Source of the DNA: Methanobrevibacter millerae
GTDB lineage: Archaea; Methanobacteriota; Methanobacteria; Methanobacteriales; Methanobacteriaceae
Direction of reading: 5' to 3'
DNA: 64,000 nt
Assembly: GCF_001477655.1 (NCBI RefSeq)
Contig: NZ_CP011266.1
Coordinates: 1,224,001 to 1,288,000 of the forward strand
Made by a program: the position numbers and the translations under genes. How positions within the stretch are numbered: the first letter of the stretch is position 1; the number at the start of each line of letters is the position of its first letter. Of the stretch, positions 1 to 64,000 are shown one piece after another. Below the pieces are notes generated by a model. It saw only the letters and a list, made by a program, of their open reading frames with translations, did no database searches and had not been told where the DNA came from.

Positions 1-1718
1 TTTTTGATTGTTATTACAACATTGTTCAGTCCCAATATCTCTGAGTAATCGATGTTGTCTGACAATTTTTTCAATATGGAAATGTTTGATTCGGGATTGT
101 CCTCTGCCAAAAGATTTATTGCCTTTCCGGAATATTTGATTGAAATCAAAATCGAATCCTCATCATTTCTGATAACGGAATCAATCAAATCCACTTTATC
201 ATTGCTTTCAAGGATATGGATTATCATATCTTCAACGGCCATACCAATCAGAGCTGACAGTTCATTGCCTGAAAAGAATTCCTGGACCTCTTTTGAAATG
301 TTAACTGCATCTTCAATATTTCCCTCGATTGTAAACTCGAACACTTCTCCTTCAGCATTTTTCCTGTTTAGGAAAAATCCAGTATATTCACCGTTAGATT
401 TACGGACAATCCATCTGGAATAGATGAAAGTTACAGCGACTGTTGCTAATTCACTTAACACCAGTGCAAACCAAAATCCGTTGCTTCCCCAGATATGGGA
501 TAAGACAGTCGCAAACACGACCGGGAAAACCAAACCCTGAAGCAGTGATATCATATTGGCCAGTCTGTCGTTTTCAATTGACTGGGCGTAGAAAATATAC
601 AGATAATTAATTGCAAAACTCAAAAAGCTGAATGAAACTATTCTAATTGCATTCATTGCAATCGGAACATGCTCAGGATTGTGCATATTGAATATGAAAA
701 GCACTATCTGAGGGAATATGCACAACAGTGCATTGAAAAAGATTCCAAATCCCATAACTAGTTTAACTGACTTTTTAATGACATAATCAACACCACTATA
801 ATCTTTTTCCTTATAATATACAGTGGTAATCGGTAAAATTGATTGTGTCGTACCTAAAATGAATATTTCAACTAAAAATGTTGCATTATAACACATATTC
901 AATGCAACAAGTCCAATTTCTCCTAAAATCCCTGCAATTATTGCATTTAAAACCAGAAATTTAAGCATAATGTACAAGGTAATTGAAGCAGATGAAAAAC
1001 CTGTCCTGCAGATATCGACCAAATAGCCAAAAATCTTTGAAGATTTAACCTTAATAATCTTTAATGTCCTGCTGGATTTAAAAAAGTAAACTGAAATGTA
1101 TATTGCCCCTACAATACTGCCTAATGATGTAGCAAGTGCAGCGCCTCCTATTCCATAGTTTAAAATTTTCATGAAAACAATATCAAAAGTTATATTTACA
1201 ATATTGGACAACATGAATGTTTGAAACTGAAGCTGGACAAAATCATCGTTTCTGATGAAATAAGCCAGAACAATCTTATAGCATTCAAATACAATACCTA
1301 CAAGATACAGGTTAAAATATTGTGCGAAATACTGTTTCATATTTGGAGAATGACACAGAAACTGGATAATCATATCCTGAAATATAAATGACAATATTGT
1401 TATGATAATTGAAATCAGCAAGATTCCAATTATAGATACCGAAAAGAGTTCATTACTTTTCTTTTTATCGAATTCCGCTTTTGCAAGGTTACATAGTATG
1501 CTTCCTCCAAAACCTATCAGCCAATATACGGTATTTATAAAGCAAACAAAGGGCTCCATAGTCTGAACAACAGATAAAAATGTGGATCCCATAAAAAGGC
1601 TTATGAAAAATGCGTCAATGAGCATGGCAAAGTTTCCAGCAATTGAAGTCAGCAATGTCGGAAAGAGCAATTCCTTGAATTTGGAGTTCAGTAAATTATA
1701 ATTTCTTGCATAATTCAT
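1..1718 (-). CDS. MATE-family exporter with C-terminal HATPase-like domain (3' end outside window)
   Basis: My own translation of the minus strand gives one open frame from ATG at 1718 to the window edge, about 572 residues. Residues ~1-440 form the 12-helix MATE/MOP multidrug exporter fold, with typical early text LLTSIAGNFAMLIDAFF. After ~450 the protein becomes soluble. A segment reading ELSALIGMAVEDMIIHI resembles the N-box helix of RsbW/HATPase_c_2 anti-sigma kinases (usually ALEEALTNVIKHA). It starts 8 bp after the stop of the ATP-grasp gene, so the two are co-transcribed. A MATE protein fused to a kinase-like domain suggests export controlled by a phospho-switch, perhaps linked to the SpoIIE phosphatase 8 kb away. 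The N-box asparagine is not obvious, so ATP binding is uncertain. The MATE call is firm; the tail call is moderate. Confidence 0.82.
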   Translation of the reverse strand, partial: MNYARNYNLLNSKFKELLFPTLLTSIAGNFAMLIDAFFISLFMGSTFLSVVQTMEPFVCFINTVYWLIGFGGSILCNLAKAEFDKKKSNELFSVSIIGILLISIIITILSFIFQDMIIQFLCHSPNMKQYFAQYFNLYLVGIVFECYKIVLAYFIRNDDFVQLQFQTFMLSNIVNITFDIVFMKILNYGIGGAALATSLGSIVGAIYISVYFFKSSRTLKIIKVKSSKIFGYLVDICRTGFSSASITLYIMLKFLVLNAIIAGILGEIGLVALNMCYNATFLVEIFILGTTQSILPITTVYYKEKDYSGVDYVIKKSVKLVMGFGIFFNALLCIFPQIVLFIFNMHNPEHVPIAMNAIRIVSFSFLSFAINYLYIFYAQSIENDRLANMISLLQGLVFPVVFATVLSHIWGSNGFWFALVLSELATVAVTFIYSRWIVRKSNGEYTGFFLNRKNAEGEVFEFTIEGNIEDAVNISKEVQEFFSGNELSALIGMAVEDMIIHILESNDKVDLIDSVIRNDEDSILISIKYSGKAINLLAEDNPESNISILKKLSDNIDYSEILGLNNVVITIK

Positions 1719-1726
1719 AATGAACA

Positions 1727-3421
1727 CTATTTTTTAGAAGCAATTAACATTCTCGGCAATTTATGCACTGGCAATTCGATTTTAAAGTTCATGAATTTGA
1801 CAAGGGCTTCAGCGCCCAGCCTTCCATTTGGAATATGGTCATAAGTAGTTTTTGGAATATATATTCCTCCGCCAACCTTAACGGTTTTTAATGTTTTTAA
1901 AAGCAAGGCTGCGATTTTTTCATCGCTTTCATTCGCTATGCTTTTGTTTAAATTTATTAAAACGCAATCGAATTCACCGTCGATTTTATCCAAACCCTCT
2001 GCATCCGTCTGAACTATGGACAAATCATCAAAAAAGGTGTCAGTAACCAATAATATGGTACCATAGGGTTTCAGATTATTCACAATGGATTTGATATCAT
2101 TCAAATAACTTAAATCATCAATATTGGCATTTTCATGTGTCTCTTCACTTAACACCAGCTGAAAAGCACGCTGTTCAAGGCTTCTGAGGAATTCCAAATC
2201 TTTCATTACCTGATTTTTATCTTCATGAACCAGATATATGTCACCCGGACTTGTTTCTATATCTTGTGTCTTTAGGAAAAATTGTGAATCCTCAATTTGG
2301 CCTATTAAAGTCCTGTGATGACTTTTCAGGTTTTTTCCAATATTTTGCAATGGGGATGACTTGGCGGTAATGTCTTTTGGCACGATTATTGACTTTAAAA
2401 CACCATGTGCATATAATTTATAGGGCTTTTGGCGGTCCTGATGGAATTTATCTGGATTTAAATATGAATCAAGTGAACTGTCGGTTTCATGCTGTCCAGA
2501 AATCCTGTCAAGGAATTTTGCATCAAGATTGCCTCCATGAGGACGGCAATTCACTTCTATCAATACGGGTCCCTTTTCATCAATCATGTATTCTCCATGA
2601 ACTGGACCGTATTTGATGCCCAAAGCATCGGCAACATCATAAGCATATTCGACAAGTTCCGCTTCTCCAATTCCCAATTCATTTATCGTTTCGTCATAGT
2701 CATAGACATGGCCGCCTTCATGGGTCTTGATTTTGTGATACTTCCAGATGGTTGTTACTCGATGAACGCCATTGCAGGACATGAGATTTACAACATACTC
2801 CTCACCTCTAATGCGTTCCTGAATTAGAAGCTCATCCAATTCAGTTCCATAGGCATTTGTTGAATTGAATAGTTCATGTAGGGATTTTATCATTTCCTCC
2901 TTATTTGAGCAGATTCTCACACCCACAGAACAGAAGCTGTATTGTGGCTTTATTACAACTTCATCTAGATGTTGGCTGTCATAATATTCAATGGCCTCTT
3001 CAACACTAGTTACGATGCGACCTCTTATTGAGCGAAGGTTATTTTCGGCCAGCCTCTTGTGCATTTCGTTTTTTAAGGTTATGGCATCCAAGTTTTCAAT
3101 GGGATTGCACAATAGATTCAAGTCATTTGCCAATTTTGTTGCCAATATAACTCCATCTTCAGTTCCCGGAACAATAACTAATGGATCAAGTTTTTTAACC
3201 ATTTCAAGAGTTTCTTCATATGTGTCCTTTTCATAAATCAAATCATAATCAGCATTTATCAAATTGTATCCACTTCTGACTTCTTTTAAATGCATCTCAG
3301 CTTCCTCAGTATCACTAAATGCATTCATTTCCAAAATAACTGGGTTGCAATTTCTGTCAATTATGTCTTGAATATAATTAATTCCTGTGGATTTGCATTG
3401 AACAACAACAATATTTCTCAT
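1727..3421 (-). CDS. ATP-grasp ligase-like protein with unassigned C-terminal domain
   Basis: This is a 564-residue cytosolic protein. Residues ~1-95 look like a pre-ATP-grasp Rossmann half (LVIVPGTEDGV). Residues ~100-310 are an ATP-grasp domain, with a lysine strand (VVIKPQYSF) and the metal-binding VLIEVNCRPHGG near residue 290. Its closest style is the carboxylate-amine ligases of the BacD/DabC and carbamoyl-phosphate-synthase-like group, which join amino acids or small acids using ATP. Residues ~430-564 (ILLVTD, CVLINLN, KVGGGIYIP) suggest a second alpha/beta domain that I cannot name. It lies directly upstream of the MATE exporter, an arrangement seen in small peptide-like metabolite clusters where a ligase makes a product and the exporter removes it. 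The substrate is unknown. Confidence 0.75.
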   Translation of the reverse strand: MRNIVVVQCKSTGINYIQDIIDRNCNPVILEMNAFSDTEEAEMHLKEVRSGYNLINADYDLIYEKDTYEETLEMVKKLDPLVIVPGTEDGVILATKLANDLNLLCNPIENLDAITLKNEMHKRLAENNLRSIRGRIVTSVEEAIEYYDSQHLDEVVIKPQYSFCSVGVRICSNKEEMIKSLHELFNSTNAYGTELDELLIQERIRGEEYVVNLMSCNGVHRVTTIWKYHKIKTHEGGHVYDYDETINELGIGEAELVEYAYDVADALGIKYGPVHGEYMIDEKGPVLIEVNCRPHGGNLDAKFLDRISGQHETDSSLDSYLNPDKFHQDRQKPYKLYAHGVLKSIIVPKDITAKSSPLQNIGKNLKSHHRTLIGQIEDSQFFLKTQDIETSPGDIYLVHEDKNQVMKDLEFLRSLEQRAFQLVLSEETHENANIDDLSYLNDIKSIVNNLKPYGTILLVTDTFFDDLSIVQTDAEGLDKIDGEFDCVLINLNKSIANESDEKIAALLLKTLKTVKVGGGIYIPKTTYDHIPNGRLGAEALVKFMNFKIELPVHKLPRMLIASKK

Positions 3422-3879
3422 AAATAATCAACTCTCATGTCAAATTCCATGATTTATACTTTACATTATATATCTTTTATCTCAATCGCCTAAATATTTT
3501 CTCCCCCTTAGAATATGATTACCACATAATTGTTTCAGGAAGATTTCATAGGATGCACTTTTGAAATCAAAATCCATTCCAAAAATTTAATCATTGGTGA
3601 AATTAAATAGAATATCATGTTAAAATATTTTTTTAAAATTTTCGATAAGTAGTACAACTATTTCATGAGTTATATTGATGCTCAAATTAGCTTAGGCCTT
3701 GGATAATTTAAAGTTCATCAGAATGCATTTGAAAATCAATCTTACAGAATTGTGGTGTTCTTGCAGTATTATGTAAAAATCCCATCCAAAAATTTAATCG
3801 TTGGGAAATCAAATATACTTATGTTCATGTTTAAAAGAGCATGTAAAAATATTTTTTAAAATTAGGAGGATTAATAAGT
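3422..3879. other. Intergenic region between divergent genes, with a degenerate direct repeat
   Basis: This 458 bp AT-rich spacer lies between the ATP-grasp gene (leftward) and the MFS gene (rightward). It holds two related blocks, described separately, and the MFS ribosome binding site AGGAGG at 3864-3869. I see no gene or RNA in it. Confidence 0.6.
3570..3863. repeat. Pair of degenerate direct repeats in the MFS upstream region
   Basis: The blocks at about 3556-3640 and 3724-3863 share the order GATGCA...TTTGAAA.TCAA, then CCAAAAATTTAATC, TTGG, GAAAT.AAATA, CATGT and AAAATATTTTTT. The second block ends at the ribosome binding site of the MFS gene. They may be a duplicated promoter/operator or remnants of a duplicated 5' region. 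Only visual similarity supports this. Confidence 0.55.
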
Positions 3880-5397
3880 ATGAATGAAAAGGCTAACGAG
3901 AGTTCTTGGTTTCCGTTAATAGTTGTGGCTTGTGCTTCCTTTATTATAGTGTTGGACTCTTTCTTCATGAATGTTAGCATTTCTCGAATTGTTCTTGATT
4001 TGAATACTGATGTTAGTACTATTCAAATGATTGTGTCGTTTTGTACTCTTATTACTGCTGCGCTGATACTGTTCAGTACCAAACTTCAGGACATAGTTGG
4101 TAAAAAGAAACTGTTTGTAATTGGCGCTGCACTTTTTGGTATCGGCATATTTGCTGCAGTATTAAGTTCAAGTGTTGTAATGTTTTTTGTAGGATGGTCA
4201 GCGATTAAAGGTGTTGCTGCGGCATTAATGCTGCCTGCCATAGTTTCAATAATAAGTGGAACATATTCAGGCAAAAAACGTACAATTGCTTTGGCAACTC
4301 TTGGGGTAATGGCAGGACTTGCAGATACTTTAGCTCCGCTCATTGGTGGGCTTATTACAACTTATCTCAGCTGGAGATACACTTTTGCATTTGAATTAAT
4401 ATTCATTTTATTTATTTTAGTAATGCAAAATAAAATACCTGATTTTAAACCTACAGAATCTAAAAGCGATCTTGATATTGTTGGTGCTATACTTTCCGGT
4501 ATATGTCTTCTTTTGCTTGTGCTTGGTATTTTGACTCTGACTAAGGATGTTGCTACCAGCATAATTGAGATAATTTTGGGATTGATAGTCTTGGCAATCT
4601 TTATATGGTTTGAACTCAAAAGAAAAAGGTCAGGCAACGTGCCATTGATTGATGTTGAATTATTTAGGGACAAAAATTTGCGTATAGGTACATCTATTAA
4701 GTTATTATATAATATTATAATATCCGGAACATTTTTTGTAATGGTTCTGTTTTTCCAAAGTGTATTGCAGTTAAATCCATTCGATACTGGTTTGGCTTCA
4801 CTTCCATTTGTTATGGCTTTGTTTATTTTTTCATTGACCGCTCCAAAACTAATAGGAAAACTGAATCACAAGACACTCATGGCAATAGGATGTATAATAT
4901 CTATTGTAGGATGTCTGATTTTAAGTTATCAATTTAAATTAAATGTAAACATGCTGGATTTAATTCCCGGACAGTTTTTACTTGGGACAGGTCTTGGTTT
5001 TATGATGGCTTTAGCATCGGATGTTGCATTATTCGATGTTCCTGCTGAAGGCCAAAATAACGCATCAGGTATTATTACAACTGGTGAAACATTAGGTTCA
5101 TCATTGGGTACAGCAATCATTGGAATAATTCTAATTCTTGGAGTTATGGGTGGTATCAGTACTGCAGTCGATACCTATGCACCTGATTATTCAGGAGATG
5201 AACAATTCCATCAGGAGATCTATAATTACTTCCAAAAATTAGATACTATGGATGGACAAGACAGTATTGTTGTGAATACTGCAGATATAATTATTCAGAA
5301 TGCAATGGCAACCGTAATGTATGGATTAGCCATCGTGTTAGTAGCTATTTTAATTCTAACGCTGCGGATAAAAAATAAAAATATTAAAAAACAATGA
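3880..5397 (+). CDS. MFS transporter, DHA2 (14-helix) drug:H+ antiporter type
   Basis: This is a 505-residue inner-membrane protein with about 14 hydrophobic helices, the usual length and helix count for the EmrB/QacA (DHA2) group of proton-driven drug exporters. The MFS motif A region (KLQDIVGKKKLFVIG) lies between helices 2 and 3, and a TLAPLIGG segment matches the motif C area of antiporters. It starts at ATG 3880 with AGGAGG 10 bp upstream, a strong signal. It stands alone and ends in a hairpin terminator that begins at its stop codon. It may export a toxic compound or a secondary metabolite, given the ligase/exporter pair and NRPS remnant on either side. The substrate cannot be read from sequence. 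Confidence 0.88.
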   Translation: MNEKANESSWFPLIVVACASFIIVLDSFFMNVSISRIVLDLNTDVSTIQMIVSFCTLITAALILFSTKLQDIVGKKKLFVIGAALFGIGIFAAVLSSSVVMFFVGWSAIKGVAAALMLPAIVSIISGTYSGKKRTIALATLGVMAGLADTLAPLIGGLITTYLSWRYTFAFELIFILFILVMQNKIPDFKPTESKSDLDIVGAILSGICLLLLVLGILTLTKDVATSIIEIILGLIVLAIFIWFELKRKRSGNVPLIDVELFRDKNLRIGTSIKLLYNIIISGTFFVMVLFFQSVLQLNPFDTGLASLPFVMALFIFSLTAPKLIGKLNHKTLMAIGCIISIVGCLILSYQFKLNVNMLDLIPGQFLLGTGLGFMMALASDVALFDVPAEGQNNASGIITTGETLGSSLGTAIIGIILILGVMGGISTAVDTYAPDYSGDEQFHQEIYNYFQKLDTMDGQDSIVVNTADIIIQNAMATVMYGLAIVLVAILILTLRIKNKNIKKQ

Positions 5398-5425
5398 GAG
5401 ACAATCTCTCATTTGCCTTTTTTTT
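5395..5425 (+). terminator. Hairpin plus T-run after the MFS gene
   Basis: TGAGAGA (5395-5401), loop CAA, and TCTCTCA (5405-5411) form a perfect 7 bp stem that includes the stop codon. A run of T follows at 5417-5425. Confidence 0.75.
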
Positions 5426-5872
5426 AAATGGTTTGAGTGTTGGCAGAAATTATTGAATTTTGATTTTTTCATTTTGTAGGATATAGAATAAATTTCACTA
5501 AAAGTAGTAGATAATTTGAAATGTGTCACGCCAATGCCATTCAGTTGTTTAAATGATTAAAAAAATGCATAATTCCTTTTGTTAAACTTAAAAAATCTCA
5601 TAAACTCGTTTTTTATTGATTTACTTGTTTAAAGCTTTTTTTTTAAAAATTGAATGTTGAAACAATAATTAACCATTTTTTTTACTAGGTTGATTAATAA
5701 TAAATACTAGTTTATCTATAGGTCTTTACTATTTGCTATTTTGAATATCATTAAAATTTGCTAAAATTAATGTTTTAAAAACTGAACAATTTGTTATAAT
5801 AGTATAAAGATTAATTATTTATTTAAAAAATTACATACATTATATCAAATAAATAATTTTAAGTGATAAAAA
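5426..5872. other. AT-rich intergenic region carrying a dispersed 51 bp repeat
   Basis: There is no gene here. It contains copy 1 of the dispersed repeat (5490-5540). Upstream of 5873 it is almost pure A/T, with several possible TATA boxes but no ribosome binding site. Confidence 0.5.
5490..5540. repeat. Dispersed repeat, copy 1
   Basis: It begins AAATTTCACTAAAAGTAGT and matches 12415-12465 at about 43 of 51 positions. Both copies lie beside broken genes, so this may be a transposon end or another mobile scar. No full-length element is visible. Confidence 0.6.
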
Positions 5873-6792
5873 ATGATTGATAAAAATTTAAATTATATTA
5901 AATACTTTTTAAATCTTATTAAGGATTTTGATGAAAGTACTGTTCTTAATCCTGATTTAAGTGGGATTGAAACTCCAAATTTAGTTACTGAGGAATTTAA
6001 AATTAATAAACATGAATTAATTGAATTTTGTCGAAAAAATTGCATTACTGAAAGTGTTCTTTTTTTAGCTGGGGCATGTTTGGCCTTAAATAAGTTCACG
6101 TTTTCCAATAAAAATTTGATATTTCATGAAAATAATTTAATTTTCACTACAAATTTTGAAAATAGGAAAATAACAATTGAAGATTATTTAATACAAATTC
6201 AAAAGGATTATAAAGAAAATTTAAAATATGTTAATTTTTCCATTGACGATTTGATTAAGGAATATGACTTAAAATCAGGAGTATATTATTCATTCAATAA
6301 AGATTTGGATTTAGATTCATTAGGATATAAGTATGATTTTTACCTTAATATCATGGAAAATCATGAAGAGTTCATATTGTCTGCTTCGTATAATGATCAA
6401 TTATACTCTGCAGAATACATTAAATTATTCCTTAAAAGTATTAATCAAATTATCAATCAATTTTTATCAATCGATATTTTAAATTCATCTTTATTGGACA
6501 TTTATCTTGTAAAGGAAGATGAAGATTTCAAATTCCATGAAAATAAAACACCATTTATACATAAACGTTTTGAAAAGCAAGTGGAAAAAAATCCAGACCA
6601 CATTTCACTAGTTTCAGACGGCGAAAGATTAACTTATGGTGAACTTAATAAAAAAGCTAATAGGATTGCCAATGCTCTTATTAAAAAAGGAGTGAAACCT
6701 AAAAGCAATATGATTATGATGATCCAGAAACTGCTGAAGAGTTCAATTCTGAGGTGATATCTGATTCAAAATTCAATTTTTCTCTATTTTAA
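5873..6792 (+). pseudogene. Non-ribosomal peptide synthetase remnant (condensation tail plus first part of adenylation domain)
   Basis: The open frame from ATG 5873 to TGA 6757 gives 294 residues. Residues ~1-215 resemble the second half of a condensation domain. Residues ~225-280 are the start of an adenylation domain: HKRFEKQVEKNPD, then LTYGELNKKANRIANALI and KKGVKP, the usual A1 region. The similarity stops there, long before the A3-A10 core, and no carrier domain follows. In the next frame an acidic tail (DDPETAEEFNSE) runs on to TAA at 6790-6792 and looks like the natural C-terminus. The simplest reading is a large in-locus deletion joining the start of an NRPS module to the end of the gene. 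It may still be expressed but cannot activate an amino acid. There is no ribosome binding site before 5873. Confidence 0.8.
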
Positions 6793-6837
6793 CTTTTTGT
6801 GCAATAATTTTCTGGTTATTTGGCAAGCAGGAGAGGT

Positions 6838-8151
6838 TTAAATTATTGTTCCACCTATTCCCTCAATATACTCTTCAATATACTTTTTATCTTTTTTATT
6901 AAATACTGAGTAGTTAAATGTGAAGTTTGTTTTTAAATCATCGATTTGTTTAATATCAATTATTTCAGCATCAATAACTCCTTCAATGCTTTCAAACATC
7001 TTAATCAAATATTTTTCATTGCATTTTGAAGGTAACTGAACAGTAAAATCAAAATTTTCTAGTTTAAGATTATTCTTTTTCCATTCAAATACTTCTTTTC
7101 TGGATAATATATCCACACCAGAAATTTTTAAATTAATTTCTTCATTATTATGGTTTTTTAGTACTACATATTTTGATGTGACTTTTTTTATAATGCCCAC
7201 ATATACTTTTTTAGAATATAAATCTTTTAAACCTAATTCATTTCCTATTGATTTTGTTAAAACATTTGATTTTTGTGTTATCATGCCTATTGATCTATCT
7301 GAACGGATTAATGCCTCTTGACGATCATCCATATGTTGTGAGGATTCAACAATATTTTTTACAAAGTCCTTTTCATTGCCTTCTTCTATTAATTTCGACA
7401 GATATATACCTTCGTTTATTAATGTCTTTCTCGCAAATGAATTTTCTTTGTTATTTTTCTGTATGGAATAATAAAGATAAGGATTTTGATATATAATACG
7501 ACTTACCATATCAAGCATTAAGCTATAGACAGGGCTTGAAAATGATCTTGATTTTTTAACATTGATGTGGAGCTTTCTAATTGTTGAAGCTAGTGTGATG
7601 AATGAGAAATGAGTTAATCCCTGAACAATACTCATATACTTGTCATGCTCCTGTGGTGTTGTTACAACAATTTCACATTCGGATTTAATTAAAAATTTTT
7701 TTACACGGTCTAACCAATTATTTGCCCGGTCTTCAATAGGCGTCAATACAATAATTTGTCTTTTGATTGTAGGTACTCGTGGTCCAAACATTGGATGGCA
7801 AGGCAATATTTCAACATTTTCAGGAGCATATTTCTTTAAAGCTTCTGCAGCTTCTGTTTTTATGCTGCAGACATCCATTAATAATGATCCTTCAGGTGCA
7901 TGAGGAGCCACATCCTTTATCGTTTCAACCATGATGGTTATAGGTACACTGAAAATAATAATATCTGCATTTTGTACTGCCTCAATGTTGTCCTGAATAT
8001 ATTTGACATTCAACTCTTTTGCAACTTCAAGTCCTCTATCTTTGTTGGGACTTGTAATTGTAATATTAAAATCATTGTTTAAATGTTCTGCTATCCATCT
8101 GCCAAATCCTCGTGTAGCACCGATTATTGTCATGTTGCCTTTTTTAACCAT
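6838..8151 (-). CDS. tyrA: Prephenate dehydrogenase with C-terminal regulatory region
   Basis: It catalyses NAD(P)-dependent oxidative decarboxylation of prephenate to 4-hydroxyphenylpyruvate in tyrosine synthesis. The N-terminal Rossmann motif (TIIGATRGFGRW) is followed by the TyrA signature around residue 115 (LPCHPMFGP) and the helical dimer domain (QGLTHFSFITLAS). Residues beyond ~320 form an archaeal C-terminal extension that probably senses product. The frame can open at 8202, but family members begin just before the Rossmann strand, so I favour ATG 8151 (GGGAT six bases upstream) or ATG 8133. It lies tail to tail with the NRPS remnant and shares no operon. Function is confident, start uncertain. 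Confidence 0.88.
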   Translation of the reverse strand: MVKKGNMTIIGATRGFGRWIAEHLNNDFNITITSPNKDRGLEVAKELNVKYIQDNIEAVQNADIIIFSVPITIMVETIKDVAPHAPEGSLLMDVCSIKTEAAEALKKYAPENVEILPCHPMFGPRVPTIKRQIIVLTPIEDRANNWLDRVKKFLIKSECEIVVTTPQEHDKYMSIVQGLTHFSFITLASTIRKLHINVKKSRSFSSPVYSLMLDMVSRIIYQNPYLYYSIQKNNKENSFARKTLINEGIYLSKLIEEGNEKDFVKNIVESSQHMDDRQEALIRSDRSIGMITQKSNVLTKSIGNELGLKDLYSKKVYVGIIKKVTSKYVVLKNHNNEEINLKISGVDILSRKEVFEWKKNNLKLENFDFTVQLPSKCNEKYLIKMFESIEGVIDAEIIDIKQIDDLKTNFTFNYSVFNKKDKKYIEEYIEGIGGTII

Positions 8152-8256
8152 TTTTAATCCCATATATAAAGTTGAATATTTAACAATTTTTTTGCTAATC
8201 AATTGAATTATATGTATCTAATACAATATATTTTTTTTAATTTGACAGGATTATTA

Positions 8257-8267
8257 TGTTAGTAACA
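8257..8267. promoter_or_regulatory. Palindrome TGTTAGTAACA between tyrA and the TetR remnant
   Basis: TGTTA-G-TAACA is a perfect inverted repeat about 70 bp upstream of the regulator start, in the divergent promoter space. It is a candidate operator for the TetR-like protein. This is inferred from position and symmetry only. Confidence 0.4.
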
Positions 8268-8336
8268 TATATTTTTAAATATTTAATATTAACTATAATG
8301 ATATGTCATTAATATATTTTAGATTGGGGATATTGT

Positions 8337-8924
8337 ATGGATGAGTTTAATGATACTGATATAAAAATTATAAATGCAACATTTATAATTCTTCAAAAAG
8401 AAGGTTTTACCAAAGCTACTACTAAAAAAAATAGATGCTGAAGCAGAGGTAAATGAAGTAACAATTTTTAGAAGGTTTCAAAACAAAAAAATTTAGTTGA
8501 AAAAACAAAGGAATACCATTTCCAAATACTCATTGATAAGCTAAGGGAAATTTTTGATTTCAATGATGATGACGAAATTGAAGGATATCTTCAAAGTAAT
8601 TTCATTGGTCTTTTAAATCTTTCAGATAGGGATTTTGCTGTTTTTAAAATAGCTATGGAAGAAGTTAGGAATGTTCCTGATAAAAAACAATTGATTTCAA
8701 GAATTACTGATACAATTATTGATAAGCTAGAAGAATTTTTCAATTCCCAAATTGAAAAGGGAAAAATTAGGCAAATTGATTCAAGGGTATTGGCGTTGAT
8801 GTGTTTTAGTATAACTTTCCAGTCTGTAATTTTATGGAGAGTATATGAAGATAATACCAATATTGATGCTGACCGTTATGCTAAAAGTTTCTTGGACATA
8901 TTGTATAATGGAATAAAATTTTAA
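8337..8924 (+). pseudogene. TetR-family transcriptional regulator, two frameshifts in the DNA-binding half
   Basis: Translation from ATG 8337 (GGGGA at 8326-8330) gives the opening of a TetR helix-turn-helix (IINATFIILQKEGFTKATTKK). It needs a 1-base shift in an A-run near 8428 to continue as IDAEAEVNEVTIFRRF. A second shift near 8490 is needed to reach LVEKTKEYHFQILIDKLREI and the ligand-binding domain, which is then open to TAA 8922-8924. Rejoined, the length (~195 residues) and the order of parts are normal for TetR. Both shifts fall in homopolymer A-runs, so they could be sequencing errors, but several other genes around here are also broken. If real, neighbouring exporters may have lost their repressor. 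Confidence 0.78.
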
Positions 8925-8946
8925 TATACAATAATCTAAAAACTGA

Positions 8947-10818
8947 TTATTTAATTTTTAAATATAATAATGTCATATCATCGAATTGTTCTGCATCTTT
9001 AGTGAATCTATTAATGTCATTTAACAATGGTACAATTGGATTGCCATCATTTTTAAATTCATTAAAGAAGTTTAAAAGCCTATCTTCACCATACATTTTA
9101 TTTTTAGTATTATTTGCATCAGTTATTCCATCAGTGTATAATACTAATTCATTGGTTAGGATTATCTCATCATTTAAGTAGTCAAAGTCTTGAATAATTC
9201 CAAGTACAATTCCAGAATCAATTTTTAAATATTTAAATCTACTATTTTCTTTTATTAATGGCGGGTTATGTCCTGCATTTGAAAATATTAATTTTTTAGT
9301 TGTTTTGTTGTATATTCCAAGCCATAATGTAAGAAACATTGATTCACTGTTATTTTCGCTTAATTGGTTGTTTAATGAATATAAAACTTCTGAAGGGTTT
9401 TTATTATGTTTTAAAATCTGTTTAATCATAACTTGGGTTGTCATTGCAAGCAATGCTGCGGGAACACCTTTACCTGATGCATCACCAATTACAATAGCCA
9501 AATTATCTTCATCTATCATATAATAATCAAAAAAGTCCCCTCCAACTTTTTTTGCAGGATTTGAATAGCCGTCAACTATAAATTCATTTGTTTCAATTGC
9601 TTCGGTTGGAAGTGCGGATGCTTGAATTTTGGTTGCAATATCAAGTTCTGCTTCAGCACGATTTTTTTCACCTTCAATTTCATGAATATTTTCAATATAA
9701 TTATTGTTATGTTCTATTAAATCGGTGTATGATTGGGCAAGAGTTCCGATTTCATTATCTTCATTAATATATTTGGAATAAACATTAACCAATTCCTCGG
9801 ATCTAATTTTTTCATTTTTTTTAATAAATGGTTTAATTTCTGAAAATTTTGAAATAGGTTCTATTACTTTATTTTCAATATATTTTAAGATAATTATGCT
9901 TGGTATGAAGAATATCATTAAAATTGTATCGGTTATTATAAGTCCTGGCATAAAAACAAAGTATTTGAATATTTTGTTAATGTTCATTAATAACCCCTGA
10001 GTTAAAATAGTAATTATTATTCCTAAAATAGCAATGGTTAAGGTTATAATAAGAAAATTCCTAATAATCTTTTCAATTATTGTATTTTCATTGTCAGATT
10101 CTATTTTATATTTAAAAGGTTTTGTCAAATAGCTAAATAATAAAATTCCAATTAAAACTAATTCTCCAATAATAATGTTTCTATCAATATTTAATAACAT
10201 TGAGAATAATGATATTATTGTTAAAATTATCAAAAAATAAAATAATGTTCTATATAATTTTTTATTAGCATTTCTTTTGGAGGTTTTTGGAGTTTTTATG
10301 AAGTTAATTTTTTCACAAAGCCAAATACCAATTATTCCAAATATAAATGCAAGAGTTGTAAAGTTTAACAAAGATACAAAAAAGTAGATATCATCTATGT
10401 GTTCACCATAATAAATTCCTAATAAACCTGCATGGAATGCTGAGTAAATAAATCCACAGATGAAAATGCTTGATAGGAATAGTGTAATGTGGTAAATATT
10501 ATCCAATATTGGTTTTGTAATTTTATTGGTCTTAAAACCAGAGTACCAAAGTTTATATGCCAAATATGAAATTCCAAAAGTAAATATCTCTGAAGGAATA
10601 ATTATTGAAATTGAATAACCATTCATTAAATCGATTATTGTATTTGCAAATACTGCACCTAAAGCACCATACGGGCCAAATATTAATCCTAAAACATATA
10701 ACAAACCTAGATGTGGGCTGCTAATTCCAAAATCCCAGAAATTACTAAAAGAAAATGCAAAATTTATTATCAGCATTGATATAAATGATATTAATATTTG
10801 TTTTATTTTTGTTTTCAT
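8947..10818 (-). CDS. Membrane-anchored SpoIIE/RsbU-type serine phosphatase
   Basis: This 623-residue protein has about ten membrane helices in residues 1-330. The first ~90 residues (ISSPHLGLLYVLGLIFGPYG) form a sensor-like membrane domain. A coiled linker (~340-400) leads to a PP2C-like SpoIIE phosphatase at ~400-623, with metal-binding motifs VGGDFFDYY and IGDASGKGVPAALLAM, then FSNAGHNPPL and ELVLYTDGITDA. Proteins of this class dephosphorylate a STAS-domain protein and so release it to act on an anti-sigma-type kinase. The dead STAS and HATPase pieces immediately upstream (10859-11100) were probably its partners. In this locus the MATE fusion tail is the only other kinase-like domain. 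Confidence 0.88.
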   Translation of the reverse strand: MKTKIKQILISFISMLIINFAFSFSNFWDFGISSPHLGLLYVLGLIFGPYGALGAVFANTIIDLMNGYSISIIIPSEIFTFGISYLAYKLWYSGFKTNKITKPILDNIYHITLFLSSIFICGFIYSAFHAGLLGIYYGEHIDDIYFFVSLLNFTTLAFIFGIIGIWLCEKINFIKTPKTSKRNANKKLYRTLFYFLIILTIISLFSMLLNIDRNIIIGELVLIGILLFSYLTKPFKYKIESDNENTIIEKIIRNFLIITLTIAILGIIITILTQGLLMNINKIFKYFVFMPGLIITDTILMIFFIPSIIILKYIENKVIEPISKFSEIKPFIKKNEKIRSEELVNVYSKYINEDNEIGTLAQSYTDLIEHNNNYIENIHEIEGEKNRAEAELDIATKIQASALPTEAIETNEFIVDGYSNPAKKVGGDFFDYYMIDEDNLAIVIGDASGKGVPAALLAMTTQVMIKQILKHNKNPSEVLYSLNNQLSENNSESMFLTLWLGIYNKTTKKLIFSNAGHNPPLIKENSRFKYLKIDSGIVLGIIQDFDYLNDEIILTNELVLYTDGITDANNTKNKMYGEDRLLNFFNEFKNDGNPIVPLLNDINRFTKDAEQFDDMTLLYLKIK

Positions 10819-10858
10819 TATTCCTCTTTTTTAATAATTTTTAAGTGATTTTCATTAT

Positions 10859-11100
10859 TTATATAATGTAGTAAATTTCATCTGTCATTTCTTTAATTAA
10901 AAAGATACCTAACCCAATAATTTTTGCTTCATTTATGTCTTTTGGGTGCTAATTAAAATTTTAAGCCCTGCACTTGAAATATAATCTAAATCAGTAAGAT
11001 TCATTATTAAAATCAAAATTTCCTAATTCATTATCAATTTCTTTATCTGGATATTGTGCAGTAATTGTATAAACATGATATTCAATAACCAATGTTAATT
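10859..11100 (-). pseudogene. Remnants of STAS (anti-sigma antagonist) and HATPase (anti-sigma kinase) genes
   Basis: Reading leftward, one frame gives VIEYHVYTITAQYPDKEIDN, which stops. The next frame gives LTDLDYISSAGLKILIST, a clear STAS phosphorylation-site motif (usually DLSxLDYISSAGLRVLL). A third frame gives IIGLGIFLIKEMTDEIYYI, ending TAA 10859-10861, the typical C-terminal G2 box and tail of an RsbW-like kinase (GLGLFLIKxxxDEVEY). So 3' pieces of two partner-switch genes have been fused by deletion and frameshift directly upstream of the SpoIIE phosphatase. The gene order matches an RsbV-RsbW-RsbU operon. Confidence 0.75.
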
Positions 11101-11110
11101 CTTTTAATTA

Positions 11111-11370
11111 TATTTTTTAGTAATAGCATATGATATCTTCCTATTAATTATTATAATCGTGTTAACTTTTATACATTTTGCAATTTTTGATGATTTTTTG
11201 TAAAATAATACCATATATTTTTCCATTCATAAACTTTTTATTTTATAGTTTTTTTTAAATTTAATAGTGTAAGTAAGTACTTACATTCGAAAAACTTTAT
11301 ATTTGGGTTTTAATAGATAAATTAGTAAGTGTATTGGCTTATAATTAAATTATAGGAAGTAGGTGAAAAT
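11111..11370. other. AT-rich upstream region with a palindromic promoter
   Basis: No coding remnant is seen here. It holds the 12 bp palindrome and TATA box described next, and the leader of the 23-residue reading frame. Confidence 0.5.
11273..11302 (+). promoter_or_regulatory. Promoter with palindromic operator GTAAGTACTTAC
   Basis: GTAAGTACTTAC (11273-11284) is a perfect 12 bp palindrome fused to ATTCGAAAA and the TATA-like ACTTTATAT. The same 30 bp with two changes lies at 23124-23153. A conserved palindrome touching the BRE/TATA region suggests a repressor site. Transcription would start near 11325 and read into the 23-residue frame. Confidence 0.6.
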
Positions 11371-11442
11371 ATGAGTTTATTTGATTGGGCTAATTTAAAT
11401 CGTTGGTGGGATCCAGTATATATATTCTATGCATATTACTGA
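11371..11442 (+). CDS. Possible 23-residue peptide behind the palindromic promoter
   Basis: ATG 11371 follows GGTG at 11362-11365 with good spacing. The frame ends TGA 11440-11442 and encodes MSLFDWANLNRWW followed by an aromatic tail (FYAYY). It contains three Trp and four Tyr in 23 residues, which is unlikely by chance in this A/T-rich background. It could be a small membrane-surface peptide, a leader peptide, or the start of a lost gene whose promoter was kept. I cannot assign a function. Confidence 0.4.
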   Translation: MSLFDWANLNRWWDPVYIFYAYY

Positions 11443-11571
11443 TTGATTATATTTTATAGATAACTATTTTAGGAGTGTGAATTTTTCTTATAAAACTTTT
11501 TTTATATTTTTTTCTTTATTTAAGTATGTGAAGGGAATAATCTCTTTAATAAATTTTTTATATTAATTTTT

Positions 11572-11983
11572 TTATTCAAAAATTAATTTATCAATAATGT
11601 CCATATCCAAATTCTCTTCCACGATTTCAGCCAGTTTATTTAGAGAATAATCTTTTTGTGCTTCGTATGGATCTTTTCCTGTCTGAATATCCAAACCTTT
11701 TTTTTTGCTCTAATATAGTTTAAAAATTCGCGTCTGAAATTATAATTGTTAAATATACCATGGAAATATGTTGCAAAGATGTTTTCATGACATGCACCAT
11801 CTACAAGCCCATTTTCATCATTTCCTGGCCTTTTTTAATATTTAAAAGAGCATCACAATTTAAAAGATTAGTTGTTCCTTCATGGATTTCATAGCCTGTA
11901 ACTGTCTCACCAACAATGTTTTTAAACATTTCTCGCGCAATTCCTTCTAAATTATCTGGAATTGTTGCCTGAGATTGTTTCAA
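11572..11983 (-). pseudogene. cobQ: C-terminal fragment of cobyric acid synthase, with two frameshifts
   Basis: The pieces read GYEIHEGTT, then (after a shift near 11815) NGLVDGACHENIFATYFHG and IFNNYNFRREFLNY. After a second shift in a nine-base run near 11700 they continue as LDIQTGKDPYE to TAA 11572-11574. These are the hallmarks of the glutamine amidotransferase half of CobQ/CbiP, including GYEIHxG and the catalytic-His region TYxHG. The N-terminal half is absent. It abuts an integrase fragment on the same strand, so a recombination or deletion event joined the two. The normal enzyme amidates adenosylcobyrinic acid a,c-diamide in B12 synthesis. This copy is dead, and an intact copy is presumably elsewhere. 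Confidence 0.8.
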
Positions 11984-12332
11984 ACTGTATAGGTGCAGTT
12001 GTGTTTGCAGCTTTTTTATTTATTTGAGGCAATTCGAAAAGTTCAATTTCATAATACCTGTAGATTACAAGTATAGGTGTAAACATTGCTTTTACAGTAT
12101 TCAATGAAAAATTATCAAGAAGATATTGCCTGAAGGTCAGGAGTCTTCTTTTTAATTTTCTCTTTTTCCATTTTATGCCTGCATCCTCTTCAGCTTCTGC
12201 TTCTTCCAAGAGTTCTGTCAAGCTCATTCCACAAAATTCAGTATACTTTTTCACAGCGTGCTTGTAGATTCGCTCCGTTCCCTCGCTGTGGTTTTTCATA
12301 ATATGTACTTCTTCAATTAACTCGTTGTCCAT
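11952..12332 (-). pseudogene. N-terminal fragment of a tyrosine recombinase
   Basis: From a likely ATG at 12332 the frame gives a SAM-like core-binding domain: HSEGTERIYKHAVKKYTEF, a charged helix pair, then LLTFRQYLLDNFSLNTVKAM. The catalytic domain (R, HxxR, Y) is missing. The frame instead runs into sequence overlapping the cobQ fragment (11952-11983). It is different from the intact recombinase at 36.3 kb. It is a scar of a former integrated element. Confidence 0.65.
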
Positions 12333-12414
12333 AATATCACTTTCTATTTTTTTAATATTATAGGAGTTTAGTGAGAGCATTTGCAAAGTATTTTTTGCTT
12401 GTATTATGTCGAAC

Positions 12415-12465
12415 AAATTTCACTAAAAGTAGTGGATAATTTAAAGTGTATTATGCCAATACTAT
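12415..12465. repeat. Dispersed repeat, copy 2
   Basis: This matches 5490-5540 over about 51 bp. It lies exactly between the upstream end of the integrase fragment and a broken rightward frame, as expected for the edge of an inserted element. Confidence 0.6.
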
Positions 12466-12468
12466 ATC

Positions 12469-12748
12469 CATTGGAATAAATATGATGAAGATGCAAAATT
12501 CAAAAAACGGATTGTTAATAAAAAAATGACAATAATGCTCCTGTAAACATCAAAGCCATAAGAAATTCTCCGATATTTAAAACCACCAATGATAACAATA
12601 ATAAATTTCTATTTTTCATGTTCAAACAAAATTTTGAAAAATGCTGTGCACAAATCTATGATGATGCCAACCACAGGAATGCTGAAAAATGGATGAAATT
12701 ATAAATGATTTCATATCAAACAATAGTTTTACAGACATGGAAAACTGA
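12469..12748 (+). pseudogene. Decayed small gene of unknown family
   Basis: Three frames join into one plausible protein: HWNKYDEDAKFKKRI, then NAPVNIKAIRNSPIFKTTND, FKQNFEKCCAQIYDDANHRN and IINDFISNNSFTDMEN. At least two frameshifts separate them, and there is no start codon or ribosome binding site. It begins where the dispersed repeat ends. I do not recognise it. Confidence 0.45.
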
Positions 12749-12847
12749 TGTTAAAGAAAAAAATGTTATAATGAATGAATTTAAACTTCATTTAATGATT
12801 AATGTAAGAAAATTACTTAAATTAAAAATAATAAATAATTATATAAT

Positions 12848-13828
12848 ATGTTAGATTTCAATCAAGAAAAATTATCCATTAAATATTCGGGCAATGTGCC
12901 TCACGATTATGACATTTCACTAGTGCAGGTTACTTTTGATTTTATATATTCCGTTTTAAAGAATGAAAATACTATTGATAATGCAATTAAGGATATTTCG
13001 AAACATTATGCTTTATCTGAAGAATATCTTTTTGATTATTTTCTCGAAAATAAATTTATCATTGATAAAACAAATAAAAACGATTTTTTTGAACTTTTAA
13101 AAAATTATAATACGAAATCCTTAAAAAGAATGCTTAAAGAACATGGCCTAAAGACTTCAGGCAAAAGGGAAAAAATAGAAAAACGGATATTCGATAATAA
13201 TCTGATTGGAAATGATTATTACATATCCTCCAAGTCTAAAGTATTTTATAAAAATAAGAAAAGACGAATTAGGATATTTAATGAATATCTATCGGATTAT
13301 TATTATTTCATTGAATTCAATGAGTTTTATATGGATAATTATCGAAAAAAGGAATTCAACATTCCAATTGACTTCATTAACCTGCATATCAGAAAATCCG
13401 CTGAGGATAAAAAACATGACTCTTTTATTTTGAATAATAAAATCATGGCACAACATTTCCTTAAAACTGAGAATCATGATAAAATGCTTGAATATATTTT
13501 AGCTTGTTTCTGCATGAATTTAAATCCGATATGGAAAATAAATGACTTGAAGCATCATTTAGGTATTGATAGGTATACTTATGAAAATTTACTGCTTTTA
13601 AAAGAAAAATTAAGTAAAAATATTATTATTTCAACTTATTATTTGATTTGGGATTCGTTTAATTTTGAAAGATTAATCCTGTCAAAATATGAAGGATATC
13701 TTTACCTGAAGGAAATATTGAATTCTAAAGACCTATCAAAAATGAATAAGGAATTGGATAACAAGTTCTATGGAAATAACAATTTAAAAATTAAAAAAAT
13801 AACACAAAAAACATTATTTGATTTTTAA
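12848..13828 (+). CDS. SAP-domain protein of unknown function
   Basis: This 326-residue protein contains a SAP helix-extended-loop-helix at ~88-122 (LKRMLKEHGLKTSGKREKI), a motif that binds DNA and is common in nucleic-acid repair or nuclear-matrix proteins. Residues 1-85 and 130-326 are charged and rich in aromatic residues and do not match a family I can name. The C-terminal TQKTLFDF resembles a PIP-box-like tail (QxxLxxFF), which could bind the PCNA clamp. That is a suggestion only. It stands alone, with a near-pure A/T upstream region and no clear ribosome binding site. Confidence 0.7.
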   Translation: MLDFNQEKLSIKYSGNVPHDYDISLVQVTFDFIYSVLKNENTIDNAIKDISKHYALSEEYLFDYFLENKFIIDKTNKNDFFELLKNYNTKSLKRMLKEHGLKTSGKREKIEKRIFDNNLIGNDYYISSKSKVFYKNKKRRIRIFNEYLSDYYYFIEFNEFYMDNYRKKEFNIPIDFINLHIRKSAEDKKHDSFILNNKIMAQHFLKTENHDKMLEYILACFCMNLNPIWKINDLKHHLGIDRYTYENLLLLKEKLSKNIIISTYYLIWDSFNFERLILSKYEGYLYLKEILNSKDLSKMNKELDNKFYGNNNLKIKKITQKTLFDF

Positions 13829-13837
13829 AAGAATAAA

Positions 13838-14887
13838 TCAGCTGTTTCCGGTAAACGGTCTTAAAATCTTAATTTTATCCATAATTTTAATTATGATGTA
13901 TGAAGCACCTGTTGACAAAATAACTCCTATTATAATGTCAAAAAATACAAATCCGGTTAAATTGATTATATGAATTTTTTCAAATAAATTTATTACTAAA
14001 ACATTTACCAAATATATACCATAGCTGGTTTTACTTATATTAATTATGTATTCTTTAAATTTATCATCAATCCTATTGAAATCTGTATTGAATACAATAA
14101 TATATAATCCTAATGCCTGTAAACAAGCTCCAGGAGTAATGTCTCCTAATCTAATGAAGAATAGGGATTGCTGTTTTGTCATCACTGATAAAAGTATGGT
14201 TCCGACAAACGTTATTAATGTACCCATTATAAAGAGCATCAATCCGAATTGTTTGCTTTTCAATACATGCTTATCTTTTATTGCCAGATAGTATCCTAAA
14301 ATAAAGTAGCCTATTGCACCAGTGAAATACCTGAAATAATCGAATAATATGGAATCAATATTGAAGAACTGAAAAATACTTAGAATTGCCCAAACAATTA
14401 ATATATATTCTATTTCACGCATTGGAGCATTTTGAATCCATCTGCTTAATAATGGGGATAGAATGTATAGTCCTAATATCATATATACATACCAGAATTG
14501 TACTGATATTATTGTTGGATCCAGAAATCCTTTAAAAATATATTTAAACACATCTAAAATTTGCCAGTTTGGACCTAGACTTTGCTTAAAAATAATTTTT
14601 ATAATTGCATATACTATCAGCCAGAATATAAAGGGAAGTAATATTCTTTTAATTCTTTTTGGTATTACTTCTATCGGCTGCTGCTTTCTAAGCAACAGAT
14701 ATCCTGATGCCATAATAAATAAGATTATTGCAAACCTGAATATTGATTCAAAAAATACTCCCTGATACCAGTTAAATGAAAATAAAGGATTTACATTCAG
14801 TGCTGCTGAAGATACATGTATTCCTATAACACCAAATACCGCTAAAAACTTAAGTAAATCTATCCACAATAATCTTTCGCTATTCAT
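13838..14887 (-). CDS. Acyltransferase 3 family membrane protein
   Basis: This 349-residue protein has about ten helices. It opens with the acyltransferase-3 signature (IDLLKFLAVFGVIGIHVSS), including the catalytic-type histidine near residue 24, and later has RIKRILLPFIFWLIVY. The family moves acyl groups, usually acetyl, onto surface sugars or other envelope molecules. Near a deacetylase and a Gtr-type cluster, a role in modifying surface polysaccharide or glycan is reasonable. It ends 10 bp from the convergent SAP gene. Confidence 0.85.
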   Translation of the reverse strand: MNSERLLWIDLLKFLAVFGVIGIHVSSAALNVNPLFSFNWYQGVFFESIFRFAIILFIMASGYLLLRKQQPIEVIPKRIKRILLPFIFWLIVYAIIKIIFKQSLGPNWQILDVFKYIFKGFLDPTIISVQFWYVYMILGLYILSPLLSRWIQNAPMREIEYILIVWAILSIFQFFNIDSILFDYFRYFTGAIGYFILGYYLAIKDKHVLKSKQFGLMLFIMGTLITFVGTILLSVMTKQQSLFFIRLGDITPGACLQALGLYIIVFNTDFNRIDDKFKEYIINISKTSYGIYLVNVLVINLFEKIHIINLTGFVFFDIIIGVILSTGASYIIIKIMDKIKILRPFTGNS

Positions 14888-15002
14888 AATTCTTAATAAA
14901 TATATATTTTTAATACTATATATTATTATCTTGTTATTATTTTATTAAAAAAATTTTAATTATTATCGCTTCTCTTTTTTACTTCATATTCAATTTTAAA
15001 TT

Positions 15003-15743
15003 TCAATAATTCTTAGCAATATTTGAATATAATAATCCCAGAGAATAATTGGCTATGCTTTCAATTATCGGAATAACAATACATCCATATATTAAAAATC
15101 CGACATATGGAATGGACATTACAAATGATGAAATAAATGTAATTGCATTCAATAGTATTGCCATTACAATCAGCCATTTGATTATGTTAACAATACCTAT
15201 GTTTTTGATATCCCTTATTACTTTTTTGATATTTAATGCTTCAGATAAGCTATTGAAGTAAGCCAATCTTGCTTTTGCAAAGAATAACAGAAATTCAAAT
15301 ATAAAATACACGATTAAAATCAGCACAAAGACAAATCCGACTGTCGCTAAAAATTCAATTATTCTTAAATTATTAATCAGATTTCTAGTTGCAGGGCCAA
15401 ATACGAACAATGCAATCAAAAGTAAAGTCGTCGGAACTATCATATAGACAATTCTTAAAAAAAGCACTCTAATTGAATCATATATATTGTTCACCAAATT
15501 AAAAGACGGCAGCATTGATGACTGATTTGAACCCAGTTTAACCATTGATAAAAAATATCCAGGTACAGTTAATATAAATAAGAAGAATGCAATCACTCCA
15601 ATTGCCGTAACATAATTGTTGTTGGCAATCAAACCAATTGGAATAATTGCAATAAAAACGAATAATAAACATAAAATAGGCAATTTTTTAATGTTTCTGA
15701 AAGGATATTTAAAAGAATTCATAACCAATTTTGATAAATCCAT
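15003..15743 (-). CDS. DUF4013-type membrane protein
   Basis: The protein has 246 residues from ATG 15743, chosen because AGGTGA lies seven bases upstream while the longer frame needs a TTG overlapping it. It has six or so helices, an opening MDLSKLVMNSFKYPF, and a repeating pattern typical of DUF4013 proteins, which are numerous in Methanobrevibacter. Function is unknown; envelope or transport roles are guessed for the family. Confidence 0.7.
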   Translation of the reverse strand: MDLSKLVMNSFKYPFRNIKKLPILCLLFVFIAIIPIGLIANNNYVTAIGVIAFFLFILTVPGYFLSMVKLGSNQSSMLPSFNLVNNIYDSIRVLFLRIVYMIVPTTLLLIALFVFGPATRNLINNLRIIEFLATVGFVFVLILIVYFIFEFLLFFAKARLAYFNSLSEALNIKKVIRDIKNIGIVNIIKWLIVMAILLNAITFISSFVMSIPYVGFLIYGCIVIPIIESIANYSLGLLYSNIAKNY

Positions 15744-15969
15744 AATCAATTCACCTAATAATCTTGCTTAGATACTCTACTTTAAAGTTAGTATTTATAT
15801 AATTATATAATTTCCTAAAAAAATAGTACAAATTATTTTTTGAAATTTTTAACCTTGTAGAAACCATTTTTAAAATATTTGTATTGCTCTGTAAATGTTA
15901 TATAACACATCTTTGAATAATCAAAAGAGAGTATAACTTTAAATATTTTTAACAATAAAAATTAGAATA

Positions 15970-16308
15970 ATGTCAAGAACTTATCTTAAATTTAAAAGTA
16001 CAAACAGAGAAGATGAAGAGCAAACAATATTGAGAATCTTAAAAGAGAACAAATACAAAAAAAGAGAAAAGAATGGAGAGGAATTTTATCAACATGGAGC
16101 CGGAATAGTCACATCTCCACAGTTAATTAAATACACCTTTGAAAATGATACAATTATACTAGAATCTTGGGTTAGAGACTTTGGATTCCTGGGTGAATCC
16201 AGTTTAGAAGGTTCTAGTCAAATATTTGCTAAAAAATCCGCCAAAGGAGCATTGAAAAGAATTCAGGAAGGACTTGGGTTGGAAATTATTGAACAGGGAA
16301 CTAAATAA
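15970..16308 (+). CDS. Small conserved-looking protein of unknown function
   Basis: This is a 112-residue soluble alpha/beta protein with no signal peptide. A GAGIVTSPQLIKYTFEND strand region is followed by a Gly/Ser-rich loop and a basic C-terminal helix (KSAKGALKRIQEGLG). It starts at ATG 15970 behind A/T-rich DNA with TATA-like stretches and no ribosome binding site, so it may be a leaderless mRNA. A clean hairpin terminator follows. I cannot assign a function. Confidence 0.65.
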   Translation: MSRTYLKFKSTNREDEEQTILRILKENKYKKREKNGEEFYQHGAGIVTSPQLIKYTFENDTIILESWVRDFGFLGESSLEGSSQIFAKKSAKGALKRIQEGLGLEIIEQGTK

Positions 16309-16660
16309 TAACTGTTTACCTATAAACAAACCCCAATTTTAATTTAACATTAAAACTAATGTTTTTTGATGATATTTAATATCATCTGCTTTATCTTTTA
16401 TTTTTGTTTATTTATTCTTATTTTTCTAAATGTTTTTACCATTTTGGTGCTGTTTATTTTGTATGTTTGATTTTTTTCTAGTTGGCGATTTATTCTCGTT
16501 TGCTCGAGGATTTTTATTTTTAGGGTATGATATTTCAATTATTAGTTATTAAAAAAAATAATATGTGATGAAAATCTAATTTGATGGCGGGATTATTAAT
16601 TGGGCAATGTTGTAAATAAAGAAAATGAATATTCATATAATTGAATTACAAAATAAAAAA
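16309..16660. other. Intergenic region between the 112-residue gene and tRNA-Lys
   Basis: It contains the hairpin terminator at 16368-16386. I see nothing else. Confidence 0.5.
16368..16386 (+). terminator. Hairpin terminator
   Basis: GATGATAT, loop TTA, and ATATCATC form a perfect 8 bp stem 60 bp after the stop codon, followed by a T-rich tract. Confidence 0.65.
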
Positions 16661-16734
16661 TGGGCCCGACGGGGTTTGAACCCGCGACAACAAGGTTAAG
16701 AGCCAAGCGCTCTACCAGACTGAGCTACGGGCCC
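16661..16734 (-). tRNA. tRNA-Lys (CTT anticodon)
   Basis: The cloverleaf reads on the minus strand. The acceptor stem is GGGCCCG (16734-16728) with CGGGCCC (16668-16662) and discriminator A at 16661. The D-arm is GCTC...GAGC. The anticodon loop CTCTTAA gives anticodon CTT, and the T-arm is GCGGG-TTCAAAC-CCCGT. No CCA is encoded, and a T-run follows at once. The anticodon stem is odd: CTTGG faces CCTTG, leaving two adjacent U-U mismatches (positions 28-42 and 29-41). See findings. Confidence 0.93.
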
Positions 16735-16760
16735 CACTGAAAAAATATTTTTAACAAAGC

Positions 16761-16768
16761 ATATAAAA
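16761..16768 (-). promoter_or_regulatory. TATA box of tRNA-Lys
   Basis: TTTTATAT on the minus strand lies about 27-34 bases upstream of the mature 5' end at 16734, the normal archaeal spacing. Confidence 0.55.
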
Positions 16769-17099
16769 AATAAAATCAAAAAGGATTTAAAAAAATCATC
16801 TTCAAATTAATTTTTTATATCTAATAATATATTATGTATGTTCATCTATTTAAATTAGTGCAATGTTAATCGGGATTGTCAAGTTTTTAGTGCTTTTAGA
16901 TAGTTGTGTCTATTTTTTTAATATTGTCTATTTAACATTCTTTTGATTTTTGAATTTCCTAAAAAACGAAATAATTATGAATTACCCTCTATTTTTTCAA
17001 AACACTAAAAAATACTCTTTTATAAAAAAATGCATTAAATTCCTTAAAAAAATATTATTAAATTATAAATACTATTTATAATATTACTGACAAATATAT

Positions 17100-17190
17100 G
17101 TGATTATAACATCAAGTTATAATGGAATGAATATTGCAAACACAGTAAAAGTAACTTCTTAAGGGGAATTTAATTCCCTTTTTCTTTTTT
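17100..17190 (+). ncRNA. Candidate small RNA or micro-ORF transcript
   Basis: TATA-like sequence (AAATTATAAATA near 17060) precedes a ~90 base unit. The unit ends in the hairpin GGGAAT-TTA-ATTCCC at about 17163-17178, followed by a T-run. An 11-codon frame (ATG 17126) ends just before the hairpin. A promoter and terminator with nothing else between suggest a short RNA. Evidence is weak. Confidence 0.3.
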
Positions 17191-17753
17191 TGGAATATTT
17201 CATATGATGAAATGTAATTCCCTTTCGAATTTTAAAAAAAGTGATTAATTAAATATATCATATCTCATTTTCATCAAAGAATAATCACCTTTTTCATTGA
17301 TTTAATCAAAGAAAATAAAAATTTTGATTAAAGAATATTTTGTGATATATATGGTGGACTTAAATTTTTGTTTTTTCATGATTGTGTTCTAAAAAAATAA
17401 TATTTAATGGTCTGAATTTTTTTGTTATCAATAATTGCGCTATGGCTGTTTTGTGTAAAATCCTTGTGATATTGATAGTTAATGGGTTTGAAACAAAGTT
17501 TTTGATAAGTCTTTTGCAGATGGAAAAATTTTTTAATATTAAATAACATGTTTAAATATTAAACTTTTCTCATATCAGAGTAATATTGATTTTAGAGGAT
17601 TATTTTACTTATTTTTATTATATTTTTTATTTAATTAATCAATTTAATAAATAAATTTATATACTTTGATTTTAATAAGTTCATATAGTTATTTTAACTT
17701 GAATTTTTTACAGATTCATAATTATGGATTTAACATTTGATGTAAGGGAAATG

Positions 17754-18530
17754 ATGATACTGTTAAGTTTTGATATTGAGGAGTTCGATGTGCCTAGGGA
17801 GCACGGAGTCGACTATTCGCTTGAGGAAGGCATGAAAGTGTCTGTTGAAGGTACAAATATCATTCTGGATATCCTTAAAATGAATGATGTTAGGGCCACA
17901 TTATTCTGCACAGCGAATTTTGCCATGAACGCTCCTGAAACAATGGAGAGAATACTAAAAGAAGGCCATGAAGTTGCATCCCATGGAGTTGACCACTTCG
18001 AACCGAAGGAAACGGATTTTGCAAAATCAAAGGAAATTTTAGAAAAAATAACAAACACTAAAATTAAAGGCTACCGCCAGCCAAGAATGTTCCCGGTTAA
18101 AGACAGCGAAATCAAAAGGGTGGGATATGCATACAATTCATCTCTTAACCCCGCATTCATTCCCGGAAGATATATGAACTTGGATACTCCCAGAACATAT
18201 TTTGAAAAGGATGGTGTAGTTCAAATCCCTGCTTCAGTTACTCCAGGGGTAAGATTTCCTCTTTTCTGGCTGTCATTGCACAATCTCCCTGAAAAGGCTT
18301 ACCACTGGATGGTTCGTAGAACCTTAAAAAAAGACAAATATTTTACCACATATTTCCATCCGTGGGAATTCTATGAGTTAAATGATCACCCTGAATTTAA
18401 GATGCCATTTATCATAAAAAGAAACAGTGGTCAAAAGATGGTAGAAAGATTGGATTATTTAATCAAAATGCTTAAAGAACAAAATCATACATTTATTACA
18501 TACAGTGAGTTCGTTGATTCCATCAGATAA
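17754..18530 (+). CDS. Polysaccharide deacetylase (NodB-type)
   Basis: It removes acyl, usually acetyl, groups from N-acetylated sugars of a surface glycan or glycolipid intermediate. Metal and catalytic motifs are visible: LLSFDIEEFD (catalytic base Asp), SHGVDHF (two metal His), GYRQPR, and FTTYFHPWEF near the C-terminus. The frame is open from 17724, but the family begins at the first strand and AAGGG (17744-17748) sits five bases before ATG 17754, so I chose that. It lies just upstream of the GT39-like gene and the Gtr pair, which places it with glycan modification. Confidence 0.88.
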   Translation: MILLSFDIEEFDVPREHGVDYSLEEGMKVSVEGTNIILDILKMNDVRATLFCTANFAMNAPETMERILKEGHEVASHGVDHFEPKETDFAKSKEILEKITNTKIKGYRQPRMFPVKDSEIKRVGYAYNSSLNPAFIPGRYMNLDTPRTYFEKDGVVQIPASVTPGVRFPLFWLSLHNLPEKAYHWMVRRTLKKDKYFTTYFHPWEFYELNDHPEFKMPFIIKRNSGQKMVERLDYLIKMLKEQNHTFITYSEFVDSIR

Positions 18531-18736
18531 ATTCAATTAAAATATGTAGTGTTTTTTTGTTTAAACATTTGTGATTTTTTTTAAAAAAATAATAATTAAA
18601 CTTTATAAAATTTTCTTTTGTTTAATTATTATTATATTATTATAGAAATTAATTCAATTCATCCATGTTTTAATTTTAAAAAACATCAATTAAATTTTAG
18701 AAAATATTTAATATGTTCAATCACTAATCTATTATT

Positions 18737-20260
18737 ATGGGCTTTAATATAGAATTTAATAATAAAAATAAAGATATTGTTGGAAAGTTTTTTTTCACAT
18801 TAAGTTTTATAATACTTATTTACATGCTTGTAACCCCACTTGACCATCTCATACTTCATGTTGACGAATACTTTACACTGACACTTATTAATTTTGATGT
18901 AAGTGAAATGATACGCCTCACTGCAGCGGATGTCCATCCCCCATTATATTATCTGATACTTAAGTTTGCAATGACTGCTTTTGGCTATTTTGGAGTCTCT
19001 TCCCATAGCATTTATGCAGTAAGGGTGGTTTCAATAATTCCATATGCAATTATCATGGTTATTTCATATGTTAAAATCAGAAAAGATTACGGATGGCTGA
19101 CTGCAGGACTCTTTATGTTCTCACTTGGTGTCATGAGCCAGTTTTTCTTTTATTTCCTGATAGCAAGAATGTACAGCTGGGCAATTCTTTTTATGCTTAT
19201 AGCTTTTATCTATACAAAGGAAATTTATACTAAAGGAAATTTCAAGTACTGGGCGATTGTTACGATTGCATCTGTGTTATGTGCATATACACATTATTTT
19301 GCAGCTATTTCTGCAGTGTGCCTTTTTTTAATCTTAATATATTACGTGCTTACTAAAAACAGGAGCCAGATTAAGAATCTTTGTATTTCTATAGTGGCAG
19401 GGGTTCTTTTATATTCCTATTGGATTTCGACTCTCTTTGCTCAATTAAATGTTATTCACCATGGGTTTTGGGTTCCTAGAATTACAGTTAATTCACTTAT
19501 CGAGGACTTAGGATACTATGCATATTGCAATAACATCTTCTTTGCAGTTATTGCGATTCTGATCCTGATTGCTATCATATACATGTATAAAAAGCAACTG
19601 AAGGAAAAATACACTGTGGACAACTTTTATCTTCTAACAGGTCTTGGAGTTTATGTTGGAACAATATTAATTGCTCTGATAGTGTCTCTCACATACAAGC
19701 CGGTCCTGCTTGCAAGGTATTTGATTCCTGCAGCAGCAGTTCTATGGCTTTCAATTTCAATTCTAATAAATAAGATTGAAGACAAAAAGATAATGATGTA
19801 TTCATTTGCTCTTGTCTGTCTGCTTCTGATAGTGGGAACAGGATACATGATAAGCACCAACTTTACGATGTATGATGAGGGAATGGCTAAAGAAAACCTC
19901 TTCAATGAAATCACTCAGGATGAAAATGCCTCACTTATACTGGCCAGACCGAATGGAGTTATATATTTCCTGGACTTTTCCGACAGGGTAGACACATATT
20001 GTATCAAATATACCTATGTCTTTGATAAGACTATGGAAAAGCTGCATGAGAACTTTAACTTCACGGATACATCGGAAAAAGATATCCCCGGCCTTGTCAT
20101 AAACAATACTGACAGACATTTCTATCTGGTCAACATAATGACCTGGGGAGATTTGAATTTAACTACACAAATCAACAAGACCACACTGCTGTCTGACCAG
20201 GGAATTGAGATATCCAGACTTACAGTCAATGAATCTGAAATCAAAAAAACAATAAATTAA
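18737..20260 (+). CDS. GT39-like membrane glycosyltransferase
   Basis: This 507-residue protein has about 11-12 helices and a soluble C-terminal domain from ~395. The first extracytoplasmic loop holds the Asp-Glu of polyprenyl-phosphate-sugar-dependent enzymes (HVDEYFTLTLINFD near residue 48), followed by ADVHPPLYYLILKF. This is the layout of PMT/ArnT-type transferases. They move a sugar from a lipid carrier to a protein, lipid or polymer outside the membrane. The divergent GT2 and GtrA genes 80 bp downstream probably supply and flip that lipid-linked sugar. Confidence 0.85.
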   Translation: MGFNIEFNNKNKDIVGKFFFTLSFIILIYMLVTPLDHLILHVDEYFTLTLINFDVSEMIRLTAADVHPPLYYLILKFAMTAFGYFGVSSHSIYAVRVVSIIPYAIIMVISYVKIRKDYGWLTAGLFMFSLGVMSQFFFYFLIARMYSWAILFMLIAFIYTKEIYTKGNFKYWAIVTIASVLCAYTHYFAAISAVCLFLILIYYVLTKNRSQIKNLCISIVAGVLLYSYWISTLFAQLNVIHHGFWVPRITVNSLIEDLGYYAYCNNIFFAVIAILILIAIIYMYKKQLKEKYTVDNFYLLTGLGVYVGTILIALIVSLTYKPVLLARYLIPAAAVLWLSISILINKIEDKKIMMYSFALVCLLLIVGTGYMISTNFTMYDEGMAKENLFNEITQDENASLILARPNGVIYFLDFSDRVDTYCIKYTYVFDKTMEKLHENFNFTDTSEKDIPGLVINNTDRHFYLVNIMTWGDLNLTTQINKTTLLSDQGIEISRLTVNESEIKKTIN

Positions 20261-20266
20261 TCTATT

Positions 20267-20290
20267 GGGGATTTAATCCCTCTTTTTTTA
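20267..20290 (+). terminator. Hairpin terminator after the GT39-like gene
   Basis: GGGAT-TTA-ATCCC starts a few bases after the stop and is followed by a run of seven T. Confidence 0.7.
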
Positions 20291-20337
20291 AATTTTACAT
20301 AAATCAGAACAGCTATCCATCACATACAATACGATTT

Positions 20338-20733
20338 CTAATCCTTAAATACAATCAGTTTTGAGAATATGTAGTTTAAAATTATTACAATTACCTGAAC
20401 GACAATTTTTGATATTGAGCTGTCAAACACGAGAAGATCTATGAATGCATACATCAAAATCATATCCACAACACCGGAAAATATTCTGCCGCTGAAAAAG
20501 AGAGACATCTCCTTGAGGATATGCGGGCTTTTGCTTTCAAACACCCAAGTTCGATTGGTTATGTATGCAAAAAGTACTGATAAAAACCATGCTATAGCAT
20601 TTGAAACCAGATAATTGATGCCTAAAATATTTGCAAAGAAAAAATAGCTTATGAGGTTAACAAAAAACGTGAAAGCTCCAAAAACCACATACAATATTAG
20701 TTCCCTATCAATTTTTATCCAATCACTTATCAT
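20338..20733 (-). CDS. gtrA: GtrA-family membrane protein
   Basis: This 131-residue protein has four helices, the standard size for GtrA (LYVVFGAFTFFVNLISYFF, then NYIFSKLIVF at the C-terminus). GtrA proteins are proposed flippases for undecaprenyl- or dolichyl-phosphate sugars. Its start overlaps the 3' end of the GT2 gene by 11 bp, so the two are translationally coupled. Confidence 0.85.
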   Translation of the reverse strand: MISDWIKIDRELILYVVFGAFTFFVNLISYFFFANILGINYLVSNAIAWFLSVLFAYITNRTWVFESKSPHILKEMSLFFSGRIFSGVVDMILMYAFIDLLVFDSSISKIVVQVIVIILNYIFSKLIVFKD

Positions 20734-21649
20734 TAATATTTGTCTCCTTAACTATGAAAATCGGACGATTCTTTGTTTCATTGTATGTGTTTTTCAGGTA
20801 CTTGCCTAATATTCCGATTGAAATCAATTGTATACCTCCCAAAAGCAATATTGTACACATTGTTGTTGCAAAACCCTGAACAGGGTCTGAATATAGGAGA
20901 TATTTTATTATAATAATCAGCAGGTAAATGAATGCAAGCACTGAAATTATGAATCCCAGGTATATTGATATTGTAAGAGGAAGTGTAGTAAATGAAGTAA
21001 TGGCCTCAATGGAATACATAAACAGTTTCCAAACTGACCATGTTGTCTCTCCAGCAACCCTTTCAATGTTTTCATATTCTATCCACTTTGTTTCAAAGCC
21101 GATCCATTGAAAAATTCCTTTTGAAAACCTGTTGTATTCGCTCAACTGCAGTACTGCATCGGTGACCTGGCGTGTCATAACACGATAATCGGTTGCTCCA
21201 GGTATCAGTTTCATGCTGGAAATGGAATTAAATAGCCTATAAAAGAAACGGGACCCTAATGTTTTGAAAAAAGGTTCTCCCTTTTTTGAAACCCTTTTTG
21301 CTGCTGCAACATCATAACCTTCAGAAATTGCATCAATCATTTCAGGAATGAGGTATGGCGGGTGCTGAAGGTCGGCATCAATTAGACATATCAGATTGCC
21401 TGTGGCATTAACAAGACCTGCATAGATTGCAGATTCCTTTCCAAAATTTCTTGAAAATGAAATATACTTGACATTTGGATTTGAATTTGCTAAATTTCTT
21501 ATTTTTTCTAAAGTACTATCTTCGGAACCGTCGTTTATAAATATGACTTCATAATTATAGTCTGCTAACGTCTTTTGAATTTCATCTAAAAAAAATTCGA
21601 GAGATTCCTCTTCATTATAACACGGTACAACTACACTCAATAAATTCAT
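20723..21649 (-). CDS. gtrB: GT2 glycosyltransferase, polyprenyl-phosphate sugar synthase (GtrB/DPM-like)
   Basis: It has 308 residues from ATG 21649; the upstream ATG at 21667 lies inside a TATA-like stretch. The GT-A fold motifs VVPCYNEEESL, FINDGSEDST, FSRNFGKESAIYAG and LIDADLQHPP (DxD-type) are followed by QWIGFETKWIEYE. Two C-terminal helices place it in the GtrB/DpmIII group. It transfers a hexose from UDP- or GDP-sugar to polyprenyl phosphate on the cytoplasmic side, after which GtrA may flip it and the GT39-like enzyme use it. Confidence 0.9.
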   Translation of the reverse strand: MNLLSVVVPCYNEEESLEFFLDEIQKTLADYNYEVIFINDGSEDSTLEKIRNLANSNPNVKYISFSRNFGKESAIYAGLVNATGNLICLIDADLQHPPYLIPEMIDAISEGYDVAAAKRVSKKGEPFFKTLGSRFFYRLFNSISSMKLIPGATDYRVMTRQVTDAVLQLSEYNRFSKGIFQWIGFETKWIEYENIERVAGETTWSVWKLFMYSIEAITSFTTLPLTISIYLGFIISVLAFIYLLIIIIKYLLYSDPVQGFATTMCTILLLGGIQLISIGILGKYLKNTYNETKNRPIFIVKETNINDK

Positions 21650-21751
21650 GTTAAAAATATATATCATTGTTGGTATATATAATTTTTAATTAATAATTAT
21701 TTTTAACTATTTTTATTAATTTTTCATTCATGTATGCATGATTAATTCCAT

Positions 21752-22006
21752 TTTAAAAGATGGCTCCTTACTTTTTTTAAATATGACCTATCAGATGAAC
21801 AGACTATTAAGCAGCTTAATTTTATTAAATTACTTGAAAAATTAAAAAAATAGAAAAACGGAAAAAATGTTATGAAAACTGCAGATGGATATACAAAATC
21901 TTTCTGGAAATTCAAATAATAGTTAGAAACAAATACTGACTTAATTAAATCTCCAGAAGAAGACACGTTACTGACAACTGATTATTATTTTACATATCTT
22001 TCTTAG
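21752..22006 (+). pseudogene. Broken unidentified gene fragment
   Basis: One frame gives FKRWLLTFFKYDLSDEQTIK then stops. It is followed in another frame by MKTADGYTKSFWKFK, then two stops and LIKSPEEDTLLTTDYYF up to TAG 22004-22006. Protein-like composition over ~250 bp with stops and a frame change suggests a dead gene. I cannot name it. Confidence 0.4.
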
Positions 22007-22999
22007 TTATTTATCTAAAAATGCATTAATCCTTGTATTAACATTTTCACGAATATTGTCCCAATATGCGGCATAATCATGCTCATGAAGACTTGCTGGT
22101 CCGAATATATTCTCTGTTTCAGGTGTGAAAGATTTTATATATCCTTCAGCTAAAGTAGTACAGACCACTACACCCCTTTCAAGGTCAATCTGTGCATCTG
22201 CAAGACCAGGCTTGTGAACTTTAAATTCGGATACTTCATCGCTTCCCGGCTCCATAATAGGAATACGGTCACCTATGTTTTCAGATGGAGGTGCATAAGT
22301 GTTATCTCTTTTCCAGTTCAAAGGATTGATTGAAATGGCATTTTCAAGAACGACACCATTTTTTTCGTTTTTATTTTCAGGCCCTTCTGTATTCCATGAT
22401 ACTATCACGCCAGTGTCGTCCGGGCCTTCGGCAAACTTCAAAGCGGAATTTGCTTTTAAATCATCTGGTGTGATAGAAAATCCAATCGCATAAGCTGCTA
22501 CCATACGATTTAGATATTCGCTATGCTCTTTGAAATAGTCACGCAGCACAATCTTAATCATTAAAGATCCCTGAGAGTGTCCTGCAAGAATAAATGGACG
22601 TCCATTATTATAATACTCAAAAAAGTAGTCTAATGCAGCATAAAGGTCTGTCCTCTGTTCACGAGACTGAAACTCAATGATTTCATCATATGTCATTCCT
22701 GAAAATGCAGAAAGATTGCTTTGACGATAAAAAGGCTCATAAAGATTTGTCATTTCCTCAAAAAGTACAGGTATATCAAGATAAAAATCATTCACATTTG
22801 CACGAAGCATAGGGTCTTCGACAGGAACAATTTTTGGAGCATCAGGTTCAGGGTTGTTATACACAGTCGGATAAATAAAAAATGTATCTACATCTTGGTC
22901 TGTGTTTTCAGGCAGAATTGCCCAGTTGTTTTCATCAGAATAATCAGTAGGAACTCCTACTAAATTCGTAACTTTATAATTCTGTTTTTCATTTTGCAT
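22007..22999 (-). CDS. DUF3089 alpha/beta-hydrolase-like protein
   Basis: It has 330 residues starting at ATG 22999, with GGAGGT ten bases upstream. The longer frame's TTG overlaps that site, so it is not the start. DUF3089 features are present: NWAILPENTDQDVDTFFIYP, then RTDLYAALDYFF and the nucleophile elbow LAGHSQGS. The protein has no signal peptide. It probably acts as a hydrolase on an ester or similar bond; the substrate is unknown. It is a stand-alone gene. The family is mainly bacterial, so it may have been acquired. Confidence 0.82.
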   Translation of the reverse strand: MQNEKQNYKVTNLVGVPTDYSDENNWAILPENTDQDVDTFFIYPTVYNNPEPDAPKIVPVEDPMLRANVNDFYLDIPVLFEEMTNLYEPFYRQSNLSAFSGMTYDEIIEFQSREQRTDLYAALDYFFEYYNNGRPFILAGHSQGSLMIKIVLRDYFKEHSEYLNRMVAAYAIGFSITPDDLKANSALKFAEGPDDTGVIVSWNTEGPENKNEKNGVVLENAISINPLNWKRDNTYAPPSENIGDRIPIMEPGSDEVSEFKVHKPGLADAQIDLERGVVVCTTLAEGYIKSFTPETENIFGPASLHEHDYAAYWDNIRENVNTRINAFLDK

Positions 23000-23123
23000 T
23001 TTTTTAAATACCTCCAATTATGTATTAATTATATTGCTTATATAATAATTAATTAATGTTTTTAATGAATGATTGGAGAATATTTCAATTAATAACATTT
23101 GCTTTAACAAAATAAAAGAGAAA

Positions 23124-23153
23124 GTATGTGCTTACATTCGAAAAACTTTATAT
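23124..23153 (+). promoter_or_regulatory. Second copy of the palindromic promoter
   Basis: GTATGTGCTTAC plus ATTCGAAAA and ACTTTATAT repeat the 11273-11302 promoter with two changes, both in the palindrome. It now drives the truncated MNT/HEPN remnant. Confidence 0.6.
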
Positions 23154-23232
23154 GTTCCATTATTATATATAATATTAACTGAATGGCATTCAAAATGCAT
23201 TTCGGGTTATTAATATTCAATGGTGATTCAAA

Positions 23233-23373
23233 ATGGATGGAAAAAAATATTATTTATATAATAGTCTGGAAGATGTTTTAGAATGTAATGTTGATGTTGT
23301 AACAACAGGTTCTAATAATAAAGATTTTTTAGAGAATATTAGTAAAGATGTGGTGTTAATTTATGAAAAATAG
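23233..23373 (+). pseudogene. 3' end of an MNT-type nucleotidyltransferase antitoxin
   Basis: This is a 46-residue frame with YLYNSLEDVLECNVDVVTT and ENISKDVVLIYEK, the usual C-terminal end of MntA-like antitoxins. The catalytic GSxxxGxxxxxSD part is missing. It overlaps the start of the next gene by 11 bp, as in intact mntA-hepT pairs. Confidence 0.6.
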
Positions 23374-23706
23374 AGATTCACATTATGTTCAAAGAATCAT
23401 AGAATATTGTTTGAAAATAGAGGATATTTTAAATAGTATTGATTATGATTATGATGTTTTTATTACATGTGAGTTTATCAGTTAGCATCTAGTATGTGCA
23501 TTGTTCAAATTGGTGAGAATGTTGCAGGTTGTCTGATGAGTTTAAAGAGAGGTATGATAATATTCCTTGGAGGGATATTAAGGGTATGAGAAATATTACT
23601 ACTCATTAAGTATGATAATATGGATGTTGTTATTTTATGGAATGTTTTGGTTGATCGTATTCCTGAGTTGAAAAATAGTTTAATTGAGATTAAACAAAAG
23701 ATGTAA
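23363..23706 (+). pseudogene. HEPN-domain (HepT/DUF86) toxin, frameshifted
   Basis: Joined across three frame changes it reads MKNRDSHYVQRIIEYCLKIE, ASSMCIVQIGENV, RLSDEFKERYDNIPWRDIKG, MRNITTHKY and VLVDRIPELKNSLIEIKQKM. It keeps the HEPN R-x4-H RNase motif (RNITTH). Intact HepT toxins cleave RNA and are neutralised by MntA. Both partners here are dead. Confidence 0.75.
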
Positions 23707-23786
23707 TAATAAGTATTTTTATGTGGAAGAAAATAATGCCAATAGCATAAAAATATGGTGTAAAAAGAAAAAAACAGGGTTTTACA

Positions 23787-23823
23787 GTTCTGAATATTTT
23801 ACTAAAAAACATTCGTTTTAAAC
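23787..23823 (-). repeat. Array repeat 1 (leader-distal, degenerate)
   Basis: Five changes occur in the first 15 positions; the last 22 match the consensus exactly. Decay at the far end is typical of CRISPR arrays. Confidence 0.85.
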
Positions 23824-23933
23824 ATTATTATGGGCCTGTGTTCTGGTTTTTTGTTAGCTATTATGGATAATACTATTACTATTATTAATAATAGTGTGCT
23901 AATAGCTATACTTGTTAAGTTGCTTACGAACAT
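23802..23933 (-). CDS. Cassette G: 43-residue membrane peptide ending inside repeat 1
   Basis: From ATG 23933 the frame encodes an N-terminal stretch, one strong helix (LLLIIVIVLSIIA) and a short polar tail. Its last seven residues (MFKTNVF) and stop TAG come from the repeat itself. It could be an immunity protein for a membrane toxin or a small membrane toxin. No ribosome binding site is evident. Confidence 0.4.
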   Translation of the reverse strand: MFVSNLTSIAISTLLLIIVIVLSIIANKKPEHRPIIMFKTNVF

Positions 23934-23990
23934 AATATTTTAAATAATATGGATTAAAGATATATTATATGTAAAAAAAATATAAAATTT

Positions 23991-24020
23991 AAGATGAAGT
24001 GATATTATCACCCATCTTTT
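23991..24020 (-). terminator. Terminator inside cassette G
   Basis: On the minus strand AAGATG-GGTGAT-AAT-ATCAC-TT-CATCTT folds into a hairpin, followed by a tract ending in eight T. It would stop transcription coming from the leader side. Confidence 0.6.
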
Positions 24021-24070
24021 TTATATTTTAAAATTTCTATGATTACAGTTATTATAGCTGTAATCATCAT
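24008..24070 (-). CDS. Cassette G: possible 20-residue hydrophobic peptide
   Basis: From ATG 24070, ten bases past repeat 2, the frame reads MMITAIITVIIEILKYKKDG and stops within the terminator stem. This resembles tiny hydrophobic toxins (helix plus basic tail), but chance is possible at this size. Confidence 0.3.
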   Translation of the reverse strand: MMITAIITVIIEILKYKKDG

Positions 24071-24079
24071 TACTACTTC

Positions 24080-24116
24080 GTTTAGAATATTTCTCTAAAA
24101 AACATTCGTTTTAAAC
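24080..24116 (-). repeat. Array repeat 2
   Basis: 37 bp, G variant at position 6 (GTTTAGAAT). It supplies the TAA stop of the upstream cassette F gene. Confidence 0.9.
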
Positions 24117-24323
24117 TAAAACAATACTTGTTAATGAATCATGAACTACTTTTCCATAATCTCCTCCATTTACATCACTTTTAAGAGCAATTCCAACTAA
24201 ATTGCTAATCCAATTGTATACCCCTAGGAACAAAAATAATGGGAATAAAATACTTCCTATTAAAATTAATTCTATAACTGTCATCACAGCTACTGAAGAA
24301 GCAAATAAAGCAAATTCACCCAT
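24111..24323 (-). CDS. Cassette F: 70-residue membrane protein
   Basis: The protein has two hydrophobic helices (ASSVAVMTVIELILIG, LFPLFLFLGVYNWI) and a soluble tail, ending GTT-TAA inside repeat 2. The frame remains open upstream of ATG 24323 for about 17 codons, and a GGAGG lies there (near 24360), so the true start may be further up at a non-ATG codon. It follows the 271-residue membrane protein in the same cassette and may be its partner. Function is unknown. Confidence 0.5.
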   Translation of the reverse strand: MGEFALFASSVAVMTVIELILIGSILFPLFLFLGVYNWISNLVGIALKSDVNGGDYGKVVHDSLTSIVLV

Positions 24324-24375
24324 AAAATCTATATTATGCCATTCATCATCAAATATGATATTATTATCCTCCGTT

Positions 24376-25191
24376 TTATTTTTTCTTATTAAAATACCAT
24401 TTACTCACAATTACTGCTAAAACAACAAAAAATACCAATCTTAAGATTGAATAAACATCAAAGTTAAAAACAATATTTATTTGAAATATATTAATCAATA
24501 ATAAAAATATCAACAATAAACTTCCAATAAATACAATTGCTCCTTTTTTTGTTTGAATATCAAGTGGAAAATAGATATTAATTTTATCTGGAAATAATGA
24601 GATAAATTGAAAAATAAAAGTCATCAAAACTAATAATACTTTAGTACAATAATGTAAATCTACACGATAAAATATTAAAAATACAATTAAAGCCAATATA
24701 CTATCAAAAGATAAATATAAACCTGGATGATATCCAAAAACTATTTCATCATTTTTTTTACAACTTATGTCATTAAATGTATTGAATCTAAAAAATATTA
24801 AAATAAAAGGTATTGTAAACATTAAACCAAAACACATTCCTAGCAGTAGCTTATTAAGATAATAACCAAAAAAACTAAAAAAACTAAATATAAATGGCGC
24901 AAAAATAATAAAAACCCTTGCACCATCCTCATATGGCGAACCCGAATGAAACATTGAAAAATCTCTTAAATTTAATTTTCTTACAACAAATGGCACAGCA
25001 CCAACTGCTCCAGTTCCTAACAATAAAACAATTGTAAAAATAATAATGAACATACTAAGATGAAAAATAGAAAATATATACAAAGGAGTTAGTGGTAGAA
25101 ATGTATATAAAATAAAATACTCCCAACACTCCCTTTTGGAAAAATTTTTAAAATCATCATAAGTAAAAAATTTAAAATATTTTAAAATCAT
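24376..25191 (-). CDS. Cassette F: 271-residue polytopic membrane protein
   Basis: About seven or eight helices are present, with no family signature I recognise. ATG 25191 lies only 12 bases after repeat 3 and is preceded by GAGGT, so the cassette begins almost exactly at this gene's ribosome binding site. In toxin cassettes a polytopic protein in this position is usually the immunity protein for a membrane-active toxin. That is inference from context. It is followed by the 70-residue membrane frame and then repeat 2. Confidence 0.65.
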   Translation of the reverse strand: MILKYFKFFTYDDFKNFSKRECWEYFILYTFLPLTPLYIFSIFHLSMFIIIFTIVLLLGTGAVGAVPFVVRKLNLRDFSMFHSGSPYEDGARVFIIFAPFIFSFFSFFGYYLNKLLLGMCFGLMFTIPFILIFFRFNTFNDISCKKNDEIVFGYHPGLYLSFDSILALIVFLIFYRVDLHYCTKVLLVLMTFIFQFISLFPDKINIYFPLDIQTKKGAIVFIGSLLLIFLLLINIFQINIVFNFDVYSILRLVFFVVLAVIVSKWYFNKKK

Positions 25192-25203
25192 GAATTAACC
25201 TCA

Positions 25204-25241
25204 GTTTATAATATTTCTCTAAAAAAACATTCGTTTTAAAC
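25204..25241 (-). repeat. Array repeat 3
   Basis: 38 bp, T variant with seven A in the central run. It provides the last six residues and the TAG of the cassette E protein. Confidence 0.9.
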
Positions 25242-25623
25242 TATTCAACAATCTAGAAAAAGGATTAATGCTTTTTTTAGAATCAATATCATTTACACCA
25301 TATTCATATTCCTCATTAATGTTATATAATGATTTGAATTGAGGATATTTATTAAGAAACAATTCAATTTCCCAATCTAAAGTTTCTTCAATATAATTGT
25401 GATTTCTTTGATATTCATCTCTAATAGCCACATGAGCATATTGTTTATTACTTAATGCAGATTTATCTTTAGCATTTTGAATCTGATCATAATAAAGAGT
25501 AGGATGATTAATATTCACTTCAAAGGGAATCCAATCATCTAAATTAATTAAATCATCTATAAATTCAGAGATTTTATCTTTATTAAGTTCATATTTTCTG
25601 CATTCCATTATTGAACAACTCAT
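25219..25623 (-). CDS. Cassette E: immunity-like protein, paralogue of the cassette B protein
   Basis: This is a 134-residue acidic soluble protein. Its core is shared with the cassette B gene at roughly 70% identity by eye: CRKYELNKDKI, then LDDWIPF, HPTLYYDQI, KDKSALS, then AIRDEYQRNH and YIEET. It starts ATG 25623 overlapping the TGA of the preceding toxin tail (ATGA overlap), the classic coupling of toxin and immunity genes. Its C-terminal LKRMFF and stop are encoded by repeat 3. I infer that it neutralises an ADP-ribosyltransferase-like toxin. No known immunity family is asserted. Confidence 0.65.
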   Translation of the reverse strand: MSCSIMECRKYELNKDKISEFIDDLINLDDWIPFEVNINHPTLYYDQIQNAKDKSALSNKQYAHVAIRDEYQRNHNYIEETLDWEIELFLNKYPQFKSLYNINEEYEYGVNDIDSKKSINPFSRLLNSLKRMFF

Positions 25624-25810
25624 TTTATTTGAATAATAGCTGTTTTAGTTTGATAATTCATATATAATGTTTCATATTCAATATCATAAACTAAAATTTC
25701 TTCCATTAAATGTTTATTTCCATCAAAATTACGTAATGTTTCTTCAATAAAAGCTCCTTTAGTACCTTTTGGAGCTAATATAATTGTATGATATTCACCA
25801 TGCTGTTTAC
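25620..25810 (-). pseudogene. Cassette E: start-less C-terminal tail of an ADP-ribosyltransferase-like toxin
   Basis: The frame enters from repeat 4 without a start codon and reads KQHGEYHTIILAPKGTKGAF, then IEETLRNFDGNKHLMEEIL and DIEYETLY, to TGA 25620-25622. The pattern (I-x-A/I-PKGTKGAF/Y near the end, then EEI/V-L) matches the last third of VIP2/phage-Mu-F-type ADP-ribosyltransferase toxins. The NAD-binding Arg and STS parts are missing. It cannot be translated alone and may be a stored toxin tip. The ART call is moderate. Confidence 0.55.
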
Positions 25811-25848
25811 GTTTAGAATATTTCTCTAAAAAAACATTCGTTTTAAAC
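25811..25848 (-). repeat. Array repeat 4
   Basis: 38 bp, G variant with seven A. It is open in the frame of the cassette E toxin tail. Confidence 0.9.
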
Positions 25849-25882
25849 TTAAATATTGTGTTTTTTAATCAATTTTAAGTAT

Positions 25883-26142
25883 TCAACATAACATCTGTAA
25901 AGTAGAAACTGGTCGGGATAATAATAAAGGATCATCAAATATTTTATCCCAATTTAATTCTTTTCTATCATAATATCCGCATGCTGAGCGATATAAATTT
26001 TTTATGAAATCAGGATCTTCTTCAAGAAGGACATCTAAACATATTAAAGTACTTTTTTTTCTTCTTCAGAGTATCCATCTATTAATAATTCCCTAACTCT
26101 TTTATCAAATTCTTCAAAAGTCATTGGATATTTTTCACTCAT
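25883..26142 (-). pseudogene. Cassette D: immunity-like protein with one frameshift
   Basis: ATG 26142, with AAGGAG upstream, begins MSEKYPMTFEEFDKRVRELL. A one-base change in an A-run (~26050) stops the frame. The next frame continues STLICLDVLLEEDPDFIKN, LYRSACGYYDRKELNW and DDPLLLSRPVSTLQMLC to TGA. The restored protein (~85 residues) is acidic, like many immunity proteins. Confidence 0.5.
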
Positions 26143-26252
26143 TATTTCATCTCCTTATCCCTCACATTTTCTGCAGTTGGATAATCAGAACTAACTTTGA
26201 CTGCATTATAAAAGTCTAATTCAGATATATATTTACTTTCTTCACCAACATA
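26142..26252 (-). pseudogene. Cassette D: start-less C-terminal tail of an unknown protein
   Basis: Directly after repeat 5 an open frame reads YVGEESKYISELDFYNAVKV then ENVRDKEMK and stops at TAA 26142-26144, overlapping the immunity start. It is too short to classify. It has the same layout as cassettes B and E: toxin 3' end, then immunity gene. Confidence 0.45.
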
Positions 26253-26289
26253 GTTTAGAATATTTCTCTAAAAAACATTCGTTTTAAAC
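26253..26289 (-). repeat. Array repeat 5
   Basis: 37 bp, G variant. Confidence 0.9.
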
Positions 26290-26318
26290 GTTTTATAATG
26301 GAATAATAAATAATATTA

Positions 26319-26513
26319 TTATTCAACACCTGCACGGTTGAATAATTGTGCAATATAATCATCCAAAGTTTTTTCTTTAACTTCTTTAGGGATATCTGGA
26401 TCATCAAGAATTTTACAAGCTTCAGGCCATTCTGAATCTCCAAAGCTCATATTATTTACTTTTTCTTGATTATACCAATTCATTCTTCTTTTTTGTTGTA
26501 ATAAATCAGTCAT
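26319..26513 (-). CDS. Cassette C: 64-residue acidic immunity-like protein
   Basis: ATG 26513 overlaps (ATGA) the stop of a five-codon tail (DMVVKL) that enters from repeat 6, so this cassette kept only the last codons of the upstream gene plus this complete frame. The sequence is soluble and charged (MTDLLQQKRRMNWYNQEKV ... RAGVE) and resembles no family I know. It is the smallest cassette in the array at 241 bp. Confidence 0.55.
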   Translation of the reverse strand: MTDLLQQKRRMNWYNQEKVNNMSFGDSEWPEACKILDDPDIPKEVKEKTLDDYIAQLFNRAGVE

Positions 26514-26530
26514 AATTTCACAACCATATC

Positions 26531-26567
26531 GTTTATAATATTTCTCTAAAAAACATTCGTTTTAAAC
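26531..26567 (-). repeat. Array repeat 6
   Basis: 37 bp, T variant. It supplies the TAA of the cassette B protein. Confidence 0.9.
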
Positions 26568-26945
26568 AGCAAAAATCTTTCTTAAAGTTCTAGAAATGGA
26601 ATTGCCATTTCTTTGATGTTTATTTTTATAATATCCATATTCAAATTCTTCATTAACTTTGAATAATGGTTTGAATTTAGGATATTTATTAAGAAATTCT
26701 TCAATTTCCCAATCATCAGTTTCTTCAATATATTCGTGATTTCTTTGGTATTCATCTCTAATAGCCACATGATCATATTGTTTTTTACTTAATGCAGATT
26801 TATCTTGAGCATTATGAATTTGATCATAATATAAAGTAGGATGACTAATCTCAATAACAAAAGGAATCCAATCATCTAAATTAATAAAATCATCGATGAA
26901 ATCATTGATTTTATCTTTATTAAGTTCATATTTTCTACATTGCAT
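26562..26945 (-). CDS. Cassette B: immunity-like protein, paralogue of the cassette E protein
   Basis: It has 127 residues from ATG 26945. The ATGA-overlap start used in cassette E is out of frame here after a small deletion, so the next ATG is used. The core CRKYELNKDKI, LDDWIPF, HPTLYYDQI and EYQRNHEYIEET is shared with cassette E, while the last 20 residues differ. The stop is GTT-TAA inside repeat 6. Two related toxin-tail/immunity pairs in one array point to a diversified set against similar toxins. Confidence 0.65.
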   Translation of the reverse strand: MQCRKYELNKDKINDFIDDFINLDDWIPFVIEISHPTLYYDQIHNAQDKSALSKKQYDHVAIRDEYQRNHEYIEETDDWEIEEFLNKYPKFKPLFKVNEEFEYGYYKNKHQRNGNSISRTLRKIFAV

Positions 26946-26955
26946 ATAAAACAAC

Positions 26956-27154
26956 TCATTTTATGCGAATAACTGCAGTTTTAGTTAGATAATTCATATA
27001 TAACGTTTCATATTTAATATAATAAACTAAAACTTCTTCCATTAAATGCTCATTTCCATCAAAGTTACGTAATGTTTCTTCTATAAATGCTCCGTTAGTA
27101 CCTTTAGGAGTTAATAAAATTGTATGATATTCTCCATGCTGTTTACTTAACTCA
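26956..27154 (-). pseudogene. Cassette B: start-less ADP-ribosyltransferase-like toxin tail
   Basis: It is homologous to the cassette E tail: KQHGEYHTILLTPKGTNGAF, IEETLRNFDGNEHLMEEVL, to TGA 26956-26958. It lies in a different frame relative to the repeat, because eight extra bases follow repeat 7, and a repeat-encoded TAA precedes it. It is therefore certainly untranslated from the left. Confidence 0.55.
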
Positions 27155-27191
27155 GTTTATAATATTTCTCTAAAAAACATTCGTTTTAAAC
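27155..27191 (-). repeat. Array repeat 7
   Basis: 37 bp, T variant. It supplies the TAA of the 33-residue frame of cassette A. Confidence 0.9.
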
Positions 27192-27287
27192 AACATTATT
27201 TCCCACTAATTGCTCTATTAAACTGAAACTTGTAGCAAAATTAAACTTCCAAACACTACTTGCATTACCCACATCCTCACAATCCAT
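27186..27287 (-). CDS. Cassette A: 33-residue frame ending in repeat 7
   Basis: ATG 27287 to TAA in repeat 7 encodes MDCEDVGNASSVWKFNFATS followed by FSLIEQLVGNNVV. It may be the 5' end of a gene cut off by the repeat, since it lies after a complete gene and has protein-like composition. No ribosome binding site is present. Confidence 0.3.
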   Translation of the reverse strand: MDCEDVGNASSVWKFNFATSFSLIEQLVGNNVV

Positions 27288-27314
27288 AATATGATTAGAT
27301 TTTTAAGCAAAATA

Positions 27315-28037
27315 TTATTTAATTTTATTTATTATTTTTTTTCTATTTTCCATAGCAGTTATATTATTTTCATCGATGTTTAAAACTTTATTTAATATCG
27401 ATAATGCTTCATCATATTTTTTTAGTTTAATCAGAAGTATTGCTTTATTATTTAATGTTAATACATTGTTGGGATTAATATTTAATGAATTATCATAATA
27501 ATTTAATGCTTCATCATATTTTTTCATATATTCTAATGATACCGCAATGTCATTAATAGTATTTGAATCATTTTCAAAATACAAAACATGTTTATAACAT
27601 TCAAAAGCCCCTTCATAATCCTCTTTTTCCAATAAGATATCTCCTTTCATCTTAAAAATATCAGATTGATTAACACCAAATTTCATTGCCAAATTACAAA
27701 ACATTAAAGAAATATTATTCGCACGATTATAAAATAAATTAGCTAAATTGTATAAAATATCTCCTATTTTAAAAAATAATAAATAAACTAATAATATAAT
27801 CATTATAATAAAAATTAACCAATCATTATTAAAAAATGAAAGAAAACAATTTAACAACAAAACTAAGAAAGTAATGTAATTTACTAATTTATTATCAAAA
27901 AAGTACTGAATGATAATATAAACAAAAATTAATGTAAAAATTAATAAAATGATAATATATTCTAAAGAAAGACCTTTCGAACAATAGAAAAAAACTAAAA
28001 ATATAATTGGAATAACATATAATTTATTAAAATCCAT
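27315..28037 (-). CDS. Cassette A: membrane protein with C-terminal TPR repeats
   Basis: The protein has 240 residues. Four or five helices in residues 1-90 are followed by three TPR motifs (~125-225; GDILLEKEDYEGAFECYKHV, then KKYDEALNYYDNSL and KKYDEALSILNKVL). ATG 28037 has GGGGGT eight bases upstream. TPRs bind proteins, so this may anchor or recognise a partner at the membrane. In this array it occupies the leader-proximal, hence presumably newest, interval. Its specific function is unknown. Confidence 0.7.
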   Translation of the reverse strand: MDFNKLYVIPIIFLVFFYCSKGLSLEYIIILLIFTLIFVYIIIQYFFDNKLVNYITFLVLLLNCFLSFFNNDWLIFIIMIILLVYLLFFKIGDILYNLANLFYNRANNISLMFCNLAMKFGVNQSDIFKMKGDILLEKEDYEGAFECYKHVLYFENDSNTINDIAVSLEYMKKYDEALNYYDNSLNINPNNVLTLNNKAILLIKLKKYDEALSILNKVLNIDENNITAMENRKKIINKIK

Positions 28038-28085
28038 TAATTAACCCCCAATACAGTTTGATTTATAATCATACTATACTTATTT

Positions 28086-28122
28086 GTTTATAATATTTCT
28101 CTAAAAAACATTCGTTTTAAAC
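28086..28122 (-). repeat. Array repeat 8 (leader-proximal)
   Basis: 37 bp, T variant, adjacent to the leader. Confidence 0.9.
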
Positions 28123-28317
28123 ATTACTTAATTTTTCTTTAAATATCTATTTAATGTATTTATTTTTCTTCTTTGAAAAATGTTTTGAGGACATGATTTT
28201 TTCATCAATTTTTTTGGCAGGTTTCCTCAAAAACATTAAAAAATACTATTGAAAATAGAAGTATTTTATCTATTTCTGAGGACATCCTTTTTTCCTAAAA
28301 AAATAGGATACATTTCC
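28123..28317 (-). promoter_or_regulatory. Leader of the repeat-cassette array
   Basis: This 195 bp A/T-rich region lies between cas1 and repeat 8. It contains TGAGGACAT twice (28186-28194, 28277-28285) and the inverted TTCCTCA twice (28223-28229, 28314-28320), plus a TCCTA/TAGGA hairpin near 28300. Its position and motif content match a CRISPR leader that guides integration and drives transcription leftward through the array. Confidence 0.6.
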
Positions 28318-29312
28318 TCACCAATGCAAATAGAATCCCTTAAATTCGTCACCATTTAATAATACATCAACAATTTTTTTGCTCTGTTTTCTAATCAAAT
28401 CACTGTAACTAATTATTTTTCCATCGTATGTGATTGTTGAGTAGATTTTTGAGAGAATCTTTTTAATTATTATTTTTCTTGCTTCAAGTTTTATGGTATT
28501 GTTTCTTTTGTCAATATCATTTAATGTTACCTGCTTTCGGTTAACCAAGCCGATTATTGTTTTATCCACTATTTGTTGTCTGAATGGTTCTATCAGGTCA
28601 AATGTCAGACTAGTTCTATTGTTCATGTCAAAATGCAGAAATCCGCAGTATGGATCAAGACCGTTTAATAATATGCTTTTTGTAATTTCTGATGCGAGTA
28701 TTGCATAACCATAGTTAAGCATTGAATTGAGCAGATCTGTTGGCTTTTTTGTCCTTGAGCTGAAACCAATTTCTTTTGGTACAAAGTATTTAACTGCTGC
28801 CCAATATTCATTTGATGCTTTTCCTTCAAGTCCCATAATGGTCATTTTCAATAATTCATTATTTCCATTAATTGTCAAGTCGTCTAATTGTGAAATGTAT
28901 TCATCTATTTTTAGGTGATGACTGTAAACTCTTTTTAGTTGCTTATTTTTGTTAAGCGTTGTCAATGTCGCTTTTTGATTTTTCATTTTTGATATTATAA
29001 GTTCCTTTGAAATTCTGATACCTATACTGTTTTCACTCAAATCATATTGTGCTTTTTTGAGTTTGACATTTGCTGCATCTGGCGATTCAAGAGTGTATGT
29101 AAGCTGTCCACGTGGATTAATAGCTATTAGTTTAATGTTATTTTCAGCCATTAAATTTAGTGCATCAAAGGTAACATAACCTTTTCCAATAATGGTAATG
29201 TCATTAATTTTACTGGCTTTGATTGAGTCTAATATTTCATCCTTTTCATGTAGGCAATCTGATTATCTTTTTTGTGAATTGATTTGTTATAGCCGTCTAT
29301 TACTATTTTCAT
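28318..29312 (-). CDS. cas1: Cas1 integrase, with one frameshift near the 5' end
   Basis: Cas1 is the metal-dependent integrase of CRISPR adaptation. ATG 29310-29312 follows the cas2 stop directly and begins MKIVIDGYNKSIHKKDNQI. A single base loss near 29250 shifts the frame, which resumes as HEKDEILDSIKASKINDI, TIIGKGYVTFDALNL and the remaining 277 residues. Rejoined length is about 331 residues, normal for Cas1. The metal-binding Glu (IMGLEGKAS), His (CGFLHFD) and acidic residue (DLIEPFR) are all present. An internal ATG at 29151 would give only the catalytic lobe. If the shift is real, insertion activity may be lost or depend on another copy. If it is a sequence error, the gene is intact. 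Confidence 0.88.
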
Positions 29313-29588
29313 CTAATACACCCTGAAAAGCTCATCCCTAAACTTGATTTTTCTGCCGCATATTTCCTTTTTTGAATAGCAGCTCTGACATATGGGAATT
29401 ATCAACACATTATCATATTCCCGAATGATTTTTGATATATTTTCACACAGGTCTTTACGCTCATCATTATTCAAATTTCCTGCATATAATGAACTTTGAA
29501 TCTTTCTAAGTCCATAATGCTGGAAGATATTTTCAATATTTTCCCGATTGCTTTTGAATTTACAATCAAAACTGGCTAACATGTACAT
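29313..29588 (-). CDS. cas2: Cas2
   Basis: This 91-residue ferredoxin-fold protein has the normal Cas2 length. It begins MYMLASFDCKF with the conserved Asp at the end of strand 1, then YGLRKIQSSLYAGNLN and VLIIPICQSC. Cas2 bridges two Cas1 dimers in the integration complex. The stop codon abuts the cas1 ATG, so the two are co-translated in the order cas2-cas1. No other cas gene lies in the window. Confidence 0.9.
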   Translation of the reverse strand: MYMLASFDCKFKSNRENIENIFQHYGLRKIQSSLYAGNLNNDERKDLCENISKIIREYDNVLIIPICQSCYSKKEICGRKIKFRDELFRVY

Positions 29589-29787
29589 GAATTAACATAT
29601 ATTTTTCAATGTTTAAATTATTTAATTCTTCAAATAGAAAATAATAAATTACGTGTTCCAACGAAAAGAATTACTCAAGGCCGCAACAATTTTATAAGTC
29701 GGCATAATTTGATTAACTTAAACGGAATAAAAATTAGATAAACATTTTTTCTGAATAATAAAAGCATTGTATAAAAAATTAATGTGA

Positions 29788-30162
29788 TGCACATCTGTTC
29801 CAATAAACTCAGCCGAAGCATCCGGAGCTGCAGAAACTGCTATTAATAATGCCGGTCAAAAATATGTTAAATTACTTGATGATTTAGGCTTTTTTGAGTA
29901 TCTTGATGAACATCCTGATGCATGTGCAATATATTTTGCAGACATGTGTAGTGGATATATCTGGGGTGGGCCACGCTTTTGGGCATACATGGGTATGGAA
30001 CGTGCTGCACATAGTATGGGACTGGATAAAGTATGCACAAATCCGGAATTATACAAATATATGTTAAATGAATTGACTAAAAGATCCATAAACATGGATT
30101 TAAATCAGATACAACAAGCTGGAGAAAATATTCTTATAACTATTGTAAACTGGTTTAGTTAA
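29788..30162 (+). pseudogene. Truncated gene of unknown family
   Basis: An open frame follows an in-frame TGA (29785) with no usable start until ATG 29944. It reads SAEASGAAETAINNAGQKYV, LLDDLGFFEYLDEHPD, YFADMCSGYIWGGPRFWAYM and ends NWFS. The reading is clearly protein-like, including before the ATG, so the 5' part has been lost. It lies upstream of cas2 on the other strand and ends in a terminator. I cannot name it; it could be another cut toxin or enzyme tail. Confidence 0.5.
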
Positions 30163-30164
30163 GC

Positions 30165-30199
30165 GAAAATACATTTTAATGTATTTTCAATTCTTTTTT
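30165..30199 (+). terminator. Hairpin terminator
   Basis: GAAAATACAT (30165-30174), loop TTTA, and ATGTATTTTC (30179-30188) form a perfect 10 bp stem, followed by seven T. Confidence 0.75.
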
Positions 30200-30784
30200 T
30201 CGGGTTGCTTTTGAATTTTCAATCAAAAATAGTTATCATATATAATAATTGTTTTTTGCAAATAATAAACTATAAATACTATGTTTCTCTGAAAGCAATT
30301 TTTCATAGTCACTACAATTTTTTAAAGCCAATACAATTTAGTAAACTTTAAATACTATGATAAAAATAAGAATTAATAACAAACAGGTAAGTAGTGATGT
30401 CCTATCTGCAATCAGAAGACTGTGGATTGAATAATTAATTTTAAAAACAGTTGACCATAGTCATTATTGCAACTAATAACTACATCTAAACTAATCCATA
30501 CGGGCTTTATCAATATTTTCCTGTTTAAGACACTTTACAGCAAAAATATGATTGAAGTTATGAAAATTCAGAATAATGATCTGATGTTATAAGTGTCTTG
30601 GCGTGTAAATAAGATGTAAACTGCAAAATTAAGCAATGAGACAGATAAATAAAGCATTAATTGCATCTTGAAAAAATGATTATTAAAAAGTACGAGCAGC
30701 AAAAATTAGCTAACTGAAAACCCAAGAGTACTTTGCAGATAATCATTTACAATTTTTTTCATCTATCCAGAATGGGGGGATAGA
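30200..30784. other. Non-coding region upstream of the DUF2828 gene
   Basis: These 585 bp have no coding frame and are less A/T-extreme than other gaps. They contain TATA-like ACTTTAAATACTATG near 30345 and TAAATACTATG near 30275. A transcript from either would give a 5' leader over 400 bases, or a separate RNA. I could not find a convincing fold by eye. The ribosome binding site GGGGGGAT at 30774-30781 precedes ATG 30785. Confidence 0.4.
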
Positions 30785-32293
30785 ATGTTCAATTTAATCC
30801 AGAAGGAATTAGAAAAGCAGGATAATTATTCCAGGACCGAAAACTTTGCAATAGGATATAAGTCAACAGGTTCCGCATTAGTAGATATCAATTACAAAAT
30901 AAGCAGCCTTCGCCAGAGGGATGAGGAAGAAATTATAAAGTTGTTCGACAAGGCATTTGAGGAGAACAGGGAATATGCATTGAAATGGCTGTTCTTTGCA
31001 AGAGACATCCGGGAAGGTGTTGGTGAAAGAAGACTATTTAGGATATGCTACAAAAGATTGCTGAAACTCGATGATGATGCATTTCAAAAAAATCTCGACA
31101 ACATATCAGAATACGGAAGGTGGGATGACCTCATATCCCTGATTGGCATAAGCAGTAATGCCGATGAATATATTATCAGAATCATTAAAGAGCAGTTGGA
31201 TGAGGATTTGGATAATTTCAACCACAATAAACCTATTTCACTGCTTGCAAAATGGCTTCCAAGCGAAAATGCAAGCAGCACAAGCACAAAAATAATGGCT
31301 AAAAGAATCATAAGATTATTGGGAATGACTCCGCGAAAATATCGTCTTATGCTATCTGACCTGCGTGCTTACTCAAATGTCGTGGAAGTTAAAATGTCCA
31401 GCAACGAATGGAATAACATTGATTATGAAAAGGTTCCGTCACTGGCAAATCTCAAATACAAGAATGCCTTCATGAGACATGATGAAAATCGAAGATTGGA
31501 ATATCTGAAATCCGTTGAAAAGGGAGAAAGTAAAATCAACATGCACGTTGCAACTCCGGTAGATATTGTCTCAAGATATTCACTGGGATATCATGGCATC
31601 AGGGATTATGATGAAACATTGGAATTGGCATGGGACAATCTGAAGGACATAATGGTGGAGGATACACTGGTTGTTGCTGACGGAAGCGGAAGCATGACTA
31701 TGCATGTCAGTGGAAATACCATGGCGCTTGATGTTGCAAACGCTCTGGCAGTTTATACCTCCGAACACAACAGTGGAGTATACAGAAACAAGTATATTAC
31801 CTTTTCAAGCAAACCCCAATTCGTTGAATTTAAAGAATCAGACAGTTTGAAAACCAAACTTGAAATTGCCCTGAAACACGATGAAGTGGCCAATACCAAT
31901 ATCGAAGCTGTATTTGATCTTATACTGGCCATTGCAGTTGACAATGACATTCCTCAGGAGGAAATGATTAAAAACATTCTTATCATTTCCGATATGGAAT
32001 TTGACATGGCACAAGGAGGATGGTTTGGTGAAGATAACACTTTGACAAGACCATTATTTGAAGTTATTGAAAAAAGATATAAAGATGCCGGTTACTCTTT
32101 GCCGAAACTGATATTCTGGAATGTGAACTCCCGCACACAAACAATACCCTTGACAGAAAATGAATTGGGTGTTGCACTGGTATCGGGATTCGGTCAAAAC
32201 GTGCTGAAAATGGTAATGAGTAGCAAATACGATCCTTATGAAGTTTTAGTTGAAACCATTACTGGTCCAAGATATGCCCAGATAAAATGCTAA
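30785..32293 (+). CDS. DUF2828 / TROVE-like protein with vWA domain
   Basis: This 502-residue cytosolic protein reads through as DUF2828: LRQRDEEEIIKLFDKAFEEN, WLFFARDIREGVGERRLFR, SEYGRWDDLISL, LAKWLPSENASS, and the C-terminal vWA domain with MIDAS motif VADGSGSMTM (~residue 302). DUF2828 helical repeats resemble the TROVE/Ro60 RNA-binding ring, and the vWA domain binds a partner through a metal ion. By analogy it may bind structured RNA or act in stress or quality control; no direct evidence exists here. It is followed 120 bp later by a small gene that looks like a partner. Confidence 0.82.
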   Translation: MFNLIQKELEKQDNYSRTENFAIGYKSTGSALVDINYKISSLRQRDEEEIIKLFDKAFEENREYALKWLFFARDIREGVGERRLFRICYKRLLKLDDDAFQKNLDNISEYGRWDDLISLIGISSNADEYIIRIIKEQLDEDLDNFNHNKPISLLAKWLPSENASSTSTKIMAKRIIRLLGMTPRKYRLMLSDLRAYSNVVEVKMSSNEWNNIDYEKVPSLANLKYKNAFMRHDENRRLEYLKSVEKGESKINMHVATPVDIVSRYSLGYHGIRDYDETLELAWDNLKDIMVEDTLVVADGSGSMTMHVSGNTMALDVANALAVYTSEHNSGVYRNKYITFSSKPQFVEFKESDSLKTKLEIALKHDEVANTNIEAVFDLILAIAVDNDIPQEEMIKNILIISDMEFDMAQGGWFGEDNTLTRPLFEVIEKRYKDAGYSLPKLIFWNVNSRTQTIPLTENELGVALVSGFGQNVLKMVMSSKYDPYEVLVETITGPRYAQIKC

Positions 32294-32415
32294 AACTTCC
32301 AGATTATTTTTTTAATATCCTATGTGGATGCAGATATGAATTAATCAAATTCAAACCTTAAAAAGAATAACAGTAAATTAAAAAGAATAAATCAATAACA
32401 TGATGGAGGATTAAG

Positions 32416-32790
32416 ATGTCACGACAGGTCAATTTGGAAATGAGTCATTATACATATCAGGAATTGTGTGATGCTGTAGAAAGAGCTGCAGAACATTCAA
32501 AAAGTTTTGATGACATACGTGATTTGGTTCATCTTGTTGATTTCCTTGAAGAAGAGCATGAAAGAGACGATAGAAAACAGAATTTGGATTATCAAACATG
32601 GAAACTGCATGAAGAACTGTTTAGAAACAAGGAAATATATCATCATCAATATTTTTATAATGTTTCAAGGGTATTTGAGGATTATGAAGATCGGGAATTA
32701 TTGAAATGGAATATTTCAGAACAAGACAAATTTCATTTGATTTGCGAGTTGATTGATGTGTTCGAAAAAGAAGATTTAGTGGATAGTTAA
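32416..32790 (+). CDS. Small acidic helical protein next to the DUF2828 gene
   Basis: This 124-residue protein has an excellent ribosome binding site (GGAGG, 10 bases before ATG 32416). It is rich in Glu, His and aromatic residues, mostly helical (DDIRDLVHLVDFLEEEHERD), with no membrane segment and no family I recognise. The same strand and short gap suggest co-transcription with the DUF2828 protein and a shared job. Confidence 0.65.
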   Translation: MSRQVNLEMSHYTYQELCDAVERAAEHSKSFDDIRDLVHLVDFLEEEHERDDRKQNLDYQTWKLHEELFRNKEIYHHQYFYNVSRVFEDYEDRELLKWNISEQDKFHLICELIDVFEKEDLVDS

Positions 32791-32814
32791 CTATAACTAT
32801 TAAAAATACTATTC

Positions 32815-32866
32815 TTTATAAATAACTAGTATGTTTAAACATAATAGTGTTTATATATAACTAGTA
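32815..32866 (+). promoter_or_regulatory. Two 17 bp operator-like direct repeats before the ATPase gene
   Basis: TTTATAAATAACTAGTA (32815-32831) and TTTATATATAACTAGTA (32850-32866) differ at one base and are spaced 35 bp apart. Each contains a TATA box joined to the palindrome ACTAGT. They probably form a tandem promoter/operator, 38 bp before ATG 32904. Confidence 0.6.
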
Positions 32867-32903
32867 ATATAAATAATATTAGTTATAATGAGGAGGTCAA
32901 GCA

Positions 32904-34358
32904 ATGAATGATTTACAAAAAACATATATTAGAAATCAGATTTTAACAATGCCTATGAAAGTAAATCAGGAGTTATCATATAAAGATGAAAAATTTAATA
33001 GACGTTCTGATTATTATAATATTATTGATTATATTGATAAGTTTCTAAAAGGAGAAAGCATTAACAGGTTTCTTGTTTTGCCTGGATTGCGTGATGTTGG
33101 AAAAACAACCATACTGTTTCAGGTATATGAATATCTTCTAAAAGAAAAAAACATTAACCAGCAGAATATACTTTATTTTTCCTGTGATCGGTTAAGAAGA
33201 ACTGGAGAGGCAGATATTTTTGATGTGGTTAATTATTATTGCGAAACATTCCATAATTCAATAATTGAAACATTAACCCAACCGGTTTTTATACTAATTG
33301 ATGAAGCTCAGTATGATAAGCAGTGGGCTTTGAATGGAAAGATAATATTTGATGCTTCTAAAAATATTTTCATGATTTTCAGCGGTTCATCTGCATTAAA
33401 ACTTTCCAATAATCCTGATGCTGCAAGAAGATTATTAAATATTCCCATTTATCCGTTAACATATTCACAACATTTGAAATTAAAATATGGGGATTATAAA
33501 AATAATATTTCAGATTCAATAATACAAATGATTTTTGAGGGTGAAACACACAACAGCACTGAAGTAGAAAGAAGAATCATGAAGATTTATTCAAATTTCC
33601 GAAACTATGACATATCCGAATGGAGGACATTCCTACAATTTGGAGGTTTTCCATCTTCATTTTATCAAAATACTGATGATATAACTAAAAAAATTGTTAA
33701 TATGATAGAAAAAGTTGTAATGACAGATATGAACAATATTGAAGGTATAAACACGGATACACAGAATCTTGCTTTTCAAATTTTAAATTATTTCGCTTTT
33801 CAAAATCCAGGTGAGGTCTCAATAGGTTCCCTTTCAAATTTGTTTGATGCAAAAAAGCCACTAGTCACCAAAGTAATAAATATTCTTGAAAAAACACAGC
33901 TGATATTTCATATTGAAGCATTTACATCATCAGTAAAGCGAACAACAAAACCTAATGAATATTTTTTTGCAACATCCAGTTTAAAACACATTCTTTCTCT
34001 GGATGTTGGCAATGCGATACTTGAAGACGAAACAGCATATTTCGGAAAGCTTTTGGAAAATTATGTGGCTTCAAGTTTTCATAATCTGGATAATAAAAGC
34101 AAAATATCATATAAAATATATTATGATGACAGCAAGAAGAAAAGCAGTGATAAGAACGTAGATTTTATAGTTCAGAGAGGATTGGAAAAACCTGTTCCAA
34201 TTGAGGTGAGCTGCGGAGATAAAGATAAAAGTCAAATTAAACATGCCATTAACAGATATAAATCAACTCATGGAATAATTATTTCTAAAACTACTATAAA
34301 TATTGTAAAAAAGGACAATATTATTTATCTTCCTCCTGAAATCTTTGCTTTCATGTAA
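32904..34358 (+). CDS. AAA-type ATPase with DUF4143 C-terminal domain
   Basis: The protein has 484 residues. The Walker A motif (GLRDVGKTT, ~61-69) and Walker B (FILIDEAQYD, ~129-138) are followed by a sensor-like IFSGSSALKL. From ~380 there is a PD-(D/E)XK-like DUF4143 region with DFIVQRG and PIEVSCGDK. Such proteins are common and variable in archaea and bacteria, often regarded as mobile-element or defence associated; activity is unproven. GAGGAGGTC lies just before ATG 32904. The tandem 17 bp repeats upstream suggest tight control. Confidence 0.85.
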   Translation: MNDLQKTYIRNQILTMPMKVNQELSYKDEKFNRRSDYYNIIDYIDKFLKGESINRFLVLPGLRDVGKTTILFQVYEYLLKEKNINQQNILYFSCDRLRRTGEADIFDVVNYYCETFHNSIIETLTQPVFILIDEAQYDKQWALNGKIIFDASKNIFMIFSGSSALKLSNNPDAARRLLNIPIYPLTYSQHLKLKYGDYKNNISDSIIQMIFEGETHNSTEVERRIMKIYSNFRNYDISEWRTFLQFGGFPSSFYQNTDDITKKIVNMIEKVVMTDMNNIEGINTDTQNLAFQILNYFAFQNPGEVSIGSLSNLFDAKKPLVTKVINILEKTQLIFHIEAFTSSVKRTTKPNEYFFATSSLKHILSLDVGNAILEDETAYFGKLLENYVASSFHNLDNKSKISYKIYYDDSKKKSSDKNVDFIVQRGLEKPVPIEVSCGDKDKSQIKHAINRYKSTHGIIISKTTINIVKKDNIIYLPPEIFAFM

Positions 34359-34665
34359 ATTCTGATTATATAAGTTTACTTGCAAATTATAACAATATTC
34401 ATGCACTGTTTTGACTTGAAGGGTTTAGATTGAATATTTTCATATCTGATCTGTTCAAACTTAAACAAATAAGACAAGAGTGAATAAATCTTAAATATAG
34501 GTCTTGAATTTAAATAAACCTTTCAAAATTCCTTTAGATAACCTATATTCCCTTTCAGAACCATTGTTGGAAAAATGGTTAAAATCTATTTATAAAGAAA
34601 AAATGGTCTTTGTAATGGTAAAAAAAGTTAAAAGATTGTTGATATAAATCAACAATATATTTAGT
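34359..34665. other. Gap between the convergent ATPase and hmd genes
   Basis: It contains the hmd terminator (34621-34656). A short rightward open stretch (LSEPLLEKWLKSIYKEKM and a basic end, 34520-34648) could be the tail of a lost gene, but support is too weak to call. Confidence 0.4.
34621..34656 (-). terminator. Terminator of hmd
   Basis: ATTGTTGAT-ATAA-ATCAACAAT (34635-34656) is a perfect 9 bp stem. On the minus strand it is followed by CTTTTAACTTTTTT. Confidence 0.75.
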
Positions 34666-35790
34666 TTATTTTTCTTTTCCTAAGTAATTCAATACATCAG
34701 GAACGATTTCTGCTAATGAACCGAAGTTCATGGAATCAGCAGTACCTAATAATGCGGCAGGGTTTAAAGCATCGTCCATTTTGTCGATACCTTCGTTTTC
34801 CATTAATGAATTAACTTGGGTTAATGATTCAAGAGCCATCATTTGTGCAAATCCCGCAGGTGCACCTAAGATTTGGGTAACGGTGTCTCTGTAAGCTAAG
34901 ATACCTGCATAAGTGATAGCGGTTACAGCTGAACACATGTCACATACAGGACCAACCATGTTTGCTGGTAAGGTGAATGCAGATCCCCTTGCTTTTTGTC
35001 CTAAGTCCATTAAAGTGTCGATGGAAGCCTGATCTGCGAAACCTTCAGCAATGTAGACTTGTCCTTTCATTTCAGGTACAGCACCTGGGTGGTAGGAAGC
35101 CACGTTAACGTTTGTTCCGAGGTCTTCGAAGATTTTGTTTAATCCTGTAGTAGGAATTGTACATGCGTGAGTTACTATTGCGCCTTCTTTGATATCATCA
35201 GCGAAGTTTTTGATGATGTCTGGCTGCATACCGCCTTCAGGTAACCAGGTCATAACCCAGTCAGCGTCAGCTACTGCTTCGGAATCATCAGTGGTAACTT
35301 TTATTCCTAAGTCTTCCGGGTGGGTGAAGTGAATTGCACCTTTAGCTGGTTTTGGTACGGTTTCAGCCAATTGGCCAACTTTTTCTCTGATTGCAGGCAT
35401 TACTTCTTCAGGGGTACCTGCTTTGTGAGCTGCCATAACTTCTGCATAATCGAAGTCATCCACCACTACAAAGTCACCGTCAAATACCGGATCAGATACG
35501 ACTACTTCGTCTACTCCTGCTAATTCCAATAATTCTGCACCCATTTCAATGGTTGAGTGAGTCATTGAGATGTTTTCTTTTCCGGTTGCTTCAGCAACTT
35601 CACAGGCTCTTGAGAAGTTGGTAATTCCACTTGCAGCGTGAGTTCTGTAACATCCTGCACCTAAAATTGCCACTTTAATTCCTTTATTTTCAGCTTTTTC
35701 TTCTATTTTTTCTTCAATTTTTTCATCTACGCTTTTTGCTATCTTTTCTTTATCATTTGCAAAAATTGCTTTTAATTTTTCAAAAACCAT
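34666..35790 (-). CDS. hmd: [Fe]-hydrogenase (H2-forming methylene-H4MPT dehydrogenase) with N-terminal extension
   Basis: It reversibly reduces methenyl-H4MPT with H2 to methylene-H4MPT in CO2-reducing methanogenesis, using the iron-guanylylpyridinol cofactor. Identity is clear from VAILGAGCYRTHAASG (the active-site His of Hmd, here residue 51), the iron-ligand Cys in THACTIPTT (~210), SYHPGAVPEMKGQVYIAEG and PVCDMCSAVTAITYAG. Retaining both His and Cys favours true Hmd over the HmdII paralogue. Hmd normally begins at the Rossmann strand; this protein has ~37 extra residues, highly charged (KIAKSVDEKIEEKIEEKAEN). GGAG eight bases before ATG 35790 supports that start. There are no hcg cofactor genes nearby. 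Usually induced when nickel is limiting (family knowledge). Confidence 0.93.
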   Translation of the reverse strand: MVFEKLKAIFANDKEKIAKSVDEKIEEKIEEKAENKGIKVAILGAGCYRTHAASGITNFSRACEVAEATGKENISMTHSTIEMGAELLELAGVDEVVVSDPVFDGDFVVVDDFDYAEVMAAHKAGTPEEVMPAIREKVGQLAETVPKPAKGAIHFTHPEDLGIKVTTDDSEAVADADWVMTWLPEGGMQPDIIKNFADDIKEGAIVTHACTIPTTGLNKIFEDLGTNVNVASYHPGAVPEMKGQVYIAEGFADQASIDTLMDLGQKARGSAFTLPANMVGPVCDMCSAVTAITYAGILAYRDTVTQILGAPAGFAQMMALESLTQVNSLMENEGIDKMDDALNPAALLGTADSMNFGSLAEIVPDVLNYLGKEK

Positions 35791-36288
35791 TTTTTTAACT
35801 CCATTTATTTAATTGACTTTTCTCATTAATGAAAAAGTTTTACTAAATACTCATATCAAATAGTATTAATAATTTTATATTTATTATGATATGTAGTAAT
35901 ATATTTAATTTAATTAGTAATATTATATAAATTTTTAGTTAAAATGCAAGTTTGATTGAAAATTTATATGCCTTAAATTAAAATGGAAGCATTTTCAAAA
36001 TTTACAATTATAATTCAGGTTAAAAAATTTTAATTTTTTCAAGAATTTTCACCGAAATTTCAAAATCATGAGAAATTACCTTTTTGATACCGTCTGATGT
36101 ATATGTGCTGGTTTACTTACAACATCCTCCCCGAAAGTTCCAAATTATCCAAATTTTATATATAAAAGAAACGTATATTTTATGTAATAATATACGTTAA
36201 AAAAGAAAAGATACGAAGTCTTTATATACTAAAAAATTCAATACTATAACAAGGGTTTGAGTAAAATATAGTGAAGGTGAAAAAGCTT
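35791..36288. other. Non-coding region between hmd and the recombinase
   Basis: These 480 bp comprise the A/T-rich promoter side of hmd, then a less A/T-rich stretch, and the inverted repeat at 36170-36198 close to the recombinase gene. No gene is seen. Confidence 0.5.
36170..36198. repeat. Inverted repeat upstream of the recombinase
   Basis: AACGTATATT (36170-36179) and AATATACGTT (36189-36198) are a perfect 10 bp inverted pair with a 9-base spacer. This is the geometry expected for a tyrosine-recombinase core site or an autoregulatory operator. It lies 90 bp before the gene. Confidence 0.55.
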
Positions 36289-37371
36289 ATGATAGCTACC
36301 GATGAGTTAAATGAGTACTTAGAAGAATATTTGGAAGAAAAACAAGAAGTAAAGAACTTAACTCAAGAAACTATAAAAAAACAGACATTTAATATTTCAA
36401 AATTTATAAATTTTTTAGAAGATAAAGGTGTTGAGGAACTTACAGACTCCAATGTAAAAAAACAGCTTCGTCAATATCGTAGGCATTGTCTTAAAAAAAG
36501 AGAAAACAAAAGGACCACTGTCAAAACATATATGATGAACATTTTGGAATTCATCAACTCAGAAGAGGTTCAGGAAGAAATCCAGCATGAAACAATAAAA
36601 ATGAAGGATATAATAGAGGTCAAGGCTGAAGATCCTGAAACTGCCAAAAAAAGAATAGAAAAAATCAGTCTTACACGTCCGCAAAGTAACTATTTACTTC
36701 AAACTATTGAAATGGAAGGAAATAAAAGAGATTATGCGATTTGCGCTACATTTCTTGACTCTGGAATCAGGCTGAAGGAACTGGTACTTTTAAACAAGGA
36801 TGATATTCAGGTTCCAATTAATGACAAGGGTTTTTATGAGCTTCCTTCAGACACCAATGAATTCATTGAAGTTTATTTGCGGGCAGAAACCACAAAGGGT
36901 GAATTAAAAGACCGTACAACATTCATAACCTATGATACATTGCGCAGTTTGAATGAAATGATAACAGAAAGAATTACTAAACTTAGAAAGAACACAAATA
37001 ATGTCTATAGGCCAGTAATTCAAAGAAAAAAGGCTGCTGAAGAGGCTACGCGTGAAGAACTATTCCTGAATCAGAAAGGAAAACGTATCGGCAAGCGTGC
37101 AGTCCAGGACATTATCAAAAAGTATGCCAGATTGACTGATCAAAGAATTTCTGATGAAAACATTGAATGTCCTGTAGATTATTCAAAAAATGTTAGTGTC
37201 CACATTCTAAGGCACACTGCTCTTTCTCATTATGCCGAAATTTTGACTGTAGCTGAAGTTCAGACAATTGCTGGCCATTCCAATTCACAGACTACAGATA
37301 AATATATTCATGTTGATCGTGAGCAAATGAAACAAAAATTAAAAGTTAATAATATGCTCTTCAGGCATTAA
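36289..37371 (+). CDS. Tyrosine recombinase / phage-type integrase
   Basis: It has 360 residues from ATG 36289, chosen because GGTGA sits nine bases upstream; the frame is also open from GTG 36271. An N-terminal SAM-like core-binding domain (~10-105) is followed by the catalytic domain with Arg in FLDSGIRLKEL, HILRH (His-x-x-Arg), GHSN and the nucleophile Tyr in TTDKYIHVD. All catalytic residues are present. It lies between an inverted repeat and a block of short A/T repeats, with no capsid or replication genes nearby. It could be a chromosome-dimer-type or phase-variation recombinase, or the last piece of an integrated element. Confidence 0.88.
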   Translation: MIATDELNEYLEEYLEEKQEVKNLTQETIKKQTFNISKFINFLEDKGVEELTDSNVKKQLRQYRRHCLKKRENKRTTVKTYMMNILEFINSEEVQEEIQHETIKMKDIIEVKAEDPETAKKRIEKISLTRPQSNYLLQTIEMEGNKRDYAICATFLDSGIRLKELVLLNKDDIQVPINDKGFYELPSDTNEFIEVYLRAETTKGELKDRTTFITYDTLRSLNEMITERITKLRKNTNNVYRPVIQRKKAAEEATREELFLNQKGKRIGKRAVQDIIKKYARLTDQRISDENIECPVDYSKNVSVHILRHTALSHYAEILTVAEVQTIAGHSNSQTTDKYIHVDREQMKQKLKVNNMLFRH

Positions 37372-38159
37372 ATTTATTAATTTTTAATTTTAAATATTAT
37401 ATTATCACTTAATTTTTATTAAATTTCATATTTTTTAATAAAAAATACTAAAAATTTGAGAAAATAGCGTTTTTCAATAGCTTGATATATATGGAGTTAA
37501 TGATTTATAGCATTTTCTCAGTATTATTTGAGTATAAGTGGTAAAATATATATTTTATATAGTTTCTGTAAATACAGAAGTATATAATTATAGATAAATT
37601 AGTATAATACATAAATACAGAAATATATATTAATACTACTAATATATATTTACTAATAATACTTACAATACTAATTATACAATTAATAGATAAATATCTA
37701 TTATAACTATTATATCTATTATATCTATTACAACCACAATATCTATTAATATATATTTAAGATAAGTATACGGAAATACTATGCCGACTACTTTGTTTTT
37801 ACACTAACGGAATTTAACAATAAAAAAAGCATTATTTGGGTTTTATTTTAAAAATAACAATTAAAATAACTTTATTTTAATGTATAATCATTTTAAAATT
37901 TAAATATGATAATTTTACAATATTTTTATGATTTACAGAGTTATTGCAATCAGGATATTCCTCCGATTTATGAATTTTTATAAAATTTATTAAATTTCAA
38001 GAGTTTCATTAATTTTTTTAAAAAATAATAATTTGATAAAATATGAAAAAGAAACAACTACATATATATGTGCTAATATAAAAATAATAATTTCTAGCAA
38101 AAATAAGAAAATATTAAAAATTTAATGATGAAAAAAAGAGATTAGGGTAAAATATTACC
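37372..38159. other. Long A/T-rich non-coding region after the recombinase
   Basis: This is ~790 bp with no coding frame. The first part is plain A/T. 37560-37770 holds the short repeats listed next. The remainder shows nothing recognisable. Confidence 0.5.
37562..37765. repeat. Cluster of short A/T repeats and a palindrome
   Basis: TTCTGTA-AA-TACAGAA (about 37563-37578) is a perfect palindrome. The motif AAATACAGAA(G/A)TATATA occurs at about 37569 and 37614. Further on, (A/T)TATCTATTA-like units recur about five times between 37690 and 37750. The block resembles recombination arm sites or iterons. Function is unknown. Confidence 0.5.
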
Positions 38160-38837
38160 CTATCTTGAAAGATTACTTAAATTTGAAGAATTATTCACGC
38201 TTGAAGAGCTTCCAACAATTGATGTCAGCTTATTTTTATTCATTGTTGAATTGAATTGATTTAAAACATTATTGTCCTTTATGATTTGAACAGTAACGTG
38301 GTCTATATTAACATAGTTTTCTGTATAGTAACTGCTTAATGTAGTTGCATAGCTACTATTTTTATAGCTTTCAAAGTAAGATAATTTTTTTGTTTCTGAT
38401 GTTACTTCATTACCGTTTGAATCATAATAAATTGTTTTAATCATATAGCCGTCCATATCCTTGGGAAAATTATTAATAAAACCTGAAACTGTGTAGGAAT
38501 AATATGTCTTTCCACTAGATTGATAATCATGGGCGTAAACCTGGTCAAAGGTTATAGAAATGTTCTGTTGATTGGATTCTCCAGATCCTCCGGATCCTCC
38601 AAAAATAAAGAATCCTGCAGCAACAATAACCACTGCAACTATTGCAATAAGTATGATGCATCCTATCTGTGAACTGTCACCACCACTGCTTGAGCTCGTA
38701 TTGGCTGTAGTTTTAGGTTTTGCAGATGGCTCTTTAACATTATTGATTGGAACATCTTCAATGTTTTCTCCGCATTCAATGCAGTGCTTTGCATTATCCG
38801 GTGAATTTACACCACAATTTGGACATGTTTTAGTCAT
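38160..38837 (-). CDS. Zinc-ribbon membrane-anchored protein
   Basis: This 225-residue protein opens with a zinc ribbon (CPNCGVNSPDNAKHCIECG, four Cys), then a Ser/Thr-rich linker and one helix at ~58-82 (IGCIILIAIVAVVIVAAGFF). A Gly-rich hinge and an extracytoplasmic beta-rich domain follow, ending in a Ser/Asn-rich tail. This layout is frequent in methanogens and is annotated only as a zinc-ribbon protein. Function is unknown. Confidence 0.8.
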   Translation of the reverse strand: MTKTCPNCGVNSPDNAKHCIECGENIEDVPINNVKEPSAKPKTTANTSSSSGGDSSQIGCIILIAIVAVVIVAAGFFIFGGSGGSGESNQQNISITFDQVYAHDYQSSGKTYYSYTVSGFINNFPKDMDGYMIKTIYYDSNGNEVTSETKKLSYFESYKNSSYATTLSSYYTENYVNIDHVTVQIIKDNNVLNQFNSTMNKNKLTSIVGSSSSVNNSSNLSNLSR

Positions 38838-38989
38838 TTGTCATCTCCATTTTTTTGTTAATATAATATTTATAAATTATTATTAATAATCTTTCTTAAA
38901 AATATGGCAGTTCATCAATGAAATCAATTATAACTTTATATAGTTTTTTTACAAATAATTAATCGAAAAACAATCGGAGAGTATTGAAA

Positions 38990-39529
38990 ATGAAAATTAT
39001 AGCACTTCAAGCAAGTCCACGTGTTGGTGGAAACTGTGACATATTGATGGATGAAATGATAAAGGGCGCTGAAGAAAACGGCGTGGAAGTAACCAAATAC
39101 TACCTTGAAAAAGAGAACATTGCACCTTGTAAGGCATGCATGTACTGCGCTGAAAATCCGGACTGCGTAAGGGATGATGACGGTAATAAAATCATTAATG
39201 AAATGGTTGAAGCAGATGGAGTTATATTTTCCACACCGATTTACTATGGTCAGATGTCTGCTCAGGGAAAACTCATCATTGACCGTTTCTATGGAATAGG
39301 TCAAAACCCTGATAAAAGCTTAAGCGGAAAAGCTGCATTGATTTTTACTGAAAATCAGCCTGAAGGAACCTATGAAGATTATATTCAATTAACCAAAGCA
39401 TCTCCATTTGAATTTATGGGTTATGATGTTATAGGATATGTTGATGCGGGAAGTGCAGGTCCTGCCGGTGCGGTCAATGAACAGGAAAATAAGTTAAAAG
39501 AAGCTTATGAATTAGGTAAAAAGTTTTAA
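38990..39529 (+). CDS. Iron-sulfur flavoprotein / NADPH-FMN-reductase family
   Basis: It has 179 residues from ATG 38990, with GGAGA about ten bases upstream; the TTG at 38984 is too close to it. The flavodoxin-like fold carries the FMN loop QASPRVGGNCD and the compact cysteine motif CKACMYCAENPDC, which binds a [4Fe-4S] cluster in this family. TPIYYGQMSAQGK is the second flavin loop. It handles electron transfer or oxygen/stress responses in methanogens. It ends at a shared terminator with the convergent gene. Confidence 0.88.
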   Translation: MKIIALQASPRVGGNCDILMDEMIKGAEENGVEVTKYYLEKENIAPCKACMYCAENPDCVRDDDGNKIINEMVEADGVIFSTPIYYGQMSAQGKLIIDRFYGIGQNPDKSLSGKAALIFTENQPEGTYEDYIQLTKASPFEFMGYDVIGYVDAGSAGPAGAVNEQENKLKEAYELGKKF

Positions 39530-39546
39530 AAAAATTAAAAAATAAA

Positions 39547-39575
39547 TAGCTCAATTTGAGCTATCTTTTTCTTCT
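39547..39575. terminator. Shared hairpin between convergent genes
   Basis: TAGCTCA-ATT-TGAGCTA (39547-39563) has a T-run on the right (for the plus-strand gene) and an A-run on the left (for the minus-strand gene), so it serves both. Confidence 0.7.
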
Positions 39576-40715
39576 TTTTTGAGTACCCCAAAGGTCTTTG
39601 GTGTTTCTGTCTTGCGTATTTTGTCTTTCCCATAAGTGATGGGAATTTCTTGTGTTTCTATTGTTCTGGTAGTAGTTTCTGTTTTGGTAGTAGTTTCTGT
39701 ATTGTTTATTTATTTTTCTTGTGTGTCTTATTCTATTAATTGCCCTAATACCAAAGACTACAATGATTGCAATAAGAATTATGGCTATCCCATATCCTGC
39801 TGCTGTAAGAATGCCATCTAATGTATTCTTTTCCTCACCGTATTCTATTGTTGCAAGCTTTTTGTATGATGGCGCTATAGGAAGAGATGAACCGTTGACT
39901 ACAGTCCCATTGAAGTGGATATCATCATGCAGACCTCCTGTTTTCATTCCAAATGTTGATCCGTCGTCATTTGACATGAAAATGTCTGTTAAATTTCCTT
40001 TAAATGTGTCATTTTCTACCTGGTGGAAGAAATATGTTGTAATGTCTCTTCTATCTATTCCATATCCGTCTGTAATTTCAAGATTCTGCATGCTTTTAAT
40101 CTTATCTGAAGTATTTGATGGCATATGTCCTGAACGGAAGTATGAATACTTGTTAGGTATGGAAAGATAGTCCCCTTCCTTGAGGTCACCTGTGAAATGA
40201 GTGTTATTGATTACAGCACCATAATGTCCGTTAGGAGCTTTGATAATAGCATGACCTCTTCCGTGAGATGTTTTAATTTTTTGAATCTCCTTCAGACCGT
40301 CTTCTGAAATATCATTCTTTAAAATCATGTCTGCAGTAATGTTTTCTACACGCTCATTGTCAGGTCCGTCATCCAGTCCGCCATATCCGACTGTCCATCC
40401 GTCGCTTGTGACAATAACCTGACAGAAATATCCCTGATCAGTTTTATATTGTTTTATTGCAGGCTTTCCATGCCAGTCAATCTCTTCAATATTGATGTTG
40501 GCTGAATATTTAGCATCTCTTCTAAAAGACATGATACTGTTGTTGCCGTCAAGCTGACATACAACAGAACAGCATCCGGTAAGGTCTGTTGAATTCGTAT
40601 TTTGTAACATTTCGACTATATCTTCATAGGTGGGATTATCATTTGCTGAATAGGCACCCATTGCAAAAATAAATATTATAAATATGCTAAATATCAATAA
40701 GACTCTTTTTTTCAT
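39561..40715 (-). CDS. Secreted membrane-anchored protein, function unknown
   Basis: The protein has 384 residues. A signal peptide (RVLLIFSIFIIFIFAMGAYS) is followed by a ~290-residue extracytoplasmic domain with a Cys-rich start (GCCSVVC) and HGRGHAIIKAPNGHYGAVIN. One C-terminal helix (IAIILIAIIVVFGI, ~310-330) leads to a strongly basic, Asn/Tyr-rich cytoplasmic tail (RNYYQNRNYYQNNRNTRN). I do not recognise the family; it looks specific to these methanogens. The direction of the tail suggests a surface receptor or anchor. Confidence 0.7.
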   Translation of the reverse strand: MKKRVLLIFSIFIIFIFAMGAYSANDNPTYEDIVEMLQNTNSTDLTGCCSVVCQLDGNNSIMSFRRDAKYSANINIEEIDWHGKPAIKQYKTDQGYFCQVIVTSDGWTVGYGGLDDGPDNERVENITADMILKNDISEDGLKEIQKIKTSHGRGHAIIKAPNGHYGAVINNTHFTGDLKEGDYLSIPNKYSYFRSGHMPSNTSDKIKSMQNLEITDGYGIDRRDITTYFFHQVENDTFKGNLTDIFMSNDDGSTFGMKTGGLHDDIHFNGTVVNGSSLPIAPSYKKLATIEYGEEKNTLDGILTAAGYGIAIILIAIIVVFGIRAINRIRHTRKINKQYRNYYQNRNYYQNNRNTRNSHHLWERQNTQDRNTKDLWGTQKRRKR

Positions 40716-41038
40716 ACATACACTCTAAATTTCAGTTAATAATATAAATTATTTATATTTATATCAAAACGGGTATAAAAAGTTATGTTAAATATAAGAA
40801 AAAATTTAATAAATTATGCAACTGTGTAATTTAAAAAAAACAATTTTATAGAAAAGTTCATTAATTCATGTCTAATAATGGAATTATATATTTTTGAGTC
40901 TAATTTCCGGTAAAATAAATAGTTATTATTATATTATATGAATGATATAATATTATTATAAAATCATTTATATATTGATTTTATTTGGACGTTCGAATAA
41001 TTTCCTAGTGGTTTTATGAAAAATTTTTGTGTGATAAA
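40716..41038. other. Divergent promoter region
   Basis: These 320 A/T-rich bp lie between two surface-protein genes. TATA-like sequence ATTTATATATTG near 40970 suits the rightward gene. Nothing else is seen. Confidence 0.45.
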
Positions 41039-41707
41039 ATGAATACAAAATCAATTCTAGGAATATTATTGGTAATTTTAGCATTATCTTTAACTTTAGG
41101 TGCTGTAAGTGCTGAAGGAAATGTTACAGATGATGCATCAGCAGACATTATGTCTGTGGAAGAAACAACTGTCGAACAATTGGCAACAGATAGTGGAAAT
41201 GTAAGTGCAGCCGGAGGAGATGTTGAGGCTTCATTCTCAGCCAATACTCCCGTATCGGATGTGGGTGTTAAAGTAACTCCGTTGTATGATTTTGATACTT
41301 TGAATACATGGAGCATTTTTGCATATAACTTAGGACCTGATGATGCTGCAAATACTCAGGTATTTTTAAGTTCTTCCGATAATCTAATATACTTTGACCA
41401 TATGGCTTTTGATGGTGTCTTTGACCCTATCACCGGCATTTGGAATGTTGGAAATCTGCCTGCAAATTCATATTCAGAACTGTTACTGGCAATGTCTAAA
41501 ATTGCTCCTGGACCAACATATATTGAAGCAGTTGTAGTAAGCGATTCATATGATCCAAATCCATATAATAATTATGATATTGCTTACTTTGGATTAGAAA
41601 GCGCATCTGCAAGTGAAGAAACCTTACCTGCTACAGGTAATCCATTGGTAGTGGCTTTGCTTGCTTTGTTTGTTATTGGAGTTGGAGGATTGAAAAGAAG
41701 ATTGTAA
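41039..41707 (+). CDS. Secreted surface protein with LPATG sorting signal
   Basis: It has 222 residues from ATG 41039. A signal peptide (ILGILLVILALSLTLGAVSA) is followed by a single DUF11-like beta domain (~60-190). The C-terminus is LPATG, a hydrophobic helix (PLVVALLALFVIGVGGL) and KRRL. This is the complete three-part sortase signal known from Gram-positive bacteria and from some archaeal proteins. The protein would be cut after Thr and attached to the pseudomurein or another wall component by a sortase encoded elsewhere. Confidence 0.85.
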   Translation: MNTKSILGILLVILALSLTLGAVSAEGNVTDDASADIMSVEETTVEQLATDSGNVSAAGGDVEASFSANTPVSDVGVKVTPLYDFDTLNTWSIFAYNLGPDDAANTQVFLSSSDNLIYFDHMAFDGVFDPITGIWNVGNLPANSYSELLLAMSKIAPGPTYIEAVVVSDSYDPNPYNNYDIAYFGLESASASEETLPATGNPLVVALLALFVIGVGGLKRRL

Positions 41708-42079
41708 TATTGTCTTCAATCTTTTAATTTTTCAATTAATTGGTAATATTAAGCTGGATTGTCAAGTCATTATTTGATAAAATTTGTCTTTGGTGTTTTG
41801 ATTATTCAGCATCACGATATGATTATCGGTTAATTCTGGAAAAAAGGAGGATTGGGAAAATATTATGGTGGAGTTTTTAATCAAACTCCTCAACTTTTTT
41901 TAAACTATTTTTTTGATAAATTATTTCGGATAAATGTCAATCCCGTAATCATTTGATACATCTATCTATTGATTATTTTAAGTATAATAATAAAATAATT
42001 TATTCATAATAAAGCCATGTATATCATCAAAGCAATATTTGCACTTTTTGTTATAGATGACTGGCGAATACATGAAATA
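41708..42079. other. Gap with a strong hairpin
   Basis: It holds a terminator-like hairpin (41870-41901) about 160 bp after the LPATG gene. A 12-codon frame with a ribosome binding site (41826-41905) overlaps the hairpin. Nothing else is seen. Confidence 0.45.
41870..41901 (+). terminator. Hairpin plus T-run
   Basis: GGAGTTT (41870-41876), loop TTAATC, and AAACTCC (41883-41889) form a stem followed by seven T. Confidence 0.6.
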
Positions 42080-43069
42080 TCACTCCTCATCTTCATGGAT
42101 GATATGGCATGTGCTTGTCTTTTTCCAGTAGCAGTTGTTGCATGTATTGCACAGCGATTCCACTTCTGTTCCATCTTTCCATTGGCTTAAAAATGTCGGA
42201 TTATAGACAAATGGCCTTTGCATTGAAACGAAATCAATATCTGTCGAGTTAATCAGCTCATTGATTGACTTCATGTCTGAAAGTCCTCCCCCTAAAATCA
42301 CCGGAATGTCAACTGCCTTTGAAATCTCATCAGTAATGTCAAAAAGAATGTTTTTGTTGTCTGAATCCTTTCTGAAGTACTGCGGAGAGGATGGCTTTGT
42401 TATCTGGAGGCTGTCGGAGCCTACCTTTTCAAGAAGCTGTGCTATCTCTAAAATATCCTCCTGCACATTTATTCTGCAGCTGATATGCAAGTCTGTATTG
42501 GCCTTAAGCACTTTAATCAGTTCAAGAATCATCCTCAAACGGTTCAATGTGCTGCCGCCATAGTCATCCTTTCTTTTGTTTTCTTTTGAATCCATTACCT
42601 TTGAGAGAAAATAGTTGTTTCCCATTGCAAGCTGTATTCCATCAAAACCTGCAAATGAAATCTTTTTAGCAGCTACGATAAAATCCGATTGGATTTGTCT
42701 TATGTCTTCCATTTCCAAATCGTTCACGACAATATTCTGTTTTCCATTGACATTACAGTTTACAAATCCAAGCTGTGCAAGTATAGGTACATTCTGCTGA
42801 TGTGCAATGCTTGTTAAATATTTAAACTCTTTTATGAATTTTGGATTATTGATTGAGTGTGAATAATCGCTGAAACGGTCATGAGGATACATTGAAATCA
42901 GTTCCGTTACAATCAATCCCACATGGTTTTTAGCTAGCCTTTCATATCTCAAAAAGATTTCCGGCGATAAGCCACCCATTTCCTTTTGAGATTCCCATAG
43001 TCCTGTTCTTACGATGCGGCTGTTCAGCTTCAAATCTCTAAAATTGCATTCATCAAATATATCTTTCAT
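42080..43069 (-). CDS. Old-yellow-enzyme family NADH:flavin oxidoreductase
   Basis: It has 329 residues from ATG 43069 (family members start MKxxFDxxxxxxLxLxNRIV). The TIM-barrel FMN domain shows SRIVRTGLWES, PILAQLGFVN, AGFDGIQLAMGNNYFLSKVM, YGGSTLNRLRM and VILGGGLSD. A Cys motif at the C-terminus (CNTCNNCYWKKTSTC) recalls the [4Fe-4S] motif of 2-enoate reductases. The usual active-site His pair (HxxH in HLQHAHGY) is replaced by QLAMGNNY, so the electron acceptor may differ from classical enoate reduction. Confidence 0.85.
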   Translation of the reverse strand: MKDIFDECNFRDLKLNSRIVRTGLWESQKEMGGLSPEIFLRYERLAKNHVGLIVTELISMYPHDRFSDYSHSINNPKFIKEFKYLTSIAHQQNVPILAQLGFVNCNVNGKQNIVVNDLEMEDIRQIQSDFIVAAKKISFAGFDGIQLAMGNNYFLSKVMDSKENKRKDDYGGSTLNRLRMILELIKVLKANTDLHISCRINVQEDILEIAQLLEKVGSDSLQITKPSSPQYFRKDSDNKNILFDITDEISKAVDIPVILGGGLSDMKSINELINSTDIDFVSMQRPFVYNPTFLSQWKDGTEVESLCNTCNNCYWKKTSTCHIIHEDEE

Positions 43070-43108
43070 GATAATCATTATGTCTTTTAAAATATTTCAA
43101 TATAATAG

Positions 43109-43489
43109 TTATGCCTTAACGGTAATGTTGCGTTCAAATATGCAGGATTTAAATTGACCATCGCCTTTAAATGATATGTCACCATAATAATTGTTGCTTC
43201 CGCTTTCAGGCACATTTTTTACATTTTCAATTTTAAAAATACCGTCCTTGCCTGTTGTTACGTTGTGCAATGATGAGATGTTATCTCCTGCATGATGGTA
43301 GTAGATAGTCTTATTTTCAACTCCTCTTGCATATGAATCCATTAAAAAACCGGTAATGGTTCCATTTTCAGCAACTTCTGTTTCATTGATGACAATGAAT
43401 GTCGAAACGTCATTTGTAAACTGGTAGAAAAATATTCCAAAACATATTATCATTACTGCGACCAGAATAATTAAATAAATTGTTTTCAT
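43109..43489 (-). CDS. Small membrane-anchored protein with carboxypeptidase-regulatory-like domain
   Basis: The protein has 126 residues. An N-terminal anchor (YLIILVAVMIICFGIFFY) is followed by one beta-sandwich resembling the CarboxypepD_reg/Ig fold (GTITGFLMDSYARGVENKTI, then TTGKDGIFKIENV). It lies between the OYE gene and the adhesin gene on the same strand. Probably a surface accessory protein. Confidence 0.6.
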   Translation of the reverse strand: MKTIYLIILVAVMIICFGIFFYQFTNDVSTFIVINETEVAENGTITGFLMDSYARGVENKTIYYHHAGDNISSLHNVTTGKDGIFKIENVKNVPESGSNNYYGDISFKGDGQFKSCIFERNITVKA

Positions 43490-43540
43490 GGTTAAGCATA
43501 TGTTAATTATTATAAAAATAATTTAAGTTTTTTAGTAATT

Positions 43541-43576
43541 TTAAAAAAAAGAAGTTAAGGAATTTTTTTCCTTAAC
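43541..43576 (-). terminator. Terminator of the protease-adhesin gene
   Basis: GTTAAGGAA (43554-43562), loop TTTTT, and TTCCTTAAC (43568-43576) form a stem that includes the stop codon. On the minus strand it is followed by TTCTTTTTTTT. The neighbouring adhesin ends in nearly the same hairpin. Confidence 0.7.
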
Positions 43577-46500
43577 TTGATATTGTTACTTTGTTTGCTT
43601 CGTTGAGACCGTTGAATGTGGTTGTGATGATGTATTGGCCTGCCTGGAGATTGATGTTTATCCTTGCAATACCATTATCATCACTTATTCTATTGTAAAA
43701 TACACCGTTTATGTTGTATGTTACGCTTTGGCCTGCGTAAGGTTTTCCTTTATCGTCAAGTATTTTAGCTTCGAATTTGGATCCGTCACGATATTTCATG
43801 TACAGGTCTTTTGTCTGTATGGTTGGCAATACTTTTATAGTATTTGAAGCTCTAAGACCATTATATTCTGCAGTTATTATGTATGTTCCAGGATTAAGGT
43901 TGATGTTCATTTTAACATGTCCTGTTGCATTTGATGTTCTTTTATAGAATACTCCATTAATATTTAAATCAATTGTAACACCGGCTCCCACAGGATTTCC
44001 TTTTTCATCCAAAAGCCTTAATGTATACTGGGAAGCATTTCTATAGTATTTAGTCAAATCATGGTTTTCAACGATTGAAGGGAGTACCTTGACGATGTTT
44101 GTGTACTGTTCTGTTGAATCCGGATTTGTTGCTGTGAGAATATATGTTCCTGGATTTAAATTGATGTTCATTTTAGCAACACCATTATTATTGGTCGTTC
44201 TGGTATAGAAAACACCGTTGATGTTGAAATTTACATCAGTATTTTTTAACAGATTGCCTGATGAATCAACAAATGTTGCATAATACTGAGTACCGTTTCT
44301 AAAGATTTTAGTTATATTATTTCCTGAAACTGTTGATTTTACAGTAATTGTTGATTTAAATTTAATTCCGTCACATTCTGTTGTCACATCATATTTTCCA
44401 CTGTTCAGGTTAATTGCCATAGATGCTTGACCATTTTCGTCAGTAATTCTTGTATATGGCCGGCCGTTTAAAGTGATTATAACTTCCTTATTTACCAATG
44501 GCTTATTGTCCTCTTTAATGGTTACTACAAATTTTTCAGATCCCTTAAAGTATTTAGTCAAATCCGGAGCCAAAATATTGATTCTGACATCTTCAATTTT
44601 AAATGAAATGCTGTTTGATGTAGAGGTCTTGTAGTTTGTACTTCCTTTATATGTAGCTTTTACAACATATGAACCTGCAGCAAGATCAGATAATTTGACA
44701 CTGGCTACACCGTTAGTAATCCTGACAGTATATTCTTTGCCGTTTACAGTAAATACTACATCTCCTGTTGCTGATGGAGAATCAACATCTGCCCTTATTG
44801 TATATGTGTTTGGACCATTTTCAGTTGAAATTATATCTGTTTTTGTAGAGATTTTTTCTATTACTACATTAGAAGTCGCAGATACTCTATCATATTCATA
44901 ATTTCCTTCAAATACAATATCTGCTTCATAAGTTCCATAGTTCAAATTCAAATCAACATATACCTTACCATTGCTGTCAGTAGTTAATGAATATATTTTA
45001 TCTCCAAGTGTTATCTTAAGCTTTGCATTGCTTATTGTATTAAAATCCTGATCGGTCAATGTGATTACCAGTTTATCATCATCCCCATAAGTTTTTGTAA
45101 CGTCTGGAGCAATAATATTAAGATAATGAGGTTTAACATTGAATTTTACAGTATTTGAATCTGATGATTTATAGATATCATCTCCATTATATCTAGCCTT
45201 TACGGAATATGATCCAACATTCAAATCTGACAATATATATGTTGCCTGGCCGTTTGAAAGTTTTAAAGTGTAATCTTTACCATTAATATTAAATACAATA
45301 TTTCCTGTTGCATCTGACGAATTAACTTTAGCTGTTAATGTAACCATATTGTTTTTTATTTGATTGAATGATAATGAGGATGTGGTTGACAGCTTGTTTA
45401 CAATGATTTTTGAAGTTATAGATACCTTTTCATATTCATCATTTCCTTCAAATATGATATCTGCTGTATAATTTGCACATTTTAAATCCAAATCCATGGA
45501 TGTTTTACCGTTGCTGTCTGTTGTTTTCGTGTAAGTCTTACCATCTATTTTTATTTTAAGCTGAATGTTAGCTACAGGCTTTGATTCCTGATTGGTAACA
45601 GCAATCATCAATTTTTCAGACCCGCCGTAGTTTTTAGTTACATCAGAGGCTTTGATATTGAGATAGTGTGCATCAATATTGAATGATGCTGTGTTTGAAG
45701 AGGATGATTTATAGTCTGAATCTCCTTTATATGTGGCTTTAACAGTATATGAGCCTGCCTTTAGATTGGATAATGTGTATGTTGCCTTGCCGCCAGAAAT
45801 TTTAACAGTATAATCCTTGCCGTTAATATTGAATGCAACATTTCCGGTTGCATCTGACGGATTGACAGTGGCGGTTAAGATGACATTATTTGCATTCCTG
45901 TTTAAAGACAATGCGGTTTTTGTATTCATTTTATTCACTGTAAAGTTAAATGCAGCTATATTGGATGAATACCTATTGCTTTTATATTCTGATTTTAATT
46001 CATAAGTTCCTGCCTTGTCAAAGCTAACAGTTAAGGAAGCCTTGCCGTCATGGATTCTTGCATAGTAATATTTTCCATTGATGCTTACTCTGGCGAATGA
46101 ACCTTCAATCCTTTCTATCGAATCATTTTCAAAATATTGTGAAATCGTTGATTTATCATCTGTCAGTGTAATGTTTACAGTAACCTTTTCGCCGATGTCG
46201 AGATTGTTGAATTTGCTAACATCAACTTTTAATTTTGCTGAATATAAATCACTTATTGGTGAAAATAGCTGAATTGCAGGTTCTGCAATCATGCCTTCAT
46301 ATTCAGTCACATCCACAAATGTTTTTCCTTCATCAAAGCTAACGAAAGACCAGTTTGTATAAAATTTGGATGCGGACAACTCATCAACCAGATAAATAGG
46401 TAAATAATTTAATCCGTCATTGCAGTATCCTATTCTTATCCATATCTCATCTCCTAAATCAAATGTTATTTTCTTTTTGAATGGAATTGTATAATATCCT

Positions 46501-49418
46501 GCCTGGGAAAATCCCTCTTGAGATAAGATTAATTTTCCGTTAGTATGAGGATTTCCTTTATAAACACTTACAGTATAATTTGTTGGAGCTTTAAAGTATG
46601 TTGCAAATGCAGAAAATCCGTCATCAAGAAGTGCCTTATATTCATCATATGCTGCTTCAACACGAATTTCACAGTATATAGGACTATCAGAATAGATGTA
46701 ATCGCTTATTCCCGAACAATAAATTGGATTTGATATATAATTATCATTTTCATTAAATATGAATGTGTATGCATGAGCATAGTCATTTTCATCGCTTACA
46801 AAAGGAGTGTCATATGAAAGATAACCGAAACCGTTGTCCTCCCAGTCTGTTCCCCAGCTGTTTTTAATTATCCATGCGCCTTTCGCATAATCGCCAAATG
46901 AATCATATGTGTTATAGTTATCGTTCCATCCAACAATGCTTACTGCATGAAGATCCGGAGAGTTGAATGTAACTGGAACTGTCCCATAATCGCTTATTAC
47001 CTTTTTGTATGTTTCATTATATAGTGTATTGTATGAAATGTATCCTATTCCATTATTTTTCCATTCTGAATTCCAGATATTTTTATACATCCATGCTCCT
47101 TCAGTATATCTGCCGAAGGAATCGAAATCATTGTAGTTGTCATCCCAACCGATTAGGTTGGTTGAATAATAATTTGGAATATATATGGTAATTGAAACAG
47201 CACCATAATCCATTATCGCTTTTTTATATAAATCATCATTCACTCCTTTTTCACGTTCAGGAAGGAAATATATATTTTGAACATGGAACTCGGCATCAAA
47301 AGGAACGGAGATTGATGAAAGATCATCATATGCATCATATTCCTCAAGGGTAGGTCCAAGCCAGTTGGTCAGATATCCCATAAACATTGAATCATATCCT
47401 CCTGAATTTGGTTCCAAATCCATTCCTGCTCTTGAAAATGATGCCATGACATTTTTCACATTTTCCTCTGAAAGGTCATATGTTATGTTAGTTATCTTTT
47501 TAATGCATGCCTCAAGTGTTGCAATACCAGCAAATGCCCAACAGTTACCTCCTTCTGCCTGATCCTTTACAGGAGTAATATATCCATAATCCCTTGAATC
47601 ATATGATGAAGGAATATTTTTCAAATCAGATAAGGAACTGTTAATTAGAGGAACATTGGCTCTTTCTACAGTATATCTATCTATTAATGTATTAATCATG
47701 TATTTGTTGAAATATATGGAAGCATCCATTTCATATTCATCTACCTGGATGACATCTTCGACTATAATATTTCCCAGGCTATTTATTATATAAATTTTAA
47801 AGAATGCATCCTTTAAAGGGGCATTATAACCGTCAACTTTAAAATGAATCATGAAATTATCTTCATAATTTCCCTTAATTGTGGATTTTGCCGGATTTTT
47901 CGTGTCATAAATCTTTAGATTTCCATTACTGCCGGAAGTGATGTTTTCATATTCATCATAATAACTTCCCGTATTGGACAATATATATTTCATAGGATTG
48001 CTTTTGAATGTTACTCTTTTTCCGTTTTCATAATTTGTAAATTCACCATAAATCTGATATGAGTCTTCAAAATGGTTATTTTTTAGGTTTATGTCTTTGG
48101 ATGAATCAATAACTATGCTTGAGCCCGAATCATCATCTGAAGTTGAGTTTACGAAATAATTTTCCCTTAATGATAATGAGTCTGAAGATTCACTGTATAT
48201 TGCACTTCCAAGATAAGCATAGGATACATAAAATGTATCATCATAGAAATTCATTTTTCCATAAATATTATATATTACTCCACCCATATCTTCAGCATAA
48301 TTGTTATGGAAAGAGGATGAGTTTGCACTTAAATTCCCATTCAAATTGGCAATAACTCCGCCAAATTTAGCGTATCCCCATCTAAGATATGAAGAGTCTA
48401 TATTCACATTGCCTTTGAAATTATAGATTGCTCCTCCGGCATCATTAAGTGAATAGAAAAATGCAAAATCACATGAGTCTATATTGATGTCACTGTATTT
48501 TGAAGCTATTACACCACCAAAGCTGTCAGCATTGGAATTATAAAAATTATTTTTATATAAGTCAAGAAGACTGTTTTGTGAATATATTGTTCCGCCATAG
48601 CTCGCATTGTTCATGTTAAAATCGGAAGATTCAATTGTTATATCTGAATTTATCGAATAGATGACTCCACCTTTTCTTTCTGCATTGGAATTGAAAAATT
48701 TGGATTTCTTAACTTCCAGTCTTGAATTTTTTAAAGAGATTGCCCCACCGCTATATGCATAAGTATTGTTGAAGACACATTTTTCCAGATAGACATAAGG
48801 AGTTGAATCATCAATAGGATCACATATTATAACACCACCATATGAGCTGCCATATTCTTTAGTGTTATATGTAGCGGGAGCATTATATCCACTGAATGCA
48901 CTGCTTTTATCGAAATTCACACCATATGCTTCGACTGTACCATGATTTTGAATGTTTGCCTTGTTGAATGTGACATTTCTTATTTGAAGTTTTGAATCAT
49001 CCATGATTTCAAAATCATACTTGTTGGATAAAATTGAATTAAAAATAGTTTTTTCTGTGCTTTCACCAATCAAAGTCATATTTGAGGAAATCTTAAATGG
49101 AGTGTTTAAGCTGTAAATTCCATCTGAAAAATATGCAGTAATGTCATTTCCAGACAATGTGTTTTGATTTACATACTTATAAGGATTTGACTTTGACCCA
49201 TCACCGTTGGAACTGGCAGATGCATCAAAATAGATTACTTTACTATTATCATCATTTAATTTTGAATTATCGACAGAAATGCCGATTAATCTACTATTGT
49301 CTATTCCATTATCTTCAGCCAATGTCATATTATCGTTTAAGTCATTGGCGCTGACCGAAGATATGGCAGATAGACACAATATCATCAATAAAATTATAAT
49401 ATATTTTTTATTGGACAT
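43572..49418 (-). CDS. Adhesin-like protein with embedded papain-like (C1A) protease
   Basis: This 1948-residue secreted protein has a signal peptide (YIIILLMILCLSAISSVSA). A right-handed beta-helix (~60-480) repeats units such as GGAIYNFKGNVNIDSSYL. A C1A protease follows (~600-890) with catalytic Cys in GGNCWAFAGIA (~624), His in DLHAVSIVGWND (~823) and Asn in KNSWGTDW (~851). Next is a lectin-like beta domain (~890-1100), then eight or so Ig-like repeats with GSYTVKATYKGD and INGVFY.R patterns. The protease contains an internal duplication whose first copy lacks the His and Asn. It probably binds and digests host, plant or microbial surface protein. It has no sorting signal; the Ig-like C-terminus may hold it to the wall. 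Confidence 0.9.
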   Translation of the reverse strand: MSNKKYIIILLMILCLSAISSVSANDLNDNMTLAEDNGIDNSRLIGISVDNSKLNDDNSKVIYFDASASSNGDGSKSNPYKYVNQNTLSGNDITAYFSDGIYSLNTPFKISSNMTLIGESTEKTIFNSILSNKYDFEIMDDSKLQIRNVTFNKANIQNHGTVEAYGVNFDKSSAFSGYNAPATYNTKEYGSSYGGVIICDPIDDSTPYVYLEKCVFNNTYAYSGGAISLKNSRLEVKKSKFFNSNAERKGGVIYSINSDITIESSDFNMNNASYGGTIYSQNSLLDLYKNNFYNSNADSFGGVIASKYSDINIDSCDFAFFYSLNDAGGAIYNFKGNVNIDSSYLRWGYAKFGGVIANLNGNLSANSSSFHNNYAEDMGGVIYNIYGKMNFYDDTFYVSYAYLGSAIYSESSDSLSLRENYFVNSTSDDDSGSSIVIDSSKDINLKNNHFEDSYQIYGEFTNYENGKRVTFKSNPMKYILSNTGSYYDEYENITSGSNGNLKIYDTKNPAKSTIKGNYEDNFMIHFKVDGYNAPLKDAFFKIYIINSLGNIIVEDVIQVDEYEMDASIYFNKYMINTLIDRYTVERANVPLINSSLSDLKNIPSSYDSRDYGYITPVKDQAEGGNCWAFAGIATLEACIKKITNITYDLSEENVKNVMASFSRAGMDLEPNSGGYDSMFMGYLTNWLGPTLEEYDAYDDLSSISVPFDAEFHVQNIYFLPEREKGVNDDLYKKAIMDYGAVSITIYIPNYYSTNLIGWDDNYNDFDSFGRYTEGAWMYKNIWNSEWKNNGIGYISYNTLYNETYKKVISDYGTVPVTFNSPDLHAVSIVGWNDNYNTYDSFGDYAKGAWIIKNSWGTDWEDNGFGYLSYDTPFVSDENDYAHAYTFIFNENDNYISNPIYCSGISDYIYSDSPIYCEIRVEAAYDEYKALLDDGFSAFATYFKAPTNYTVSVYKGNPHTNGKLILSQEGFSQAGYYTIPFKKKITFDLGDEIWIRIGYCNDGLNYLPIYLVDELSASKFYTNWSFVSFDEGKTFVDVTEYEGMIAEPAIQLFSPISDLYSAKLKVDVSKFNNLDIGEKVTVNITLTDDKSTISQYFENDSIERIEGSFARVSINGKYYYARIHDGKASLTVSFDKAGTYELKSEYKSNRYSSNIAAFNFTVNKMNTKTALSLNRNANNVILTATVNPSDATGNVAFNINGKDYTVKISGGKATYTLSNLKAGSYTVKATYKGDSDYKSSSSNTASFNIDAHYLNIKASDVTKNYGGSEKLMIAVTNQESKPVANIQLKIKIDGKTYTKTTDSNGKTSMDLDLKCANYTADIIFEGNDEYEKVSITSKIIVNKLSTTSSLSFNQIKNNMVTLTAKVNSSDATGNIVFNINGKDYTLKLSNGQATYILSDLNVGSYSVKARYNGDDIYKSSDSNTVKFNVKPHYLNIIAPDVTKTYGDDDKLVITLTDQDFNTISNAKLKITLGDKIYSLTTDSNGKVYVDLNLNYGTYEADIVFEGNYEYDRVSATSNVVIEKISTKTDIISTENGPNTYTIRADVDSPSATGDVVFTVNGKEYTVRITNGVASVKLSDLAAGSYVVKATYKGSTNYKTSTSNSISFKIEDVRINILAPDLTKYFKGSEKFVVTIKEDNKPLVNKEVIITLNGRPYTRITDENGQASMAINLNSGKYDVTTECDGIKFKSTITVKSTVSGNNITKIFRNGTQYYATFVDSSGNLLKNTDVNFNINGVFYTRTTNNNGVAKMNINLNPGTYILTATNPDSTEQYTNIVKVLPSIVENHDLTKYYRNASQYTLRLLDEKGNPVGAGVTIDLNINGVFYKRTSNATGHVKMNINLNPGTYIITAEYNGLRASNTIKVLPTIQTKDLYMKYRDGSKFEAKILDDKGKPYAGQSVTYNINGVFYNRISDDNGIARININLQAGQYIITTTFNGLNEANKVTISS

Positions 49419-49534
49419 ACAAATACACCTTTTTTAAAATATAATTTATTTTACAAATATTTTTAGAAAAATATTTATATATATTATATAATTTTATTAA
49501 TCATTATATATAATTTATATAAATCATTAACTTT

Positions 49535-49571
49535 ATTCAAAAAAAGAAGTTAAGGAATTTTTTTCCTCAAC
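49535..49571 (-). terminator. Terminator of the 1052-residue adhesin
   Basis: GTTAAGGAA (49549-49557) pairs with TTCCTCAAC (49563-49571, one G-T). It has the same design and sequence as 43541-43576. Confidence 0.65.
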
Positions 49572-52500
49572 TTGATATTGTTACTTTGTTTGCTAATGCA
49601 GCACCATTAGAATACATTGAAGTAATTATGTATTCCCCTGCCATTAAATTAATATTCAGGCGCGCAATACCATTACTATCAGTTATTCTATTATAGAACA
49701 CACCATTGATATTGAAAGTTATTATTTGTTCTGCAAATGGTTTTCCTTTACCATCCAATAGTTTTAATTCAAACTTGGTTCCATCACGATATTTCATGTT
49801 AACATCTTTTGCTGAAAGAATTGGCAATACTTTAACGGTATTTGACGCCATAAGTCCATTATATTCCGCAGTTATTATATATGTTCCAGGATTCAAGTTA
49901 ATGTTCATGTTCATATATCCAGAAGCATTTGTCTTTCTCTCATAGAACACTCCATTAATATTTAATTTAACAGTAACTCCCTCACCAACAGGTTTTCCAT
50001 TACCACCCAATATTCTAAGAGTGTATTTTGATTCATTTTTGTAGAATTTAGTTAAATCATGGTTTTCCACAATTGATGGCAAGACAGTAATTCTTGTTGT
50101 ATGCTGTTCGCCTGATGCAGGATTAGTTGCAGTTAAAACATAAGTTCCAGGGTTTAAATTAATGTTCATTTTTGCAATACCCTGATCGTTGGTGGTTCTG
50201 GTGTAGTAGACACCATTGATGTTTAATTTGACTTGAGTGTTCTTTAACAGATTTCCTTGAGAATCAATAAATGTAGCATAATATTGTGTGTCGTTTCTAA
50301 AAATTTTAGTGAAGTCATTTGAAATAACAGTATCTTTTACAGTAACAGTAGAATATACTTTAATTCCACCATATTCTGTTGTTATTTTGTATTTTCCACT
50401 GTTTAAGTTAATTGCCATTGAAGCCTGACCATCACTGTCAGTTGTTCTGATATAAGACCTGCCATTAAGATTAATAGTCACATTCTTACCGACAACTGCT
50501 TTATAATCTTCCTTAACAGTAACAACAAATCTTTCAGGACCATTATAGTACTTGGTTAAGTCAGGTGCAGAAACTTCAATTTTAACATCCTCAACTGTGA
50601 ACTTGACTGAAGTGGAAGAAGATGATTTATGGTTAATATCACCACTGTAGGTGGCTTTAGCTTCGTAAGACCCCACAGCCAAATTGTTTAAAGTGTAAGT
50701 TGCCTTTGCACCACTAACCGCAGCAGAATACTCTTTACCATTAACAATAAAAGTAACTTTACCTCCCACAGTAGCCGGAGAAATAGTAGCTGTTAAAGTA
50801 ACACTATTGTGAGAATTTTTATTATAAACTAAAGTAGTTTTAGTATTTAATGGATTAACAGTAACTTTTGCAGAAGTGGAAATATCCTTATAAGTTACTA
50901 TAACATCATAAGTACCTACAGGCAGATTAATTGCCATTGAAGCCTTACCTTTACTGTCAGTAGTCCTAGAATAGTCAACACCATTAATGTTAATATTAAC
51001 ATTAACATTGGCAACAGGAGAACCAGATTCAGTTAAAGTAATTTCCAACCTCTCAGGACCACCATAATCTTTAGTAACATCAGGAACATTCAAAACAGAA
51101 CCGCCAACAGTCAGATATCCGTCAATCACATCACAATTGTCAGTGAATTTACTGGATAAGTAACCGGTGACTTTATAAACGCCTTCCTTAAAATCACACC
51201 TAAGCCTATATCCGCCAGTACCTTCATCAAAGTATCCCAAACTGCATTCATATCTGATTGAAGAATCATCAACATTAGTCAATATTGCCTTAATATCATA
51301 ACCGGATTCATAAATCTTATTGTTGAATATGCGGATAGCATTACCGTCTTTATCATATAATTTACAGATAGTAACGGCATCTTTTGGAGCGACAGTTTCA
51401 TTTTCAAAAACTAAAAATGTCTTAAAATCAAATGAATTCGTTGAATTATAATATATATCATAAGTATAATCGGAATCTATTTTATTATCGGATATATTTA
51501 ATTTGTTTTTGTTTTCATGTGTTTTATAATATATGCATTCATGATTAACATTTTGGCTGAATTTACAATTATAAACATTTGTAGCACCTAAAGCAGCTAT
51601 GGAAGCACCGCTTTGAGAAACAGCATTATCTTTAAAATTACAATTATATATTGCGGTTAACCAGTTATTTGAAGTGATTTTAGGCTCAGCGGTATAAATT
51701 GCACCGCCAATATCTGCATCATTATTATTAAAATCACAGGAATCAATCAAAGAGTTACTGGCAGAAATTGCACCTCCTTTTTCAGCAGTGTTAAACATGA
51801 AAAATGAATTTAAAACATTACCTTTATATAACTCTATTGCCCCTCCCTCTTTAGCGAGATTATTGAAAAAATTGGATTGTATAATATTTATGTAATTCGG
51901 CGAATAGACTGCACCCCCATTTTTAGCCTGATTTCGGATGAAAGTGGAATTTTTGATATTGCTTGATAATCCATAACTCGCATAAACTGCACCGCCAAGA
52001 TTACTTGCAACATTATCTGTAAACATACAGTTTTCTATGTTAAGCTTACCTGATGTAACCCACGGGTAATAATAAATAGCCGCCCCATCATCAGCATAAT
52101 TATTTGAAAACTTAGAATCCTTCACGGTTAGATGTGTACAGCTACCTCTTATTGCACCATTATTATTGTTAAAATTAGAATTATATACTTCCATTTCACC
52201 CCCAAACACAATAGCCGGACCGCCAGTCGAATCAGAAAAATTACAGGAATCAATGTTAATAGTTGGTGATGTTTGATATGAACCATATTTTCCAGCATAT
52301 AAAAAAGAAGAAACATCATTATAACCATTAATAAAATTTATATTTTTCAATTCCAAATAGGCGTGAATATCAAAAACTCTTGATTTACCCAATGCATCAA
52401 TTGTATGGCCATTACCGTCAATAGTTATTTTATGATTAATTACAATACCGTCACTGCTAAAACCTTGATCATATTTATAATCATTTTCCAGATAGATTGT

Positions 52501-52725
52501 TGAACCTGCACCTGCATTATTAATCTTTTCCTGCAATGCAGTGAAAGTTCCATCATCCTTTGCACTTAATTCATCTTCACTTAAAGATACGCTTAAAGTA
52601 TCTTCACCACTAACCAAATCGTTAGTATCATCATAAATTGTCTGATTTACATCTTCTACTGCTGATACACAGGACAGAGAGATAATAAATACAAACAATA
52701 AAATTATTAAAAATCGTTTTTTCAT
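49567..52725 (-). CDS. Adhesin-like protein (beta-helix plus Ig-like repeats)
   Basis: The protein has 1052 residues. A signal peptide (FLIILLFVFIISLSCVSA) leads to a beta-helix (~60-460) with repeated GGAVYSPNYINIIQSNFF-type coils. Ig-like repeats with VPDVTKDYGGPERL, TYKDISTSAKVTV and NINGVFYERKT make up ~540-1052. The last ~250 residues are close to the C-terminus of the protease adhesin, as is the 3' hairpin, pointing to duplication or gene conversion between neighbours. It is a surface attachment protein; the ligand is unknown. Confidence 0.88.
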   Translation of the reverse strand: MKKRFLIILLFVFIISLSCVSAVEDVNQTIYDDTNDLVSGEDTLSVSLSEDELSAKDDGTFTALQEKINNAGAGSTIYLENDYKYDQGFSSDGIVINHKITIDGNGHTIDALGKSRVFDIHAYLELKNINFINGYNDVSSFLYAGKYGSYQTSPTINIDSCNFSDSTGGPAIVFGGEMEVYNSNFNNNNGAIRGSCTHLTVKDSKFSNNYADDGAAIYYYPWVTSGKLNIENCMFTDNVASNLGGAVYASYGLSSNIKNSTFIRNQAKNGGAVYSPNYINIIQSNFFNNLAKEGGAIELYKGNVLNSFFMFNTAEKGGAISASNSLIDSCDFNNNDADIGGAIYTAEPKITSNNWLTAIYNCNFKDNAVSQSGASIAALGATNVYNCKFSQNVNHECIYYKTHENKNKLNISDNKIDSDYTYDIYYNSTNSFDFKTFLVFENETVAPKDAVTICKLYDKDGNAIRIFNNKIYESGYDIKAILTNVDDSSIRYECSLGYFDEGTGGYRLRCDFKEGVYKVTGYLSSKFTDNCDVIDGYLTVGGSVLNVPDVTKDYGGPERLEITLTESGSPVANVNVNININGVDYSRTTDSKGKASMAINLPVGTYDVIVTYKDISTSAKVTVNPLNTKTTLVYNKNSHNSVTLTATISPATVGGKVTFIVNGKEYSAAVSGAKATYTLNNLAVGSYEAKATYSGDINHKSSSSTSVKFTVEDVKIEVSAPDLTKYYNGPERFVVTVKEDYKAVVGKNVTINLNGRSYIRTTDSDGQASMAINLNSGKYKITTEYGGIKVYSTVTVKDTVISNDFTKIFRNDTQYYATFIDSQGNLLKNTQVKLNINGVYYTRTTNDQGIAKMNINLNPGTYVLTATNPASGEQHTTRITVLPSIVENHDLTKFYKNESKYTLRILGGNGKPVGEGVTVKLNINGVFYERKTNASGYMNMNINLNPGTYIITAEYNGLMASNTVKVLPILSAKDVNMKYRDGTKFELKLLDGKGKPFAEQIITFNINGVFYNRITDSNGIARLNINLMAGEYIITSMYSNGAALANKVTISS

Positions 52726-52740
52726 TTTATCCCCACTTTA

Positions 52741-52758
52741 TTCATTTTTAAAAATGAA
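52741..52758. promoter_or_regulatory. 18 bp perfect palindrome upstream of the adhesin gene
   Basis: TTCATTTTTAAAAATGAA lies 16 bp before the adhesin start codon, overlapping where the mRNA leader should be. It may be a regulator site or an mRNA hairpin that covers the start region. Confidence 0.4.
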
Positions 52759-52974
52759 TCATTTAGAATTGTGTCAGTTAAATTAGCAAGGAAGAGATAC
52801 TTCAATCTATGTATGAACAAACTAAATTTTCTTGCTAAACAATAAATATTCATAAAACCCCGCTATTCAACGATATTATTTTTGTATTTAAAAGTATAAA
52901 ACTCAAATAAAGCATTTTATTTCATCAAGAAGAGGGTTGATTTTAAAAAAAAGTTGAAATAAAAAAATAAAAAA

Positions 52975-54033
52975 TTAGGATTTGATTTTATTATAAACAG
53001 CCATAGGCAATAATATAATCAGGAATACTGCAAAGATTAAAACTGGAATGATTGCATAGTTATGGGCTGATATAGCTTTTATTGGAGAGCCTGATGAATT
53101 GGAATCTGAATCATCAGAACCTGAAGACGGGTTGAATATGTCCAATATTGAATTGCCTATTGATTCAAAAGTGCTTGAAATTTCACGGGCAACAGAATCA
53201 GTTGTTTTGGCTATTGTGTCTAATGGACTTGCATCATCACTAGGAAGTGAATCCAAATCATCTGATGAAATCAGCTGTGATTTCATGTCTGATTTTGATT
53301 TTGTTTCAATGCCTGATGATTCATCATCAGAACTTTCAACTGCAGGCTTTTCATCTTCAACTTGCCTTATATCAGAATCTGTGTTTTCACTAGCATAATG
53401 GCTATTATGCTGCGGCCCTTTTTTATCATCACTTGTTTTTGTAACGTTGGATGTTACTTTTGATGAACCGCTTTTGATGGATGTAGTGATGAAATTTGAT
53501 AAATATGCATCATTTGAATCTGCAGATACATAGGATGTGAGCTTGAATGTACCATCAGTTTTTAGTCTTGTCAGTATCACTAAGGATGCATTTTCATAAC
53601 TTTTCAATTCACCAATACTCCAAATTCCAGTTATTGGATTATATTCTCCAACTGTTGCATTATGTGATAGATATATTAAATTTGAGGAAAACGTTTCATT
53701 TGCCTTGATGTTATGAAGAGCCCCTCCATTTGCCGTGACAGAAATAGTCCATGGAACTTCAGATCCTGCACGATTAAAGCTATTTTTTACAAATGAGCTT
53801 TTAACGCTCACGTCAACAGACAAAGCGGCACTGCTGCCGGATGTGTTTTCGGCATATAACTCAGTGTTTTTGTCAGTTAAATCTTCACTAATCATATCAA
53901 TATTATTACCGATAGCTGATGGAGCATCATCCACGGACGATGCATCTGAAGTTATATTTTCACTGGCTGCAACGCATCCAAGAGAAAACATTACTCCTAT
54001 GGTTACTACCAATATTAAATATCTTAATTTCAT
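52975..54033 (-). CDS. Membrane-anchored surface protein with DUF11-like domain and acidic stalk
   Basis: The protein has 352 residues. Signal peptide (YLILVVTIGVMFSLGCVAAS), one beta domain (~65-185) similar in plan to that of the LPATG protein (TVGEYNPITGIWSIGELKSY), a long Ser/Asp-rich stalk (~190-315) and a C-terminal helix (YAIIPVLIFAVFLIILLPMA) with a basic end. There is no LPxTG here, so it stays in the membrane with the stalk crossing the wall. Confidence 0.75.
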   Translation of the reverse strand: MKLRYLILVVTIGVMFSLGCVAASENITSDASSVDDAPSAIGNNIDMISEDLTDKNTELYAENTSGSSAALSVDVSVKSSFVKNSFNRAGSEVPWTISVTANGGALHNIKANETFSSNLIYLSHNATVGEYNPITGIWSIGELKSYENASLVILTRLKTDGTFKLTSYVSADSNDAYLSNFITTSIKSGSSKVTSNVTKTSDDKKGPQHNSHYASENTDSDIRQVEDEKPAVESSDDESSGIETKSKSDMKSQLISSDDLDSLPSDDASPLDTIAKTTDSVAREISSTFESIGNSILDIFNPSSGSDDSDSNSSGSPIKAISAHNYAIIPVLIFAVFLIILLPMAVYNKIKS

Positions 54034-54162
54034 AGATTTTACCTAATTATTGTACTAAATTCATGAATATAATAAATATCCATAAATAATACTTATTAAT
54101 CTTAAATTTTACTGTTATAAACTTTTTGTTTTTTACCATATCTAAAATATGATTAAAAACAC

Positions 54163-55023
54163 TTATTTAATTGTATAACTTTGATTTGAAAGCAGTTTAT
54201 TGTTTATGTCCATCAGTTTAAATTCAATATGTGTAATATTATTAGTGTGAACATCACAGTCACATATCACCCCTGATTTAAATTCATCAGCTGTAGAATT
54301 TACTTCAAAAAGCATATTTTCATTTGCATCGAAAAATTTAATGTTCATGAAGTATTTTTCCGGATTGGCAGGCATGTTTAGAGATTCTCCATGAACAACA
54401 TATCTGCTTCCGCTTGCATCGACACCAGTGATGTTCATGGAAAATATGCCGTCTTCGGAACTGTTCTGCCCCATCGGAAGAACTGCAAAAAGATATACCA
54501 GAATCAATATGACAGCTACTGGAACTGCAATCTTTAGATATTTCTTTGCAATGTTTTCTTTTCTTTTTGGATTTACCTTTTCAAGTACACTAAGTGACTT
54601 TGAATTGGTTTTAATTTTATTTATTGGTTTTTTTACAAATTCTGATGTGTCTTTTATAAGGATTTCCAGCTGATGTTTAGTATCTGGAAATGAGTATATC
54701 ATCTTTTTTCTATCCAAAATGAACTGGAGATTCTTGCCTATCCTTATATCGTCAATGCTGAATATCAGGATGGGAATGTCTCTTGAAAATGCTATATCCA
54801 CTTCAGTTATCACATAGTTTGTATCCTTTGAATTCTTTGAATAAATAAGAATAAAACATTTGGAATCTGATATTGCATTGGTAATATTATCTACAGGGTC
54901 ATCCGAAGAAAAATCCCTTGACTTAATCCATGTTCTGATATTGTTCTGCTCGAATACATCACATATTGCTTCGCTTATCTGCTGGTCTTTTTCATCATAA
55001 CATATATAAGCATCATGCACCAT
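54163..55023 (-). CDS. TIR-domain protein with membrane anchor and outer domain
   Basis: This 286-residue protein has an N-terminal TIR domain (~1-125): HDAYICYDEKDQQISEAICD, a boxed RTWIKSRDF, and the catalytic-type Glu at ~74 in TNYVITEVDIAFS. One helix follows (~165-185, LKIAVPVAVILILVYLFAVL), then an extracytoplasmic beta domain. TIR domains cleave NAD+ or signal by self-assembly in immune systems. A TIR domain coupled through the membrane to an outer sensor domain is suggestive of envelope surveillance. It follows the second TIR gene by nine bases. Confidence 0.85.
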   Translation of the reverse strand: MVHDAYICYDEKDQQISEAICDVFEQNNIRTWIKSRDFSSDDPVDNITNAISDSKCFILIYSKNSKDTNYVITEVDIAFSRDIPILIFSIDDIRIGKNLQFILDRKKMIYSFPDTKHQLEILIKDTSEFVKKPINKIKTNSKSLSVLEKVNPKRKENIAKKYLKIAVPVAVILILVYLFAVLPMGQNSSEDGIFSMNITGVDASGSRYVVHGESLNMPANPEKYFMNIKFFDANENMLFEVNSTADEFKSGVICDCDVHTNNITHIEFKLMDINNKLLSNQSYTIK

Positions 55024-55032
55024 AATATAGCC

Positions 55033-55857
55033 TCAAATTTGTGAATATTCATCATAAAGATAGTCAAAGATTTCCTCATTTGATGATGCAAATCTTAAAA
55101 CTGACTTTCTGGTTAAAAATTCATTTCTAATTACAAGTCCGTATATTATACACATTGCCCAGAATATGAAAAAGAGCAATGCAAATAGAATAAACATTGG
55201 ATAGTAAAGGAACAGTTGTCCAAAGATCTGGAAATAAATCAGCAAACAAATTAATGTCGGAATCAAATATATTACTCCCATCAATGCCCATAGCTTTTTG
55301 CTTGAAACAATTCCCATATAGATAATTGAAAACCAGTAAAGTGGAGTGAAAAGCAGTATGAGGGATATGTAATCCTTTTTGTGACTGGACAAGTCATCTT
55401 GCTTATAGTCTGAGAAGTCTATGATGATTGAAACATCACTATTTTCATTACATAATTTCAATGCGTCAATAATCAGTGTTTCGAATTCATCTTCAGGATT
55501 TGGATGTGCATTAAGCCATTGCGTTACCTTCAGATAGTATTCCATGTTTTCCTTAGGCAGAGTATCATCAATGTTGAATGAAAGGATAGGTTTGTTGTTG
55601 GAAAATGCCATATTGATTTCATTGTCAACATATTTTGAATTCTGGGAATCTTTTGAATATATTAAAACAACGATTCTTGTGGATTTTATGGCTGCTGCAA
55701 TCTCATCAATATAGATTTTGCCTGAAGCGATATCACGGGGAGCTATCCAGCATTTTAGATTGTTCTGCTCCAGAACATAACATATCTTATTGGCCACATC
55801 ACTGTCTTTTGTGGAATAGCTTATAAAAACATCATGCTTGTAGTTATCCAGACTCAT
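55033..55857 (-). CDS. TIR-domain protein with C-terminal membrane helices
   Basis: The protein has 274 residues. TIR domain (~1-140): HDVFISYSTKDSDVANKIC, KCWIAPRDI and VDNEINMAFS with the NADase-type Glu at ~80. Four helices follow (~165-255, LILLFTPLYWFSIIYMGI and IFILFALLFFIFWAM). The start overlaps the upstream gene's stop by four bases. It is paired with the other TIR protein, so the two may form one membrane complex. Confidence 0.86.
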   Translation of the reverse strand: MSLDNYKHDVFISYSTKDSDVANKICYVLEQNNLKCWIAPRDIASGKIYIDEIAAAIKSTRIVVLIYSKDSQNSKYVDNEINMAFSNNKPILSFNIDDTLPKENMEYYLKVTQWLNAHPNPEDEFETLIIDALKLCNENSDVSIIIDFSDYKQDDLSSHKKDYISLILLFTPLYWFSIIYMGIVSSKKLWALMGVIYLIPTLICLLIYFQIFGQLFLYYPMFILFALLFFIFWAMCIIYGLVIRNEFLTRKSVLRFASSNEEIFDYLYDEYSQI

Positions 55858-56345
55858 AATACCACCTTGCTGTTGAATGCAGTATCTAAAACAAATTCTC
55901 TGTTATTTCCATCAAAGAGATAAACTGTTGTTTGATTTTTAAAGGATAGTTTGTCCTTGTCGAACGAATCCACAGGAATGATTATTGAATGATACTTGAA
56001 TCCCTTATCATCACCAAATTCCATTGTAAGCAGGTAACAGCTCTCGTTTTTATAGTCAACAGTTCCCTGATTAACATTGGCAAAATGATTCAAAAGGTTT
56101 GTCAGCTTTGAATCTGATGAATTCAGCCTACTAACATCCATATTGTAAAAATCATACATTGAGTTTCTAAATTCAACCGTATTTCCATTGATTTCATATC
56201 CAGAACTCGAAGGATAATACATTGTGATTGAATCTGTAACATTTCTTTCCTTTTCCATGTATTTATAATCCATGAACGAGTATGATCCATAAATCAGAAG
56301 AATAATAGATGTTATTATAATCAGATATTCAATTTTTTTATTCAT
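55854..56345 (-). CDS. Small membrane-anchored outer protein upstream of the TIR pair
   Basis: It has 163 residues from ATG 56345, with GGGTG six bases upstream inside the longer frame. One N-terminal helix (YLIIITSIILLIYGSYSFM) is followed by an extracytoplasmic alpha/beta domain (YYPSSSGYEINGNTVEF ... VYLFDGN). It is the first gene of the three-gene TIR operon and overlaps the next by four bases, so it probably acts as the sensor or ligand part of the system. The outer domain resembles the PsbP-like modules in the neighbouring adhesin. Confidence 0.65.
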   Translation of the reverse strand: MNKKIEYLIIITSIILLIYGSYSFMDYKYMEKERNVTDSITMYYPSSSGYEINGNTVEFRNSMYDFYNMDVSRLNSSDSKLTNLLNHFANVNQGTVDYKNESCYLLTMEFGDDKGFKYHSIIIPVDSFDKDKLSFKNQTTVYLFDGNNREFVLDTAFNSKVVL

Positions 56346-56547
56346 ATAAACACCCATTTTGCCATAAATTTTTCTTGAAAAAAATTTACTTAATTTGTAT
56401 TTTTGTTATAAATTATATAAATAATTTACTTAATTAATATCATTTATTTATCCATATTATAAAAGTGTTGTAAAGTAAATTATTTAATCAAAAAAAAGAT
56501 TAAAAAAAATAATCCTCTAAAATTTTAGAGGATTTTTAAATATTTTT

Positions 56548-59500
56548 TTAAAAGGTCATTGAACTAGCTATGGATTCAACGATATCCCTTTGATTGCCCA
56601 TTACGCCAAATGTGATTCCGCTGTTTTCACAATATGCAAAGTATGCCTGGGAATTGATTGTTGCCAAGGTCCATCCTCCATATGTGTCTATGATGCTTCC
56701 GCCATTACTTGTAATTATATTTAGGTATGAATTTTTTGAAAAGGTAGAATCTTCAGTTATCTGATATGTGTTTCCATCATATGTCACCTCAAATACTGCA
56801 GCGTTTCCCTCATCCTTTATTAATTCAATTGTGGCGGATTCCGGAAGCACTACATGAAAGTGTCCGCAGTCATATTCAACCATATCTTCGTCAATTTCAC
56901 CGCTTTTGCCGCTGTCTGCATTATCCGGAACACATCCAGGAACTCTTTTCAATGATCCTGCAATCTGTTTTGCAATGGACAGGTCATTTGATGAAACAGT
57001 ATATACTGGATTTGAATTGCATATCAACACATATGCTTCATTAGTGGAAGATGCGGATGCTTTGTTTAGGATTATCCAGTTTCCATATGATCCTGTATTT
57101 AAATAACCGCCATAGTTCATATAGAATCCAACATTACTTTGATAGGTATCTGAATGTTCACTTATATGAACATATTGTCCGTTTGAATATCTAACTATAC
57201 ATGAACCTGTATTAACTACAAAAGCATCTTCACATTTAGCATCTTTTGGAACTTCAACAGTAAATCCGTATGACTTGTGGGTAATCATGCTGGAAGATCT
57301 GATGACAATCTTGTTTGCTGCATTCAATCCGTTGTATGAAGCTGTAATGATGTATGTTCCAGGCTGAAGGTTAATATTCAATCTGGCTATTCCATCTGCA
57401 TCAGTTACTCGATCATAGAATACTCCATTGATGTTTAATTTGATACTTTGGCCTGCATAAGGTTTTCCCTGACCGTCAAGCAGTTTTGCCTCATATTTTG
57501 TGCCATCCTTATATTCCATGTTCACATCCTTACCGGTTAATACATTCAGGACCTTGATAGTGTTTGATGCCCTTAGACCATTGTATTCGGCAGTGATGAT
57601 GTATGTTCCAGGCTGAAGGTTAATGTTCATTTTTACATATCCGTCATCGTTTGAGTTTCTTGTATAGAATACTCCGTTGATGTTGAACACTACACTTTGG
57701 CCTGCCTTTACAGGTTTACCGTCTGCACCCAATAGCCTTAGTGAATATGCGGATGCATTCCTATAGTATTTTGTCAAATCATAGTTTTCCGTAAATAGAC
57801 TATTTACGGTGACAACGTTAGTATACCGCTCGCCTGATGAAGGGTTTGTTGCAGTAATCACATACTTTTTAGGGTTCAAATTGATGTTCATCTTTGCGCT
57901 ACCCTGATCGTTTGTTGTCCTTTCGTAGAATACTCCGTTGATGTTAAATTTGACATTTGTGTTTTTCAAAAGATTGCCCTGAGTGTCAACGAAAGTCGCA
58001 TAATACTGGGTATCGTTTTTATACATTTTAGTAATGTCATTTCCGCTGACTGTTGATTTGACAGTTACTTTGGACTGTACTTTTACTCCATCACATTCAA
58101 CAGTTACCGGATAATTACCACTGTTCAAATTAATTCCCATGCTGGTCTTTCCGCTACTGTCTGTGGTTTTTGTATATGTCTGACCGTTTATATTAATGCT
58201 AACCTGTTTATTTGCAAGAGAATTTCCTGCACTGTCAGTGACCTTTACATTAAACCTTTCAGATCCTCCATAATACTTGGTAATGTCCGGTGCATCAATT
58301 ATAAGTTTCTTTTCTTCTAAAGTTACTTTAGCAGATGCCTGTGAAGACTTATAGTTTGTGCTTCCTGCATATGTAGCTTTAACGTCATATGTTTTATAGT
58401 CTAGGTCTTTGACAGTTACTGCAGCCTTTCCGTTGCTTATGGTTGCAGTGTAGTCCTTGTTGTTTATGTTGAATACAACTGAACCTGCTGCAGCAGACGG
58501 AGTGACGCTTGCTGTTAATGTAGCTGTCCTGTCAGCTGACTGTGAAGCGGTTAATTTTAAAGAAGTACTTAACTTATTGACTGTAATCTTGGATGTGGTT
58601 GAAACTTCTTTATATGAAATGACTGCATTATATGTGCCGCTGTTTAGGTTTATGGCAAGTGAAGTCTTACCTGATGAATCAGTAGTTTTTGTATAATTTC
58701 CCTTATTGATGTTGATTAGCACATTTGCATTAGCTATTGGCTTGCTGTTTTCAGTCAGTGTAATTTGAAGGCTTTCAGATCCGCCATAGTTTTTAGTAAC
58801 ATCTGGTGCATCTATTTTAATGGATAGCGGAATTACTACAACATTGTTTCCTTCAATTGCAATATCATTGTGGAGTTTAGTCTTATTGTTTTCAAAGACA
58901 TCATATTTGATGGTACCGTCATTACCAAACCAGTAAAGTGCACCTCCTATATCTGTAGCAGTGTTTTTGGCAAAATTGGAACTGACCAGACTGCCGTCAT
59001 CTCCACCCCAGTTTATTGCTCCACCATTTGCTGCATTATTTTCTGTGAATGTTGACTTTTCAACAGTTGCTTTATTACCGCTTACCTTTATTGCTCCACC
59101 ATTAAGTGCACTGTTTTTATCAAATTGACAGTTTATTATTTTATCATTTATTCCATCAATATCTATTGCACCACCATTCAATGATACGGTGTTGTTTATG
59201 AATTTGGAATCTTCTACAGTCACATCATCCCCATATAATCTGATAGCACCACTGTCAAATGCCTTATTGTTTTTAAATTCTGATTTGGATATTTTACCGT
59301 TGTTTCCACTCCAGTAAACTGCACCTGCACTACTTAATCCTGCTGCTATGCAGTTTGTAAATGTTGAATCGCTTAGTTGCCCATTATTTCCAGCCCAATT
59401 AATGGAACCGCCATTTCCATCACCATAACTGTTTTTAAAATCACAGTTAGCTATGGAACTGTCATCACTGTTCATTATCACATCAGCAGCACCATATTTC

Positions 59501-60750
59501 CCATAGTTATCTAAAAATATAGAATCTTTGACAGTAACATTGGTATTTTCTGCATTTATTGCACCATAATTTCCAGTATTGTTTTTAAATGTACAGTTTT
59601 CTATGACATCTGCACCATCATTGTCCAGATAGATTGCAGCTCCGAGATATGGAACTTCATTGTTTTCAAAATATGAATTTATAACTTCAATTCCTTCTTC
59701 ACTGACTGAATAAATTGCACCTCCATGATTGCTTCCGGTTGATTTGGTTACACGATTGTTTGTGAATATGGAATTGATTACACTTGCAGCACCATATGAA
59801 TCCATTTTTATAGCACCTCCTCTGTATTCTGCATAATTGTCATTAAAAATACAGTCAGGTATTCTCAAATTACAGTAGTTAATACTTATTGCTCCACCTT
59901 CAAGTGCATAGCACTCTTCAAAGCTGCTTTCAGATACTATGCTATCAAATCCTGTGTGGACAATAGCTCCTCCAAGGTTAGCATAGTCATGAAGGAATGT
60001 GCATGCAGTCAAAAGTCCATCATCGCCTGACCAGTAGATTGCTCCACCAGCATTGTTTGCATAATTCCTCTCGAAATTACATGAATCAACAGTAACACCT
60101 TCAGCATCTACTGAAAGAGCACCACCGTCACCTTCATCAAGAGCATAATTTTTGTAGAAATCTGATGCTGTAATGGATAAACATTCACCATCTATCAATA
60201 TTGCTCCACCGTAACCGTACTCTTCAGTTGCATTGTTACGGTTGAATGTACAGTGGTCCACTTCACCGTTTGTTCCATTCCAGTATATTGCTCCTCCTGC
60301 AAGAGCAGCATTATATTCAAGAGTACTCTCCACAATGCTGCCTGAGTCTCCATTCCAGAGTATTGCTCCGCCCTTGTCATCTTCACAATATCCATTAATC
60401 AATGTTAAACCTTTCAGATTGACATTTGATGCTTCGATATCAAATATTCTTGATAATCCTTTTCCATCAATCGTATAGTCATTACCGTTTATTGTCAAAG
60501 CCTTGCTGATTTGGATTCCTGAAGTGTCAAATCCATCGTTATATGTATAATCCTTATCTAGGTTAATAGTGCTTCCCTGACCGGCACTATTGATCTTGTT
60601 TTGAAGTTCACTGAATGTTCCTGCACCGGCACTTATTGCACCATCATCAGTTGCATTTAGAGATATTACATCGGAATCAACATCGCTGGCTGATACGCAA
60701 CCTATTGATATGACGAACAATAATAAACAGACCATTAATATTTTCTTCAT
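56548..60750 (-). CDS. Adhesin-like protein with beta-helix, Ig-like repeats and two C-terminal PsbP-like modules
   Basis: The protein has 1400 residues. A signal peptide (ILMVCLLLFVISIGCVSAS) leads to a beta-helix (~50-610) of very regular coils (GGAIYWSGDDGLLTACTF). Ig-like repeats occupy ~640-1150 (INGVFYTRNSNDDGYVKMN). Unlike the other two adhesins it then has two related alpha/beta modules (~1155-1275 and ~1285-1400; SYGFTVEVPKDAKCEDAF and HFHVVLPESATIELI). The secreted 188-residue protein at 62 kb has the same kind of fold, so these are probably modular wall or partner-binding units. Confidence 0.85.
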   Translation of the reverse strand: MKKILMVCLLLFVISIGCVSASDVDSDVISLNATDDGAISAGAGTFSELQNKINSAGQGSTINLDKDYTYNDGFDTSGIQISKALTINGNDYTIDGKGLSRIFDIEASNVNLKGLTLINGYCEDDKGGAILWNGDSGSIVESTLEYNAALAGGAIYWNGTNGEVDHCTFNRNNATEEYGYGGAILIDGECLSITASDFYKNYALDEGDGGALSVDAEGVTVDSCNFERNYANNAGGAIYWSGDDGLLTACTFLHDYANLGGAIVHTGFDSIVSESSFEECYALEGGAISINYCNLRIPDCIFNDNYAEYRGGAIKMDSYGAASVINSIFTNNRVTKSTGSNHGGAIYSVSEEGIEVINSYFENNEVPYLGAAIYLDNDGADVIENCTFKNNTGNYGAINAENTNVTVKDSIFLDNYGKYGAADVIMNSDDSSIANCDFKNSYGDGNGGSINWAGNNGQLSDSTFTNCIAAGLSSAGAVYWSGNNGKISKSEFKNNKAFDSGAIRLYGDDVTVEDSKFINNTVSLNGGAIDIDGINDKIINCQFDKNSALNGGAIKVSGNKATVEKSTFTENNAANGGAINWGGDDGSLVSSNFAKNTATDIGGALYWFGNDGTIKYDVFENNKTKLHNDIAIEGNNVVVIPLSIKIDAPDVTKNYGGSESLQITLTENSKPIANANVLININKGNYTKTTDSSGKTSLAINLNSGTYNAVISYKEVSTTSKITVNKLSTSLKLTASQSADRTATLTASVTPSAAAGSVVFNINNKDYTATISNGKAAVTVKDLDYKTYDVKATYAGSTNYKSSQASAKVTLEEKKLIIDAPDITKYYGGSERFNVKVTDSAGNSLANKQVSININGQTYTKTTDSSGKTSMGINLNSGNYPVTVECDGVKVQSKVTVKSTVSGNDITKMYKNDTQYYATFVDTQGNLLKNTNVKFNINGVFYERTTNDQGSAKMNINLNPKKYVITATNPSSGERYTNVVTVNSLFTENYDLTKYYRNASAYSLRLLGADGKPVKAGQSVVFNINGVFYTRNSNDDGYVKMNINLQPGTYIITAEYNGLRASNTIKVLNVLTGKDVNMEYKDGTKYEAKLLDGQGKPYAGQSIKLNINGVFYDRVTDADGIARLNINLQPGTYIITASYNGLNAANKIVIRSSSMITHKSYGFTVEVPKDAKCEDAFVVNTGSCIVRYSNGQYVHISEHSDTYQSNVGFYMNYGGYLNTGSYGNWIILNKASASSTNEAYVLICNSNPVYTVSSNDLSIAKQIAGSLKRVPGCVPDNADSGKSGEIDEDMVEYDCGHFHVVLPESATIELIKDEGNAAVFEVTYDGNTYQITEDSTFSKNSYLNIITSNGGSIIDTYGGWTLATINSQAYFAYCENSGITFGVMGNQRDIVESIASSMTF

Positions 60751-60759
60751 AATATCACC

Positions 60760-61296
60760 TTATCCCGTTTCGTATTCTGTTGTGTTTCCTGAGAATTTGC
60801 ATCCCGTAATCGTTGAGTCTGATTTGTACTGGCCGCTCATTACATTAGGCATTTGAGAAGATCCTTTTATAGTTAAGGTGTTTCCATCAATTGAAAATGT
60901 GGCTCCGGTAACAGTATATGTTTTATTGTCCACCTTAAAATCAACTGAATGAGTTCCGGAATTAAATTCATCTTTCAAAGCCTTTTTGGCAGTATCGTTT
61001 AGAGAGGATATGTCAATGCTTACAGAGTATGTAATGTTGGCATCCACTTTTGATCCTGCAGCAGGGCTTGCTGAGCCATCTTCCCTGTTGATGGTAAGCT
61101 TGTTTCCGGCCTGCTGGACAAAGCTTTCATCAACAGTGTATGATGAATCAGTTATATTTCCAAGTTTCACTGTTGTCTTTTGAGCTTCAGCTTTTGCGTT
61201 GTCATTAGAATCAAACCAGCCCGCGCTGGCCATATTCAAACAGCTGATTATCGCCAAAGCAACAATGAATATTGCTAATATCTTTTTGATATTCAT
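60760..61296 (-). CDS. Secreted protein of unknown function, co-transcribed with the adhesin
   Basis: The protein has 178 residues with a clear signal peptide (ILAIFIVALAIISCLNMASA) and a mature domain of beta strands (YTVDESFVQQAGNKLTIN, VDFKVDNKTYTVTGATFS). It ends nine bases before the adhesin start, so it is the first gene of that operon and may be an adhesin partner. I do not recognise a family. Confidence 0.65.
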   Translation of the reverse strand: MNIKKILAIFIVALAIISCLNMASAGWFDSNDNAKAEAQKTTVKLGNITDSSYTVDESFVQQAGNKLTINREDGSASPAAGSKVDANITYSVSIDISSLNDTAKKALKDEFNSGTHSVDFKVDNKTYTVTGATFSIDGNTLTIKGSSQMPNVMSGQYKSDSTITGCKFSGNTTEYETG

Positions 61297-61539
61297 ATTA
61301 TCACCGTTTTGCTTTTAAAAAAAGAGTTTTTTATATAATAGGGGATGGTAATCTGTGGTACATATGTGTGGGGTTTGCTTGGATTAGGATATCTTATTTT
61401 TGGCAAATGCTTTTTTAATACTTCTTTTTCCAAATAATAACTATGAATGGTGTTCATAATGCCCCCACATATACTATCATTTTTGTTGATTGTGATATAA
61501 AAGTCAAGTAAAGCATTTTATTTATGCAAGACTCTTTTA

Positions 61540-61926
61540 TTATTTTTTCAAAAGCAGGTCACGGATTTCTTCAGACAGCCTGTTTTCAAACTGCCTTCTG
61601 TCAGGGCATATATTTTGATAAAATTCGTATTCGAAGGCTATTATTTTAGGCTCTATTTTAACGTAAAGTCCGTCACCTAAAATATCACTTATCAGCAAAA
61701 ATCCTCTTTTAATTAATGGAGCATAGATTCTAATCAAATGAACATCCGAGAGAATATAATCCAATATAATTCGTATAGATATGATGTCTACAAGTTCGAC
61801 TTTAGGATAGTTTAGTTTTTTAAGTTCGTTAACTAATAGGCGCAATGTTATTTTTAAATCTGGTGAGGGGTTTGAGCTCAGCAAAAAAGTTAAATAGGAA
61901 TCAATGATTTTCAACACTTCCTTCAT
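61540..61926 (-). CDS. Small helical protein of unknown function
   Basis: This is a 128-residue soluble protein rich in Leu and Ile (LRLLVNELKKLNYPKVELVD) with no signal peptide. Its start lies inside the end of the 37-residue frame at 61901-62014, and no ribosome binding site is evident. A single frameshift could join the two into one ~160-residue protein, so this may be the larger part of a broken gene. Confidence 0.5.
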   Translation of the reverse strand: MKEVLKIIDSYLTFLLSSNPSPDLKITLRLLVNELKKLNYPKVELVDIISIRIILDYILSDVHLIRIYAPLIKRGFLLISDILGDGLYVKIEPKIIAFEYEFYQNICPDRRQFENRLSEEIRDLLLKK

Positions 61927-62014
61927 ATAAAAGGGAGGTCAAAACGCAATCTGATTCCATCAAAGGCATTATTATTCTATTCTTGTATTCATCAAATATT
62001 TCTTCGCCTGTCAT
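61901..62014 (-). CDS. 37-residue frame upstream of the 128-residue gene
   Basis: From ATG 62014 it reads MTGEEIFDEYKNRIIMPLME then SDCVLTSLLYEGS, convincing protein sequence. It overlaps the next gene by 26 bases in another frame. It is either a short coupled gene or the N-terminus of the next one. Confidence 0.4.
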   Translation of the reverse strand: MTGEEIFDEYKNRIIMPLMESDCVLTSLLYEGSVENH

Positions 62015-62074
62015 GACTATGGATATGTCAGTGACTATATAAATTGAAAGTCCAAGAGAGCATTTGACAACAAA

Positions 62075-62632
62075 TCAGAACCTGAAAAAGAAAAACCTGT
62101 TTGTCGGCTGGTTGCTTTTGGAGCTCTGATATGAATCATAGTCTCTTTTTTCCTGCTCAAGCTGAACTTGATAGTCGGCCAGAGCCTCATCAAGCGCTCC
62201 GTAGAATGTGGAGGATGATGAATTCTGCAAAGGAGTTTTGGATATCATATCCGTAATCTCTGAATTGACATATGTGTCATTAAAGCACACAAGAAATATC
62301 TTGTCTGCTGTGGCAAAGTAAACTGTCGTGTATGGAGAGGATTTGTATTCATTGTGTATCACAACAGCGTCGTGGCCTGCAATGCTTGTCTGCTCATATG
62401 ACTTTGCGCCTTCCATGTCAGATCCGTAGTTGAATCTCAGGTTCTTGTATGAGTCCAGTGCAAGAATACGGAACTTGAAGCCGCTTTGATATACATATGA
62501 TGTATCCTTTTGGGTTCCGTGGTCAAACTGGTCAGGTATTTCAAAGTTTATTCCCTTGATTGTAACGTTTCCAGCACTTGATGCAGGAATAAAAATAAGA
62601 AGAACAAATAATATTACAATAATCCTTTTCAT
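62075..62632 (-). CDS. Secreted PsbP-like / methanogen surface protein
   Basis: It has 185 residues from ATG 62632. GAGGTG lies just upstream and overlaps the longer GTG start, so ATG is right. Signal peptide (IIVILFVLLIFIPASSA), then an alpha/beta module (INFEIPDQFDHGTQKDTSY ... AGHDAVVIHNEYKSS) like the C-terminal units of the 1400-residue adhesin. The tail is Gln/Lys-rich (ADYQVQLEQEKRDYDSYQ). It starts directly after the CPBP protease gene, in the same operon. Confidence 0.7.
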   Translation of the reverse strand: MKRIIVILFVLLIFIPASSAGNVTIKGINFEIPDQFDHGTQKDTSYVYQSGFKFRILALDSYKNLRFNYGSDMEGAKSYEQTSIAGHDAVVIHNEYKSSPYTTVYFATADKIFLVCFNDTYVNSEITDMISKTPLQNSSSSTFYGALDEALADYQVQLEQEKRDYDSYQSSKSNQPTNRFFFFRF

Positions 62633-62642
62633 GATAATCACC

Positions 62643-63350
62643 TCAGATGATGAACATTCCGGCTGAAAGAGCCATTACAATAATGCCTATGAAATCCCAT
62701 ATCAGATGGGCTATGTATGTAACAGTTATGTTTTTTGTCCTTAAATAAAGCAGCGGAAATGTTACTGAAGGAATGCCTATTGCAAGAAGTATGTATGGGA
62801 TGTTGAATGAGTATGCATGGGCATGGCTTAAGGAAAATACAAGCTGTGAAAGTATTATTCCGATAATTAATGATACCCTGCGCCCGATTCTTCTGTATAG
62901 AAATATCATGGGAAGCACAAGCAGTATGAACTTGTATAGTTCCTCGCCCACAAGCTGTATGATGACAGCTATTATCATTATCACAGGAGATGAGTCAAGG
63001 GGTGAATGTCTAGGTATCGGAATCGCCAATTCCTTAAGAACGGCATTTGACATGATTGACAATATGAAAAAAATTATCAGGAATATTAAGATATATAATA
63101 TGTCTTTTCTTTCAGGCATTCTGAATATTTCAGACATATTTCCATTCAATGCATAATATACTGTAGATGTAGGTACTATTAAAAAGAGTATTGCCTTTAA
63201 AAGTTGGGTTGTGTCTAAAAATGAAATGGCAAATGTTAAAACTGCCGATATAATCAGTGCCGCCAGCTGTCCTGATGTGAGTTTTGGGTTTTGCCTGTAG
63301 AAGGGAATGTCATAGTCCTTATTTTCTAACTGGAAATATTCGTTGTTCAT
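62643..63350 (-). CDS. CPBP intramembrane metalloprotease (CAAX/Abi type)
   Basis: This 235-residue protein has about eight helices. The family motifs are VGEELYKF (EE at 136-137), FSLSHAHAY (His 176, 178) and YIAHLIWDF (His 215). The usual EExxxR has Lys in place of Arg. Members cleave within membrane segments, for example processing surface proteins or acting in bacteriocin self-protection. Here it heads an operon with a secreted protein, so processing of that or of nearby adhesins is plausible. Confidence 0.82.
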   Translation of the reverse strand: MNNEYFQLENKDYDIPFYRQNPKLTSGQLAALIISAVLTFAISFLDTTQLLKAILFLIVPTSTVYYALNGNMSEIFRMPERKDILYILIFLIIFFILSIMSNAVLKELAIPIPRHSPLDSSPVIMIIAVIIQLVGEELYKFILLVLPMIFLYRRIGRRVSLIIGIILSQLVFSLSHAHAYSFNIPYILLAIGIPSVTFPLLYLRTKNITVTYIAHLIWDFIGIIVMALSAGMFII

Positions 63351-63395
63351 TAGTTAGTAATATGAAAATCAAATAAAAAAAAGTTTATGGTGAAG

Positions 63396-63992
63396 CTATT
63401 CTTCACCGTCTTCGCTATTTTCTTCAGTTTCATCGTCTTCAACAGCAATGCTTGTTCTAGGGCTGTTGTTTTCTACAAATTCAATTTCCTCATCGCTGCA
63501 GTACTGCTTGATTTCAGACAATACCTTTACTGGCTCATCCTCACTGCTGGCGCATGAAATGAAGTATATTACAGGAATAACGTCATTTGCAGCAACGACT
63601 TTGATTGTTTCACAGTCGTCGACAATGATTTTTTGGGTATTGTAGAGTTCAATGTCAGCTATTATCTCTTCGGTTGTGCTGACAGCCTTGATTTGTGAGT
63701 TTTCGTATTCTTCGCTTAATGATGAAATGATTTCGTCGTCTGATTGTTTGCTGTTGTTAATGTCAAGGTTGTTGAGTTTTTCTTTGAATAATCTTGCGTT
63801 GTGTAGTTTTTCCTGGATTTCTGCTAATTGCTGTTCCAATTTTTTTTCATCTTCAACCAAAGAATCGATGAAAGCTTCGGATCCGTTTGTGTAGTTTTCA
63901 TAAATTTCCAGAACTTCGCGTGGGCTCAATATGGAGCTGCTTTTGAAGAATGCTTTTGTGCGAGGTTTTACGCGAATGCTAAACGGTTTCAA
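63396..63992 (-). CDS. Coiled-coil protein of unknown function (5' end at window edge)
   Basis: This is a 198-residue soluble acidic protein. A basic start (KPFSIRVKPRTKAFFKSSS) leads to a coiled coil at ~48-75 (EKKLEQQLAEIQEKLHNARL), an alpha/beta segment (VAANDVIPVIYFISCASS) and an acidic tail. The frame is open through TTG 63992 to the window edge, so a few N-terminal residues may be missing. I do not recognise it. Confidence 0.55.
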   Translation of the reverse strand: MKPFSIRVKPRTKAFFKSSSILSPREVLEIYENYTNGSEAFIDSLVEDEKKLEQQLAEIQEKLHNARLFKEKLNNLDINNSKQSDDEIISSLSEEYENSQIKAVSTTEEIIADIELYNTQKIIVDDCETIKVVAANDVIPVIYFISCASSEDEPVKVLSEIKQYCSDEEIEFVENNSPRTSIAVEDDETEENSEDGEE

Positions 63993-64000
63993 TTTAGCCT

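Follow-up and report, generated by a model that had tools for sequence, protein, structure and literature searches.

Architecture of the TIR operon

Methanobrevibacter millerae SM9 is a rumen methanogen (PMC4987999). The M. millerae genome around the window, by which we mean the whole analysed stretch of 64,000 nucleotides, is a single contig of 2,543,538 bp. Three open reading frames, placed at 54163-56345 by an earlier note, were found there, all on the minus strand. P3 (55854-56345, 163 aa) consists of an N-terminal helix (signal anchor) and an outer domain with a PsbP-like predicted fold. TIR2 (55033-55857, 274 aa) carries a canonical TIR domain at its N-terminus, followed by a membrane tail, and TIR1 (54163-55023, 286 aa) carries a divergent N-terminal TIR domain, one helix and an outer beta-sandwich. 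The reported four-base overlap is correct for P3 and TIR2, which share ATGA, whereas TIR2 and TIR1 are separated by a 9-base gap. Upstream of P3 lies the gene of an adhesin-like protein with beta-helix and Ig-like repeats (56548-60750). Beyond TIR1 are the genes of a DUF11 surface protein (52975-54033), an adhesin-like protein with Ig-like repeats (49567-52725), and a giant adhesin with a papain-family (Peptidase_C1) domain and Ig-like repeats (43572-49418). These four genes are also on the minus strand, and their domains were assigned with Pfam.

Based on the Pfam TIR_2 model (cut-off 28), TIR2 (E 2.9e-21, 76.7 bits) and TIR1 (E 1.1e-12, 49 bits) belong to the TIR domain superfamily, and they are the only TIR_2 matches in the whole genome. 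The TIR domain of TIR2 spans residues about 7-137 and contains Glu80 and a CWIAPRDI loop. Its membrane tail spans about 160-245 and is followed by a conserved cytosolic end. Simple hydropathy gives three strong hydrophobic segments in the tail (166-184, 189-207, and 221-239), so the four helices originally described are not secure, and three or four is the better statement. TIR1 contains Glu74, lacks the AP loop motif, and has a helix at about 165-183 and a beta-sandwich at about 190-286. Six Lys/Arg residues precede the helix and none follow it; this charge bias supports a single-pass, N-in/C-out topology. Besides a long helix and the outer beta-sandwich, the predicted structure of TIR1 shows a TIR fold near that of SARM1 (target TM-score up to 0.72). 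As modeled, TIR1 thus appears to unite an ectodomain, a single helix and a cytosolic TIR domain in one protein.

Comparison with orthologues sets the start of P3 at 56345, as does a GGTGT-like site that precedes the ATG at 9 of the 11 loci described below. P3 matched no Pfam, PADLOC or NCBIfam family and no PDB sequence. Its predicted model (mean pLDDT 83) resembles PsbP (E 8e-4), BT_1490 (E 1.8e-3), and Tsi3 (E 0.015) in the fold of the outer domain but not in sequence, and at query TM-scores of about 0.40-0.45 the PsbP-like fold is a hint only. N-glycosylation sequons occur at 2.8 per 100 aa in the outer part of P3 and at 3.3 in that of TIR1, both above shuffled sequences, versus 0.4 and 0.6 in the TIR domains. 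This dense and sparse distribution supports the placement of both ectodomains outside the cell.

Conservation of the operon and of two TIR lineages

We searched 67 genomes of the genus and 152 of the phylum. Full-length orthologues of TIR2 and TIR1 together with P3 are present in nine of the 67 genus genomes, always adjacent and in the same order, and P3 is confined to these nine within the genus. In the phylum, two more full-length P3 genes lie beside TIR genes, in M. ruminantium M1 (G085) and in the metagenome-assembled genome G100, which brings the operon to 11 of 152 genomes in two genera; full-length P3 occurs nowhere else there. All 11 keep the four-base overlap between P3 and TIR2 (ATGA; GTGA in G100), and their operon proteins are about 50-70% identical. 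Because order and overlap recur at this level of divergence, the three-gene arrangement is not due to chance. Linkage in relatives was the check by which the earlier note was prepared to be refuted; once run, it found the genes linked in every relative. A second operon copy, cut by the contig end, is present in G032, and in G054 the operon has as its immediate neighbor a cluster of Pbe-type and type IV restriction genes (L067:1-8179, plus strand, contig 1). G082 contains a weak partial P3 match, and TIR genes are absent nearby.

The mean pairwise identity of the outer domains (0.58) is close to that of the TIR domains (0.54 and 0.67). With conservation so similar in both, the sequences give no sign of an arms race. 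Pairwise distances among the three proteins correlate (rho 0.48-0.71), as expected of co-inherited genes. The protein encoded at 34666-35790 was tried as a species-tree marker, and its gene is not universal.

Two related operon families occur in the genus. Family B comprises two TIR-helix-ectodomain proteins and one single-pass protein, and family C comprises a single-pass protein, a TIR protein with a membrane tail, and further TIRs. TIR domains from 22 operons were aligned, of which 10 resemble the operon in the window, 8 belong to family B, and 4 belong to family C. The upstream, TIR2-type domains all contain the motif CW.AP(R/E), and Glu and an aromatic residue at position E-4 are each present in 22/22. 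In the downstream, TIR1-type domains, AP is never found at this place and the loop is mostly one residue shorter; Glu is present in 23/25 (Asp in the other two) and the E-4 aromatic residue in 21/25. In a maximum-likelihood tree, the upstream and downstream kinds split at 100/100. Collectively, the alignment and tree indicate an old, heterotypic TIR pair whose members have stayed together, and in which the upstream kind, with its intact BB-loop motif, is more likely to be the enzyme than the downstream kind.

For P3 itself, homology to the family C upstream gene is suggestive only, the profile comparison resting on two-row profiles (hhalign E 8e-6 and 5e-5). A relationship to the third family B gene found no support, as the profile match extends no further than the helix and the first part of the ectodomain. 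Separately, the TIR pairs of family B (L073, L074, L075, L076, L084, and L096) occupy a recurring place near the gene of a conserved 250-aa protein that starts with MKD(V/I)ENYIRDILK; this place may be a hotspot of insertion or a position fixed long ago. Contig 11 of G060 encodes two proteins of 615 and 639 aa that consist for the most part of several tandem TIR domains and have no obvious membrane part (L078:8164-11966, plus strand).

Surface proteins linked to the operon

The operon had been described as set among adhesins, and this setting proved to be more than scenery, for one DUF11 protein and papain-domain adhesins travel with it. The DUF11 protein (Pfam E 1.7e-14) has a signal peptide-like start, the DUF11 domain, a low-complexity stalk and a C-terminal helix. 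Full-length orthologues are present in 7/9 operon genomes of the genus and in 0/58 of the other genus genomes, in which the best match reaches 58 bits (Fisher 4e-8, the related genomes not being independent). The gene adjoins TIR1 on the same strand in M. millerae, G011, both copies in G032, M. ruminantium M1, and G100. In G060, G012, and G054, it lies behind or before the adjoining adhesin gene, and G013 has it on the opposite strand.

For the papain adhesins, we defined a subgroup by a score of at least 208 bits to window positions 46869-47663 (group 1). In M. millerae, the adhesin is separated from the operon by the other adhesin gene and the DUF11 gene. Members of the subgroup are found within about 12 kb of the operon in 7/9 operon genomes of the genus; they end 24 (G054) or 61 (G032) bases before P3, or start 35 bases after TIR1 (G060 and G012). 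Proteins with papain domains also flank the operon of M. ruminantium M1 and lie upstream of it on the G100 contig. Because the subgroup is also present in 11 genomes that lack the operon, the papain adhesin is a frequent but not exclusive companion. In G021, the operon is present and both partners are absent, while the G042 contig stops inside an adhesin gene. Collectively, the unit is larger than three genes, with the DUF11 protein and giant papain adhesins linked to the operon.

Adhesin-like proteins with the same domain types have been described in M. ruminantium M1, where the authors suggested a role of the papain-domain members in turnover of the pseudomurein wall; TIR genes are not mentioned there (PMC2812497). 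The papain domain of the M. millerae adhesin (43572-49418, minus strand) shows a partial internal duplication at about 46869-47663 and beyond, in which the C-terminal half is present in two copies; of these, only the second seems to retain intact His and Asn positions.

Comparison with known TIR systems

The operon TIRs share the TIR fold and a weak profile similarity with ThsB of Thoeris. TIR2 passes the ThsB_TIR Pfam model (31.4 bits; cut-off 21.2), which TIR1 fails, and the Type III ThcB4 model gives 25.7 bits against a cut-off of 220. Unlike Thoeris, however, the operon has a membrane tail, ectodomains and two unlike TIRs, and no ThsA-type effector (SIR2-SLOG or macro) was found among the neighbors scanned. 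Membership in Thoeris was therefore rejected, as no such effector gene lies beside the TIRs and the ThsB-type scores fall far below the curated cut-offs. STALD matches are absent from the M. millerae genome and from 10/11 operon genomes. The strong match in the remaining genome (G032; L135, E 3.5e-68) lies on contig 49, which is not that of the operon, and probably belongs to a separate Thoeris system. Membership in Pycsar or CBASS was rejected as well: the three-gene operon contains no cyclase, its neighbors are surface proteins, and model scores are weak (CAP12-PCTIR, 28.3 bits against a cut-off of 24.7, TIR2 only).

Similar to Toll-like and IL-1 receptors, TIR1 is predicted to be a single-pass TIR protein with an ectodomain, and TIR2 is best matched in PDB, by sequence, by TIR-STING and TLR1/2/6. 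IL-1R family members also act as heterodimers (PMC7075850). In contrast to these receptors, the operon TIRs are N-terminal, in reversed order, with other ectodomains and no leucine-rich repeats or animal adaptor. The likeness is thus a resemblance of plan, and we claim no common descent as a receptor. Plant RPS4/RRS1 likewise consists of two unlike TIRs working as a pair, and 4c6t is among the structure matches of TIR1, but these are soluble NLR proteins with no membrane or ectodomain parts. In the literature searched, no description of membrane TIR pairs in archaea was found.

The glutamate that the earlier note called NADase-type is present in both proteins (E80 in TIR2 and E74 in TIR1) and is kept in 10/10 orthologues scored for each. 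However, it is not specific to NADases. Over 70% of all TIRs, TLR1/2/6/10 among them, have a Glu at the catalytic position; this residue is common in TIRs with no reported enzyme activity and does not necessarily track activity (PMC7075850). Both TIR kinds carry this NADase trait in their sequences, although it is not diagnostic. A closer case is TcpO of Methanobrevibacter olleyae, a demonstrated NADase that produces variant cADPR (PMC10022894, PMC10937652). G083 encodes a 341-aa protein with a C-terminal TIR domain and a Glu at 279, which fits TcpO in length and residue number. TIR2 aligns with it at 29% over 80 residues, and E80 falls on E279. Like TIR2, TcpO is a TIR protein of a related rumen methanogen; unlike TIR2 and TIR1, its TIR is C-terminal (204-341), and it has no pair, ectodomain or membrane tail. 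TcpO shows that a TIR from this group of organisms can act as an NADase, which does not make TIR2 one.

A proposed receptor-like complex and its alternatives

The topology, the strict linkage and the heterotypic TIR pairing lend good support to the idea of a sensing unit that spans the membrane, its TIRs facing the cytosol and its folded domains exposed at the surface. From the observed anatomy, linkage, co-occurrence, topology signals and two TIR lineages, we infer a complex, its signal, NAD+ as its substrate, catalysis by TIR2 and an outcome for the cell. In our reading, to which we assign a probability of about 0.5, the operon encodes a heterotypic, receptor-like TIR complex that spans the envelope, senses when the surface is contacted or damaged, and switches on TIR2. 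P3 and TIR1 would hold folded domains outside the cell, and the unlike TIR domains of TIR2 and TIR1 would sit on the cytosolic side of the membrane. The DUF11 protein and the papain adhesin would be the likely partners, or else would supply the signal. When the pseudomurein surface is contacted, cleaved or disturbed, the outer parts might change and thereby bring TIR1 and TIR2 into a heterotypic TIR assembly; the two-lineage pairing is consistent with such ligand-induced assembly. The assembly would then activate TIR2, whose BB-loop motif is intact, with TIR1 and P3 as sensing or gating parts. The likeliest output would be cleavage of NAD+, either as depletion or as a cyclic ADP-ribose signal.

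We favor this reading because order and overlap hold in 11/11 genomes with P3 found only there, the TIR lineages separate at 100/100 in 22 operons, and the TIR2-type Glu and E-4 aromatic residue are invariant (22/22). In addition, the sequons and charges, the linkage to DUF11 and papain proteins, and the alignment of E80 with E279 of the TcpO-fitting protein point the same way. Against it stand the frequency of the Glu in TIRs with no reported activity, the operon's want of a dedicated effector, the partnerless operon of G021 and the papain subgroup of the 11 operon-free genomes, and also the third gene of family B, which is not demonstrably a P3 homologue. A bolder version is an archaeal complex like a Toll receptor, in which an obligate pair of unlike TIRs, with NAD+ cleavage as the readout, watches the pseudomurein through the DUF11 protein as a dedicated partner and the protease-adhesin and turns contact or wall damage into growth arrest. 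We regard this version as doubtful, if conceivable.

Among the alternatives, the TIRs could be non-enzymatic adaptors, and the complex a scaffold through which export, anchoring, processing or expression of the DUF11 protein and papain adhesin would depend on the condition of the surface, with no cleavage of NAD+. The tight linkage to surface-protein genes would suit such a scaffold, as would the TIR-STING and TLR1/2/6 matches of TIR2, a Glu that does not track NADase activity (PMC7075850), and the Asp that replaces it in the TIR1-type members of one family C operon. However, a pure adaptor would not need the TIR2-type Glu and E-4 aromatic residue that persist in 22/22, and a related methanogen possesses a TIR protein fitting the NADase TcpO. 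We therefore consider adaptors unlikely.

A role in phage defence, which the earlier note had entertained, found little support. In that case, a virus that attaches or enters would be sensed by the outer domains or by the membrane module, and the TIRs would halt growth. The patchy spread (9/67 genus species genomes), the weak similarity to ThsB-type TIR models, the restriction genes beside the G054 operon copy, and the bacterial TIR systems described in the literature as sensing phage would agree with this role. In contrast, no defence genes were noted at 10/11 loci, whose flanks were read and partly scanned with defence models, and most loci lie among adhesins. The operon contains no ThsA-type effector and satisfies no defence-family model in full, the STALD/ThsA gene is missing from 10/11 operon genomes, and the viral contigs scanned contain no P3 relative. 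The outer domains, as conserved as the TIRs, show no rapid divergence. Defence against phage is thus rather improbable. A defence island was likewise rejected, with G054 alone beside Pbe and type IV restriction genes (other flanks partly scanned), and so was carriage by phage or plasmid, with one distant plasmid match to TIR2 and none to P3 in the viral scan. Finally, the adhesin link might be a by-product of common, rearrangement-prone adhesin arrays around an operon that works alone, given how many such genes there are (12 papain-domain matches in the M. millerae genome; 105 adhesin-like genes in M. ruminantium M1, PMC2812497), the varying gene order and the partnerless G021, but the 0/58 count for full-length DUF11 orthologues and their position adjoining the operon or one gene off in most loci, including the second copy in G032, make this very improbable.

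Most prokaryotic TIR systems in the literature and structures searched sense phage or nucleic acid inside the cell. If our receptor-like reading is correct, a membrane TIR pair with outer domains in rumen methanogens would extend TIR signalling to sensing at the archaeal surface and would offer a simple model for heterotypic TIR activation. Furthermore, the link to the operon provides a clue to the function of methanogen papain-type adhesins, for which a role has so far only been proposed.

Elsewhere in the window, two near-alike small proteins whose family is not known are encoded about 1 kb apart on the minus strand (25219-25623 and 26562-26954). A short open reading frame at 5873-6757 (plus strand) combines a partial condensation match with the start of an AMP-binding domain, an apparent relic of a non-ribosomal peptide synthetase gene.
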